Shown piece after piece: positions 1-64,000 of a stretch of 64,000 nt of DNA. Within the stretch, counting starts at the first letter, position 1; every line of letters starts with the position of its first letter. This DNA comes from Haliotis asinina (lineage: Eukaryota > Mollusca > Gastropoda > Lepetellida > Haliotidae): positions 51,121,753-51,185,752 of the forward strand of contig NC_090281.1 of assembly GCF_037392515.1 (NCBI RefSeq), given 5' to 3'. The position numbers and the translations under genes were made by a program. The notes beneath the pieces were generated by a model, which saw only the letters and a program-made list of their open reading frames with translations, was not told where the DNA came from and made no database searches.

Positions 1-4
1 TTTG

Positions 5-270
5 AATGTGGCAAGTGGGAAGATCAGTTATTGACGTCGCAAGAGCAATGGGATGCAGCCGCCATACTGTGTATAACTTGCAAGGTCGTTTACACCACTT
101 CTGATCGCCCAAAATCGGGTCGTCACGACACGAGCAGAAGACCATCAAAAGACCTACGTGACAGATTTCTGCCGGCTACACGAACCAGAGCTAAGATGTT
201 TAGAGGTCGACTGTCCTCACAGACCATTCGAATTCGATTGCGGACTGTCAATCTAAATTCGATTTTGTAT
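5..270 (+). pseudogene. Tc1/mariner-type transposase, N-terminal remnant
   Basis: The conceptual translation begins with a helix-turn-helix-like stretch (VARAMGCSRHTVYNLQGRL) read from about position 35. After a frameshift near 103 it continues in another frame with DRPKSGRHD and SSQTIRIRLR. This order (first HTH, DRPRSGRP linker, second HTH ending in TVRNRLR) is characteristic of the DNA-binding half of Tc1-family transposases. The catalytic DDE domain does not follow on this strand, and the window edge cuts the upstream side. It is a broken, inactive fragment. The other Tc1 remnant at 1005-1745 is on the opposite strand, so the two are probably separate insertions or an inverted rearrangement. 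Confidence 0.7.
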
Positions 271-539
271 TCTTGTGACTTGACATTCTGTATACCCATG
301 TTTTGGCCTAATGGAACTGATTGTGGCACTGTCAGTGTATCGAGTACATCACACAGATCTCAGCAATGCAATAATAACAATTTAACCATCTTACCATATC
401 TTGTTCTTTTACAGTACCCTGAAGAAGGGTGTGAAGTTTCTTTTTTTTGACTCGGTATATTTCATTTCAGTGCCATACTGTCTTCTCGTTACGACATAGC
501 TTAAATATTAACTTAATATTAATTCACTATTCACGATGG

Positions 540-648
540 AGTGGGTGAGTGAGTGAGTGAGTGAGTGAGTGAGTGAATTAGTTTAGTTTTACGTCACACT
601 CCAGCTATATAGACAAGACAATCCAGCGATCAACTCCACCGTGAGTTG
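540..648 (-). repeat. SINE 3' fragment with (ACTC)n tail
   Basis: On the minus strand a stretch resembling the 3' end of the SINE at 17158-17405 (GTTGATCGCTGGATTGTC, then a TAGCTGGA core and GTAAAACTAAACT) ends in about nine ACTC units, seen on the plus strand as (GTGA)n at 541-576. The 5' tRNA-like part and most of the body are missing, so this is a truncated or deleted copy. Confidence 0.65.
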
Positions 649-1004
649 GTCAGTGAGGTGAGGATTTGACAACAATACCTGACAGCCCTCCATACCACCA
701 TCTGGAAAACGTTTTGCAACACCAAGTTTTTGGAACTCCGCTGTTACATATGCCAATGGTGTATAGGGTTATGCCAATAATTGGGATAAAACCTGTTATT
801 GTGTGATAAATAGAGTATTGACGATAAAATTTCAAACTGCATGAATGTTGTTACTTTTTCATTCGATTATGTTAATTTCAAAACGACAAAACTCACAAAA
901 CAGGTGACAGAATAACTATGGTCACAGCAACAAGGTTCCGTTGGTCAGATGTCAGTTGAGCACTAATGTCACGAGAAAGAAGTTTGAAGTACTACAATCT
1001 GACA

Positions 1005-1745
1005 TGAACCTCAATATCTGATGTGGCCACCGTCTGCAGTAACGACTGCAGCAACACGTGTCCTCATTGACAAAACAAAGGGTTGGATTTGCCTTTGTGG
1101 CACTTGGTTCCATTCCTAATTGAGAGCAACATCACGTTCTGCAAGATTTTGAATTAGAGGTCGTCTTTGTCGTATTCTACTGCCTAAAATGTCCCACACA
1201 TGCTCAGTTGGATTCATATCAGAGCTTCTTGCAGGCTATGGTATTGGTGTAATGGCTTCCTCACGTAAATAATCACGAAGCAGTGCAGATCTCTGGGATC
1301 TCGCATTATCATCCATAAAAACCGACATTGTACGGAAAGGCTGGTCATCAAAATGTGGAACAACGACCTGTTGCAAGATGTCTCTTCGATACTTAACGCC
1401 ACTGAGGTTGCCCTCATACAGTCACCAGAGGCAGCTGACAATCGTAGGAGAAGCATCCCCATACCATCCGCAGTCAAATGGGACTGGTTCCACAATGTTC
1501 CGCAGAACACAGGTACTGCTATGTGTCATGAAGAGTGAAAAACCACCCTCATCTGACCAATAGACCTTTCTCCACGAAAACAATTGCTTGCAACATTGCG
1601 GTCGGGTAATAGGGAGTGAATGTGTTCTCTCTAATGACAACGTTTTGTATATGATATAGACACGTTGAGTAATATCCAGCTGAAACAAAGGACATGGGGG
1701 TTTGTGTGGAACAATTCCGTGCACGAATTGGACAATTCACACCAG
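1005..1745 (-). pseudogene. Tc1/mariner-type transposase, catalytic-half remnant
   Basis: Minus-strand translation gives, across several frames, the landmarks of a Tc1 DDE domain. WRKVYWSDEGGFSLF corresponds to the family motif W..V.FSDESRF. SVALSIEETSCN lies near the middle, then a degenerate DNARPH region (1214-1330). Near 1200 there is PTEHVWDILGSRIRQR (family NPIEHLWDxLGR), followed by RRPLIQNLAERDVALN and a C-terminal AAVVTADGGHIRY. Several frameshifts and stops, and loss of the second aspartate context, make it inactive. No clear terminal inverted repeats were found. Confidence 0.75.
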
Positions 1746-1796
1746 TGCTAATTCGGAGTTTGGTAAAAGCTTTTACGAATTCCGAGATGGTTAGTT

Positions 1797-1898
1797 ATGG
1801 CGGGTATGGCTACCTGGTTCTCTGCACTGAACTTGATCTTGATGATATTGATCCGTACAGGTGTTGAACAGAACCCTGGCCCAGGTCCCGAATCATGA
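1797..1898 (+). CDS. orphan ORF: hydrophobic leader plus 2A-like peptide
   Basis: A 33-codon plus-strand ORF starts at ATG 1797 (second ATG at 1806) and ends at TGA 1896-1898. After a hydrophobic segment (WFSALNLILMILIRT) it encodes GVEQNPGP at about residues 22-29. This matches the ribosome-skipping 2A consensus (D/G)xExNPGP and its usual hydrophobic lead-in. Known relatives include 2A-like N-termini of CR1-type non-LTR retrotransposons and of some invertebrate NLR proteins, where the leader can double as a signal peptide. Here the frame closes four codons after the motif and no obvious continuation is seen, so it is probably the 5' relic of a retrotransposon ORF. The frame is also open upstream of the ATG to at least about 1767, so the true start is uncertain. 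Confidence 0.6.
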   Translation: MAGMATWFSALNLILMILIRTGVEQNPGPGPES

Positions 1899-2076
1899 GG
1901 ACATGATGAAGTCAAGTCCAGACCATTTACAAGGGGTAACGCAAAAAGTACAATTTTGAGCTGAAATAATTGTTTGGGTATCAAGGTTTGGAAACAACCA
2001 TACATTTCAGTCTCTTGCATTGAATCCGTTCTAGTCATTGTGAACACAACCTGCTCCGTGACTTAATGTTGTGCAA

Positions 2077-2297
2077 TATCACATTTATTAAGTCTTTGAA
2101 TGTCATTTAGAAGTGAAACTACATAAGAATGAAGATGTTTATGGATATCAACTTCTTTATGAGAGAACACAACGTTTCGGAGTTAATGCTTACTCCTTCA
2201 TCAGGTGAAGAAGGAGTAAGCATTAACTCCGAAACGTTGTGTTCTCTCATAAAGAAGTTGATATCCATAAAAAATCTTCATTCTTATCACATTTATT
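2077..2297. mobile_element. fold-back insertion with 13-bp target duplication
   Basis: The 13-bp sequence TATCACATTTATT occurs at 2077-2089 and again at 2285-2297 and flanks a 195-bp insert (2090-2284). The insert holds a very long, near-perfect inverted repeat: roughly 2127-2197 pairs with 2211-2284 around a short centre. The homologous locus near 61615-61660 lacks the insert and has a single TATCACATTTA, so it works as a paralogous empty site. One arm together with the centre carries a hammerhead ribozyme core on the minus strand. Length-variable target duplications, inverted arms and a hammerhead together point to a non-autonomous relative of Penelope-like elements. Confidence 0.75.
2168..2207 (-). 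ncRNA. hammerhead ribozyme core (Penelope-like, minimal type I)
   Basis: Read on the minus strand: CAC (2207-2205), CTGATGA (2204-2198), a stem II of GGAGT (2196-2192) pairing with ACTCC (2183-2179) around a loop, then GAAACGTT (2178-2171) and GTG (2170-2168). CAC/GTG can form the base of stem I. The self-complementary ACGT after GAA gives the very short stem III typical of dimeric type I hammerheads described in Penelope-like retroelements and retrozymes. The predicted cleavage lies between 2171 and 2170. All core nucleotides are present by eye. Stem I beyond 3 bp is weak, and the surrounding perfect inverted repeat could compete with the active fold. Confidence 0.65.
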
Positions 2298-3060
2298 GCT
2301 GCAGATTTAAAGGTATTGTTGAAATATGTCAGTAAGTAAAATGTATATATATAAATTACATACTTCCAATTACGCAGATGAAACTGCAATATAGGCTGGG
2401 ACATTGGTTGGGACACAGTGAGTCAGTCCACACACCTTAACTCACTAACAGGATATGTACCGTGGATCATTCATGCATTATTACATTAAGAGCCTAGCTA
2501 TATGGCTTGAGTCTTGTGTTGGGTGAAATACAACACGTAGTTATAACGTGGATGTACAAACTATACCAGTAGGTTAAAACATTCTCAACTATGAAACTGA
2601 AGTAGTGCCGCGACATTTGCCGGTTACGAGTGTGTCCGGTATTATTCATACCGGGTGGGTAGGATTTGACATGAACACCATAACCCGTACACAAGATGAA
2701 TGTTACGATAATTTGTTATGTCATACATGTGACACTTTCAAAACGTACGTATCACACGTAAGTAGACTTTAGTACCAGGAACTTAAAAAATGCACATTTG
2801 ATAAAAGCCATCGTTGGGCAACTTGATGTCAGTCCCAACAACCTAGCATTTCATAAACATTACGCAATTACATTAAATGTCGGATCAGGTTAACACAGGT
2901 TTACACAGTTATCCAAACAACAATAACACCAAGAGAATACTAATATTCAGAATATCACCTACTTTCAACCAAATCTTGGCCTGTGCTTTAAATATTCCTA
3001 GTGAACTCGGTGAAACAACAACCCGTGAGCTCCGTAGCGGGCAATTTGGTATAATGCCGT

Positions 3061-3158
3061 CCGATATGATAGATGACAGTTGACGTGGAGGTCAGAGATT
3101 TGTATGTAGTTGTTAACAAATGATATCCACCTATGCTCTTTACCTGCATTAAGACAAT
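3061..3158. other. short spacer
   Basis: AT-rich sequence between the duplicated block and the CCAAT pair; nothing recognisable. Confidence 0.3.
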
Positions 3159-3179
3159 CCAATCACAATACGTGATTGG
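3159..3179. promoter_or_regulatory. inverted CCAAT pair upstream of a conserved ATG
   Basis: CCAATCAC (3159-3166) and GTGATTGG (3172-3179) form a perfect 8-bp inverted repeat with a 5-nt spacer. Each arm has a CCAAT box (NF-Y type). An ATG that is also conserved in the U units follows about 57 nt downstream (3236). The U units have a different but equivalent CCAAT inverted repeat at the same place, which favours a promoter function over chance. Confidence 0.4.
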
Positions 3180-3235
3180 TTCTCGTGACTTTCTTTGAAA
3201 CACGTCTGTCCTCCCCTTTAGAAATTAAAATAGGT

Positions 3236-3400
3236 ATGGAGTCAAAGGAGAAAAATCTATCGGCGAAACTTAACATAAAGCTTGTCATGACGGTGAATCT
3301 GGAAGGTACGAGTTTTCCTGACATTTGCGAAATGGAAAACGGTGTAATATATTCTCATCTCGTACTCTTATTCGTCTTCTTATTCACAACAACATTCTAA
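3236..3400 (+). CDS. small hypothetical ORF / candidate first exon
   Basis: A 54-residue ORF starts MESKEKNLSAKLNIKLVM, contains GTSFPDICEMENG, and ends in a hydrophobic tail (HLVLLFVFLFTTTF). The U units have the matching ATG (6122, 11191, 44701: MDMVSKKKNQL) after their own CCAAT pair, but there the frame shifts after about 12 codons. The nucleotide match continues through TTTTCCTGACATTTG. The product is not recognised. It may be the first exon of an amplified gene, with this diverged copy keeping the longer frame. Confidence 0.3.
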   Translation: MESKEKNLSAKLNIKLVMTVNLEGTSFPDICEMENGVIYSHLVLLFVFLFTTTF

Positions 3401-3767
3401 ATCACATAACATCAATGTTTATAAAATTGTTTATTGTAGGAGACTTACATGAATATTTCACAATATATTTACCTCAAACATAGGAAAAAACATTCACAGG
3501 TATACACAATATGCCACTCATCTTCAACGACATCAATACCTTTTGATTTACAAAATAAAAAATATCTTTCATTCGAAGCAATGTTTCCATATCACCCTGT
3601 CTCTATTGCTAAATCAAAAGTTCCAAATCTGAAATTTGAAAGGGGAGATCTCAGATGCTGCGATTTAAGTATTATTCTGCATCAGATTCTACATTTACAC
3701 TGACAATGATACATAGTTTTGTGTGAATTTTAAGTGGAAGTAACCCAGGATTGCTTTCAATCATCGG
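3401..3767. other. no recognisable gene
   Basis: AT-rich sequence. A plus-strand reading frame from 3449 to 3703 has no recognisable motif and no conserved counterpart in the U units, and is probably chance. Confidence 0.3.
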
Positions 3768-4395
3768 TCACCTTTTGTTTAAAAGCAACAGAAAATAATT
3801 AACATTTCCAATATCCTGACTGACCCATGCATAGTCCACACCACAGGTCAATATAATATTTGTAACATAAGTTGCGCAAGTCACAGGTCTCACGCCATTT
3901 AATGATATCAGCTTTCTATGACAGTGTTTGGGAGTCTGTTTGGGGGTAAGCAGCATCAATAAATGACACTTGTATTTGATAACCTTAGTTATATGTACAA
4001 TTTGTCACAAGTATCACATTTCTATCAGTTGGTTTACGGCTTAAAAATTTAATTTCAACAGACTTTTTGAGTTCAGGTCCATAATATAATATCGGTGCAA
4101 TCAAACAGTCTAAACAAATCTTTACAGCTGACACTAGATGACTGACATATGCATAATTTGTTGATGAATATAATAAATACATGAGGGCTTGAAACACAAT
4201 CCTGACGGGTACCCATATCACAAGAAAAACATTTAGTCACATCATTTGAAGTTCGAACACAAGGTGATAATTCCTGATACATTGTTATCATAACATTTAC
4301 AAATTTACCACACATACCAACTTCAGAGGCAGATTGAAGCTAAACATCATGTTTAATAGTGTAAAAGGCTTTGGAAGAATCATCAAAAAGACAAT
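3768..4395 (-). pseudogene. non-LTR retrotransposon reverse transcriptase remnant
   Basis: Minus-strand translation shows degenerate RT landmarks in order: SSKAFYTI near 4380 (motif A, normally D.sKAFDt), then GMCGKFVNVMITMYQELSPC, TKCFSCDMGTRQDCVSSP (motif B, normally GVRQGC.LSP.LF), and further down LDCLIAPILYYGPEL (C-terminal LF..mv.PiL.YGaE.W). The block 3768-3959 continues toward the C-terminus. This is the CR1/L2/RTE style of polymerase and is distinct from the RNase H-bearing LINE elsewhere in the window. Frameshifts and stops make it inactive. It is homologous to the fragments in U1, U2 and U3 but lacks the 1.3-1.5 kb insert found there. Confidence 0.7.
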
Positions 4396-5110
4396 GAAAC
4401 CTACCCACTTAAAACATGTAATTCTATAAAAGCTTCATCGCTAATATAATGCTGATATGTCAAATAATCCCTGTAATCCTGAGATTATTCTGCGATAAAT
4501 ATTGCAGTCATGTATGTATAAACAATGATAAATAAATCCATATTGTTATTTTTAGACGAAATGATAATTATGTTGTTTCGAATCAAATGAAAAGTAGATT
4601 CGGTATTAATAGCTGTATTGGAGGTAACGTTTGTCTATAATGTAAAAAAGCATCCAGAGTAACATTTCACCAAGTGAGTGAGTGAGGTATGTAAAGTAGG
4701 AATAGACAATAGCAACAGCATGTACACGTTATTACTAAGGAGGTGCTTCAGTGACAAATCTCTTTTCAAGTCATTTGATGAAATTCTTATAACTAATGTT
4801 AATATGTAGAATAAACCCCTCTAACGTGCACATTGTAAGGATCTTAATGTTTATAATGTTCAAGCTAGCCTTTATTTTGTTACGTCATCTGTACAGAAAT
4901 ATCATCGTCAGGTATTACCACGAGCCAAATCAAGAATGATTAACGTGATGTTTTTCCAAAGTCGTTAGATTCTAACAATGGAAGCTTTCATATTTGAAAA
5001 CCAACTCTACTCTGGAGTTTTAAACAGTCCATGCTGAAAAGAATCACTGACATTTAAAACAACCCTTGAACGAGCATTATATACGGCTCAGGTTTCATTT
5101 TCCCGCTTCC
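4396..5110. repeat. older unit D1, related to U right part
   Basis: This segment matches U-unit sequence around 9600-10020 (for example GACAAATCTCTTTTCAAGTC at about 4752 and 9908) at lower identity. It also shares the block GGAAGCTTTCATATTTGAAA with 10779 and 40694. It preserves the uninterrupted sequence (CACCAAGTGAGTGAG...TATGTAAAGTAGG) into which the LINE at 34257-40393 inserted in another copy. Confidence 0.6.
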
Positions 5111-6027
5111 CACGGAAAACAGTTTACCGCTAAACTTTATACACAGCGTATAGTCCTTTCACTCATTTGCTCTTCCCACTCTCACTCCTGAGTTTTTACC
5201 ATGATGTTTGAAGACAGAAATCTACGGAAACCTTAAAGTGACGACTGATAGTAGCATAAAGAGTCATACTTAATCCATTCAACACCGTAGGCCGCAAAAC
5301 ACTTATAACACTTCACATGGCCATATAGTATCAACAGGATTAGAATTATGAACTATGTTTTGCAATGTTATCGAAAACAAAATGATTCTCGGACACATGC
5401 TTCGGCAACGGGTCCACATCAGAGTTATCGATGAGCAAACTAGCAATGTTTTGCAAAAATAATTACAGGAATCAGATAAAATGAAGAATAAAATCAACTA
5501 CAATACTCATAAAAGTTGCCAAACAAACATTTAAAGTCTATAACTTGCTATTTCCATCTGTACTGTGCAATCGTGTAATGTAATTCACGTGGCATCCATC
5601 TCGGTTTTTCGTCGCTTCGAACTCGGACATGATGTTTAATGCTAAGATATATGGTAAATACGCAATTGTACCACAGGTACTTGAAACATGTACATTTGAT
5701 CAGACCCATCCTTGGACAACTTAACGTAACGTAATCTCATTTCAACAACCTAACATTTCATAAACATGACGCAATTGCAAGAAATGCAAAATCAAGCTGA
5801 CACAGGTTTACTCGGATATCTAAACAACAATAACACCAAGAGAATAATAATATTCAGAATATTACTTACCTTCAACCAAATCTTGGTCTGTGTTTTAAAT
5901 ATACACAGTACAAACGAGATCACACGTGTTGCCGGTACACCTCGTCACATTCAATATGGCGTAACGCTGCCCAAAGTAATGTGTGCCCGTTCGATGTGGA
6001 GATCAGAGCTATTTATGTGGCCTGTTC

Positions 6028-6080
6028 TGATTGGCTTGACTCATTGGCTTCCGTCACCTGCAAGGAGACAAGCCAATCAT
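6028..6080. promoter_or_regulatory. CCAAT inverted repeat (U1)
   Basis: TGATTGGCTTG at the left and CAAGCCAATCA at the right are inverted around about 30 nt that contain a third ATTGG. An ATG conserved between units lies 42 nt downstream (6122). The U2 and U3 equivalents are at 11090-11142 and 44600-44652 (U3 has one substitution in the left arm). Candidate NF-Y type promoter element. Confidence 0.4.
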
Positions 6081-6101
6081 AATGGCTTCACGTGACTTTC
6101 T

Positions 6102-6401
6102 TCAACCACTTAGCAACGAAAATGGATATGGTGTCAAAGAAGAAAAATCAATTGGGAAGAACGTAACACAAAGCTTGTTATAATGCTGAATCCCGAAGCT
6201 ACTGGTTTTCCTGACATTTGAAATGAAGAACTCAGTATTATCTCGAATTGAAACACGGTACATTTTAATATTGTGGAGTGTATCAGTTACTGTCAACAAT
6301 TCGTTATCAATCCATAGACAGACAATTATAGTCAGTAAAAGGCCACCGGCAGATGCCTGCATGGTCTGTGTCACATAAGTAGTACACAGAGTAATAGACA
6401 A
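6102..6401 (-). CDS. conserved hypothetical minus-strand ORF
   Basis: A 99-residue frame contains MQASAGGLLLTIIVCLWI, which looks like a signal peptide or membrane anchor, then DNELLTVTDTLHNIKMYRVSI. Versions of 101 and 82 residues occur at 11171-11476 and 44727-44975. Because the three units are almost identical, retention of the frame is weak evidence for coding. The product is not recognised, and this may be non-coding sequence antisense to the candidate first exon. Confidence 0.2.
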   Translation of the reverse strand: MSITLCTTYVTQTMQASAGGLLLTIIVCLWIDNELLTVTDTLHNIKMYRVSIRDNTEFFISNVRKTSSFGIQHYNKLCVTFFPIDFSSLTPYPFSLLSG

Positions 6402-6833
6402 ATTCTGCTGCTTAATTTATAATTTGTAGATTTTACAAATAGACTAACATTTTTAATCACATCCTCACTGGTATATTCATAATGATATAATGTTTATAAA
6501 ATTTATAATAATATTTTTCTACATCTAATGGGGTTTTATACTGACAATATTATGTAATTTTGTTGGAATTTGTAGTGGAAGTATACCAGGATTGCTTTAA
6601 ATTATCATTCAGTCTTTGTTAAAACATAAAATGCTTAACATTTCCAATATCCTGACATAGCTAAAACCATAAAGTAAATGAAACATTTTAACACTAGTTG
6701 TCCAAGCTACCCATCATATAGCATCTAATGTTTTCACCATTTCACAACAGTGTCTTGGGAGCCTATTTGGGGGTAAATTCAATAAATGACACCAACACTT
6801 GATAACCTCAGTTGTATATGTGGCAGTCACACA

Positions 6834-8104
6834 TATTCATATGGCTGTCAACTTTGTACAGTGTAATTATTAGTAGTATTAGTATCAGTACTAGTTATTA
6901 GTTTATAGTGTATGTAGTATTGGTATTATTAGTACTAATAAAGTAGTAGTATCAGCTATTGATATTAGTATTGGTTATACATATTAGTATTAATATAAGC
7001 ATTTGACATTAGTTTGTAATATGGGTGAAAAGGGTTTTAATTAAGTGGTGATATTACAATTGAAATATTGTAACTTAGCTGTGCTTGGGTCAGTTGCCAC
7101 CCTACCAGCTTCTTTTTTGAACCAAGGTAAATGTTCTGGCTGAGTGGCTCACCCTATTGTTCTCAGCTGGCATGCTTTTTTACTTGCACCTCAGTCACCA
7201 GATAGACTAATCACAGACAGAATTTAGCAAGTTTCTTCATACTGCCAAGGTATGTTTGTTTTATATTAAATACATAAGCTTATGTGTACATCTTACATAG
7301 ATAAGGTTATATAAATATCTATATTATGTATGCTAAATAAGGTAATTTCAACATTTGTGAAAGATTTATTAAATGACAAAATCTCCTAGATAGTCAGGTA
7401 TTTGAACATGTTTATGAAGCTTTTATAATGTACGTGCATTGACGAAAGTATAAGGGTGTTCAGTATTTATTGTGTGCTGTGCCAGGTCTGTAGATATGTC
7501 CTCTGGTTTGATCATAATGTCTACATGTGTAACGACATTGTGAAGGGAAGTTAGAGTTTAATTGTTTGCACATTGTAGGTACTCAACATTCTGGTATGTT
7601 GTTATTGCATCCATATATTTACAATTATCTGTTGTATTATGTGTTACATACAGCAAGATGTGTGTATACTTCATATTTCATGTTGCATCTTTTCAAACGT
7701 ATCTGAACAACTGTAATTCAGGTTGTTGTATTACTGATGTCAGGATTGTGTAGCCGTGACTGTTTCATGGAGAGTATTGTAACTAATATACAACGACCAT
7801 ACATACATACATACATACATACATACATACATACATACATACATACATACATACATACATACATACATACATACATACATACATACATACATACATACAT
7901 ACATACATACATACATACATACATACATACACATGCGTGTGTGTGCGTGTGTGCGTGTGTGCGTGTGTGTGTGTGTGTGTGTGTGCTTTTTTGTTGCAAG
8001 CTGAATGATTTATCATGCTCTGGTTATATTTATTATTCGTATAAATGTTATTGTGTATATCAGGGTGTAAATGATTATGACCAGAGGTGTCGACCACATC
8101 CACC
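6834..8104. mobile_element. 1.3-kb insertion interrupting the RT remnant (U1)
   Basis: The diverged copy at 3768-4395 runs continuously from the TTGATAACCT..AGTT block to the ATCAGTTG..TTTA block. In U1 these blocks are separated by about 1.27 kb. The insert has AT-rich TAGTAT-type sequence (6860-7020), a moderately GC-richer core (7080-7230), a long ACAT microsatellite and a GT run. No ORF, terminal repeats or clear target duplication were identified, so its class is unknown. Equivalents are about 11902-13424 (U2) and 45402-46854 (U3). Confidence 0.45.
7798..7985. repeat. (ACAT)n microsatellite and GT-rich run
   Basis: About 33 perfect ACAT units (7798-7931) are followed by a GT/GC-rich run to 7985. 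The long open frames across it (IHTY repeats and their reverse, CMYV) are artefacts of a 4-bp repeat read in three frames without stops. Confidence 0.95.
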
Positions 8105-8159
8105 AAGAACCACATTATCAGTTGATTTACCGACCTTTATAAATACATACAAAATTTTA

Positions 8160-8960
8160 TTTTAACAGACTATAAGTTAACAATAACTAGTGCCCTAAAT
8201 CTCAGCTCCATAACATAACATAGGTGAGATCATACAATCAAATATTTTAACCAAATCTTTACAACCGACACTATCCATTTTTTCTCTGAAAGGTGTTTAC
8301 CCGAGAAACAACGTATGTCAGGTCTTTACTCACCACAAGTATTGTTGTATATACAAGTCCTAAATATATATATATATAAAGACACAGATTCAATTTGTTT
8401 ACCCTCATAATACAATATTTCATTATCTCTTAGAGGCTCGCCATTTCTTCAAAAAATCAAAACAAAAGAAGAAATCTTAGTTCTTTTAAGATTAAATGTC
8501 ACATGCATTACAGTGAACTTCTGAAGAATACTTATCTTTTTCTGTATTCTTTACATGTATCAGTTGTATCAACACAAGTTGATAAATCCTAAAACATTGT
8601 TATTATAAGTAAACATTAAAACTTACCACACATACCAACTTCAGGGAGAGATTGAAGTAAAACATCCTGTTTAATAGTGTCAAAGGCTTTGGAAACGTCA
8701 ATAAAAAGACAGTAATATCAATCCTTCTTTCTACAAAAATACATTTATTTCTTAATTAAAGCCCAGAAAGAAAATATACAATCAGTTGTGTACTATCCAT
8801 TAAAAGTTTAGACTCATTAGTGCAAAGGTAGTCACTTACCTCTGTCAACTCTTCTAAATTAGATTTTGCAAACTATTCCATACTGTTTCAAGGTACTGTT
8901 TACACATGAGCTGATATATTGTAAAGAAAATTCATAACGTTGAAATTATTATTGCCATGA
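8160..8960 (-). pseudogene. CR1/L2-like RT remnant (U1)
   Basis: The minus strand around 8712-8640 translates as FIDVSKAFDTIKQDVLLQSL followed by PEVGMCG. This is RT motif A (aspartate in FIDVSKAFD) and the conserved segment after it. Toward 8200 the sequence reads like the C-terminal block CKDL.KIFDCMIS. Stops and frameshifts occur throughout. Homologues are at about 13487-14290, 46915-47715 and, more diverged, 3985-4395 and 54016-54160. Confidence 0.7.
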
Positions 8961-9115
8961 GTTGAACTATGATAAAACTCGGCGACATTTGGCGTAACAA
9001 AGCGTTTTTGCACATGCTTTTCAATAATTTAATTAATGATCTTCGTGCAGTTCATCTGCATAAGGTTTGTAGTTAATTCCCCCAAGTTAGTGAAAAAATT
9101 CATCTTCCATGTAAC

Positions 9116-9145
9116 CATATCTATATCTATATCTATATATATATA
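9116..9145. repeat. ATCTAT/AT simple repeat
   Basis: A short run of ATCTAT units followed by AT dinucleotides; repeated at 14442-14471 and 47872-47901. Confidence 0.85.
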
Positions 9146-9626
9146 ACATAGAATGAGTGCTTTGGGTGAGTCTAAACTTTTGATAGGTAGTATAGAATAA
9201 TTAGCTCTAACACCGACTTGGGACTCATTAATAATTTCATTAATATCACACCTTTTCTGAGGACGTTATTTAAAATTGAAGTAAATATTCAATGAGGGCT
9301 AGTCCTCTATAATTATTGGGGTGATCTTTACAGCCAGATATAAATAAAGGGCATATAATACACTTACTGCAGCTTTTATGGAAACTACCACTGGCAAATA
9401 TTTTAAATAGAAGTTTATTGTGTTTAATTTAATTTTAAACAGTCTGTTTACACTTCATCTGAATTTATTAAAGGCTTTACGATATTAATAGGTGTATTTG
9501 GAATATTGCAGCCTGATGTTTCTCAGTTCAGCCATGGAAAATACATTCACATTAATTTAGTATTTTGCAAGTTATGTGTCAATATCAAGCACATTAAATT
9601 AAAAACACTTAAAAACTCGAGTAATT

Positions 9627-9992
9627 CTATGAAAGCTTCATCCCGAATGCTGATATGTTGCATAATCCTTGTAATCCTGAGATTATTCTGGGATAATATG
9701 GCAGCCATGTTTGGATAAACAAGACGAAGATGTTTCCAATCAAATGAAAAGTAAAATCGAGATTAATAGCTGTATTCGAGGTAACGTTTGTCTGTTCTGT
9801 AAAGTAAAAACTTATGGAATAATATTTCACCACGCGCGTGGTATGTAAGGTAGGTTTAGGCAATTGCAACAACATGTACACTTTATGTCTAAAGACTTGC
9901 TTTAGTGACAAATCTCTTTTCAAGTCATTGGGTGAAATTCTTACCACTAATGTTAATATGTAGAATAAACCCCTTGAAATTGCCCATTGCAA
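9627..9992 (-). CDS. conserved hypothetical minus-strand ORF (U1)
   Basis: This 121-residue frame contains GLFYILTLVVRIS, NDLKRDLSLKQVF and VYMLLQLPKPTLHT. Copies in U2 (14953-15318) and U3 (48514-48786) are nearly identical. More informative are the diverged copies near 4690-4840 and 40410-40535, which keep this frame open with mostly conservative changes (V/I/M, P/S, Q/H). In both diverged copies a stop TAG directly precedes the RGLFY block, where it would fit a splice acceptor AG. A coding exon is possible, but the product is not recognised. Confidence 0.3.
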   Translation of the reverse strand: MQWAISRGLFYILTLVVRISPNDLKRDLSLKQVFRHKVYMLLQLPKPTLHTTRVVKYYSISFYFTEQTNVTSNTAINLDFTFHLIGNIFVLFIQTWLPYYPRIISGLQGLCNISAFGMKLS

Positions 9993-10757
9993 GGATCGTA
10001 ATGTTTATAATATTCAAGCTTGTTTACAGTGATCCAACACACCCAGTGAATCTGATATCGATTGAACCACTCTCTCAGTCACACTACATAAGCCGCTAAG
10101 CGTTGTTCAGAGAAATGCGAGTTCTGTGAAATCTGATCGCTGAAGTAGTTACTTACTGTCAATTTACTATCACAATGATTTTAGGTATGTTTATCTCCAG
10201 CATCTCGTTTAGTTAAATTATGTCAAGTAATCATATTTTGCCACGCTGTTGAAATTCCTCGAAAACTGATCGATATTCAGCCTTGGTGTGTAGCTTGGTG
10301 AGTCCATATAAGGTAGCTATCAATTCCAGGAAGTATTTTAATTTCACGTCCTTTGTAATGTTGAGTGAGAAAGAAATCCTTACAAGCATTAACAATGGCT
10401 GACATGCATTGCTCACACAAATACCTGCGATTCAGGACACTACAAGAAAAACACGTCTTATCTGAGGAAAAAAACCCAAATATATTTAATGTTCTTGCCA
10501 AAACGTATCCCCTTCCTGCAAAGGGTATAAAATACCTTTTTCACATTAAGTGGCTCACTCACTAACTCACTCACTCACTCTTGTGGGTACATACATCTAA
10601 GTATCTTTTTATTTTCACTGATTATTCAGATGATACAGGCCAAAATATGAAAGAACCTGAAACATTTTTATTAGGAGACACCATCCAGGTTTTCAACACA
10701 CAAACACACAAACACACAAACCCCACAATAACACGAACAAACAATGCTTGGAGTTCT

Positions 10758-11009
10758 AAAATCGTTAGATTCTAACAATGGAAGCTTTCATATTTGAAAA
10801 CCAACTCTACTCTGGAGTTTTTAACAGTCCATGCTGAAAAGAATCACTGACATTTAAAACAACAATTGAACGGATTTCACGTTCAGTGAGGCCAAGTATT
10901 AACTGCGCCAGTTGTTACAATCCTCCTTTAATGTTGTCATTAATCCCTTTCACGCGTACGGTGTAGATGAAGTTTTCCCTACTCCACTATATATATATAT
11001 ATATATACA
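10758..11009. repeat. junction of older repeat pieces between U1 and U2
   Basis: It contains the GGAAGCTTTCATATTTGAAA block and GGATTTCACGTTCAGT, shared with 4979-5060 and 40694-40785. These are followed by a piece resembling the right part of U (TTGTTACAATCC..., compare 17770) and an AT microsatellite (10988-11007) at which U2 begins. It marks the tandem-duplication junction. Confidence 0.6.
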
Positions 11010-11089
11010 AAGTAATGTGTGCCCGTTCGATGTGGAGATCAGAACTATTTATGTGGCCTGTGAATTGATATCCGCTCCTTCCCCCATTC

Positions 11090-11142
11090 TGATTGGCTTG
11101 TCTCATTGGCTTCCGTCACCTGCAAGGAGACAAGCCAATCAT
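11090..11142. promoter_or_regulatory. CCAAT inverted repeat (U2)
   Basis: GATTGGCTTGTCTC and its exact reverse complement GAGACAAGCCAATC form 14-bp arms around about 23 nt with an internal ATTGG. The conserved ATG is at 11191. Confidence 0.4.
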
Positions 11143-12960
11143 AATGTGTGCAAGTTTCACGTGACTTTCTTCAACCACTTAGCAACGAAAATGGATATGG
11201 TGTCAAAGAAGAAAAATCAGTTGGTAAGAACGTAACACAAAGCTTGTTATAATGCTGAATCCCGAAGCTACTGGTTTTCCTGACATTTGAAGTGAAGAAA
11301 ACAGTATTATTCATATCTCGAATTGAAACACGGTACATTTTAATATTGTGTAGTGTATCAGTTACTGTCAACAATTCGTTATCAATCCATAGACAGACAA
11401 TTATATTCAGTAAAAGGCCACCGGCAGATGCCTGCATGGTCTGTGTCACATAAGTAGTACACAGAGTAATAGACAAATTCTGCTGCTTAATTATAATTTG
11501 TAGATTTTACAAATAGACTAACATTTTTAATCACATCCTCACTGGTATATTCATAATGATATAATGTTTATAAAATTTATAATAATATTTTTCTACATCT
11601 AATAGGATTTTATACTGACAATATTATATAATTTTGTTGGAATTTGTAGTGGAAATATACCAGGATTGCTTTAAATTATCATTCAGTCTTTGTTAAAACA
11701 TAAAATGCTTAACATTTCCAATATCCTGACATAGCTAAAACCATAAAGTAAATGAAACATTTTAACACTAGTTGTCCAAGCTACCCATCATATAGCATCT
11801 AATGTTTTCACCATTTCATAACAGTGTTTTGGGAGCCTATTTGGGGGTAAATTCAATAAATGACACCAACACTTGATAACCTCAGTTGTACATGTGGCAG
11901 TCACAGATATTCATATGGCTGTCAACTTTGTACAGTGTAATTATTAGTAGTATTAGTATCAGTACTAGTTATTAGTTTATAGTGTATGTAGTATTGGTAT
12001 TATTAGTGCTAATACTAATAAAGTAGTAGTATCAGCTATTGATATTAGTATTGGTTATACATATTAGTATTAATATAAGCATTTGACATTAGTTTGTAAT
12101 ATGGGTGAAAAGGGTTTTAATTAAGTGGTGATATTACAATTGAAATATTGTAACTTAGCTGTGCTTGGGTCAGTTGCCACCCTACCAGCTTCTTTTTTCA
12201 ACCAAGGCAAATGTTCTGGCTGAGTGGCTCACCCTATTGTTCTCAGCTGGCATGCTTTTTTACTTGCACCTCAGTCACCAGATAGACTAATCACAGACAG
12301 AATTTAGCAAGTTTCCAACATTAACAGTCTTCATACTGCCAAGGTATGTTTGTTTTATATTAAATACATAAGCTTATGTGTACATCTTACATAGATAAGG
12401 TTATATGAATATCTATATTATGTATGCTAAATAAGGTAATTTCAACATTTGTGAAAGATTTATTGAATGACAAAATCTCCTAGATAGTCAGGTATTTGAA
12501 CATGTTTATGAAGCTTTTATAATGTACGTGTTGTAAATGTATGTGCATTGACGAAAGTATAAGGGTGTTCAGTATTTATTGTGTGCTGTGCCAGGTCTGT
12601 AGATATGTGCTCTGGTTTGATCATAATGTCTACATGTGTAACGACATTGTGAAGGGAAGTTAGAGTTTAATTGTTTGCACATTGTAGGTACTCATGGAGT
12701 CATTGTGTTCACCATGTCCTTTCTAGTGTGACCTAAACCTAGGGGCCACACTTCTGGTATGTTGTTATTGCATCCATATATTTACAATTATCTGTTGTAT
12801 TATGTGTTACATACAGCAAGATGTGTGTATACTTCATATTTCATGTTGCATCTTTTCAAACGTATCTGAACAACTGTAATTCAGGTTGTTGTATTACTGA
12901 TGTCAGGATTGTGTAGCCGTGACTGTTTCATGGAGAGTATTGTAACTAATATACAACGAC

Positions 12961-13224
12961 CATACATACATACATACATACATACATACATACATACATA
13001 CATACATACATACATACATACATACATACATACATACATACATACATACATACATACATACATACATACATACATACATACATACATACATACATACATA
13101 CATACATACATACATACATACATACATACATACATACATACATACATACATACATACATACATACATACATACATACATACATACATACATACATACACA
13201 CACATACGTGTGTGTGTGTGTGTG
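12961..13224. repeat. (ACAT)n microsatellite (U2)
   Basis: About 59 ACAT units, longer than in U1 and U3, followed by a short GT run. Length variation among otherwise near-identical units is normal microsatellite drift. Confidence 0.95.
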
Positions 13225-13486
13225 CTTTATTGTTGCAAGCTGAATGATTTATCATGCTCTGGTTATATTTATTATTCGTATAAATGTTATTGTGTATATC
13301 AGGGTGTAAATGATTATGACCACAAGTCATCTAACAGTATCACATCAGTGGCCCTGTTGTCAACTTTATCCAGGACAAACAATTAAAGCTGCTACATATA
13401 TACATTTTGCAAAGAGTGTCGACCACATCCACCAAGAACCACATTATCAGTTGATTTACCGACCTTTATAAATACATACAAAATTT

Positions 13487-14290
13487 TATTTTAACAGACT
13501 ATAAGTTAACAATAACTGGTGCCCTAAATCTCAGCTCCATAACATAAGATAGGTGAGATCATACAATCAAATATTTTAACCAAATCTTTACAACCGACAC
13601 TATCCATTCTTTCTCTGAAAGGTGTTTACCCGAGAAACAACGTATGTCAGGTCTTTACTCACCACAAGTATTGTTGTATATACAAGTCCTAAATATATAT
13701 ATATAAAGACACAGATTCAATTTGTTTACCCTCATAATACAATATTTCATTATCGCTTAGAGGCTCGCAATTTCTTCAAAAAATCAAAACAAAAGAAGAA
13801 TCTTAGTTCTTTTAAGATTAAATGTCACATGCATTACAGTGGACTTCTGAAGAATACTTATCTTTTTCTGTAATCTTTACATGTATCAGTTGTATCAACA
13901 CAAGTTGATAAATCCTAAAACATTGTTATTATAAGTAAACATTAAAACTTACCACACATACCAACTTCAGGGAGAGATTGAAGTAAAACATCTTGTTTAA
14001 TAGTGTCAAAGGCTTTGGAAACGTCAATAAAAAGACAGTAATATCAATCCTTCTTTCTACAAAAATACATTTATTTCTTAATTAAAGCCCAGAAAGAAAA
14101 TATACAATCAGTTGGGTACTATCCATTAAAAGTTTAGACTCATTAGTGCAAAAGTAGTCACTTACCTCTGTCAACTCTTCTAAATTAGATTTTGCAAACT
14201 ATTCCATACTGTTTCAAGGTACTGTTTACACATGAGCTGATATATTGTAAAGAAAATTCATAACGTTGAAATTATTATTGCCATGAGTTG
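13487..14290 (-). pseudogene. CR1/L2-like RT remnant (U2)
   Basis: Same degenerate RT fragment as in U1. The FIDVSKAFDTI block is around 14005-14035 on the minus strand. Confidence 0.7.
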
Positions 14291-15602
14291 AACTATGATA
14301 AATCTCGGCGACACTTGGCGTAACAAAGCGTTTTTGCACATGCTTTTCAATAATTTAATTACTGATCTTCGTGCAGTTCATCTGCATAAGAATTGTAGTT
14401 AATTCCCCCAAGTTAGTGAAAAAATTCATCTTCCATGTAACCATATCTATATCTATATCTATATATATATAACATAGAATGAGTGCTTTGGGTGAGTCTA
14501 AACTTTTGATAGGTAGTATAGAATAATTAGCTCTAACACCGACTTGGGACTCATTAATAATTTCATTAATATCACACCTTTTCTGAGGACGTTATTTAAA
14601 ATTGAAGTAAATATTCAATGAGGGCTAGTCCTCTATAATTATTGGGGTGATCTTTACAGCCAGATATAAATAAAGGGCATATAATACACTTACTGCAGCT
14701 TTTATGGAAACTACCACTGGCAAATATTTTAAATAGAAGTTTATTGTGTTTAATTTAATTTTAAACAGTCTGTTTACACTTCATCTGAATTTATTAAAGG
14801 CTTTACGATATTAATAGGTGTATTTGGAATATTGCAGCCTGATGTTTCTCAGTTCAGCCATGGAAAATACATTCACATTAATTTAGTATTTTGCAAGTTA
14901 TGTGTCAATATCAAGCACATTAAATTAAAAACACTTAAAAACTCGAGTAATTCTATGAAAGCTTCATCCCGAATGCTGATATGTTGCATAATCCTTGTAA
15001 TCCTGAGATTATTCTGGGATAATATGGCAGCCATGTTTGGATAAACAAGACGAAGATGTTTCCAATCAAATGAAAAGTAAAATCGAGATTAATAGCTGTA
15101 TTCGAGGTAACGTTTGTCTGTTCTGTAAAGTAAAAACTTATGGAATAATGTTTCACCACGCGCGTGGTATGTAAGATAGGTTTAGGCAACTGCAACAACA
15201 TGTACACTTTATGTCTAAAGACTTGCTTTAGTGACAAATCTCTTTTCAAGTCATTGGGTGAAATTCTTACCACTAATGTTAATATGTAGAATAAACCCCT
15301 TGAAATTGCCCATTGCAAGGATCGTAATGTTTATAATATTCAAGCTTGTTTACAGTGATCCAACACACCCAGTGAATCTGATATCGCTTGAACCACTCTC
15401 TCAGCCACACTACATAAGCCGCTAAGCGTTGTTCAGAGAAATGCGAGTTCTGTGAAATCTGATCGCTGAAGTAGTTACTTACTGTCAATTTACTATCACA
15501 ATGATTTTAGGTATGTTTATCTCCAGCATCTCGTTTAGTTAAATTATGTCAAGTAATCATATTCTACCACGCTGTTGAAATTCCTCGAAAACTGATCGAT
15601 AT

Positions 15603-15860
15603 TCAGCCTTGGTGTGTAGCTTGGTGAGTCCATATAAGGTAGCTATCAATTCCAGGAAGTATTTTAATTTCACGTCCTTTGTAATGTTGAGTGAGAAAAA
15701 AATCCTTACAAGCATTAACAATGGCTGACATGCATTGCTCACACAAATACCTGCGATTCAGGTCACTACAAGAAAAACACGTCTTATCTGAGGAAAAAAC
15801 CCCAAATATATTGAATGTTCTTGCCAAAACGTATCCCCTTCCTGCTAACGTTTTGAGCAA
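15603..15860 (-). CDS. conserved hypothetical ORF with CxxC pairs (U2)
   Basis: This 85-residue frame starts MLKTLAGRGYVLARTFNIFG and contains CFSCSDLNRRYLCEQCMSAI, a C-x2-C-x8-C-x2-C arrangement. It is found in U1 (10277-10501, different start), U3 (49071-49328), and as a diverged copy near 42415-42620. The diverged copy keeps LLGRGY, SDLNRRYVCKQCM and an open frame but has lost the first CxxC. The plus strand is also open here (YLRFR...EE...YPLP), so the coding strand, and whether it codes at all, is unresolved. Confidence 0.25.
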   Translation of the reverse strand: MLKTLAGRGYVLARTFNIFGVFSSDKTCFSCSDLNRRYLCEQCMSAIVNACKDFFLTQHYKGREIKILPGIDSYLIWTHQATHQG

Positions 15861-17157
15861 TTAAACACTGTGTCTAGTCGATGTAAAGGGTATAAAATAC
15901 CTTTTTCTCATTAAGTGGCTCACTCACTCACTCACTCACTCTTGTGGGTGCACACATCTAAGTATCTTTTTATTTTCACTGATTATTCAGATGATACATG
16001 CCAAAATATGAAAGAACCTCAAACATTTTTATTAGGAGACACCATCCAGGTTTTCAACACACAAACACACAAACCCCACAATAACACGAACAAACAATGC
16101 TTGGAGTTCTGCCAAGGAATGATCTTTCTGATGCTGTGACATGGATCAAATAAAGATGAGGAAATTCCAAACGTCCAGTCCAGAGAAATCAGAAGATATT
16201 CCATTCCATACAAAAATTATACACCCCACCCCACAACACCGATGCATCGCTAATGTGCTTCCTCACATCAAACTGGCTCACTAATGGAGAAAATGTATGC
16301 AAACCACCTATGGAGAGGCAGTGGGTAGCCGTGACCAGACACTTGGCTACACTGGCCAACTGGACACCGAGATGATTTAACAGAAGAATCTTTGAGTTGA
16401 CTTAAAATTGAATAAAGAATACGGAAGTTGTTTTAGGAGGATTTCTGTGACACAGACACTCACACTGAAAATGTTCGTTCGGCTTGGACATGACGCAGTC
16501 TCCAAACAGTATAAAATGGCATGGACTACCCTTGATAACGGTGGTTGTAGTTTCATCGAAACGTCTCTCACATTAATAGTAAAGACGTTGTATAACCATG
16601 GAAATCTCCACCAACTTCTAAATGCCACTCAAAGAGGTCAACTTATGCGAGGCAACTCTAAACGAGGAAACAACCGCACAGGAAGATAATTTACGACTCC
16701 CCACCCCCGAGACGTGACCACCAAATTGCCTATGCCTAGTTCCGAGGTGGAATAGCGCCTTTACAAGACCGTGTCTGCTTCATCGGTGGTAACAACGTCG
16801 AGGACGAAAACTATGTCCTTTCAGCATGCCCTTTATACGAAAACATCAGCTATACACCTTTTAACAATTGTATGCACAACTGCGAGGATTTTACCAGCGA
16901 AAAAATGGATGAGAACTTCATATCTATTTATCTTGCCCTAGCTTTCTATGGTTTCAAGTGACATGCCATGACATTTTAGCCATTGTATTCGCTTTTCACA
17001 AATGCGTATTTATATTCTATATTTTATTATAGATTTGCAGTTGCATGTGTATTTTATGTCTCTCATACATCAGTAAGTTATTGGTTGTAGTTACTTTGTA
17101 TAAATTCTAATACCTATCTATACTTGTGTATGAGACTGCTTCCTCATCAGCAGTTCC

Positions 17158-17405
17158 CGTGAGGATCTGGGGTAGAATAGGCCTTCAGTATATCTTGCTT
17201 GCCACAACTACCCTTGTCGTAAGAGGTGACAAACAGGATCAGGTGGTCAGACTAGCTGACGTGGTTAACACAAGCCATCGGTTCCCTATTGCGCAGATCG
17301 ATGCTCATTCTGTTGATCACTGGATTGTTTGGTCCAGACTCGATTATGTACACACCATCACAACATAGCTGGAATATTGCTGAGTGCGGCGTAAAGGTAA
17401 ACTCA
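17158..17405 (+). mobile_element. SINE (abalone-type) copy
   Basis: It begins GGATCTGGGGTAGAATAGGC and continues with a body containing CAGATCGATGCTCATTCTGT and GATCACTGGATTGTTTGGTC. It ends in the tail TAGCTGGAATATTGCTGAGT and GCGGCGTAAAGGTAAACTCA. I recognise this pattern as a very abundant Haliotis-type SINE from memory; it was not searched. A second copy at the same place in U3 (50394-50645) shows insertion before the U2/U3 duplication. Confidence 0.75.
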
Positions 17406-18174
17406 CTAACCCAGTTGTACACAGCTTAACCTTCCACCTGTGCTTCAGATAAATTCGTCGCTTGGCGTATCACGTGAATCATGGTCACGAAGTTGTAACA
17501 TCAAATGTGAGCTGGAATGATACAGTGACAGAAATAAGCGTCTCCCCTAGCCTTGCTCCAAGCCTGTACTGCATGCTGAACCCATGAGTGTACAGTAATT
17601 CTATCCTTTGAAGATGCAAGTCTTGACAAATAAACATTACTCGACCAGTCTGTTTTAGATATTATCATGTATTATTATTTCTTACATTGTAGACTTATGC
17701 AGGTCTACATCTTCCCGAACAAAACCACTAAGCAGGTTTTGCATTGGAGTGTAATTACTAGCTGCACCAATTGTTACAATACCCTATTATTGTTGAGTTC
17801 TCATTCATCACCTTCACGAATTATTTTCCACTTCAAATATACATATATGTGCTTAATATTGTAAGAGCAACAAACCAACAAACAGAGTTAATAAATTGGA
17901 TATCACTATAGAGGAGGAAGAGCCAAAGTTATACATCTTGGTTTATACAGAAATACAGACTAAATCACTCACTTTAAAATACTATACGCAAAACTCAACG
18001 CTCTTTATTGAAATAGATACTCCATCTTGTGTGACGTGCCTCATAACGCTGTTAAGTTACTAATGAGATTGTGAAATAGGAGTTGACGGGGTACTTGAAT
18101 GCCACGTTTCTATAGCAACAGCACTTGACCTGGATGACGGTATTGTAATGGAATGTATTTTTCACATTCTCTAG

Positions 18175-18240
18175 GATTGACGACGTAATCTGTTGTAAGA
18201 AAAAGTCCTTTAAGGAAGTATGTTCTGTATCACTGAACAC
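18175..18240 (+). other. exon-like block behind a splice acceptor (U2)
   Basis: A pyrimidine-rich tract ending in TTCACATTCTCTAG precedes a frame reading DDVICCKKKSFKEVCSVS. Diverged blocks at 41977 and 61925 have the same acceptor position and encode NYVVICYEDKKPFEEVC and NAGVICSEKRVFEEICQV-stop. The recurring VIC.(E/K)K..F.E(V/I)C pattern resembles the end of an SRCR domain (AGVICSE), but this is too short to assign. The U3 copy starts at 51418. Confidence 0.35.
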
Positions 18241-18473
18241 ACTCAGACAATACATTATAATCGCCACATTGAGATTTAGGTATAAACTGAACTTGATGCT
18301 TCTGCATACATTCATACCTTTAATATGTAAAACGTAAATTCAAACAATATAAACTGTGCCATTATTTACCACTAATAATAACGTACAAAATGTGTTTGTT
18401 TGCCATTTCCAGGTGAGGAGTGGAGGTGCTGAACACTATGTGGTGTGTGTATATATGTATATATTCATATCTC

Positions 18474-18580
18474 GTGTGTGTGTGTGAGAGAGAGGGAGAG
18501 AGAGAGTGTGTGAGTGTGGGTGTGAGTGTGTGTGTGAGTTTGTGTGTGAGAGAGAGAGATAGGGAGAGAAAGAGAGAGTT
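18474..18580. repeat. GT/GA simple repeat
   Basis: Alternating TG and AG dinucleotide runs. The U3 counterpart (51716-51806) is rearranged in length. No gene is seen. Confidence 0.9.
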
Positions 18581-18651
18581 AGTCCCTATAGTATTGTGCG
18601 CTGTCCCACAAGGACATAACGCCCCCAGTCAAAACACCCCCAGGCTAAATA

Positions 18652-19281
18652 CTGCCATGGAAAAAGATCCCTCAATGGGTAGGGAAAACGGCCTTCTGTG
18701 GTTAGATGTAACAAAATGCCAACAACACTTTTTGGATCATATGGATATCTTCTCACATGAATATGTTATTCAAACTATAATATGATATTATAAGTTTTAA
18801 TATTAGCAACATTGGATGACGCCGTTATAATACATGTACAGTTGGATCATTAACTGAAGAGCTACTCCAAACATTAAAGAAGAAAGTAGGAAATCAGGAA
18901 ACACAATTAATTTTCTTTCACTTGATCTCAATACATACTTGTACCTGTCACAACTGACGACAGGAGGAGGAATTGCTCAGAAAACTTCATGTTAACACCC
19001 ATCAACTCAAAATCAACTCAAAGGGTGTTTTATCGTATGGGTGGAATTTTGCGGGGGTTTATTGCCATTAGGTCTGGGGTATTTTGCCCCAGAGTGCTGT
19101 CTGCCCACCGGTGTGTGTACGTGTATTTATACTTTATCCAGCGGTGTGAATACATGTGTGTTGATGTGAATACGTGTGTGTATGTGTGTGCTGCGTAAAT
19201 TTTGTAAATTATGCTGTGATACCTTTGTTCAGTTGGTTGTATTTTCCTTATTCATCTGTAGTTACATGGTTCAGGGTGGAG
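18652..19281. other. unique to copy 1; unassigned repeat ends
   Basis: The sequence is absent from the U3 arm. GACATAACGCCCCC..AAAACACCCC (near 18612) and GGGTGTTTT..TTTGCGGGGG (19023-19055) face each other as loosely inverted CCCC/GGGG-rich motifs, perhaps the ends of an unknown repeat. No gene was found. Confidence 0.3.
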
Positions 19282-19928
19282 TCGATGAAAGTGAGTGAGT
19301 GAGTTAAGATTTAACGTCACATCGGCAATATTTCAGCCATATCTTGACGGGAACATACTTGAAATTAAAATGAATTATGTGAAAAATATGTGAAATCTGT
19401 CATCAAAGGACAGTAAAACAATTAGAATATCACAATTAGAATTAAAAATAACGTGTAAAGTAAATACTGATAACGATATTTGGACAGTGCAATATAAAAA
19501 CAGGTAAAGATCACCAAGAACGGAAGGTAGATCAATATACTAGGGCCCATGGGGTCTTACAGTACGTTTGCTACCTGCATGGACCCTAGCTGGATTTATA
19601 CCACCCTTTCACCTGCTAGGGATTGTAAGAAATGTTTCTTGAAGTTAAATTTACTTAAATTTACATTATATGTTTTGGGACTTATGTACCCTCGCAGGAG
19701 AACAATAAATGTACAATGCTTCAATCTCCTTTCAGGGTACAGCCACTAACAATCTCAGTTACTAATCTAAACTACCAATAATAAATAGCACTATATATCT
19801 ACAAATCAATTAACAAATCTAATTCTTTTTATAAGGCAATGATATAATGAAAATTGACATTGTTAAAAGATCTTTCATAGTTTGTGATTTGAAATAGTTG
19901 TGATTTCTGATGGAATACTCGATGAAAG
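19282..19928 (-). mobile_element. 5'-truncated LINE copy with 10-bp target duplication
   Basis: TCGATGAAAG at 19282-19291 is repeated at 19919-19928. In between, the minus strand corresponds to the last ~80 nt of LINE ORF2 (compare 34840-34935), the 3' untranslated region (CAT-GGGG-CTTACAGTA block at 19549, compare 34532) and the conserved 3' tail ending in (ACTC)n. This is a textbook target-primed insertion truncated at its 5' side, of the same family as 34257-40393. Confidence 0.85.
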
Positions 19929-21189
19929 TTGGGAAGTGTTGAATGAGAATCTGTTTCTGTTATCGTCATGTATAGTTATCATCAGAACTTAGTAATTCTT
20001 TCAGCTAGTTCATGTTTAGTATACGGACACGGTACGGTCTTTTCGATTACACAGCAATGATTGATATTTATCGTGCACTATCTATGGTAATCCTTTCCCA
20101 GGAACTTACAAATGAACACATTGTACCTCATGTGATGATATGCCAAGGAACTTCCAAGTAATACTTTATATATATTAATGAGTTCTAGGGTTGGAATGTT
20201 CTTGTGAATATTCATAACCCGGACATGGTTTAAGATACACGTAGAGACCTCCTCCGTCAACGCCAACAACAACGTCATAATTTCTTGTAATAATATCTAA
20301 AATACGGATTTTAGTTTAGGTATCGTTGCATCGCATAGACATTTTAACAAAAAGGTAGTTGATGGGCGTTCACTGGCTGCCATTACACGAGGGGATGATG
20401 AAATATTGCAGCATGATGATAAGAATGGCAGTGTGAGGAATAGAAATATTGTGAAGGGGAGTTAACTCTTGCTGGGACTGTAATTAAGGCTAAACGGGTA
20501 TTGGGTTACCTATCATAAAATAAGGTTGTCTGAGATTATACGTTCTGCGAATGCTATGATTTGTCTAAGGCTAACAAATCTATTCTAACACGACATATGT
20601 ACTGCTAAGGCTATGCAATTTCATAAGTTGTGTCATTATTGGAGAAGCAGTTGTTGGCAAACTGTCCTATTTTTGAATGTAAAGTCAAGTGCAACGTCTC
20701 TTGAATTGTAACCGTTCTATACAACTGTCGGAAACGCTAGAATAATGTTTTCAGCTTTAATACTTTCATAACGGTGATAAATGTACTATGTTGTCGATGT
20801 ATGAGATCGTCCATAGTGCACCTAATTTCTATTTCAGTCGATTTAATACTCCCATGCATTTACAGGGCAATTTACAGAAGAGAATTTGGTCCTAAGAAAA
20901 TCTTATACAGGCTTTACATTTACGCAAATAATAAAGTTGGTGTAAAAATATGAATTAAGGATTTAGATAAGAAACGAAATTTTGAATGTTTGTGCTTCCT
21001 TACCTAATTATCGTTTCGTTATTGAATAAATATTAATGTGAATGTTAGTTTGAATAAAAACGCTTCTCGTCATGCATGCAGATATGTTTATTATAGCGTT
21101 CTCTATAGCCAATGATCTGCAGCCGATTGTTTCAAATGTTTATAAGTATTTTTGCTTGAAAAAGGTAAATCTTTCATTGGTTTAGGGAG
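19929..21189. other. no gene; partly duplicated at 60060-61430
   Basis: Short blocks match the right end of the window: GGAACTTCCAAGTAATACTTTATA (20148) with GGAACTTGCAAGTAACACTT (60115), and GGCAGTGTGAGGAATA (20427) with GACAGTGTGAGGAATA (61347). These indicate an old duplicate. No protein-coding signal is recognised. Confidence 0.4.
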
Positions 21190-21600
21190 ATCCTTCACTG
21201 GAGAACTGTGGCTGAATACCGTTCTCACAGAGGATTTCCTCACATCGTGTTGGCTCACGACTGACCGGCAGAAAGAAAGACAGGGTTGATGGAGAAGACT
21301 CGCCTGAACAAGACGTCAATTGAGTACAGGGCCGTCGGACTGGCCGGTGAACACAGTCACGGTGTTTTACCTTCACCTGTGAGACATTGTGAACTGAACA
21401 CAATCGAACATATCTGGGCAAACTGTAAAGTATTCGTTGCGAGGAACACTACCTTCAAACTCCCGGAAGTTAAGGGTTGACCCATGCATCGTTTGGCAGC
21501 ATAGCCCTTTAAGTATGTCATAAAGGACTGAGGACGTCATTGGCATTGGACGTCAATACCGTCAACGTGACAGAGTGGACCTCACTGATGTAACACCAAT
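21190..21600 (+). pseudogene. DDE-type (IS630/Tc1 superfamily) transposase C-terminal remnant
   Basis: The plus-strand frame around 21370-21480 reads PVRHCELNTIEHIWANCKVF and then VARNTTFKLPEVKG before a stop. This matches the C-terminal signature of DDE_3 endonucleases (PPYHCELNPIELIWSQVK followed by NNTTFKL). The motif N(T)IEHIW carries the last catalytic acid. Frames are broken upstream and downstream, and no termini were recognised. It is a different lineage from the Tc1 remnants near the left edge. Confidence 0.7.
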
Positions 21601-21857
21601 GCACAGATTCAGACTTGAGATTAAGTGTTCTGTACGAAATAGATTATTCTATTGTTGATAGAATGTACACATATTCAACATTATGGAGACAAATGTATTG
21701 GGATGACTCCTCCCACTTCAAATAATGTTCCACTAACCCTTGTTTTTTCTAAGGTTTCGATATTTTCATATCTGAAAACATATTTTAGGGCAAATCTCAA
21801 AATCTATTTTCCCGTTCTACATAAAGGAGATGTTTGTCACATGCTTAGCCGACTTTA

Positions 21858-21940
21858 AATAAAAAAAACAAAAAAAACAAAAAAAACCCACAAAAAACCC
21901 ACAAAAAAACAACAAACGAAAACAACAACAAATTTGCAAA
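21858..21940. repeat. A-rich low-complexity tract
   Basis: Runs of A broken by C (AAAAAAACAAAAAAAC and CCCACAAAAAA types). No element could be assigned as its owner. Confidence 0.85.
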
Positions 21941-22971
21941 CAAAATACAGTTTATTAACAAAAGCACTCCATGTATTAAAATGTTAGTAATTGTCATCCC
22001 TCATCAACTGAACACATGTACACGTGCAAACACTATTCCAAGCGGCTGAGAACGTTCCACGGCGTTCCAAACAGCTAACGTTGTTCCACGACGTATCACA
22101 CTGCTGATGACACTGTCTCAATTGTTACGTCACACATGAACACAATGTAGGCGTGTCATCACCTACCATGTCCTTATGTTCAACATCAACATGAACATTG
22201 GACAAAATAGACACTAGTATAGTATCTACAAAATCTGGCGTACCTGCAATTTGTGAGTGTATATAGCTGCAATATCAGCAGCATAATTACGTTACCAAAA
22301 TAAACCACCGGAATTTGTTCCAAATTCAACATGCAAAATATTTCACTTGTCAGCTCTTATCAGAAAGTACCACAGGAAGTGAAATTACATTCAAAACACA
22401 AATGTTGAAATAATACAAAAGAAACACACACACAAAAAAAACATACGGCTGACATGAACCCATGCATCATCTTGAAGCGAAATTGTGATCTGCATAACAT
22501 TCATTTCTAAATCACTCCTTAAATACAGAACAACACATGTTTTCTCCATGCAGCACATGCATCAACATCCTTCAGATGGTGTGTTTGAGTGAACCACTCT
22601 TGGCTGCGTTTGGGCTATCTACTCCTGATGATCATAGCTATACCCATGATAGAGCTATTTTTTGTGACAGTTTTAAAAGTGATGTTTGTTATCTAAGTAA
22701 ATATAATATACTCTAACTTATAAATAACAGTCAAAAATCATTATTCTAAACAGTACGTTAGTCATTGTGATCACTCCATCCTCCGAGACTTACTGCTGAG
22801 TGTCTTTTACACAATCACACGATCACTGGTGCAGGGTGCTTCCCCTTTCTATTACACACCTCATGCCATCTCCTTTTACTGGTAATTCACAAACACGCGC
22901 TCATGATGTAGACTGAATTGTACAAACTAGGTTTAGGTCACTGTAGTAGGGCCTGCAATGTTTGAAATGAC
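21941..22971. other. no recognisable feature
   Basis: Ordinary AT-rich intergenic sequence; no ORF, RNA or repeat recognised. Confidence 0.3.
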
Positions 22972-23128
22972 TGAGTGTGGTTTCAAGCCTCTTTTAGCAA
23001 TATTCCAGCAATATCATGGGGAGGACACCAGAAATAAACTTCCCACCTTGTACTCATGCTGGGAATCGAACCGGGGTCTTCGGCCTAACTTGAGAACGCT
23101 TAATACACTGTGCTACCCCGCCACCCTG
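22972..23128 (-). mobile_element. tRNA-derived SINE, minus orientation
   Basis: The minus strand reads GGTGGCGGGGTAGCACAGTG (A-box region), then a B-box-like GGTTCGATTCCC (23072-23061). It continues with the body and the TTGCTGGAATATTGCTAAAA tail core. It is the same family as 41387-41555. The tRNA-like head is internal Pol III promoter sequence, not a tRNA gene. Confidence 0.75.
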
Positions 23129-23167
23129 ACAAGGTAACTAATAGTCGATCAGTCAAGTTACAAGATG

Positions 23168-23215
23168 TGTGTGTGTGTGTGAGTGAGTGAGTGAGTGAGT
23201 GAGTGAGTGACTGAG
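23168..23215. repeat. (GT)n/(GTGA)n simple repeat
   Basis: A GT run merging into GTGA units, as in the tails of local LINEs and SINEs. Confidence 0.9.
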
Positions 23216-24437
23216 CGATGGGGTGGGGTGTAATTGAGCATCTTGTGAAAGATCGGGCCTACAAGGGTGAAGTGAAAGAAAAGAGAAATATGATCACGAT
23301 CTACTTACCAATGTTGTTGCATATGACATTTTAGAATAGGAATAGGATTTACTGAAACTTGTGGATATATTGCAATGTCATCAAGTGTAAATGCCATTAA
23401 CATCCAAAATAGAAAAATGAAAAATGAAATGCATTTTTACTTGTGTGTCCTTTTCATACAAATTTGCGAAAAGCTACGTAGCTGAATAGTATCTATGTAT
23501 CCTTTAGCTTTTAAACTACTTCTTTCATTAACTGACCAACATGTAATAACAAAGCTGTCCTACTATATCAATTATGCTCTTATTGTACGCCTTATGTACA
23601 ATAAACATCTTTTGACTTTGACTTGCTACATTAAAAATACTTCGTAGAAGAAAGGTATCAGAAAATTGTTTTTATAACTTGTGTGATGAATCATTGTTTA
23701 TCTGGGTACAAATATTGACTTACTTTCTATAAAAAAAAGTCACAATGCTCGGGTGGACACAAAGCACAGTCCCTGATAAACACCTTTGTGACCATTAAAA
23801 TACAATGAATCCAGACAGTAAATACATATGTTCCATTTGGTGAAATGAAATATATACCTCTGTGTAAAATGATTAATTCAACAGTCAGCATACCCCTTTT
23901 ATTCGACTAAAACAGGTGATGTTCAGAGCAAGTCTTATAATTTGCTTTATTGTCAGGATCACAGACGAACATTTGATAGATCGTGATATAAAGTAAATAA
24001 CTCTCACTCATGATCTTTTTGTAAATGTTAACTCGTTCTGATTCCATATGCTTGTTTGCAACACTCTAACAATAGGTCTTGCTATTACGGATATTAATGC
24101 AGGGATATAACTGTCAAACATATGAGACTGTATCTACATTCATTATTAATTCCATTCTAGGTGGGTTTTGAATGACTTGACAATTAACTGGACATTTCAC
24201 AGAAAGGAGGTTCTTCATGTCGGAAACTTAATCCATTCAGAAATGTTTTCTTCCAGCAAATTCAAGATATTGGACTCGGGATGATATTGGATCATATTTT
24301 TTTTTGTCTTTTCATATGAAATACATAGAGAGACACAAATGAATATTAAAAACTCGCTAAAACGTTTGGTACCTTTAAGCGGTTCCAATATGCCAATTTC
24401 CACCTCCCGAATCCTGGCCTAAACAGGCAAAAGACTC
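23216..24437. repeat. 3' flank of gene 1, duplicated at 52190-52915 and 54420-54501
   Basis: From about 23550 the sequence matches the gene 2 arm (AAAGCTGTCCTACTATATCA at 23551 and 52192; CTTCGTAGAAGAAAGGTA at 23640 and 52430). The match resumes next to the stop codon (CAATATGCCAATT at 24388 and 54467). In the second arm the interval is interrupted by a LINE fragment. The duplication therefore carried the gene with its flanks and did not copy the gene alone. No gene was seen at 23216-23550. Confidence 0.7.
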
Positions 24438-27083
24438 TCAGGTATGAACAACTATTAACTGTGAAGAGCATCTGGTCACAGCAAGCTCGACATAATCAAC
24501 TATCTCATTGCCTTGCAATGGACTGCGGATTGGTGGGTCATCGCTAGTGATAATGATCACAATCTTCCTCTCCAGGCCTTGGAATAGACGGGGTCTCGTG
24601 TACAAGACCTGTGTATCTGAACCAAACGCTTCCTCATCAGGTAACTGATTCTCACCCAACTTGTTAACTACTGGGACTTCAAGACATTTGGAAAAAAGTT
24701 CAGTTGGACATTCTGGATCTTGGCGATCATCCAAGATCACCATGTCTGAATATGTCAGTTTTTGGTCAGGGTTTTTAGCTTTTGCTAGCGGATTTTGTGA
24801 CTTTCCTGCTGCTCCTGCCTGGACATTAGTGTACTTTGATGATGATGACCGCTCTAATGCCGTGTGTTGCTGTGTTACTATCTGCTCTTTTAGTTGTGTT
24901 GGTTTGAAACCAAGTTCTATAATCATGCTCTTAAATTCTGTTTCGCACTCTTGACACTGCTGCAACTCTCCTGCTGCATGATCTTTGTGATTAATATGCT
25001 TTGTTTGGGGCCCCCCTTGGAATTCACACATCTTTGGGTTAGCAACAATCTCATGTGGTTTAAAGTAAATCACTTCTTTCCGGCCATGATCTGAATATTC
25101 ACTTTTGTTGACAAACAGAACAGCATCTTTATTTTTGAAAACTATATTGTTACCTGGAATTATCAATGGAATGTTAAGGTTTTGTAGAACCGACAAGCAA
25201 TCGTCTCTACTCTTATGTTTGTCATCCACAATTACAACTATGTCTGACCAAGTGATCCCCTTCTTAGGCGAATCTACTTGGTTTGTTTTTAGCCCAAGCA
25301 TGTCAAAGTGTTTGGTCAATTTTTCCTTAACTTTAGCTAATTCAACAGGATTTTTATCCGGGTACACATAAATTGATTCCTCATTTCTTGGACGAGTTGA
25401 AAGAACGTTTATGACAGATGGGGGACATCTAAGCACTTTGCCCATGAAAACTTTTTCAAAAGAAGGGAAAGAATCTTGAAGACCTTTTGTCAAACATGCT
25501 TCTCTTTCACGACTCATGATACACCAAAACGAAAGATCAGACGGAAAATCTTTGATTAAGTGTTTCAGTTCGTCATCCATATCCACATAGGACGGGAATT
25601 CATCAATTAGAACATGCCTGTTCTCTTCCGTACTCTCTGCCAAGATTTGTTTCAGTTCACTCTGGTTTACGTATTGGTGAAACTTGATTCTAATTGGGTA
25701 TTGACCATGACCTTGAAACAACGCTGGATTCATGTCAAATTTGATTGATTCCTCCAGGACTGGAATAAGAGGTGAATGTCCCATACTTATTATGCAAAGA
25801 CGATTTTTATTTGATTGCCGCAACAGAATCCTTGCTTTGAGTATCAAGAGTACTGTCTTTCCACTTCCATATTCTCCATGGAGGACAAGTTTTTTCATGT
25901 TGCTCTCTAGGACCTCAATTTGTTTAGGAGTTAATACAATGTTCATACGCCTGTTGCCCATCTCTGTGACACTCCCTGACAAATCTCGAATCTGAACTGT
26001 AGATTTGAAACCTATGTATCTTGCAACGACGCGCTTATAGTCATCCAAGGATTTGAACCCTTTGCAATCTTTAATGATACGCTTCCACCACTCACAGAGT
26101 TTGTCTATCCAGCCGTTAGAGTCTTCCGAAGACAGACTGTCATCAAGCAAACATCTCTGCAGACATTCTTGTTGGCAATCTTGGCTATATGTTTCACATT
26201 TGTTATATTTGTGTATTCTCTTGTATGCAGCTTTGTGTGTTTCCTGTGTTAGTTCTTCAAGTGGAATGAATGGTAAAGCAACAATAGGTGTAAATGACAC
26301 ACCAGTTTTGAGGTCTTCAAAGTTTGCCTGTATGAAATCCTTGTCTTTATCCAATTGTGTAATGGCCTTTTTGACACTGTCACTGAGATCTGCGCGTGAT
26401 TTGCAGGCTTTCACCTGTATTGCTATCATTCCAAATGCATAGTGAACAATCAGAATGTCATGTTCACCAGGAATAATTGCACCTGCTCTTGTGTATTTAT
26501 TTACATCTGATTGTGGTTCATTACCTGTCTGGTTGCAAAAGTTTTCATATTTGAAAGAGGTAATGATAAATGCTGGATGATGCTCAGGTACCAAGTGCTT
26601 TAGGAGAAGTTCAATACTATCACTTACACGTGCTTCTGCTGTATCTCCGACCGTATGAGCCTCAGATTCGGTATAGACCTGAATCTTGAAATTGGGGTCA
26701 TTTTGCTTGTCTCTTGTCTGCTTGATTTCTACTGGTTTTGATTTATCATGACCAATGCATACAGGAGGCACTCTGTAGACATTCGTTTCATAATATGGGT
26801 AATATTCTTTAAAAATCCTATTGTAGACTTCATTCGCATCAGCTTGTCCTTTTGATTTCGTTGCATCTCTGACAGTTTGTGCAGCATCTGGTACCCGCTG
26901 TGCTTGGATTGTTTGGGTGGTGTCATCTCGAGCTTGCATTGCCGCGCTCGTTAAATAATTTCCATTTTTGGAGACTTCTGAAACACACTGATTACTTGCG
27001 GAAAGTGATTTGGGTTGTTGAGTTTGTGCTGAAAGGTTTTCATGAGAGGAGCCGTCTTGTGAGGGCGATGGGACAGATGCCAT
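24438..27083 (-). CDS. nuclease-helicase-like protein, copy 1
   Basis: This intact 881-residue ORF lies in one exon (ATG 27083, TGA 24438). Residues 1-95 are S/Q/T-rich and probably disordered. Residues ~146-275 look like a PD-(D/E)xK nuclease: E150 in a helix, GEHDILIVHY (D209), then IAIQVKA (Q223-x-K225). The D...QxK form resembles Mrr-type restriction endonucleases and, more loosely, NERD domains. A Cys-rich stretch (C297, C303, C307, C311) follows. Residues ~384-881 read as a superfamily 1 helicase-like ATPase: LTPKQ (Q motif, Q388), GEYGSGKT (403-410), VLIDEFPS (D494, E495), FWCIMS (motif III), LRCPP (551-555), FQGLE (834-838, motif V) and AVTRCSS (R871, motif VI). C686, H696, H699, H702, C710 and C713 could bind zinc. 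Function is not established; DNA or RNA targeting in innate defence is an inference. Confidence 0.9.
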   Translation of the reverse strand: MASVPSPSQDGSSHENLSAQTQQPKSLSASNQCVSEVSKNGNYLTSAAMQARDDTTQTIQAQRVPDAAQTVRDATKSKGQADANEVYNRIFKEYYPYYETNVYRVPPVCIGHDKSKPVEIKQTRDKQNDPNFKIQVYTESEAHTVGDTAEARVSDSIELLLKHLVPEHHPAFIITSFKYENFCNQTGNEPQSDVNKYTRAGAIIPGEHDILIVHYAFGMIAIQVKACKSRADLSDSVKKAITQLDKDKDFIQANFEDLKTGVSFTPIVALPFIPLEELTQETHKAAYKRIHKYNKCETYSQDCQQECLQRCLLDDSLSSEDSNGWIDKLCEWWKRIIKDCKGFKSLDDYKRVVARYIGFKSTVQIRDLSGSVTEMGNRRMNIVLTPKQIEVLESNMKKLVLHGEYGSGKTVLLILKARILLRQSNKNRLCIISMGHSPLIPVLEESIKFDMNPALFQGHGQYPIRIKFHQYVNQSELKQILAESTEENRHVLIDEFPSYVDMDDELKHLIKDFPSDLSFWCIMSREREACLTKGLQDSFPSFEKVFMGKVLRCPPSVINVLSTRPRNEESIYVYPDKNPVELAKVKEKLTKHFDMLGLKTNQVDSPKKGITWSDIVVIVDDKHKSRDDCLSVLQNLNIPLIIPGNNIVFKNKDAVLFVNKSEYSDHGRKEVIYFKPHEIVANPKMCEFQGGPQTKHINHKDHAAGELQQCQECETEFKSMIIELGFKPTQLKEQIVTQQHTALERSSSSKYTNVQAGAAGKSQNPLAKAKNPDQKLTYSDMVILDDRQDPECPTELFSKCLEVPVVNKLGENQLPDEEAFGSDTQVLYTRPRLFQGLERKIVIIITSDDPPIRSPLQGNEIVDYVELAVTRCSSQLIVVHT

Positions 27084-27139
27084 TTCCCGGATATTAATGT
27101 TATGGCCTGCACACCACGACTGTTGTTTCGAAGCCAGTA

Positions 27140-27172
27140 CGTCTTATAATCATATCTGAAATTGAAAAGGAT
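27140..27172 (-). other. candidate 5'UTR splice acceptor, gene 1
   Basis: On the minus strand CCTTTTCAATTTCAG ends at 27156, about 72 nt before the ATG. Gene 2 has CTTTTCAACTTCAG at the equivalent place (ending 57279), although the exon sequence after it differs. A pyrimidine tract plus AG kept in both copies suggests an intron in the 5'UTR and hence a normal spliced host transcript. Confidence 0.45.
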
Positions 27173-27534
27173 GATCTCAGCAAACATTTTCCAAGTTTGT
27201 ACTTCTACTGTCATGAACAGTTAAAACAAACGGAATACAACACAATTATGAAAATAATTATGTGCGCCTGCATGACAACACTGTGATTTGCATGATACTA
27301 TGTAGATTTAAATGCGGCATAAATCTTGCGTTTATACTGAGCACAGGAAGCTGAAAGTAATCTCATAAAATACAAATGTTCTACAATAAAGGTTTTACTG
27401 ATTTGATTGAACGAACGTTTGGAAATAATCGCGCCTGGACATCGCACAGCAGTGATTGACATAAGCATCGATCAGTCAGTGGGGTCACGAATTGATGCAT
27501 TCACGCATTTCAATAAGTCTGACCACCCAGTCCG
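27173..27534. other. upstream flank of gene 1
   Basis: To about 27430 the sequence resembles the gene 2 upstream flank (AGGAAGCTGAAAGTAATCTC at 27346 against 57470). It may hold the intron and promoter. No TATA-type signal was assigned. Confidence 0.35.
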
Positions 27535-30485
27535 TTGAGTGAGTGAGTGAGTCAATATTAATATAATATCTCAGTCATGTCGTAACGAAAACAATTTATA
27601 CGAGAAAAATGAAGGATATAACCTGTCACGATGGACAGTCAAAATACTAGTGTATGACAGATATGGATATAAAACTAGGAAAAGTAAAATATTCTATTAA
27701 TTAAAGCAGACAATACCAGATAAAACACTGACTATAGATCGTCAACAACTGACGGCAGGCCACCATACTAGGAACCATGGGGACTTACAGTACGTTTGCT
27801 ACCAGCATGGACCCTAGACGGATTTACATAATCCCTTCAGTTGCTGGCGAGTGTAAGGAATGCTAGCCAAAAGTCAAATAACAAGAATACTACGATTAAA
27901 AACTTAACTTAGACTTAAATTCACATCGAATGTTTTGGGACTTACCCTCGCAGGAGGGCAATAATGTTTCAATACGTCAACCCCTTTGAGAGTACAGCCA
28001 CTAGCGATTGTAGTTACTAATCTAAACTACCAATCATTAAAATGCATCTATCTACAGATGATATTACTCAAAATTCAACAATGAAATAAATTTCCTTTAA
28101 AAAAACCCAATATTTTACACTGTTACAAAGGAACAGTGTTAAACAGATCGTTAACTGTTTTTGCAGTAAAGTATTTATCCCTTATGATGGAGAATTCAAC
28201 ACAGTCAAGGGGGATATGCTTGACCGTGACTCTATCATCATAATGAATACAAAACGGCGGATCCTCTCCTTTTAACAGGTATGCATGAGTATATCTTGTG
28301 TGGCTAGTACGACATTTCCGCAAAATGACCTCTTCAAATCATGGACTCATGGTTTCATGTAATTTATTGATACCAACTTGGGTGTCCCACTTCTTTTGCA
28401 TAATATCACTGATGTAAGTTCTAATGATAGCATGTATTAGATACACAGATTTGTTGAGAGCCGCCTTGGCAGCAAGATCGGCCATTGTGTCACCAGAAAT
28501 GCCTACGTGGCTGGGTAACCAACAAAAGGCGACGTCGTATTGGCCAGTAGCAAGATCATTTCATATTACAATTCAATACTTTCAAGTAAAAGTGGATATT
28601 TGCAAGAAATAGTTTTAATAGTCTGAATGGATTATATACTCTTTATGTTTAGGGTGTCTTTGAGAGCTCTTAATATGGCATTTGCTTCAGCTGTGAAAAT
28701 AGAGCTGTTATACGGTAATCTAAAAGATATTGTTCTGGATCCAGTGTGAGTGGCATGTGACTGGACCCATCTGTAAGAAAGGATTTATACTTGCTATATT
28801 TATGTTTAACTTGATGATATTCTTGTTTATATTGTAATTCATTAGTTTGTGATTTTTTAAAATGCAGTTAATGTTAGGTCGACTTGTGGCCTAACCATTT
28901 GCCAAGGAGGATAAAAAAAGAAGACAGGAAGGATCTATATTATCTAGCTCAATGCTGGCAGCAGCAATAAGAGGTTTTATTCGACCAAGTGTCGGAATAC
29001 GAGAAGATTTGTATAAATCCTCATAGAGAGGATTGAAGACACAGTTATATGCAGGGTTTGACTCATTCGAATGTAGTTTTGTTATATACAGTAAAGCTAA
29101 TCTTGTACGTCGCTGCTCAAGAGATGATTCACCAGCCTCGACGTACAGGCTATCAACAGGTGAAATTCGAACGGAGCCAAGTCAAAGTCTTAGACCTTGA
29201 TGATGGACAGAATCTAATAGTTTTACGTTGCTCTTGCAGGCTCCACCACATTTGAGCCATAATCGTGCTTCGAGCGGACAAGTGATATAAAAGTGATATA
29301 AATAGGTGTGAGTCGAAAGTCAGACCAAATATCTTGACCTCCTTGACAACTTTGATGTGAGAGCCATTTAAACATTTTTGGGGCTTTATGTGGTTTATAT
29401 TTAAGCCAGATATGCATGCAATAAGATTTTGATTTAGAACATTTACAGCTGTTTTCAAGACACCATTTATTTATTTCATATATACACAACTGTACTTGCC
29501 GTTCAATAGCATACATATTCTTACAGCGACAAGAAATATTAAAATCATCCACCAAAAGTGATGTATCAATGGAATCATTTAAAACCGTTGGATATGCTGT
29601 TGATCTTGATACTTAAAAAGGCGACAGACAAAATACTGCCTTGTGGAACACCCTGGTCCTAACTGTAATGATCAGACAGGGTAGAACAACGCGGACTTGA
29701 AATTGTCTGTCAGTTAAAAAGTTGGCTATAAACTGAAGCAAACGCCTAGCCTCATATGCCTTTTCAAGGTAAAAAGATAGACACAGCGTTTTTAACAAAT
29801 GATTCCAAACATAATAAGTGATCGGCAGTACTTCTGTTTTTTACGGAAACCACACTGGATATCTGTTATAGGGTATTTTAAGGTATAAGTATTTTTTATC
29901 CACATTACTTCGTTACAGTTCAAGAGGATATATGGGTAGAATAAAATGTTACACATTGCATAGTTAAAAGGCAGACAGTACAATATATTTCGTACTGGAA
30001 ATATCTGAGTTAAACAGCTTCGTTTGCAAGTAGCAAAGCACCAAACAAGTCGATTATTCATCATGCGTGCCATGGTTTTGCAAACGCAGCTAGTTAGTGA
30101 AATAGGCCGATAAGTGGGCGGATCTGTATGATCACATCCAGGTTTAGGAATGGGAACTACTAGAGCGGCACGCCATGAGGGAGGAATTTTACCCGTTGTC
30201 CAAATATCATCAAAAATATTTAAAAGGGTTTCTAGGCAGGATTCTGGTAAGTGTTTCAGGATTTGATAATGTATATTATCAGCCCCTGTAGAAGTATCGA
30301 GAGCTTGATCAAGAGCTGTATGGAGCTCGTGAATAGAAAATAGTTCATTAAAGTCCTCCCCGTTATGTCATCTGAAATTAACAATTTTCTTTTCTTGTTT
30401 TTGATATTGTTGGAATTTAGGCTCATAGTTAGAAGAGGAAGAGTATTTAGCGAGAACTTCACCTAGATCATTTAAAAGTTGAGTT
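27535..30485 (-). mobile_element. LINE fragment A1 (3' half)
   Basis: On the minus strand the fragment runs from the pre-RT region through RT to the 3' untranslated region and an (ACTC)n tail at 27535-27552. Recognisable pieces: VPIPKPGCDHTDPP and YRPISLTSCVCKTM (about 30150-30070), a broken RT core with MVDDFNISCR (motif C, V-D-D, 29555), and the C-terminal IGHTRYTH-like block (28323-28240, here TSHTRYTHAYLLKGEDPP). There are many frameshifts and stops. It is the same family as 34257-40393. Its 5' boundary is at about 30485, where sequence from the endonuclease region abuts it. Confidence 0.75.
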
Positions 30486-30528
30486 AGTCATTGATAAATC
30501 AAGAGCTGAATGTGTTCCAGAACTTGGC

Positions 30529-30882
30529 CTATTTTACAACTTTGATGGGAGTGTCATTTAAAAATATTTCAGGATCTTTATGTGGTTTGTATTTGCGACA
30601 AAAATGTATACAATTAGTTTTGGATTTAGAAAATTTAAAACCGATTTCGAGACACCATTTATCTATTTTATTTAAACACAACTGCAGTTGTCGTTCAATA
30701 GTATGCATATTTTTTCCACGACAAGAAATATTAAAATCATCCACAAAGAGTGATCCATCAACTGAATCATTCAAAACCTTTGATAGACTGTTAATTTTGA
30801 TAGTAAAGAGTGTGACAGACAACATACTGCCTTGTGGGACGCCCTGGTCCTGAGTATAATGGTCAGACAGGGTAGAACCCAC
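30529..30882 (-). pseudogene. LINE A2 reverse transcriptase fragment
   Basis: Contains QDQGVPQGSMLSVTLFTIKI (RT motif B) and GSLFVDDFNISCRGKN (motif C, F-V-D-D), then the thumb-side block WCLEIGFKFSKSKTNC. Truncated on both sides. Confidence 0.8.
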
Positions 30883-31219
30883 GCGTACCTATAAATTGAG
30901 GCAAACGGCCCCGTAAACGAAAATCATGTAAATCTGTTAAGATGCCATGCTTCCATGTCGTGTCATAAGCTTTTTCTAAATAAAAAAAGATTGACACTGC
31001 ATGCTGCTTGTTAATGATGGCATTCTTAACGAATGATTTTTACGAAAACCACATTGTATATTTGTGATTAAATTATTTGACTCTAAATACCAAGTTATTC
31101 GGTTATTGACAATACTTTCCATGGCTATCGGCTATTTTGTTGAGCTCTTCGGGGAATAATTGCACTGAATCAGGAACATCAATAAAATGATCAGGAATTA
31201 ATTTGTCCTTGCAAAGTAG

Positions 31220-31790
31220 TTTGAACAAAGGCCAGTTAGCTCAACTGAAGTTCCATCTGGACGATGGAGGGATATCAGCTGGAGTTATTGCCTGAATAAT
31301 GGTCGAAAAATGATCGCTGCCACACAGATCATTGCAAACTGACCATTAGAATTGCATCACTGCATCAGTGAGTGACAAATCAAGAGAAGAATGTGTACCT
31401 GTACCAGGATACAAATACGTTTTCGAATTATCGTTGAATATACATAGGTCATTGTTTGAAAGAAAATCTTCTAATATCTTCCCATTCCTGTTTGTATTAG
31501 AACTACCCCAAAGTGGATTATGGCCGTTAAAGTCACCCATAATCATACATGGCTTAGGGAGCTGGATACAGCTCCTAAATATCTGTTTGTTGAAGAGTAA
31601 AAGATGGTGATACATAAATAGAGCACACAGTGAAAACAATATTCAAAGTCAGACTGACAGCAACAGCTTGGAGTGGTGTATTCAGGGGGACAGGACTATG
31701 TATAACACCCTACCTCACCAAAGGGGTAGAACCCCCTGTAGCTCTAGGTCCTGGGGGAGAACAATAATTATAAGAATCATATTGCCTTAT
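31220..31790 (-). pseudogene. LINE A2 endonuclease fragment
   Basis: The AP-type endonuclease/phosphatase signatures PKPCMIMGDFNGHNPLWG and THSSLDLSLTD are visible (31570-31350), followed by a degenerate SDHF region. Frameshifts separate it from the N-terminal part. Confidence 0.75.
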
Positions 31791-31813
31791 ATCCATAAGG
31801 CAAAAATTGTTCC

Positions 31814-33219
31814 TTACTCCTCTACAATGCCACTGGATGATGTTGGTTGAGCGGCTCGTGGAGGTTCAATTGGAGTTCGTGATTTGGAGTGGGGTCTAGC
31901 TCCAGTGACTGGGAGTGACGGATTGACCTCCATCTCTAAAGGTTCAAATTGGTTGTGAACCGTAATAGGGGAAGATTCTGAGGAAGGCACCTCGAAATGC
32001 TGGATGGTTCCGGTTCTTTTGGATTGTTTCTTTTCCTTTTTTCCATTTTCTGAAGATTTACTCTGACTCTGTGATTCCCCTGAGATACATTGTGCTACCG
32101 ACGGCAGTGATGTTACAGCCTCTGCCTGAGAAGTTAATGTAGTAGAATGATACATCAATCAGAACCTGAGAAGTCTGAATAGTGTCACTGATTACGACAT
32201 GTTGAGTGACCCAAGACAAGGATCTTTGACATGCGGTTGATGTCATAGGAGGTCTGGAAACAGGAGCTCGAGGAGAGACTGCATTTGAGTATAAAATTGA
32301 TGAAGTGTTAGAAAGGGGAACCAGTTTTCTTGCAGCAAAATACGAAATATTGTTAGTGTGTTTGATTTGTTGGATTTTTGTCTCACGTTCATAAAAAGGA
32401 CAGGATTTAGATGAGGCTAAGTGTTCTCCATCACAGTTGGCACACTTAATGCCATTCGTACACTCGGAAAGTTCGTGGGCACTGCCACAACGGGAACATG
32501 CCGCACTGTTTTCGGCAGAACTTAGCCCCATAACCAAACTATTGACATTTGAAACATCGGAGAGGAGACGGTACATACACCTCCACCCCGATGTTGAAGT
32601 ATCCAGCTTTTACAGACTTTGGAAGAACGGAATGTGAAAAAGTGAACAAATATGTGTTAAGCTTGATTATGGTGCCATCGTCTTTCTTTTTGGAAAAGCG
32701 CTTTACAGCGATGACCCATGGATTGTGAAGCTCATTAACAATATCCTCCTCAGTCATGTCAGAAAGACAATGAGCCGTATCTCTGACAATGCCTCTGCAG
32801 GAATTCAGAGTTCTGTGTACCGTGGCAACAACAGGTGTATTCACAAACTGTTTTAATTTCCACAGATTGTCCGATTGTTGCTTACGAACACATTCCACTA
32901 ACAGAGAGCCATTTCGAAGTCGAGTTACATCCTTAACTTCTCCACAGACTCCGTGAATGCCCTTGGAAATAACAAAGGGGTTCAGTTTGTGAGGGGTTTC
33001 AACAGCAGATGAGATGACAATAAATCTCGGCCACGTGTCAGCTAAGTCAGATGAGCCTTCATCATATGACGAAGATTCGACATGCCGGCGTCTATTCTTC
33101 GATGAACCAGAAGGAATGGAGGTAACCATTATGTAGGAAAAGTGTTCGACAACCCTGCTCCCCACCCACCATGGAGTATCAACGAGGACGGTGTTACAGC
33201 GGAAACCAGTCTGTTGCAC
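31814..33219 (-). pseudogene. LINE A2 ORF1 (gag-like) pseudogene
   Basis: Three overlapping frames reconstruct the order seen in LINE B ORF1. First comes SWPRFIVI..-type sequence with DVTRLRNGSLLVEC, then YVPSPLRCFKCQ, a frameshift near 32550, CSRCGSAHELSEC and CANCDGEHLASSKSC (zinc knuckles), and a basic C-terminal region. It codes for no intact product. Confidence 0.75.
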
Positions 33220-33763
33220 CAGGACTACAGGGATGTTATACTCCAGCCAATAAAAACTTGAAAAGTTGAATCAAACGGAACAAATGCCAGGCTGGTTCGC
33301 CCTTGACACCTTTCTGAAAAAACACAGAATTCAGAGGTCAATGCTGCCAGATTGGCCCATGAGCCACCGCATAGGACTCTAGGCAAGTTAGCACACAAAA
33401 ATTTGTACATTGAAATCCCCAAAAAGCCAAGACCATATAATCAAAGTAACACGTGCAAAAGTATTCACAATGCACAGGGCCTGGCGTGACCAGCCGATTG
33501 ATTGAATCGGCCCGATTCAACCACCCGTCTAGGTGAAGTTAGGGCCAACGTGGTGCGTTGAGCAACAGGAACACGGTTACAGGCCCCTGGTACCCTCAAC
33601 CATCAGGATCCCCTCCTCTAGCGACACAGGGCTGCAACCCACGGCTAACGGGTTGGTGGACCAAATATGCCCCCGGGTCCACAACGGGGGCTTGGCGAGC
33701 ACTTAGCGTTACCCATCACCCACTACGAGAAGGTGGCTCGTCACGAGTGCCTTTTCAAGAGAA

Positions 33764-34244
33764 GCTTAGTAAACTTTAATTCAAATTTACACGTCAGCTC
33801 AATTTATTATTGTTTTTATGATATTGATACATGTATTTGACAAATTGCAGCCTGATGTTTTTCAGTCCTGTCATGGAAAATACAGAAAGATCAGTTCAGT
33901 GATGGAAAATACATCCATATTAATATTTAGCAAGGGTTGTGTCAACTAGGTGTAGAAAACTACAATGGCAAGCACACTAAATAAAAAAAAAACACTTAAA
34001 AACATGTAATTCTATAAAAACTTCATCCCTAATACCGATATGTCAAACAATCCCTGTAATCCTGAGATTATTCTGGGATAAATATTGTAGTCATGTTTGT
34101 ATAAACAATGATAAATAAATCCATATTGTTATTTTTAGATGAAGTGATAATTATGTTGTTTCGAATCAAATGGAAAGTAGATTCGATATTAATATTGGGC
34201 GTAACGTTTGTCTGTTCTATAATGTAAAAAAACATCAAGAGTAA
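33764..34244. repeat. older unit D2, left part
   Basis: Related to U sequence around 9430-9790 (TGCAGCCTGATGTTT at 33847 and 9508; AATCCTGAGATTATTCTGGG at 34057 and 9673) at lower identity. It is separated from its continuation at 40406 by LINE B. Confidence 0.7.
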
Positions 34245-34256
34245 TATTTCACCAAG
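34245..34256. repeat. LINE B target duplication, left
   Basis: TATTTCACCAAG, repeated exactly at 40394-40405. The unfilled counterpart in D1 (near 4667) reads CATTTCACCAAG once. Confidence 0.85.
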
Positions 34257-34812
34257 TGAGTGAGTGAGTGAGTGAGTTAATATTTAACGTCACATCGGCA
34301 ATATTGCAGCCAGATCGTGACGAGAACGAGTAATTATGATAATACAAATGAATTAATAGCACATACATTGTAAAACCCTGTCGACGAGGGACAGTAAAAC
34401 TAACTAGGATATCACAGAGTAGAATGTAAAACTAGTGAATAGACCTAAAACAATGTATCTATAGAGGACACTACAATATAAAAATGAGCTATAGGTTGCC
34501 AACAACTGAAGGTAGATCACCATACTAAGGACCATGGGGACTTACAGTACATTTGCTTCCTGCATGGACCCTAGTTGGATTTACCTCTACCCACCAACTG
34601 TTAGCAATTTAGACAAATCTAGCCATAAAGTAAAAACACACTTATTCTACGATTAAAAACCTGGAAAACTGAACTTTACTTCAAATGTTTTTGGACTTAT
34701 GTACCCTCTCAGGAGGACAATTATTTTACGGTACTTCAACCCCCTTTGAGGGTACAGCCACTAACGATTTGAGCTACTAATTTAATCTTCCAATTTTAAA
34801 ATATTTATCTAT

Positions 34813-37800
34813 TTACAGTTCAATTAATAAATTTAATTCCTTTAAAAATGCAATAATTAAATGAGGGCTAATATTGCTAAAAAGATCCTTCATAGTTTGT
34901 GAATTGAAATACTGATCCCTTGTGATGGAATACTCAACACAGTCAAGCAAGATATGCTTGACTGTGATTCTTTCATCACAAGGGATGCAGAACGGAGGAT
35001 CCTCACCCTTCAAAAGGTATTCATGAGTATATCTCGTATGGCCAATATGACATCGCCTCATAATGACCTCCTCAAATCTGAACTGACAACCCAAGTGGGT
35101 ATAACCAATATAAGGTTTTATTGCATGTAATTTATTTACACCTACTTGGGTGTCCCACCTCTTTTGCATCAGATCTCGGATGTACGATCTGATTGTAGCT
35201 TTATAATCAGAGTATGGGATAAGAAGTGGAGTCACGGATTTCTTGAGTGCTGCCTTGGCAGCAAGATCGGCCATTGTATTGCCAGAAATGCCTACATGGC
35301 TTGGTAACCAACAAGAGACGATGTCGTATTGGCCAGTAGCAAGATTATTAATTAATTCGATTATTTCTATTAAAAGTTAATGTTTACAAGAAATATTTTT
35401 GATGGCCTGAAGGCAAGAAAGAGAGTCGGAAAAGATAATATATTGTTTATGTTTAGGGTGTCTTTGAATATATTTGAGAGCTGTTAATATGGCGTTCGCT
35501 TCTGCAGTAAAAATAGAACTGTTATTTGGAATTCGAGAAGATATTGTTCTCGATCCAATGACAGTGGCACAAGCTACTGCACCACCGTCTTTGGAACCAT
35601 CTGTAAATAAGGGTTTGTAATTGCTATATTTAATTTTTAATTGATTATATTCTTGTTTATATTGTAATTCATTAGTTCCTGATTTTTTAAATGAAGTTAA
35701 TGTTAGGTCGACTTGAGGTCTAACCAACTGCCAAGGAAGAGAAGACAGAAAACGGGATGGAGCTATGTTTTCCAGCTCAATGCCGGCCGAAGAAAGAAAT
35801 GGTTTAATTCTATGTCCTAGAGGCGGGACAAAAGAAGATTTTTTGTTGTATAAATCCTCATAAAGGGGATTGAAAACACAGTTATAGGCAGGGTTAGATT
35901 CATTAGAGTATAATTTAGTAATGTACTGTAAAGCTAACTTTATACGGCGCTGCTCAAGAGATGGTTCATCAGCCTCGACGTAGAGACTGTCAACGGGAGA
36001 AGTTCTAAAGGACCCAGGACAAGGTCTTAGACCTTGGTGGTGGATAGAGTCTAGTAGTGTTAAGTTGCTTTCACAAGCTCCGCCATATATGATGGATACG
36101 TAATCTAGTTTCGAACGGATAAGTGATCTATATAAGTTAAGCAGGGTAGTTTGATCTCCTCCCCATTTAGAATTTGAAACAACTTTTAACAAATCTAGTG
36201 CCCTCAGACAGTTGGCCTTAAGTGATTTAATATGCGGCAAAAACGTCAAGTGGGAGTCGAAAATAAGACCCAGAAACTTGGCCTCCTTTACAACTTTGAT
36301 AAGTGTATTGTTTAAATACAGTTCAGGGTCCTTATGCGGTTTGTATTTGCGGCAAAAATGTATGCAGTTAGTTTTGGACTTTGAAAATTTAAAGCCATTT
36401 TCTAAACACCATTTATTTATTTTGTTTAAACATAACTGCAGTTGCCGTTCAATGGTATGCATAGTTTTTCCACGACAAGAAATATTAAAATCATCCACAA
36501 AAAGTGATCCATCAACTGAATCGTTTAAAACCTTGGATAAACTATTGATCTTAATACTAAACAATGTAACAGACAATATACTACCCTGTGGGACACCCTG
36601 ATCCTGACTATAATGGTCAGACAGGGTAGAACCCACTCGAACTTGGAACTGTCTGTCATTTAAAAAGTTCGATATAAACTGAGGCAAACGGCCTCGTAAT
36701 CCAAAACCATGTAAATCTTTTAAAATCTCATGTTTCCATGTTGTGTCATATGCTTTTTCTAAATCGAAAAAGATTGACACTGCGTGTTGTTTATTAATTC
36801 TGGCATTCTTAACAAAAGACTCCAAACGCACCAAATGATCGATAGTACGTCTGTTTTTACGGAAACCACACTGTATATCTGTTATTAGGTTATTGGTTTC
36901 CAAGTACCAAACAAGTCGATTATTTATCATGCGCTCCATGGTCTTGCAAACGCAGCTAGTTAGTGAAATTGGCCTATAATTGGAAGGATCAGTATGATCA
37001 CGTCCAGGTTTGGGAATGGGAACAATTATAGCATCTCGCCAAGACGAGGGAAAGCTTCCAGACGTCCAAATATCATCAAAAATGTTTAAGAGCGTTTCTA
37101 AACATGATTCTGGTAAGTGCTTCAGGAGTTGATAATGCACGTTATCAGCTCCTGTAGCAGTATCATGAGCCTGGTCAAGAGCAGTACGGAGCTCATGGAT
37201 CGAAAATACTTCATTGTAATCTTCTCCATTATCTGAAGTGAAATTGATAGGTGTCCTTTCTTGTTGGTTTTTATACTTTTGAAACCGGGGTACATAATTC
37301 GACGAGGAAGAGTGTCTGGCCAAAGTTTCTCCAAGTTTATTTGCAATGTCAGATTTTCTAGTTAATATTTGGTCTCCGTCTTTAAGATGTTTAATGCTAG
37401 ATTGTGAGCCCTTGCCCTTGATTTTCTGGATCATGTTCCATACTTTTGATATCGGCGTACGCGAATTGATTTTCGACACATAGTTTCGCCAAGATTGACG
37501 GTTATTTTGTTTGAAGATACGTCGTGCTTTTGCATTTAATATTTTGAATTTGTTCAAATTATGGACCATAGGGTGGCGACGGAAATAATGCTCAGCCTTT
37601 TCCCGTGCCTTCCTAGCCTGTTTGCAGTCGGTGTTGAACCATGGTTTTCGTATGTGTGGAATCGTAGAGGACTTTGGAATGCAGTTATCGGCTATTTTGT
37701 TCAGTTGGTGTTGGACGGGGACAGGAACTCCCATAAACAGTTCAGGCTTCAATCTGTTGGATGAAAGTGATTCAAACAAAAGCCAGTCACTTTGGTAATG

Positions 37801-38493
37801 TTCCTTCTTGACAATGGACGGACGTCAGATGGACATATAGCTTTAAGAATTGTTGGAAAATGGTCACTTCCACACAAGTCGTCATGGACTGACCATTCAA
37901 ACTCACCCAGCAGAGTAGAGTCAGTAATTGCTAAGTCAAGGGAAGAATATGTTCCTGTACCAGGATGTAAATAAGTGTTGGAATCATCATTAAAGAGACA
38001 GATATTGTTGGCAGAAATAAAATGTTCTAGTATGTTACCTTTGCTGTTTGTATGTGTACCTCCCCACAAGGGATTGTGTCCATTCATATCACCCATGATG
38101 ATACAGGGCTTAGGAAGTTGGTCATAAAGTGCCTGCAGATCGACAGGCTGCACAGAAAAGGAAGGAGGAAGATAGAGAGAGCACAATGTAAAAAACAATG
38201 TGCATCGTTACGCGGACAGCAACAGCTTGTAGATGGGTATTTAGGGGAACAGGACTGTGAATGATGCCCTGTCTCACTAATACTTAAGAACCTCCAGTTG
38301 CTTTCGGCCCAGGAGGAGAAAAGCAGTGATATGGAGTATACTGTCGTATATCCATTTGATCGTTTTCTTTAAAATATGTTTCTTGTAAACAAAATGCTGA
38401 TGGCTTAAAATCTTGTATAAGTAAATGTATATCATCAAAATTGTTCTTCAGTCCTCTACAATTCCATTGAATAATAGTATTGGAAGTGTTCAT
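34813..38493 (-). pseudogene. LINE B ORF2: endonuclease-RT-RNase H, four lesions
   Basis: Starts at ATG 38493, overlapping the ORF1 stop as ATGA. The endonuclease begins IIQWNCRGLKNNFDDIHLL with LQETYF, then PKPCIIMGDMNGHNPLWGG, YSSLDLAITDS and GSDHFP. The RT has VPIPKPGRDHTDPSNYRPIS, FFDLEKAYDTTW (motif A), GVPQGSILSVTLF (motif B) and SLFVDDFNIS (motif C). The RNase H has FTDGSKDGGA, FTAEANAIL and IIFSDSLSCLQAI. The C-terminal block is IGHTRYTHEYLLKGEDPPFC followed by HILLDC. Lesions: TAA near 38284, an extra T in a homopolymer near 38195, a missing base near 37803, and TAA at 35377-35379 where the copy at 53.7 kb has CCA. About 1,226 codons in all. Confidence 0.9.
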
Positions 38494-39752
38494 GGAGGCT
38501 TAACTGGAGATCGTGATTGGGAGGAGTGTTCACTCCTATGAATTGGTTGTGAAGGAGGAACGTCTATCTCCAGAGGTTCATACGAGTTATGAACCTCAAC
38601 AGATGCAAGAACTTGAGTGGGCGTCTCCACGTAAGTGAGCGCCTTTCGTCTTTTCTGTACTTTCTTTTTCTCTTTTCTAGTTAAATTTGCATCACCGGTA
38701 TGTGCACTTCCCATGGAGTGAGATGGTACATCACTAGTAGGATTGTCTGTTTGTGAAGTGGTTGATTTCATATTACTTTTCTGAGATATGTCAGAGGGTT
38801 GGTGCAGTACAGTCTGGTCATCCTTGACCCAGGAGATGTCGGTCTGACATGACACGGAGACTGTCTTACAAACTCGAGTGGAGGATGCAATTGCTGCGGA
38901 ATATGTTTTTACATATGTTTGAGCAGGAGATGGTACTAGTCTTTTTGCTTCTTGGTAGGTTATGTTGTTTGTGTGCTTATTTCTTAAGATTTGGGCTTCA
39001 AATTCAAACGATGGACAGGATTTAGAAGACGCCATGTGATCTTCATTGCAGTTAGCACATTTGAGGTCATTTGTGCACTCAGAGCTATCATGGGCTCCAG
39101 TGCAACGGCAGCATACTACCATCTTGCTACGGCAGAACTTAGCACCATGACCAAACTTTTGACACTTAAAACATCGGAGTGGATTTGGTACATAAACCTC
39201 CACCCCGATGTTGAAATATCCAGCCTTTAGTGATTTAGGTATTACAGGTTGGGAAAAAGTGAAAAGATAGGTGTTGGTTTTAACAAAGGCACCATCTTGT
39301 GCTTTTCTGGAAAAACGTTTTACATGTGTGACTCCTTGAGATTTTAATTCAACAGCAATTTCCTCCTCGCTCATATCAGAAAGACAGCGAGCAACATCTC
39401 TCACAATGCCTCTGCTCGTGTTCAGTGTCTTGTGCACTGAAACCACAACGGGAGTATTAACAAATTGTTGTAAGCCCAACAGATTGACTGACTGTTGTTT
39501 CCTTAAACACTCCACTAGTAAGGCACCAGTCCGTAGTCGTGTGACATTCTTAACATCTCCACAGACACCTCTAATGCCCAGTGAGATAGCAAACGGGTTA
39601 GGTTTTAAAGGACTTCCGTCAACTGATGCAACTGTGATAAACCGTGGCCAAGAATCAGAAATCTCTGGAGCGACCTCCTCAACAGACGAGAGCACATCTA
39701 CATGTCTGCGTTTATTTGCTTTGTAGGAACCAGGTGAATTGTATTGAGACAT
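38490..39752 (-). CDS. LINE B ORF1 (gag-like nucleic-acid-binding protein)
   Basis: An open frame of 420 residues if started at ATG 39752 (MSQYNSPGS); an upstream in-frame GTG at 39827 is less likely. The N-terminal half has an RRM-like region typical of I/Jockey ORF1 proteins (SWPRFITV, VTRLRTGALLVEC, GIVRDVARCLSDMSEEEI). Three zinc knuckles follow: CFKCQKFGHGAKFC, CCRCTGAHDSSEC and CANCNEDHMASSKSC. The C-terminus is basic (KKKVQKRRKAL). The expected role is to coat element RNA. Its TGA stop overlaps the ORF2 ATG, which suggests termination-reinitiation. It is intact although ORF2 is not. Confidence 0.88.
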   Translation of the reverse strand: MSQYNSPGSYKANKRRHVDVLSSVEEVAPEISDSWPRFITVASVDGSPLKPNPFAISLGIRGVCGDVKNVTRLRTGALLVECLRKQQSVNLLGLQQFVNTPVVVSVHKTLNTSRGIVRDVARCLSDMSEEEIAVELKSQGVTHVKRFSRKAQDGAFVKTNTYLFTFSQPVIPKSLKAGYFNIGVEVYVPNPLRCFKCQKFGHGAKFCRSKMVVCCRCTGAHDSSECTNDLKCANCNEDHMASSKSCPSFEFEAQILRNKHTNNITYQEAKRLVPSPAQTYVKTYSAAIASSTRVCKTVSVSCQTDISWVKDDQTVLHQPSDISQKSNMKSTTSQTDNPTSDVPSHSMGSAHTGDANLTRKEKKKVQKRRKALTYVETPTQVLASVEVHNSYEPLEIDVPPSQPIHRSEHSSQSRSPVKPP

Positions 39753-40393
39753 GGTATAACATAAGAATTCAGCACCCCTGCTCCCCACCCACCATGGAGT
39801 GTCAACAAGGACGGTGTCAATTTGCACCGGATCTCCAGGATGCTAACACCAGGGATACAGGGGTGGTATACGCCAGTAAATATGACATGAATAGCTATAT
39901 TTGTCCAAAAGATTAGTTGTCAGGCTGGTTCGGCCCATAACAATAATCCAAAGACATATAGAATTCAGCGGTCAACATCACCAGATTGGCCCATGAGCCA
40001 TCGTCTTCTGGCATAGGACTCTAGGCAATTTCTTCGATGCAGAGAAATAAAATCTGACTTTAAACAAGACCCAAGACCCAACAGTATAATGAAAATGTGC
40101 AAAAATAATCCACATGCACAGGGCCTGGCGTGACCAGCCGATTGATAGAACCGGGCTCATTCTACCACCCGTCTAGGTGAAGTCAGGGCCAAAGTGGTGT
40201 GTTGAGCAATAAGAACACTGGTCCTGCTCCTATGCCCTCAACCACCAGGATCCCCTTCTCCACCGACACAGGGCCGCAACCCACGGCAAACGGGTTGGTG
40301 GACCAAATATGCCCCCGGGTCCACAACGGGGGGTTGGCGAGCACTTAGCGTTACCTAGCACCCACCACGAGGAGGTGGCTCGCCACGGGTGCC
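39753..40393 (-). promoter_or_regulatory. LINE 5'UTR with presumed internal promoter
   Basis: The region is shared with LINE A2 (33220-33763), including CCCCCGGGTCCACAACGGGG, the CAGGGCCTGGCGTGACCAGC block and the extreme 5' end near GGCACCCGTGGCGAGCC. It is GC-richer than its surroundings. LINEs of this kind start transcription from within their 5' end, so the promoter role is inferred from family knowledge. Confidence 0.55.
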
Positions 40394-40405
40394 TATTTCA
40401 CCAAG
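40394..40405. repeat. LINE B target duplication, right
   Basis: TATTTCACCAAG, identical to 34245-34256. Confidence 0.85.
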
Positions 40406-41386
40406 AGTATGTAAAGTAGGTATAGATAACTGCAACAAAATGTACACGTTGTTTCTAAAGAGGTGCTTCAGTGATAAATCTCTTTTCAAGTCATTTGATG
40501 AAATTCTCATCACTAATGTTAACATGTAGAATATACCCCTCTAACTTGCCCATTGCAAGGATCTCAATGTTTATAATGTTCAAGCTAGCCTTGATTTTGT
40601 TAAGTCATCTGTACAGAAATACCATCGTCAGGTATTACTACGAGCTGAATCAGGAATGATTAACGTGATGCTTTTTTTCAAAGTCGTTAGAAATGGAAGC
40701 TTTCATATTTGAAAACAAACTCTACTCTACTAATCACTGACATTTAAAACAACCCTTGAACGGATTTCACGTTCAGTCGAGGCCAAGTAGCCGAATCTCT
40801 CCCACCGTTTCTCCCACCTTTAACTAAAGGTAAATGCGAACAAAGAGACCTCCTTATCTGTTTCATATTTACAATGTTGCTTTGTGCATACAAAGTGACA
40901 ATCATGCTGCTGTGAACGCCCGACAGAGGTACTACTTTCCTATGTACTTTATTTACTGTGCGTACATACCTATAGTTTTCAAGGTAAATATATGTAGAAC
41001 ACATTCTACCAAACATGTAGGATTGTAGTGATATGAAGACATTTATATTTACGAATCTTTCACATGTTATCTTAATCGGTTTCTTTAATCACGGTCAGCT
41101 ATCGACCAGTTACGCTGTAGCAATTTTCTAAGCTTAATTTGAAGTAAAAGAGAATGGTGAGATCGCCTCGTCTGTTTCATATTTACATGTGCTTAAAGAT
41201 GTAGACAAACAGTGAAGATGTAGTGAAACTATTACATTTTTGTCAGATGTTGAGATTATACTGTGATTAACATGGTTCATATGTTATTTGGCTTGATTCA
41301 GATTGGCTTCTTGTTATAGACAATGTAATATAAGGTTGGAATGTCACATGTACATTTGCGTAGTATCCCATCATCTAGTTGTACAA

Positions 41387-41555
41387 GGCGGTGCACTAGC
41401 CTAATGGTTAAAACGTTGTTTGGCCCATGACCCGGGTTCGATTCCCAACATGGGCACAACATGTGAAGCCCATTTCTGGTATCTCCTCAGTGAAATTGCT
41501 GGAGTGTTGCTTAAAGCGGGGTCAAAAGAAACAGTGACTGAGTTTACTTGACGGT
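41387..41555 (+). mobile_element. tRNA-derived SINE
   Basis: Box A-like TAGCCTAATGGTTA (41397-41410) and box B GGGTTCGATTCCC (41434-41446) form a Pol III promoter. They are followed by a tRNA-unrelated body (ATGTGAAGCCCATTTCTGGT) and a degenerate tail core (TTGCTGGAGTGTTGCTTAAA). It does not fold as a functional tRNA through the body and lacks a proper acceptor end, so it is a SINE and not a tRNA gene. Confidence 0.85.
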
Positions 41556-41976
41556 GATAATAATCCTATGCTCATTTAGCTTGATTTAGTTTATATTTTG
41601 ACAGCGTAACGTTTTCCGCCATGTCACATCAGGGGATTGCATAACTTGCATCAACAAACCAGGAAACTCGAACCCTTGCATTGCGCCTTAACCACCCGAC
41701 TGCCCCATTGTCACTGTATCATTACTAATTTTCTGTTAAGTATTTCGTAGATCATTTTTATGCGATCATGATATATTATACACACAAAGAATGTTAATAA
41801 TTATTTCATGTGGTTATCCTTAATATGGGTCAAGGCACGCTGTCATGTCAACAGCCCCGGAACTAAACCACGCCTCACAGTGGTCACAGTCCATAAGCTG
41901 TCCATCGATATTCAGAGAAATCCAACTCATTTAGTATTCCGAGAACGAGAATACGATTCGTGTTGTGTTATTTCAG

Positions 41977-42034
41977 GAATTACGTTGTAATCTGTTACGA
42001 GGACAAAAAGCCTTTTGAGGAAGTATGTTTCAGG
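41977..42034 (+). other. exon-like block behind a splice acceptor (D2)
   Basis: GTGTTGTGTTATTTCAG precedes a frame reading NYVVICYEDKKPFEEVCFRS, homologous to 18175, 51418 and 61925. The frame stays open here to 42310, longer than in the other copies. Confidence 0.35.
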
Positions 42035-42414
42035 TCACCCAACACGGTTCCCCAACACACCCAGTCAATCCGATATCGCTTAAACCACGTCTCTCAGTCA
42101 CAGTCCATAGCTCCCAAGCGTTACTCTGAGAAATGCGAGTCATGCAGTTCTGTGAAATCGGAATTATTTGCATCGAGTCAGTTTACTATGACAGTATTTT
42201 TACGTATATCTCCACCATCCCATTTAGTTAAACTATGCCAAGTAAAGCACATTATGAATATAATATTTCATATGTGTAAAAATGCATGTCACAGTTTCCT
42301 CGAAAGCTAATCGATATTCAGCCGTGCCGTGTAGCTTGGTGAATCTATATCAACAGCTTTGACCACCAGGAAGTATTTTAGTTTCACTTCCTTTCTTATG
42401 TTTTGTGAGACCAT

Positions 42415-42620
42415 TTCCTTATAAGTATTAACAATGAAAGAACTTAACACTAAGACAAAGGCTACCATGCATTGCTTACAAACATACCTGCGATTCAGGT
42501 CACTGTATGGTATATACGTCTTACTTGAGGAGAGAAACCGAGATATCTTAAACGTATCTGCGACCGTGTATCGTATTCTTGCCCAAATGTATCCCCTTCC
42601 TAATAATACTTTAAGGAATT
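42415..42620 (-). other. diverged copy of the CxxC-type ORF
   Basis: The minus-strand frame keeps GRGYIWARI, SSSKTY, SDLNRRYVCKQCM and VKLKYFL without stops. The reading frame matches the U version only up to about the Cys block, after which it matches another U frame. The plus strand is also open. Confidence 0.25.
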
Positions 42621-44599
42621 AAACAATTTGTCTTATCAACAGGAAGGGTATAAGGAACCCTTAGCTCGTAGTACGTGGCTCACTCACTCTTATGGGTGCA
42701 CACATCTAAGTATCTTGTATTTTCACTGTATATTCAAATGATCCATGTCAACATACATATGAAGGAACTTTAAACATTTTTATAAGGTGACACCATCCAC
42801 GTTTTCAACACACAAACCACACAACAACACGAATAAACAATGCTTGGCCTTCTACCAAGGGATGATCTTTCTGATATTGTGATATGGATCAAACAGAGAT
42901 GAGGAAATTCAAAATGTCATCACCAGAGAACTCAGAAGATATTCCATTGCATACAAAAATATATCGATCACTGATAATCAGTGAGGACATCGGGTGTCAG
43001 TGTAACAGGTCATCGATTCCTGCTCTACCTTACACGTATTCATATGTTTAAGGGTCACAATCGCAGTGAATGTTTGGGACACGCACATTGGGATGCTCGA
43101 CTAGTTAATCCAAATGCACCACCAGACACTGGACAAGACTGGTCAACTGGACATCGAGGCGATTTAAGAGAGGATTCTCTGAGTGGACTGAAAATTGCAT
43201 GAAGAGAACGGAAGTTTCATTTGGAGGATTTCTGTGACACAGACTCACACAAAGAAGAGAAAGTGTTTGTTCGCTTTGTACGTGAAGCAGTCTCCACACA
43301 GAGTAAAATGTCATGGACATTCCAACTCACTTGTTTGATAATGATGTTACTAGCTTCATTGAAATGTCTCTCACTTTATTGGTAAAGACGTTGTGTATAT
43401 CCATAGAAATCTCCTGGTTATTCATCGCACCACCCTCTAAATGCCACGCAAAGAAGTCAACTTATGCAATGCAACTCTAAACTATGAAACGATCGAAACA
43501 TGTTAAAAAGGGAGAGAATCTACGACTCCCCCTGAGACGTGACCACCGAATTGGTTGTAGCTGAACTTTTTATCTGTGCTTCAGATAAAGTCGTTGCTTA
43601 GCTCGTATCACCTGACTCATGGCACTCCTAGTAAAGTCAGGTGTAACATGAAATGGGATCTGGCACGGTATAGTGACAGGACTGTCTCCCGTAGCCATGC
43701 TCCAAGGCTGTACTGTTTGCTGAACTCATAGGTGTGTAGTTATTCTATCCTTTGATGAGGCATTTATTGACAAATAAACATTACGGGATCAGTATGATTT
43801 TAGATATTATCATTTAAACTATTATTTAGCATAAAGAGTCATACTTAATCCATTCAACATCGTAGGCCGCAAAACATTTATTACACTTCACATGGCCATA
43901 TAGTATCGACAGGATTAGAATTATGAACTATTTTTTGCAATGTTATTGAAAACAAAATGATTCTCGGACACATGCTTCGGCAACGGGTCCAAATCAGAAT
44001 TATCGATGAGCAAATTAGCAACGTTTTGCAGAACTGATTACAGGAATCAGATAAACTGAAGAATAAAATCAACTACAGTACTCATAAAAGTTGCCAAACA
44101 AACATTTAAAGTCTATAACTTGCTATTTCCATCTGTATTGTGCAATCGTGTAATGTAATTCACGTGGCATCCATCTCGGTTTTTCGTCGCTTCGAACTCG
44201 GACATGTTTACTGCTAATATATATGGTAAATACGCAATTGTATCACTAGTACTTGAAACATGTACATTTGATCAAACCCATCGTTGGACAACTTAACGTA
44301 ATCTCATCACAACAACCTGACATTTCATAAACATGACGCAATTGCAAGAAATGCAAAATCAAACTGACACAGGTTTACTCAGATATCTAAACACCAATAA
44401 GAGAATGATAATATTCAGAATATTACGTACCTTCAACCAAATCTTTGTCTGTGTTTTAAACATACACAGTACAAACGAGATCACATGTGTTGCCGGTACA
44501 CCTCGTCACATTCAATATGGCGTAATGTGTGCCCGTTCGATGTGGAGATCAGAACTATTTATGTGGCCTGTGAATTGATATCCGCTCCTTCCCCCATTC

Positions 44600-44652
44600 T
44601 GACTGGCTTGTCTCATTGGCTCCCGTCACCTGCAAGGAGACAAGCCAATCAT
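44600..44652. promoter_or_regulatory. CCAAT inverted repeat (U3)
   Basis: Same inverted repeat as in U2 except that the left arm reads GACTGG, which breaks one CCAAT box; the right CCAAT and the internal ATTGG remain. The conserved ATG is at 44701. Confidence 0.35.
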
Positions 44653-46459
44653 AATGTGTGCAAGTTTCACGTGACTTTCTTCAACCACTTAGCAACAAAA
44701 ATGGATATGGTGTCAAAGAAGAAAAATCAATTGGGAAGAACGTAAGAATAATGCTGAATCCCGAAGCTCCTGGTTTTCCTGACATTTGAAATGAAGAAAA
44801 CAGAATTATTCATATCTCGAATTGAAACACGGTACATTTTAATATTGTGGAGTGTATCAAGTACTGTCAACAATTCGTTATCAATCCATAGACAGACAAT
44901 TATATTCAGTAAAAGGCCACCGGCAGATGCCTGCATGGTCTGTGTCACATAAGTAGTACACAGAGTAATAGACAAATTCTGCTGCTTAATTATAATTTGT
45001 AGATTTTACAAATAGACTAACATTTTTAATCACATCCTCACTGGTATATTCATAATGATATAATGTTTATAAAATTTATAATAATATTTTTCTACATCTA
45101 ATAGGATTTTATACTGACAATATTATATAATTTTGTTGGAATTTGTAGTGGAAATATACCAGGATTGCTTTAAATTATCATTCAGTCTTTGTTAAAACAT
45201 AAAATGCTTAACATTTCCAATATCCTGACATAGCTAAAACCATAAAGTAAATGAAACATTTTAACACTAGTTGTCCAAGCTACCCATCATATAGCATCTA
45301 ATGTTTTCACCATTTCATAACAGTGTTTTGGGTGTCTATTTGGGGGTAAATTCAATAAATGACACCAACACTTGATAACCTCAGTTGTACATGTGGCAGT
45401 CACAGATATTCATATGGCTGTCAACTTTGTACAGTGTAATTATTAGTAGTATTAGTATCAGTACTAGTTATTAGTTTATAGTGTATGTAGTATTGGTATT
45501 ATTAGTGCTAATACTAATAAAGTAGTAGTATCAGCTATTGATATTAGTATTGGTTATACATATTAGTATTAATATAAGCATTTGACATTAGTTTGTAATA
45601 TGGGTGAAAAGGGTTTTAATTAAGTGGTGATATTACAATTGAAATATTGTAACTTAGCTGTGCTTGGGTCAGTTGCCACCCTACCAGCTTCTTTTTTCAA
45701 CCAAGGCAAATGTTCTGGCTGAGTGGCTCACCCTATTGTTCTCAGCTGGCATGCTTTTTCACTTGCACCTCAGTCACCAGATAGACTAATCACAGACAGA
45801 ATTTAGCAAGTTTCCAACATTAACAGTCTTCATACTGCCAAGGTATGTTTGTTTTATATTAAATACATAAGCTTATGTGTACATCTTACATAGATAAGGT
45901 TATATGAATATCTATATTATGTATGCTAAATAAGGTAATTTCAACATTTGTGAAAGATTTATTAAATGACAAAATCTCCTAGATAGTCAGGTATTTGAAC
46001 ATGTTTATGAAGCTTTTATAATGTACGTGTTGTAAATGTATGTGCATTGACGAAAGTATAAGGGTGTTCAGTATTTATTGTGTGCTGTGCCAGGTCTGTA
46101 GATATGTGCTCTGGTTTGATCATAATGTCTACATGTGTAACGACATTGTGAAGGGAAGTTAGAGTTTAATTGTTTGCACATTGTAGGTACTCATGGAGTC
46201 ATTGTGTTCACCATGTCCTTTCTAGTGTGACCTAAACCTAGGGGCCACACTTCTGGTATGTTGTTATTGCATCCATATATTTACAATTATCTGTTGTATT
46301 ATGTGTTACATACAGCAAGATGTGTGTATACTTCATATTTCATGTTGCATCTTTTCAAACGTATCTGAACAACTGTAATTCAGGTTGTTGTATTACTGAT
46401 GTCAGGATTGTGTAGCCGTGACTGTTTCATGGAGAGTATTGTAACTAATATACAACGAC

Positions 46460-46652
46460 CATACATACATACATACATACATACATACATACATACATAC
46501 ATACATACATACATACATACATACATACATACATACATACATACATACATACATACATACATACATACATACATACATACATACATACATACATACATAC
46601 ATACATACATACATACATACATACACACACATACGTGTGTGTTGTGTGTGTG
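46460..46652. repeat. (ACAT)n microsatellite (U3)
   Basis: About 41 ACAT units followed by short AC and GT runs. Confidence 0.95.
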
Positions 46653-46914
46653 CTTTATTGTTGCAAGCTGAATGATTTATCATGCTCTGGTTATATTTAT
46701 TATTCGTATAAATGTTATTGTGTATATCAGGGTGTAAATGATTATGACCACAAGTCATCTAACAGTATCACACCAGTGGCCCTGTTGTCAACTTTATCCA
46801 GGACAAACAATTAAAGCTGCTACATATATACATTTTGCAAAGAGTGTCGACCACATCCACCAAGAACCACATTATCAGTTGATTTACCGACCTTTATAAA
46901 TACATACAAAATTT

Positions 46915-47715
46915 TATTTTAACAGACTATAAGTTAACAATAACTGGTGCCCTAAATCTCAGCTCCATAACATAAGATAGGTGAGATCATACAATCAAAT
47001 ATTTTAACCAAATCTTTACAACCGACACTATCCATTCTTTCTCTGAAAGGTGTTTACCCGAGAAACAACGTATGTCAGGTCTTTACTCACCACAAGTATT
47101 GTTGTATATACAAGTCCTAAATATATATATATATAAAGACACAGATTCAATTTGTTTACCCTCATAATACAATATTTCATTATCGCTTAGAGGCTCGCAA
47201 TTTCTTCAAAAAATCAAAACAAAAGAAGAATCTTAGTTCTTTTAAGATTAAATGTCACATGCATTACAGTGGACTTCTGAAGAATACTTATCTTTTTCTG
47301 TATTCTTTACATGTATCAGTTGTATCAACACAAGTTGATAAATCCTAAAACATTGTTATTATAAGTAAACATTAAAACTTACCACACATACCAACTTCAG
47401 GGAGAGATTGAAGTAAAACATCTTGTTTAATAGTGTCAAAGGCTTTGGAAACGTCAATAAAAAGACAGTAATATCAATCCTTCTTTCTACAAAAATACAT
47501 TTATTTCTTAATTAAAGCCCAGAAAGAAAATATACAATCAGTTGGGTACTATCCATTAAAAGTTTAGACTCATTAGTGCAAAGGTAGTCACTTACCTCTG
47601 TCAACTCTTCTAAATTAGATTTTGCAAACTATTCCATACTGTTTCAAGGTACTGTTTACACATGAGCTGATATATTGTAAAGAAAATTCATAACGTTGAA
47701 ATTATTATTGCCATG
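46915..47715 (-). pseudogene. CR1/L2-like RT remnant (U3)
   Basis: Same fragment as in U1 and U2; the FIDVSKAFDTI block lies around 47427-47460. Confidence 0.7.
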
Positions 47716-50393
47716 AGTTGAACTATGATAAATCTCGGCGACACTTGGCGTAACAAAGCGTTTTTGCACATGCTTTTCAATAATTTAATTAATGATCTTC
47801 GTGCAGTTCATCTGCATAAGAATTGTAGTTAATTCCCCCAAGTTAGTGAAAAAATTCATCTTCCATGTAACCATATCTATATCTATATCTATATATATAT
47901 AACATAGAATGAGTGCTTTGGGTGAGTCTAAACTTTTGATAGGTAGTATAGAATAATTAGCTCTAACACCGACTTTGGACTCATTTATAATTTCATTAAT
48001 ATCACACCTTTTCTGAGGACGTTATTTAAAATTGAAGTAAATATTCAATGAGGGCTATTCCTCTATAATTATTGGGGTGATCTTTACAGCCAGATATAAA
48101 TAAAGGGCATATAATACACTTACTGCAGCTTTTATGGAAACTACCACTGGCAAATATTTTAAATAGAAGTTTATTGTGTTTAATTTAATTTTAAACAGTC
48201 TGTTTACACTTCATCTCAATTTATTAAAGGCTTTACGATATTAATAGGTGTATTTGGAATATTGCAGCCTGATGTTTCTCAGTTCAGCCATGGAAAATAC
48301 ATTCACATTAATTTAGTATTTTGCAAGTTATGTGTCAACTGGGTGTGGAAAACTGCAATATCAAGCACATTAAATTAAAAACACTTAATTCTATGAAAGC
48401 TTCATCCCGAATGCTGATATGTTGCATAATCCTTGTAATCCGGAGATTATTCTGGGATAAATATGGCAGTCATGTTTGGATAAACAATGATAAATAAACC
48501 CATATTGGTATTTTTAGACGAAGTTGTTTCCAATCAAATGAAAAGTAAATTCGAGATTAATAGTTGTATTCGAGGTAACGTTTGTCTGTTCTGTAAAGTA
48601 AAAACTTATGGAATAATATTTCACCACGCACGTGGTATGTAAGGTAGGTTTAGGCAACTGCAACAACATGTACACTTTATTTCTAAAGACTTGCTTTAGT
48701 GACAAATCTCTTTTCAAGTCATTGGGTGAAATTCTTACCACTAATGTTAATATGTAGAATAAACCCCTTGAAATTGCCCATTGCAAGGATCGTAATGTTT
48801 ATAATATTCAAGCTTGTTTACAGTGATCCAACACACCCAGTGAACCTGATATCGCTTGAACCACTCTCTCAGTCACACTACATAAGCCGCTAAGCGTTGT
48901 TTAGAGAAATGCGAGTTCTGTGAAATCTGATCGCGGAAGTAGTTACTTACTGTCAATTTACTATCACAATGATTTTAGGTATGTTTATCTCCAGCATCTC
49001 GTTTAGTTAAATTATGTCAAGTAATCATATTCTACCACGCTGTTGAAATTCCTCGAAAACTGATCGATATTCAGCCTTGGTGTGTAGCTTGGTGAGTCCG
49101 TATAAGGTAGCTATCAATTCCAGGAAGTATTTTAATTTCACGTCCTTTGTAATGTTGAGTGAGAAAAAAATCCTTACAAGCATTAACAATGGCTGACATG
49201 CATTGCTCACACAAATACCTGCGATTCAGGTCACTACAAGAAAAACACGTCTTATCTGAGGAAAAAACCCCAAATATATTGAATGTTCTTGCCAAAACGT
49301 ATCCCCTTCCTGCTAACGTTTTGAGCAATTAAACACTGTGTCTAGTCGATGTAAAGGGTATAAAATACCTTTTTCTCATTAAGTGGCTCACTCACTCACT
49401 CACTCTTGTGGGTGCACACATCTAAGTATCTTGTTATTTTCACTGATTATTCAGATGATACATGCCAAAATATGAAAGAACCTCAAACATTTTTATTAGG
49501 AGACACCATCCAGGTTTTCAACACACAAACACACAAACCCCACAATAACACGAACAAACAATGCTTGGAGTTCTGCCAAGGAATAATCTTTCTGATGCTG
49601 TGACATGGATCAAATAAAGATGAGGAAATTCAAAACGTCCAGTCCAGAGAAATCAGAAGATATTCCATTCCATACAAAAATTATACACCCCACCCCACAA
49701 CACCGATGCATCGCTAATGTGCTTCCTCACATCAAACTGGCTCACTAATTAATGGAGAAAATGTATGCAAACCACCTATGGAGGGGCAGTGGGTAGCCGT
49801 GACCAGACACTTGGCTACACTGGCCAACTGGACACCGAGATGATTTAACAGAAGAATCTTTGAGTTGACTTAAAATTGAATGAAGAATACGGAAGTTGTT
49901 TTAGGAGGATTTCTGTGACACAGACACTCACACTGAAAATGTTCGTTCGGCTTGGACATGACGCTGTCTCCAAACAGTATAAAATGTCATAGACTACCCT
50001 TGATAACGGTGGTTGTAGCTTCATCGAAACGTCTCTCACATTAATAGTAAAGACGTTGTATAACCATGAAATCTCCACCAACTTCTAAATGCCACTGAAA
50101 GAGGTCAACTTATGCGAGGCAACTCTAAACGAGGAAACAACCGAACAAGAAGAGAACTTCATGTCTATTTATCTTGCCCTAGCTTTCTATGGTTTCAAGT
50201 GACATGCCATGACATTTTAGCCATTGTATTCGCTTTTCACAAATGCGTATTTATATTCTATATTTTATTATAGATTTGCAGTTGCATGTGTATTTTATGT
50301 CTCTCATACATCAGTAAGTTATTGGTTGTAGTTACTTTGTATAAATTCTAATACCTATCTATACTTGTGTATGAGACTGCTTCCTCATCAGCA

Positions 50394-50645
50394 GTGAGGA
50401 TCTGGGGTAGAATAGGCCTTCAGTGTATCTTGCTTGCCACAACTACCCTTGTCGTAAGAGGTGACAAACAGGATCAGGTGGTCAGACTAGCTGAAGTGGT
50501 TAACACAAGCCATCGGTTCCCTATTGCGCAGATCGATGCTCATTCTGTTGATCACTGGATTGTTTGGTCCAGACTCGATTATGTACATGCCACCACAACA
50601 TAGCTGGAATATTGCTGAGTGCGGCGTAAAGGTAAACTCACTAAC
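50394..50645 (+). mobile_element. SINE copy in U3
   Basis: Orthologous to 17158-17405, at the same position in the unit. Confidence 0.75.
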
Positions 50646-51715
50646 CCAGTTGTACACAGCTTAACCTTCCACCTGTGCTTCAGATAAATTCGTCGCTTGG
50701 CGTATCACGTGAATCATGGTCACGAAGTTGTAACATCAAATGTGAGCTGGAATGATACAGTGACAGGAATAAGCGTCTCCCCTAGCCTTGCTCCAAGCCT
50801 GTACTGCATGCTGAACCCATGAGTGTACAGTAATTCTACCCTTTGAAGATGCAAGTCTTGACAAATAAACATTACTCGACCAGTCTGTTTTAGATATTAT
50901 CATGTATTATTATTTCTTACATTGTAGACTTATGCAGGTCTACATCTTCCCGAACAAAACCACTTAGCAGGTTTTGCATTGGAGTGTAATTACTAGCTGC
51001 ACCAATTGTTACAATACCCTATTATTGTTGAGTTCTCATTCATCACCTTCACGAAGTACCCGCACGAATTATTTTCCACTTCAAATATACATATATGCTT
51101 AATATTGTAAGAGCAACAAACCAACAAACAGAGTTAATAAATTGGATATCACTATAGAGGAGGAAGAGCCAAAGTTATACATCTTGGTTTATACAGAAAT
51201 ACAGACTAAATCACTCACTTTAAAATACTATACGCAAAACTCAACGCTCTTTACTGAAATAGATACTCCATCTTGTGTGACGTGCCTCATAACGCTGTTA
51301 AATTACCAATGAGATTGTGAAATAGGACTTGACGGGGTACTTGAATGCCACGTTTCTATAGCAGCACTTGACCTGGATGACGGTATTGTAATGGAATGTA
51401 TTTTTCACATTCTCTAGGATTGACGACGTAATCTGTTGTAAGAAAAAGTCCTTTAAGGAAGTATGCTCCGTATCACTGAACACACTCAGACAATACATTA
51501 CAATCGCCACATTGAGATTTAGGTATAAACTGAACTTGATGCTTCTGCATACATTTATACCTTTAATATGTAAAATGTAAATTCAAACAATATAAACTGT
51601 GCCATTATTTACCACTAATAATAAAGTACAAAATGTGTTTGTTTGCCATTTCCAGGTGAGAAGTGGGGGTGCTGAACACTATGTGGTGTGTGTATATATG
51701 TATATATTCATATCT

Positions 51716-51716
51716 C

Positions 51717-51755
<39 letters not shown>

Positions 51756-51806
51756 TGTGTGAGTGTGTGTGTGTGAGAGAGAGAGAGAGGGAGAGGGAGA
51801 GAGAGA
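51716..51806. repeat. GA/GT simple repeat
   Basis: Dominated by AG dinucleotides; counterpart of 18474-18580. Confidence 0.9.
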
Positions 51807-51897
51807 ATTAGTCCCTATAGTACTGTGCGCTGTCCCACAAGGACATAACGCCCCCAGTCAAAACACCCCTAGGCTAAATACGGCATAGTGTAAAGTG

Positions 51898-51965
51898 TGG
51901 AATGGATTTTGGAATGGATTTTGGATTGGATTGATGGAATGGAATTTGGAATGGAATTTGGAGTG
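51898..51965. repeat. GGAAT-rich minisatellite
   Basis: Imperfect repeats of TGGAATGGATTT and TGGAATTTGGAA directly after the U3 end. It is absent from the other arm. Confidence 0.85.
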
Positions 51966-52189
51966 ACACAGATTTGCTCTTTATAAACAAGTCTCCATTC
52001 CAAAATTGTTAAGATAGTTTACAAACAGCTGATCACTGATAAATGGCACATTAGCAATGAGACGTGGGTGTCAGCTGGGTGTCAGCGTCTTGCTTCAGCC
52101 AAGGCCCATTCACCACAGACTCAAGGCACATGACTCTGGGGGAATAAGTTTAAATACAGTTTTATACTATCAGATGTATATATATATAA
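51966..52189. other. spacer
   Basis: No recognisable gene; unique relative to the first arm. Confidence 0.3.
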
Positions 52190-52999
52190 TAAAGCTGTCC
52201 TACTATATCAATAATAAACGTAAAAGTCTGACATAAAGTTTTGTAGATCCATTATGTTTTACTACTTGTACATAATTTACTGTCTCTATCACGATTTTGC
52301 TGTTTACATCACTAATTACTACATATTGCACCATATGTACAATGTTTCATATGTTAAAGTCCAATGTGTATGGGCCGAAGGCCTCTTGAACAATAAACGT
52401 CTTTTGACTTTGACTTGATACATTAAAATACTTCGTAGAAGAAAGGTAACAGAAACTTTTCTATAACTTGTGTAATGAATCATTGTTTATCTGGGTTCAA
52501 AAGTTGACGTACTTTCTACAAAAAAAGTCACAATGCTCTGGTGGACACAAAGCACAGTCCCTGATAAACATTTTTGTTACCTTTGAAATATGCACAATGA
52601 ATCCAGTCATTAAATACATATGTTCATTTGGTGAAATGAAGTATATATTTGTGTCGAATGATTAATTCAACACTCAACATATCCTTTTTATTTGACTCAA
52701 ACAGGTGATGTTCAGAACAAGTCTTATGCTTTGCTTTATTGTCAGGATCATGGATGAACATTTGATAGATCGTGATATAAAGTAAATAACCCTCACTTAT
52801 GATCTTTTTGACAATGTTAACGTGTTCTGATTCTATATGCTTGTTTGAAACACTCTAACAATAGGTTTTTCTGTTACGGATATTAATGTAGGGATGTAAC
52901 TGTCAAACAGATGAGACTTGGTGGTGGGGTGTAAAATTGAAGATTTCACATTTGGGAACGCATTTCTTTAATCAAAATATTTAGTAACAAAACGAATCT
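52190..52999. repeat. 3' flank of gene 2 arm
   Basis: Homologous to 23550-24120 until about 52915, where foreign sequence leading into LINE fragment C begins. Confidence 0.7.
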
Positions 53000-54015
53000 T
53001 TAGCAAAATTGAACGTTTTGGGTTTACATACCCTCTCAGAAGAACAATAATTTTACGATACTTTAACCCCCTTTGAGGATACACCACCAACAATATCAGT
53101 TGCCAATTTATAATACCAAGCATTAAAATACATCTATGTACAACACATATTAATAAAAATTCAATCATGAAATCAATTTCTTTAAAAAAAATATAATTAA
53201 ATGAGAACTAACACTGGTAAAAAGAGTTTTGATATTGAAATATTTAACCCTTGTGACGGAGAATTCAACACAGCCAAGCAGGATATGCTTCACAGTGACT
53301 CTCTCATCACAAGGGATACAAAACGGAGGACTCACACACTTTTTGCATGGGTATATCTGGTATGGCCAATACGACATCGTCGCAAAATAACCTCTTCAAA
53401 TCTGGACTGACAGCCCATGTAGGTGTAAACAATATACGGTTTTATTCCATGCAATTTATTTATACCTACTTGGGTGTCCCATTTCTTTTGCATCAGATCG
53501 CGGATGTAAGATCTAATACTAGCTTTGTAACCGGAGTATGGAATAAGAAGTGGTGTCACAGATTTGTTGAGTGCTGCCTTGGCAGCAAAACTGACCATAG
53601 TGTTCCCAGAAATTCCTACGTGGCTGGGTAACCAACAAAAGACGATGTCGTATTGGCGAGTAGCAAGATCACTATACAATTCAATAACTTCAATTAAAAG
53701 TGGATGTTTACAAGAAATGTTTTAATCACCTGAAGGTAAGAAAGAGAGTCTGAATAGATTATATATTGTTTATGTTTTGGGTGTCTTTCAATGTATTTAA
53801 GAGCGGTTAATACAGCGTTTGCTTCAGCTGTGAAAAAGAGCTGTCGTCCGGTAATATGGAAGAGATTGTCTTGGACCCAGTGACTGTGGCACAAGCCACA
53901 GCCCCATCATCCTTGGATCAGTCTGTGAATAAGGATTTATAGGTACTGTATTTACTTATCACTAATTGGCAAGGAGGAGAAGAAAGTAAACGGGAAGGAG
54001 CGGTATTTTCTAGCC
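53000..54015 (-). mobile_element. LINE fragment C (RNase H to 3'UTR)
   Basis: The minus strand has FTAEANAVLTALKYIERHP and YIIYSDSLSYLQVI (RNase H), QYDIVFCWLPSHVGISGNT (the last RNase H motif), IGHTRYTHA and HILLGC blocks, and part of the 3'UTR. It lacks the (ACTC)n end and everything upstream of RNase H, and has a ~95-bp internal deletion near 53945-53970. It supplies the intact codon (CCA) opposite the LINE B stop at 35377. Confidence 0.8.
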
Positions 54016-54420
54016 ATCAATAGTTTAGACTCACTAGTGTAACTGTACCCACTTACTTCAGTCAACTGTTCCAAAATAGATTTTGCAAAATATTCCAGAT
54101 TGTAAAGGGAACTGTTTACACTGATGCGAGTTCATAATGTTTAAAATGTTTTGTCACGAGTTCAATAAATGATGAAATTCGGTGAATTCTTAACAATACT
54201 TTACCCCCTAAACGCAGCTATTCATATGCACGATGTGTACACATGCTTAACAGCAATTTGATGTATGATCCTCGAGTAGTTCATTTGCTATAGGTTTGCA
54301 GTGGTTTCCCCTAAGTAAGTGGAGACATGTAACCACAGATATACATCAAGTGCTTTAACTAAGTGTTTTGATGGGTAGAATACTTTTATGAATTTTTGAA
54401 GGGGTCATGGTCTCTTCATA
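54016..54420 (-). pseudogene. diverged piece of the U-unit RT remnant
   Basis: TAGTTTAGACTCACTAGTGT (54026) and the AGATTTTGCAAAATATTCCA block match U1 8810-8890 with many changes. It is an old fragment placed between LINE C and gene 2. Confidence 0.5.
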
Positions 54421-54501
54421 TATAGAGAGATATGAAGGAATAGTAAACACCCACTGAGCGGTACCAATATGCCAATTATGTGACCTAAAAACAAAGCATA
54501 C

Positions 54502-57237
54502 TCAGGTATGAACAACTATTAACTGTGAAGAGCATCTGGTCACAGCAAGCTCAACATAATCAACTATATTATTGTCTTGCAATGGACTGCGGATTGGTGG
54601 GTCATCGCTAGTGATAATGATCACAATCTTCCTCTCCAGGCCTTGGAATAGACGGGGTTTCATGTACAAGACCTGTGTATCTGAACCGAACGCGTCCTCA
54701 TCAAGTAACTGATTCTCACCCAACTTGTCAACTACTGGGACTGCAAGACATTTGGAGAAAAGTTCCGTAGGACATTCTGGATCATGGCGATCATCCAAGA
54801 TCACCATGTCTGAATATGTGAGTTTGTGGGTAGGGTTTTTAGCTTGTTCTAGCAGATTTTGTGACATTCCTGCTGCTCCTGCCTGAACATTAGTGTATTT
54901 TGATAATGATGACGGCTCTAATGTTGTGTGTTGCTGTGTCACTATCTGCTCGTTCAGTTGTGGTGGTTTTAAACCAAGTTCTATAATCATGCTCTTAAAT
55001 TCTGTTTCGCACTCCTGACACTGTTGCAACTCTCCTGCTGCATGACCTTTGTGATCAATATGCTTTGTTTGGGGCCCTCCTTGGAATTCACACATCTTTG
55101 GGTTAGCAACAATTTTATCTGGTTCAAAGTAAATCACTTCCCTCCGAACAAAACCTGGAGATTCAGGTTCGCTGACAAACAGAACAGCGTTTTCTTTGAT
55201 AAAAGCATTAACATCAGTCAGAGTGGTCAGTGGGATGCCCAGCTTATCTAGAAATACATAGCAATGTTCTCTATGTTTGTGATTTTTATCCACAATTGCA
55301 ACTATGTCTGACCAAGCGATCCACTGCTTTGGCGAAACAGTACAGACCTCTTTACGATTTGTTTGTAGACCAAGCTGTATCAAGTGTTCGGTCATTTTTT
55401 TGTTATTTATAGTTGATTCAATTTCTTTGTTTTTCGGGTACCTAAGAATAGTATGATCATTTCTTGGACGAGTTGGAAGATGCTTTGTGACAGACGGGGG
55501 GCATCTAAGCACTTTGCCCATGAAAACTCTTTCAAAAGAAGGGAAAGAATCTTGAAGACCTTTTGTCAAACATGCTTCTCTTTCACGACTCATGATACAC
55601 CAAAACGAAAGATCAGACGGAAAATCTTTGATTAAGTGTTTCAGTTCGTCATCCATATCCACATAGGACGGGAATTCATCAATTAGAACATGCCTGTTCT
55701 CTTCCGTACTCTCTGCCAAGATTTGTTTCAGTTCACTCTGGTTTACGTATTGGTGAAACTTGATTCTAATTGGGTCTTGACCATGACCTTGAAACAACGC
55801 TGGATTCATGTCAAATTTGATTGATTCCTCCAGGACTGGAATAAGAGGTGAATGTCCCATACTTATTATACAAAGACGATTTTTATTTGATTGCCGCAAC
55901 AGAATCCTTGCTTTGAGTATCAAGAGTACTGTCTTTCCACTTCCATAGTCTCCTTGGATGACAAGTCTTTTCAAGGTGCTCTCTAGGACAGTAATTTGTT
56001 GAGGAGTTAATACAATGTTCATACACCTGTTGCCTATCTCTGTGACACTCTCTGACAAATCCCGAATCTGAACTGTAGATTTGAAACCTATGTATCTTGC
56101 AACGACGCGCTTATAGTCATCCAAAGATTTGAACCCTATGGAATCTTTAGTGATACTCTTCCACCACTCACAGAGTTTGTTTTTCTTGCAGCCATACACA
56201 ACTGTATTTTCAGTCTCTGTTTCACAGTCTTTCGAAGGTAGATTGTCATCAAGTAAACATCGCTGCAGACATTCTTGCTGGCAATCATGGCTATATGTTT
56301 TACAATTGTTATAATTGTGTATTCTCTTGCATGCGTTTTTGTGTGTTTTCTGTGTCAGTTCTCCAAGTGAAATGGAAGGTAAAGCAACAATAGCTTTAAA
56401 TGACACACCAGTATCAGGGTCTTCAAAGTTTGCCTTTATGAAATCCTTGTCTTTTTCCAATTGTTTAATGGCCTCTTTGACACTGGCATTGGGGTCTGAA
56501 TGTGATTTGCAGGCTTTCACCTGTATTGCAATCATTCCAACTTTATAGTGAACAATTAGAATGTCATGTTCACCAGAAATAATTTCTTCTGCAGCTACAG
56601 CTGCATCGTTCTCTCCAGTGTAATTGTTAGTATATCTATTTTCATCTGACTGTGGTGGATTACCTGTTTGGTTACAAAAGTTTTCAAATTGGAAAGAAGT
56701 AATTATAAATGCTGGATGATTCTCAGGTACCCAGTGATTGAGGAGATATTCAATACTATCACTAACACGAGCTTCTGCTGTGTCCCCGATGGTATGAGAC
56801 TCAGATCTGGTATAAACGTGAAACGGGAATCCAGTGTACTCTTGCAAGCTTTCTGATTGCTTGCTCTTTGTTTGTTTTGAGTTGAGACGACTAATATGTA
56901 CAGGAGGCACTCTGTAGACGCGTTCCTTATAATTTGGGTAATATTCTTCAAAGAACCTATTGTAGGCTTCCTTTGCATCAGCATGTCCATTTGGTTGGGT
57001 CGCATCTCTGACAGTGTGTGCAGCAACTGGTACCCTTTGTGCTTGGATTGTTGGCGTCAGAGTACTATCATCTGGTGACTGATTTGTCTCGTCAGTTAAG
57101 GAATTTCCATTTTCGGAGACCTCTGAAACGCACTGATTTTGTGTGGAAATTGAGGAACGTTCGTTGGGTTGTTGAGGCTGTCCTGCAAGGTTTCCATGTG
57201 AGGAGTCTTCTTGTGAGGACGGTGGAACAGATGCCAT
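54502..57237 (-). CDS. nuclease-helicase-like protein, copy 2
   Basis: An intact 911-residue paralogue of the protein at 24438-27083, in one coding exon (ATG 57237). The nuclease-like motif is GEHDILIVHY (D225) with IAIQVKA (Q239-x-K241), preceded by a 16-residue insert absent from copy 1. The ATPase has LTPQQ, GDYGSGKT (429-436), VLIDEFPS (D520, E521), FWCIMS, LRCPP, then FQGLE and AVTRCSS at the C-terminus. All catalytic-type residues are conserved, which argues for selection on both copies. The segment between the RCPP motif and the Cys/His region (about residues 590-705) differs from copy 1 in sequence and length, while Walker A to RCPP is nearly identical in DNA. Family and function are as for copy 1 and not experimentally known to me. 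Confidence 0.9.
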   Translation of the reverse strand: MASVPPSSQEDSSHGNLAGQPQQPNERSSISTQNQCVSEVSENGNSLTDETNQSPDDSTLTPTIQAQRVPVAAHTVRDATQPNGHADAKEAYNRFFEEYYPNYKERVYRVPPVHISRLNSKQTKSKQSESLQEYTGFPFHVYTRSESHTIGDTAEARVSDSIEYLLNHWVPENHPAFIITSFQFENFCNQTGNPPQSDENRYTNNYTGENDAAVAAEEIISGEHDILIVHYKVGMIAIQVKACKSHSDPNASVKEAIKQLEKDKDFIKANFEDPDTGVSFKAIVALPSISLGELTQKTHKNACKRIHNYNNCKTYSHDCQQECLQRCLLDDNLPSKDCETETENTVVYGCKKNKLCEWWKSITKDSIGFKSLDDYKRVVARYIGFKSTVQIRDLSESVTEIGNRCMNIVLTPQQITVLESTLKRLVIQGDYGSGKTVLLILKARILLRQSNKNRLCIISMGHSPLIPVLEESIKFDMNPALFQGHGQDPIRIKFHQYVNQSELKQILAESTEENRHVLIDEFPSYVDMDDELKHLIKDFPSDLSFWCIMSREREACLTKGLQDSFPSFERVFMGKVLRCPPSVTKHLPTRPRNDHTILRYPKNKEIESTINNKKMTEHLIQLGLQTNRKEVCTVSPKQWIAWSDIVAIVDKNHKHREHCYVFLDKLGIPLTTLTDVNAFIKENAVLFVSEPESPGFVRREVIYFEPDKIVANPKMCEFQGGPQTKHIDHKGHAAGELQQCQECETEFKSMIIELGLKPPQLNEQIVTQQHTTLEPSSLSKYTNVQAGAAGMSQNLLEQAKNPTHKLTYSDMVILDDRHDPECPTELFSKCLAVPVVDKLGENQLLDEDAFGSDTQVLYMKPRLFQGLERKIVIIITSDDPPIRSPLQDNNIVDYVELAVTRCSSQLIVVHT

Positions 57238-57264
57238 TTTCTGGATATACCTTTAGCCTTTACG

Positions 57265-57300
57265 TCTTAGAATAACATCTGAAGTTGAAAAGAATAATTT
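57265..57300 (-). other. candidate 5'UTR splice acceptor, gene 2
   Basis: The minus strand reads TTATTCTTTTCAACTTCAG, ending at 57279, about 41 nt before the ATG. It parallels the gene 1 acceptor at 27156. A short upstream ORF (ATG TTA TTC TAA) starts right after it. Confidence 0.45.
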
Positions 57301-57689
57301 TTTAAAAAGTTTTTACATTTACCCTCGGGAAGAGTAAACACAAGAGGAATACAACTCAATATTACAGAAAAAGAACACTGTATGTGCGTCTGAATGACAG
57401 CTATGTAATTAATTTGTATGATATCTGTATATTGAAATGGAGCATAAACTTTGCGCTTATATTAAGCTCGGGAAGCTGAAAGTAATCTCTTACAATACAC
57501 TTGTTCTACAACAACCGTTTTGTTGAATTAGGATTTGCTTAAACGAACATAATTTACCGTCGCACTCAGCAACGTTCATGCCTTCGATGTACAGGTCTCG
57601 CTAGGTTAGGATGCGCGCGCATAACTTTCATCTTGTTAATGCAGCTGTTGCGTCAAACAGGTTGGACAAGGGAAGCGAGAGACTAGGGT
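57301..57689. other. upstream flank of gene 2
   Basis: Homologous to 27190-27430 up to about 57550. The remainder is unassigned. Confidence 0.35.
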
Positions 57690-57960
57690 TGTTCATGCCC
57701 GTTGAAGACCGTCAGATCCAGGTACTTCATCTCCGGAACCGGCAACGTTAACGACAAGGACGGCACTGGAACATGCGATAAGTGATAAGTCAACAAATCG
57801 TGTATGGGAGATTGTAGACACATATTGCAGGCACATATCACAGCACACGGCCCCTACCGCGGAGCGTTTTTGACACCTCACCATACGTAGTGGAGACAGA
57901 CCTCAGCTTTCACCTTTCGTCGTAGGTGAGATTTCGATGAAATAGACTAAAAACACATAA
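57690..57960 (+). pseudogene. Tc1-type transposase linker-region remnant
   Basis: The plus strand reads EDRQIQVLHLRNRQR near 57700 and HGPYRGAFLTPHHT near 57848. These correspond to the Tc1-family segments DR.I..LHLRNR (first half) and RPYRGP.LTPRHR before the DDE domain. Stops interrupt every frame and the catalytic domain is missing. Confidence 0.55.
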
Positions 57961-59305
57961 TCTTGCAATTTCTTCTTCACATAAAACCAATGTAACTTTA
58001 CGTAAGGTTTAGCTGCGACGTCTATTTTGAAAGTGTCATGTGTATTAATGTTGCTTATATATTTTTTTCTAAAGAGAGAAACCCAAATATATTAAGTGGG
58101 AACTTAAAGCCCTGAAACCCAGGGATCAGGAAATATTGTGTCAGAGTACATATCATCTAGACTGGGACGTGCACATCAGTGGTAAATGGCATATGTGGGC
58201 AACCCACCTAGTTTTGGGTGCTACGTAATGAGGAGGCCTACATACAGTGGACAACTTAAACCTTTCTGGGCACACTTGCACAACGTGATCTTAGCGCTAC
58301 AGTGATTGTAACTCCCACTCTCCAACGCAGGCTTAAGATAGTCGTGATCACTTTGTGCAAGTGGGTCCTGGTCGACTCTATCGACAAACACATGCAAATG
58401 CTCTTCCCTGGAACTCACTGCTATTGTTATTCAAAACTCTTCTACTTAAGACAGCATACACTGATGCCTAAAACAATGGGAAAACTAAATGTGTAAAGTT
58501 TAATAACAAGAAATGTCTTCACTTACAGTTATTCTCAACTATAAATTTAATAGCGTACATTTTCTCTTTGTGATCTTGAGTGATTCCAGTGTGGCTTAAA
58601 TCCCAACAGTCTTATAAAAACTTAGGACAAATTATGTCACCCTTGAGTCCATTGCTGGTGAAATCATGATTGAGAGTTGCGGGATGCTGAGAAGGACAAT
58701 GTAATTGGGGAAAATAGGTTATTGTCATTGTAAACACGATAAGTGTTGTGTGTGAATGTGAATGAAGAGTATGGCATAAGTGTGTGGACTGAATGGATTG
58801 TCACTTATGCCAGGGAGGGGTAGTACCTCTAATGGAGGGACGCACTTTCCAGGATGGTACGTCCGCTTTATATTCAACCTTGCGCTCAGCCCTTACCTAC
58901 GGCTCCTCGGAGGTGTTTGGGCGCAACCAGGGGTGGATAAGGATTTTCGTTTGGGGAATGGCGTGTATGTGTGTGTGCGTGTGTGTGTGCGTGTGGTACA
59001 CCCCAATCCTCGGAGCCCAGGACATATCCATTACACGTCCTTGGAAGTATTTGGGTGCAACTCTAACCACACGCTTTGACTGGCCGCCTAAACAAGATTA
59101 GGGTAACCGATGGGTCTCAAGAGCGTTAAGGCTTGTGTGACTGTGCATACAGAGACTGGTTCCAGCATCGCTTCGTGGAGCACAAACAGGGCACGTGTGG
59201 ATGTACTAGCAACCGTATGCACAACACTACACGCCGGAACGTTTCAGTAAAGAACCATTAATGGAATTCAGCCATCACCAGAGTGACGGAGCAGCACTTT
59301 AACTA
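57961..59305. other. no recognisable gene
   Basis: Two overlapping plus-strand frames (58780-59101) are open but have no known motif and run through a GT-rich simple repeat (58968-58995). Slightly GC-richer than its surroundings. Nothing was assigned. Confidence 0.3.
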
Positions 59306-59309
59306 TTGC

Positions 59310-59660
59310 ACAGCTTCAGATTCGGGATTGAAATGCCGAAACCCCAGTATGAAGAAAAATCAAAGTTGAGGCTGAAATATGGAAAAATGCAGGTTTGGGT
59401 GTTCATGTTTTTACGATACCCAGGTTTACTAGCAGCCCCTAGTACTTTAGAAGGGGGTGAGATAATGTATATTGACACTGTCGCTCATAGCTCCGAATCT
59501 GAACAAAATATTCAGATTCGGCATTTGAATCCCGAATCTGAAAAAATATTCAGATTCGGGATTCAAATGCCGAAACCCCAATATGAAGAAAAATCAAAGT
59601 TGAGGCTGAAATATGGAAAAATGTAGGTTTGGGTGTTTTGAAGATTTTAATCCCGAATCT
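59310..59660. repeat. direct and inverted repeats of a ~95-bp block
   Basis: The block CAGATTCGGGATT..AAATGCCGAAACCCC..ATATGAAGAAAAATC runs from 59314 and recurs from 59551, ending AATATGGAAAAATG in both. At 59515-59575 the start of the block is inverted on itself with 26-bp arms (TTCGGCATTTGAATCCCGAA and its complement) around AAAATA. A further inverted AATCCCGAATCTGAA follows at 59649. It looks like a small fold-back element; the ORF through it is incidental. Confidence 0.7.
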
Positions 59661-59847
59661 GAAAATGAAATATTCATAGATACATAGATACATATATAGA
59701 TGCATAGATGCATACATAGATGCAGAGATAGATGGATACATAGATACATACATAGATACGTAGATACATACACACATGCATGCATACATACATACATACA
59801 TACATACATACATACATACATACATACATACATACATACATACATAC
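59661..59847. repeat. (GATA/CATA)n microsatellite
   Basis: Imperfect TAGATACA units grade into about 17 perfect CATA units (59780-59847). Confidence 0.95.
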
Positions 59848-60239
59848 AGAAATTCAAAATCAGGATTTAGTCCCGAATGTTAACAAAAAATTAAGAAAAA
59901 AATATTCAGACTTCATGTTCCTAGTTGGTAGTGGGTTGTTCACGATACTATTATCCATATTTGAATATGTGAGGAGGTTTGTTACTGTCTAAAACAGAGA
60001 AGTCATCTGTGATTATATTACCAACACATTTGTAGAAGTATGATGTGTCTTGACAACCACAAGCAGTAATTATGAATATTCATCATCTACTATCAGTGGG
60101 TATGTTTTTTCCTGGGAACTTGCAAGTAACACTTTATATAAGTGGGGTGGACTTGTGACTTTTCATAAACGTGATACAGTCACTTGATAGTGTTAACATA
60201 AAGCTTATCTAGATGGATAAGCAGTACACCATATTTGTA
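59848..60239. other. no gene; faint similarity to 20060-20180
   Basis: Includes the GGAACTTGCAAGTAACACTT block shared with 20148. No coding signal. Confidence 0.3.
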
Positions 60240-60960
60240 ACATAATAATTATAAAATCGTCCACAATCTACATATAGTTGTTCAGCATGGAAAGTTTTAA
60301 CAATGTTTCAGTTTGAGAGTGTGTAGCATGTTTGCATCTGCGGTCAATGGATCTGTGGCTCATGTATAGTGTTAGTCTTCTCAATACTACTACTTCCTTG
60401 AATTAATATATGAAATACGGTAAAATACGGTATGTGGCTGTTCATAAAGCTGACGTAAGAGTTAAAAATAGAGCTTACGTAGAGATAACCACCACCACCA
60501 CCACGAACAACAGGGACATAATTATGATAACAATATACTGCTGTGTGTCTTTAAATTACCTACGGTAATTACGGTACCCCGTAAAATACGACAAAAATAG
60601 AGCTTACGTAGAGACAATCACCACCACCACCAACAGGGACATAATTATGATAACAATATACTGCTGTGTGTCTTTAAATTACCTACGGTAATTACGGTAC
60701 CCCGTAAAATACGACAAAAATAGAGCTTACGTAGAGACAATCACCACCACCACCAACAGGGACATAATTATAATAACAATATACGGCTGTGTATCTATAA
60801 ATTATCTATTGTTGTACATTCTCAGCAAGGAAAGTTTGTAATACTATATACTTCAAACCGAGACTGTGTATCATTTTTGTGTCCGTGGTCAGTGTCTCAA
60901 GTTCGTTTTAAGTGTTTGATTAATGCACCTACTTTCTTGTATTGATATGTGAAATACGGT
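60240..60960. repeat. nested tandem repeat, ~123-129 bp period
   Basis: AAAATAGAGCTTACGTAGAG begins copies at about 60465, 60595 and 60718, each with (ACC)n, GGGACATAATTAT and TTACGGTACCCCGTAA (a 6-bp-arm hairpin, present between copies). Outer flanks 60240-60425 and 60770-60960 are themselves a diverged duplicate (AAAGTTT.., ATATGTGAAATACGGT). This indicates repeated local duplication. Confidence 0.85.
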
Positions 60961-61560
60961 TCATGCTAATGCCCAAGTTTAGCGATCGTGGGTTGTTGTA
61001 CCCGAAAAAAATTGAATAAGTGGCCACATCGCTCATATTTCAAATCAGCACAGTCATAATTTCATAAATCAAAATGATATTGTCGTACCTATGTCATCGA
61101 GGAAGCAAAGTGCCGCTGTACTTACCTCTAATAAGACTGTAAACAAACTGTCCATGCCTATAGAGCTTTGTTCCTTTCCTACTTGTTTACTGCTTTCACC
61201 AATCCCTGTATCACGTAGACGTTTTGTAACAGAGGGGGTTAGGTAATGGAAGGTCCGTGGCTGTCTGTAACAGAGGGGGTTAGGTAATAGAAGGCCTGTT
61301 GCTGTCATTACATGTAGTCATTATGAAATGTTGCGACATAATGAAAGGGATGACAGTGTGAGGAATAAATAGTGAATCAAGGGTAATAACTCATGTTGAT
61401 ACTAAGAGTCTACACAGGCATTAAATTATTGATCATCCAACGAGCTTGACTAAATTTTAACTTCCACGAACCCTAGGATTTGTTTAAAAATACTGGTTTT
61501 AATATGAGCTCAAATATGTAAATGTTGGAGTACCAAGTGTTAGAAACTGTAATATACAAC
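60961..61560. other. no gene; short repeats
   Basis: AACAGAGGGGGTTAGGTAAT occurs twice (61229 and 61270). GACAGTGTGAGGAATA is shared with 20427. Nothing else was recognised. Confidence 0.4.
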
Positions 61561-61680
61561 TGAGTCTCTTGCATTGAATCCGTTCTAGTTGCAACCTGTA
61601 CCGTGACTTAATGTTGTGCAATATCACATTTACAGGTGCAAATTACAATGTATTGTTGAAATATGAAACAGGACATATTA
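61561..61680. repeat. paralogous empty site for the fold-back element
   Basis: Colinear with 2005-2330 but with a single ATATCACATTTA followed directly by the equivalent downstream sequence (ATTGTTGAAATATG at 61662 and 2318). It lacks the 2090-2284 insert. Confidence 0.75.
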
Positions 61681-61924
61681 CGTTCGAAAAGAGGACGCCT
61701 TTGTTGACATATGAAGTTAACGACATCCCGGACGAGTTACGGTGTCAAAGCGGTATTGGTGTGGGGGCATGATATCAAAATGATAACAATGTCAGGTTAG
61801 GTATACCTGAAGTCATCCAATGCAATCTGTCAATATGTTCATCTTGTGCTTTGAGTTCCCAATGAGCGTTGTGTCATTTACATGACGTACACGTCCTGAA
61901 CAAAACTAGATAAGGCTATTCTAG

Positions 61925-61982
61925 GAATGCCGGTGTAATCTGTTCCGAGAAGCGGGTCTTTGAGGAAATATGTCAAGTCTAA
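61925..61982 (+). other. exon-like block ending in a stop
   Basis: After an acceptor-like GGCTATTCTAG the frame reads NAGVICSEKRVFEEICQV and then TAA (61980-61982). This is the clearest similarity to an SRCR C-terminal end (AGVICSE) among the copies, but only 18 residues long. Confidence 0.35.
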
Positions 61983-62194
61983 ACCTATATATACTATCAC
62001 TTCTTTAGAGGTCATTTCTGAAACATTGTGCTAATGTCAGCTTAATTTGTTTTCTTACTATTGTCATACAATCTACATGGATGCAAATTCTGAGTAATTG
62101 ATACTAACATTAAGTTATTTCACAACAAAAGTACAAAAGCGGTGTTTAGTGTGTGTTTGTGTCAGGTTGTGTGTGCTTTCTGTGTTCTTTATGT

Positions 62195-62204
62195 GTGCGT
62201 TCTT

Positions 62205-62249
<45 letters not shown>

Positions 62250-62290
62250 ATTGTGTGCGTACTCTCTCTCTCTCTCTCTCTCTCTGTACT
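62195..62290. repeat. (GT)n and (CT)n simple repeats
   Basis: GT run about 62209-62246 and CT run about 62261-62285; overlapping frames are artefacts. Confidence 0.95.
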
Positions 62291-62639
62291 TTGTATGTGT
62301 TCGGAAATGTCAAAATTTCAGCACAGGGTCATGATACTATGAGCCATTGTGGCCCGAACATTAGTGAACTGATACACATTCATAAAAACGTTGTCAATAT
62401 AGGTTGTAATTTAGAAATATACCATATTGCATGCCACATAAATTCGGTTGCAAAATGTTTTTTTTAGATATTTAGACTAATAGAGTTTTATGAAAATACC
62501 TCCACACAAACTTACAGAATCTCAGATGGCTTATCCCATAGACAGCACTACGTGTAAATCATGATGACAAACAAGATGAAAGAGGAGCAAGACCGCCGTT
62601 AATCAACTTGGTCGAACAAAAAAACCAGGATCATAACTA

Positions 62640-63560
62640 GATGAAATGAGTTAAAAACATTTTTCAGTAAGTAAAAGGGACTCTTATATGCTTCTGGTTA
62701 CCCAGAAGAAATTGAATTATAGGCTGGCACACTGGTTGGGACACAGTGAGTCAGTCCACACACCCTAACGCTTATACTAGTGGATGTGTATCGTGGACCA
62801 TCAGTGCGTTATTATTATGAGAAACTTGGTAGGGTCTTGGGTTGGGTGTTGTCTAATCGTTTCATCACTCATGCAGATCAGTTGAAATACAGTAGTTAGT
62901 TAAAATATGGCATACACAGACATACAAACTTTAACATTTAGTTCAAACGATAACCGCAATGAAACTTAAGTCGCGAAATTTGCTCGTTACAACAAGTGTA
63001 TCCAGTATTGTTGATCTGCATATCAATGGCAGAGTTCGTCACAGTACGCCATTTTGAACCTGGTATTTAGCTTCAGTAAAGATAGTGTTACGAAAACAGT
63101 TTGAGACACATACCAGTCATTTTAATCGGGTCGATGAAGAGTCTTTTCCGAACGGCTTCACTGATACTGTTCGGAAGATTGGTGGATGGATGGCATTTTG
63201 ACACGAACACCGTCACCCCGAGTACACAAGAATACTCTTACGAGAATCATTGTGTCATACATTTCAAAAGCGACCTAACCAGGATCAGGAACATACAACA
63301 TATACATTTAATAGACAACGTTCGGCAACTTGATGGCAATCTCGACAACGTGGTATTTCATATACATGATGCAAAGGCATGAAATGCCAAATCAGGTTGA
63401 CACAGGTTTACACAGATATTCAAACAAATATCACATCAAGAGGCTAATAATAATATTACGTACCTTCAACCAACTCTTGGCATGTGTTTTACATATTCCT
63501 AGTCTACATAGAGATACACCAAGTGTACGAACGCTTCGTCACAGTCAATCTGGCTTATCC
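62640..63560. repeat. diverged duplicate of 2330-3060
   Basis: See 2005-3060. It includes the ATGCAAAGG..ATGAAATGCC..AATCAGGTTGACACAGGTTT block, related to the left end of the U units, and CCAACCAATCA near 63669 where other copies have the CCAAT pair. Confidence 0.65.
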
Positions 63561-64000
63561 GGATAATGCATGTACTGTGCAATATGTGCATACGACGTGG
63601 GGTTTAGCGCTACATTAGTGATGGCCTATGATCTAGTAACAGATAGCCGTCTTCCTTGCAAAACGACCAACCAATCAAATGCGCGCAGTGTTTGCGGCAT
63701 TTAGGAAGACATAATCTGAACCATACATAACACTATGTGGCCTCTTAAAAGTGACAAATACATGTAGTAATTTTCGTTGTAGTCATATGTACACATTTGT
63801 TTACATTCATCTTAAGGGTCATGACTGTGACATGTATTTCTACCGATCGACTAGGCTTTGCGAGCTATTTAAGCTTTTTGTCACGTACAAACTACATGTG
63901 TTTTCTCATTGCTGAGAAAGGTTCACATAATCCTTTCTGAAACACGAAATGACCCTGACACCTACCCTAACCTGCAGCAATGAAAATGTGTATTGACTCA
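63561..64000. other. no recognisable gene
   Basis: AT-rich sequence with CCAAT motifs near 63670; no conserved ATG equivalent to 3236 was identified. Confidence 0.3.

Follow-up and report, generated by a model that had tools for sequence, protein, structure and literature searches.

Two long open reading frames in a 64,000-nucleotide stretch of the Haliotis asinina genome (C2:51121753-51185752, the whole of which is called the window here) encode proteins in which a nuclease is followed by a superfamily 1-like (SF1-like) motor, and the protein is almost certainly a NERD-SF1 fusion homologous to those of bacteria. Bacterial defence-type proteins are known to pair a NERD nuclease with an SF1 motor, and no account of such a fusion in an animal was found in the open-licence literature. 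The initial annotation of this DNA had proposed that nuclease and SF1-like motor are fused in an animal protein, and this is borne out, the relatives being bacterial NERD-UvrD proteins that are listed among defence genes. Its assignment of the nuclease to the Mrr type was mistaken, as profile comparison and residue alignment place it with the NERD type instead.

Gene copies and their structure

Both frames are where they had been reported, are intact and share one architecture (881 and 911 amino acids, 73% identity; Table 1); the initial annotation did not mention that both are encoded on the minus strand. Open frames of 881 and 911 codons held in common by diverged copies rule out chance. A protein search of the species' own genome (1.14 Gb in 159 contigs) added four further members, one frame of 1679 codons on contig C2 and frames of 912, 1265 and 972 codons on contig C7. 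The two paralogues first noticed, though both intact, are therefore part of a set of at least six open frames, found on C2 and C7 only. Counted from the first ATG, the additional proteins are about 1659 (C2), 907, 1245 and 969 (C7) amino acids long. Repeating the search with the 969-residue member recovered the same six frames and added none, a count that is to be read as a lower bound. There are no internal stops in any of the six frames, which rules out pseudogenes.

All six copies have, ahead of the ATG, an acceptor-like site that consists of a pyrimidine-rich stretch and YAG. The site ends 41-74 nt from the ATG, with a stop in frame between them in each copy. As a background, such a site was found 30-90 nt ahead of 211 of 5000 random window positions, and it should be considered that the six copies are kin and hence not six independent cases. 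From these sequence features the coding part of the family genes is a single exon, and it is likely that the 5' UTR contains an intron. The earlier description of the genes as single-exon thus holds for the coding part. A bacterial contaminant or prophage was ruled out by the chromosome-scale contigs, the retroelement-like frames around the genes, the acceptor-like sites and a GC content of 40% compared with 37% in the window (40-43% in the coding sequence of the four frames measured).

The members differ in their repeats. A 96-bp tandem repeat within the coding sequence, which encodes an acidic unit of 32 residues, is present in about 20 copies in the 1679-codon member and about 11 in the 1265-codon member, and the former also has an 81-bp unit in about 8 copies. 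A hydrophobic C-terminal stretch, judged by eye, is found in the 1265-codon member alone.

Table 1. Positions of genes, domains, residues and duplicated segments (window coordinates unless a locus is named)
Feature	Position	Strand	Remarks
881-aa ORF, NERD-type nuclease and SF1-like motor	24438..27083	-	
911-aa ORF, paralogue	54502..57237	-	
Acceptor-like site (pyrimidine-rich and CAG), 881-aa gene	27156..27175	-	ends 72 nt before ATG; sequence only
NERD-type PD-(D/E)xK nuclease, 881-aa protein	26049..26648	-	about residues 146-345; AlphaFold2 and PDB comparison
Nuclease domain, 911-aa paralogue	56125..56787	-	about residues 151-371; alignment
Glu150, active-site glutamate, first helix	26634..26636	-	invariant
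Asp209 of GEHD	26457..26459	-	invariant
Q223-V-K225 (QxK)	26409..26417	-	ExK in two of six genes
Gln243	26355..26357	-	invariant, animal and bacterial rows
SF1-like motor, 881-aa protein	24441..25958	-	residues 376-881; LTPxQ, Walker A, DE, RCPPS, GLE, LAVTRC
SF1-like motor, 911-aa paralogue	54505..56034	-	about residues 402-911; alignment
Walker A, GEYGSGKT	25854..25877	-	residues 403-410
Insert that separates motif IV from motif V, putatively zinc-binding, H699-x2-H702-x7-C710-x2-C713	24945..24989	-	invariant columns
Conversion-like tract	25449..25883	-	residues 401-545; 96-100% identical to paralogue in 90-nt windows
Duplicated unit, copy 1 (gene and about 0.85 kb of 3' flank)	23589..27094	.	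self-comparison
Duplicated unit, copy 2	52381..57248	.	self-comparison
96-bp repeat	L011:4708-7162; L013:1883-2907		copy number unequal between C2 and C7

Nuclease, motor and their bacterial relatives

At the N-terminus the proteins have a PD-(D/E)xK nuclease domain of the NERD type. Glu150, Asp209, Lys225 and Gln243 are invariant in all 34 rows of the alignment of animal and bacterial proteins, so that the E, D and (D/E/Q)xK active site of the PD-(D/E)xK superfamily is present, as is the NERD residue pattern, including the Gln after the xK strand, that is shared with the nucleases of bacterial NERD-UvrD proteins. The short sequences on which the initial annotation relied (GEHDILIVHY...IAIQVKA, FQGLE and AVTRC) are all there, but the QxK form that it described is found in four of the six copies, the other two having the usual ExK. 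An AlphaFold2 model of residues 136-345, in the building of which the bacterial rows were used, reached a pLDDT of 80.1 and a pTM of 0.81 and has the alpha-beta-beta-beta-alpha-beta core as predicted. Among the 50 PDB entries listed it matches mainly PD-(D/E)xK nucleases, and no Foldseek match to it has E < 0.001. The check on structure that had been proposed, for a PD-(D/E)xK fold around D209 and K225, was thus passed by the predicted model.

Mrr-type endonucleases also belong to the PD-(D/E)xK superfamily and have the QxK form. In the residue pattern, the conserved Gln243 and the fusion partner, however, the family follows NERD, and the Mrr-type assignment was dropped on the basis of the Pfam listing, the profile comparison and the residue alignment. 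The Pfam NERD model (PF08378) is listed in only two of the six proteins, with E-values of 0.013-0.014 and 16.3 and 16.5 bits compared with a cut-off of 22.1. No family reaches the Pfam gathering cut-off in any of the six proteins, and NCBIfam lists none for the two that were tested.

Comparison of a profile of the animal proteins (A2) with a bacterial profile of 28 rows (A3) gave a probability of 98.7% and an E-value of 3.1e-16 over 249 columns, the alignment running from the first nuclease helix to past Walker A. When only the nuclease profile was compared the values were 94.8% and 5.3e-8, while the four controls for this profile (one reversed, three column-shuffled) each gave 0.1%, with E-values of 0.56-0.8. 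The motor profile gave 96.4% (E 1.2e-9, 66 columns) and the C-terminal part with motifs V and VI gave 83.6% (E 8.2e-6). The bacterial HMM matches all six animal proteins in collinear pieces, with E-values that apply to tiny sets. The first of these pieces starts past the active site in the case of the 1265-codon member. Pfam NERD and UvrD models were above their cut-offs in all three bacterial rows tested.

The domain order of the animal family is the same as in the bacterial NERD-UvrD proteins (PDLC03813 RTasNERD-Hel; PDLC01087 C3a187 'NERD+UvrD'), and, as RTasNERD-Hel membership demands, nuclease and then motor are homologous to the bacterial members across both. The PADLOC model RTasNERD-Hel is itself listed for five of the six proteins, in the motor part only; the 881-aa protein has no match to it at E up to 1, and of the PADLOC models GajB matches this protein best (9e-4), with others weaker. 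Over the own genome this model gave three weak motor matches (E 0.003, 0.013 and 0.069), two of them to members of the family (two of six) and one to an SF1-like frame on C15, at a loose limit at which it also matches in 4 of 14 control genomes. The C15 match (L023, G000:C15:14835853-14836146) is an SF1-like motor fragment within a frame of 322 codons that has no Pfam match at E <= 0.01.

In the motor, LTPxQ, GxxGSGKT, DE, RCPPS, GLExK and LAxxRCxSQLI are invariant or nearly so in all six members. With respect to the SF1A/UvrD group, Walker A, DE, the arginine of motif IV, GLE of motif V and the arginine of motif VI are invariant throughout, whereas the Gln of motif II (DExQ) and motif III (D..Q), both near-invariant in the bacterial rows, are present in none of the six, being replaced by DEFP, DEVP or DECP and by WCIMS, WAIMS or WIVIA, respectively. 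The motif set had previously been called complete, which is correct for the former motifs but not for the latter two. Because the ATP-binding motifs are kept, and motif III and the motif II Gln lost, it is likely that the motor binds ATP and doubtful that it unwinds. The full-length model, built from six rows, is poor (pLDDT 48) and does not establish the motor fold. Between motifs IV and V all six members have H-x2-H-x6-9-C-x2-C, although H-x-H is what MAFFT aligns for the 972-codon member, where the x2 spacing takes the preceding His. This insert is possibly a zinc site; the pattern H-x2-H-x5-10-C-x2-C occurs in six of six animal rows and in none of the 28 bacterial rows.

The nucleases of the animal and bacterial proteins have in common the invariant residues E, D, (E/Q)xK and Q, and their motors a collinear series of LTxxQ, Walker A, DE, motif IV R, GLE and motif VI R. 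They differ in that the animal family has the H/H/C/C insert and has lost motif III, has long N-terminal tails, two of them with the 32-residue repeats, and is larger, the frames being 881 to about 1660 amino acids compared with about 540-850 in the bacterial NERD-UvrD proteins. In two of the latter (L131 and L137) the RNT of many other members is replaced by RCPPG or RCPAG, which recalls the animal RCPPS.

Other known systems were also compared. PADLOC models of Nhi and AbiO give weak motor matches (E 0.003-0.02) in the 1265- and 972-codon members, but these span the Walker A region only. A match to HamA of Hachiman was obtained in the 911-aa protein (E 2e-5) and in its C7 copy (1.4e-3); in the 911-aa protein it covers residues 121-172 only, so that the first helix is included but D..QxK is not. 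As the remaining four members have no listed HamA match, membership of Hachiman was rejected. Group III Schlafens (SLFN11/13/14) resemble the family in having an SF1-like motor, with weak PF09848 matches in four of the six proteins, and SLFN14 is the first Foldseek match of the full-length model, to which little weight can be given as the model is poor. The nuclease of the animal family differs in being PD-(D/E)xK, and with no Pfam match to the Schlafen core (AlbA_2) RNase at E up to 1 in the six proteins, membership of the Schlafens was also rejected.

Duplication, selection and origin

The unit common to the two copies in the window is 3.5-4.9 kb long. Within the genes, 90-nt windows starting at residues 401-521 are 96-100% identical between the copies compared with 56-98% elsewhere, and dS is 0.012 over residues 411-545 but 0.26 over residues 1-410, so that a conversion-like tract appears to span residues 401-545. 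Purifying selection acts on the nuclease, with an omega of 0.51 (0.32-0.87). For residues 546-690 omega is 1.05 (0.66-1.78) and for residues 346-410 it is 2.44 (0.74-9.20); both ranges include 1, and positive selection is thus unsupported. The higher omega outside the nuclease could reflect relaxation rather than an arms race.

Of the 64,000 bases of the window, 37,343 recur in inverted orientation, at 96% identity or higher, in a region of C7 (G000:C7:50745500-50799500). The parts that recur lie within 1-18154 and 43908-64000, and the longest block absent from C7, 18155-43907, contains the 881-aa gene. Between the 911-aa gene and its C7 copy dS is 0.002. The similarity of C2 and C7 has two possible explanations, a recent duplication between chromosomes and a misplaced haplotype. 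In the second case, the 912-codon gene on C7 would be an allele of the 911-aa gene and the 1265-codon gene perhaps an allele of the 1679-codon one opposite (dS 0.32), which would leave four or five distinct genes. The family is a small one, and the self-comparison and the C7 matches agree with the initial view of recent duplications.

Several other features of this DNA were observed. Large near-identical duplicated blocks, with long pieces of up to 98.8% identity and CATA-type microsatellites, occupy 5252-18652 and 43827-51881 of the window, and several frames in 28444-39827 resemble by eye pieces of non-LTR retroelements (zinc-knuckle gag, endonuclease, RT), with related copies. At L016:2218-4707 there is a stretch of about 2.4 kb that is open in five frames and has a trinucleotide-type repeat, and at L021:2230-3237 a frame that looks by eye like a Tc1/mariner-like transposase. 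Elsewhere on C2 (G000:C2:96255865-96318095) there are 16 matches to the haemocyanin beta-sandwich domain (PF14830, E 6e-42 to 1e-29) in two runs of eight. PF14830 is a molluscan family, which was matched in none of the 14 control genomes, so that the genome has the look of a mollusc's, and the two runs presumably correspond to two eight-unit gastropod haemocyanin genes.

Phylogenetic analysis placed the six animal rows in one group (100/100), very distant from the bacterial NERD-UvrD proteins, the branch of the group having a length of 2.27 changes per column. The midpoint root was used for drawing only, and long branches and odd composition were flagged in all six animal rows, so that neither a donor nor a direction of transfer is to be read from the tree. 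No close bacterial donor was confirmed when genome contigs were searched with the family profile A2, and plasmids searched with the 1679-codon member contained no relative. In 398 genomes of one phylum A2 gave four weak motor-only matches, one of which (G221) lies within a NERD-UvrD protein.

Proposed function and its alternatives

We lean towards the view that the family consists of molluscan DNA-surveillance nucleases related to bacterial defence-type proteins, and consider the chances that the protein acts in defence or DNA surveillance to be evenly balanced. Catalysis, DNA as the target, the coupling of sensor to effector and a role in defence are what we infer for these proteins. The motor would load on or recognise aberrant nucleic acid, such as ends, single-stranded gaps and invading or retroelement DNA, and an ATP-driven change in the motor would then free the metal-dependent nuclease to cut that DNA. 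With motif III gone, it may be that the motor acts as a switch or as a translocase and does not unwind nucleic acid. A motor-gated nuclease of this kind is proposed because of the analogy with Hachiman (HamAB) and the presence of NERD in defence systems. PMC12278908 describes a logic of sensor helicase and effector nuclease for Hachiman, the helicase sensing damaged DNA and then unleashing the nuclease, although Hachiman consists of two proteins with an SF2 motor and not of one protein with an SF1-like motor. PglW of type-2 BREX is reported to contain NERD (PMC12839542), as are Mokosh type I and Nhi-like systems (PMC10952713).

Nuclease and SF1 motor are also the parts that would be expected of a nuclear or mitochondrial enzyme of DNA repair or end processing, Dna2- or RecB-like and without immune function, whose motor finds breaks or flaps and whose nuclease trims them, and the purifying selection on the nuclease domain is in keeping with this. 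A housekeeping factor should however occur in few, strictly conserved copies, and the six frames, recent duplication, conversion-like tract and fast-changing middle region make this reading unlikely. It is very unlikely that the genes were domesticated from a mobile element or a DNA virus and retained or spread together with the repeats around them: single coding exons amid many retroelement-like frames and duplications would suit such an origin, but all six frames lie at just two places. No relative was found in viral contigs (two single queries and the alignment A2) or phages (one query), in searches able to reach near relatives only, and when 23000-28200 and 51900-58300 were searched for inverted repeats, 4 and 10 pairs were obtained, respectively, all short and imperfect and none bracketing the gene in both copies.

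The retention of the four nuclease active-site positions, Walker A, DE and both arginines, which are invariant across members only 32-38% identical to the 881-aa protein, argues against a nucleic-acid-binding switch without catalysis, in which the nuclease or motor would be degenerate and the protein would only signal or bind. The loss of motif III and of the motif II Gln, and the QxK in four of the six copies, speak for such a switch, but in other PD-(D/E)xK enzymes the QxK form is accepted as active, and we regard this explanation as quite improbable.

A more specific form of the surveillance nuclease that we prefer can be put forward tentatively, as a possibility and no likelier than that. 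A mollusc may have converted a DNA-degrading defence protein of the bacterial NERD-UvrD type into a growing family of effectors of innate immunity. Recognition would be due to the animal-specific H/H/C/C module and the variable regions, and the motor would permit the nuclease to act on DNA that is foreign or belongs to retroelements. Animal immune genes with bacterial anti-phage counterparts include cGAS, viperin and the Schlafens. If active, the protein would amount to a motor-controlled, DNA-destroying enzyme of an animal, in a recently duplicated family that can be tested in molluscs or in cell lines. If the immune-effector reading is true, animal immunity would have, alongside cGAS, viperin and Schlafen, an arm of bacterial descent that destroys DNA.
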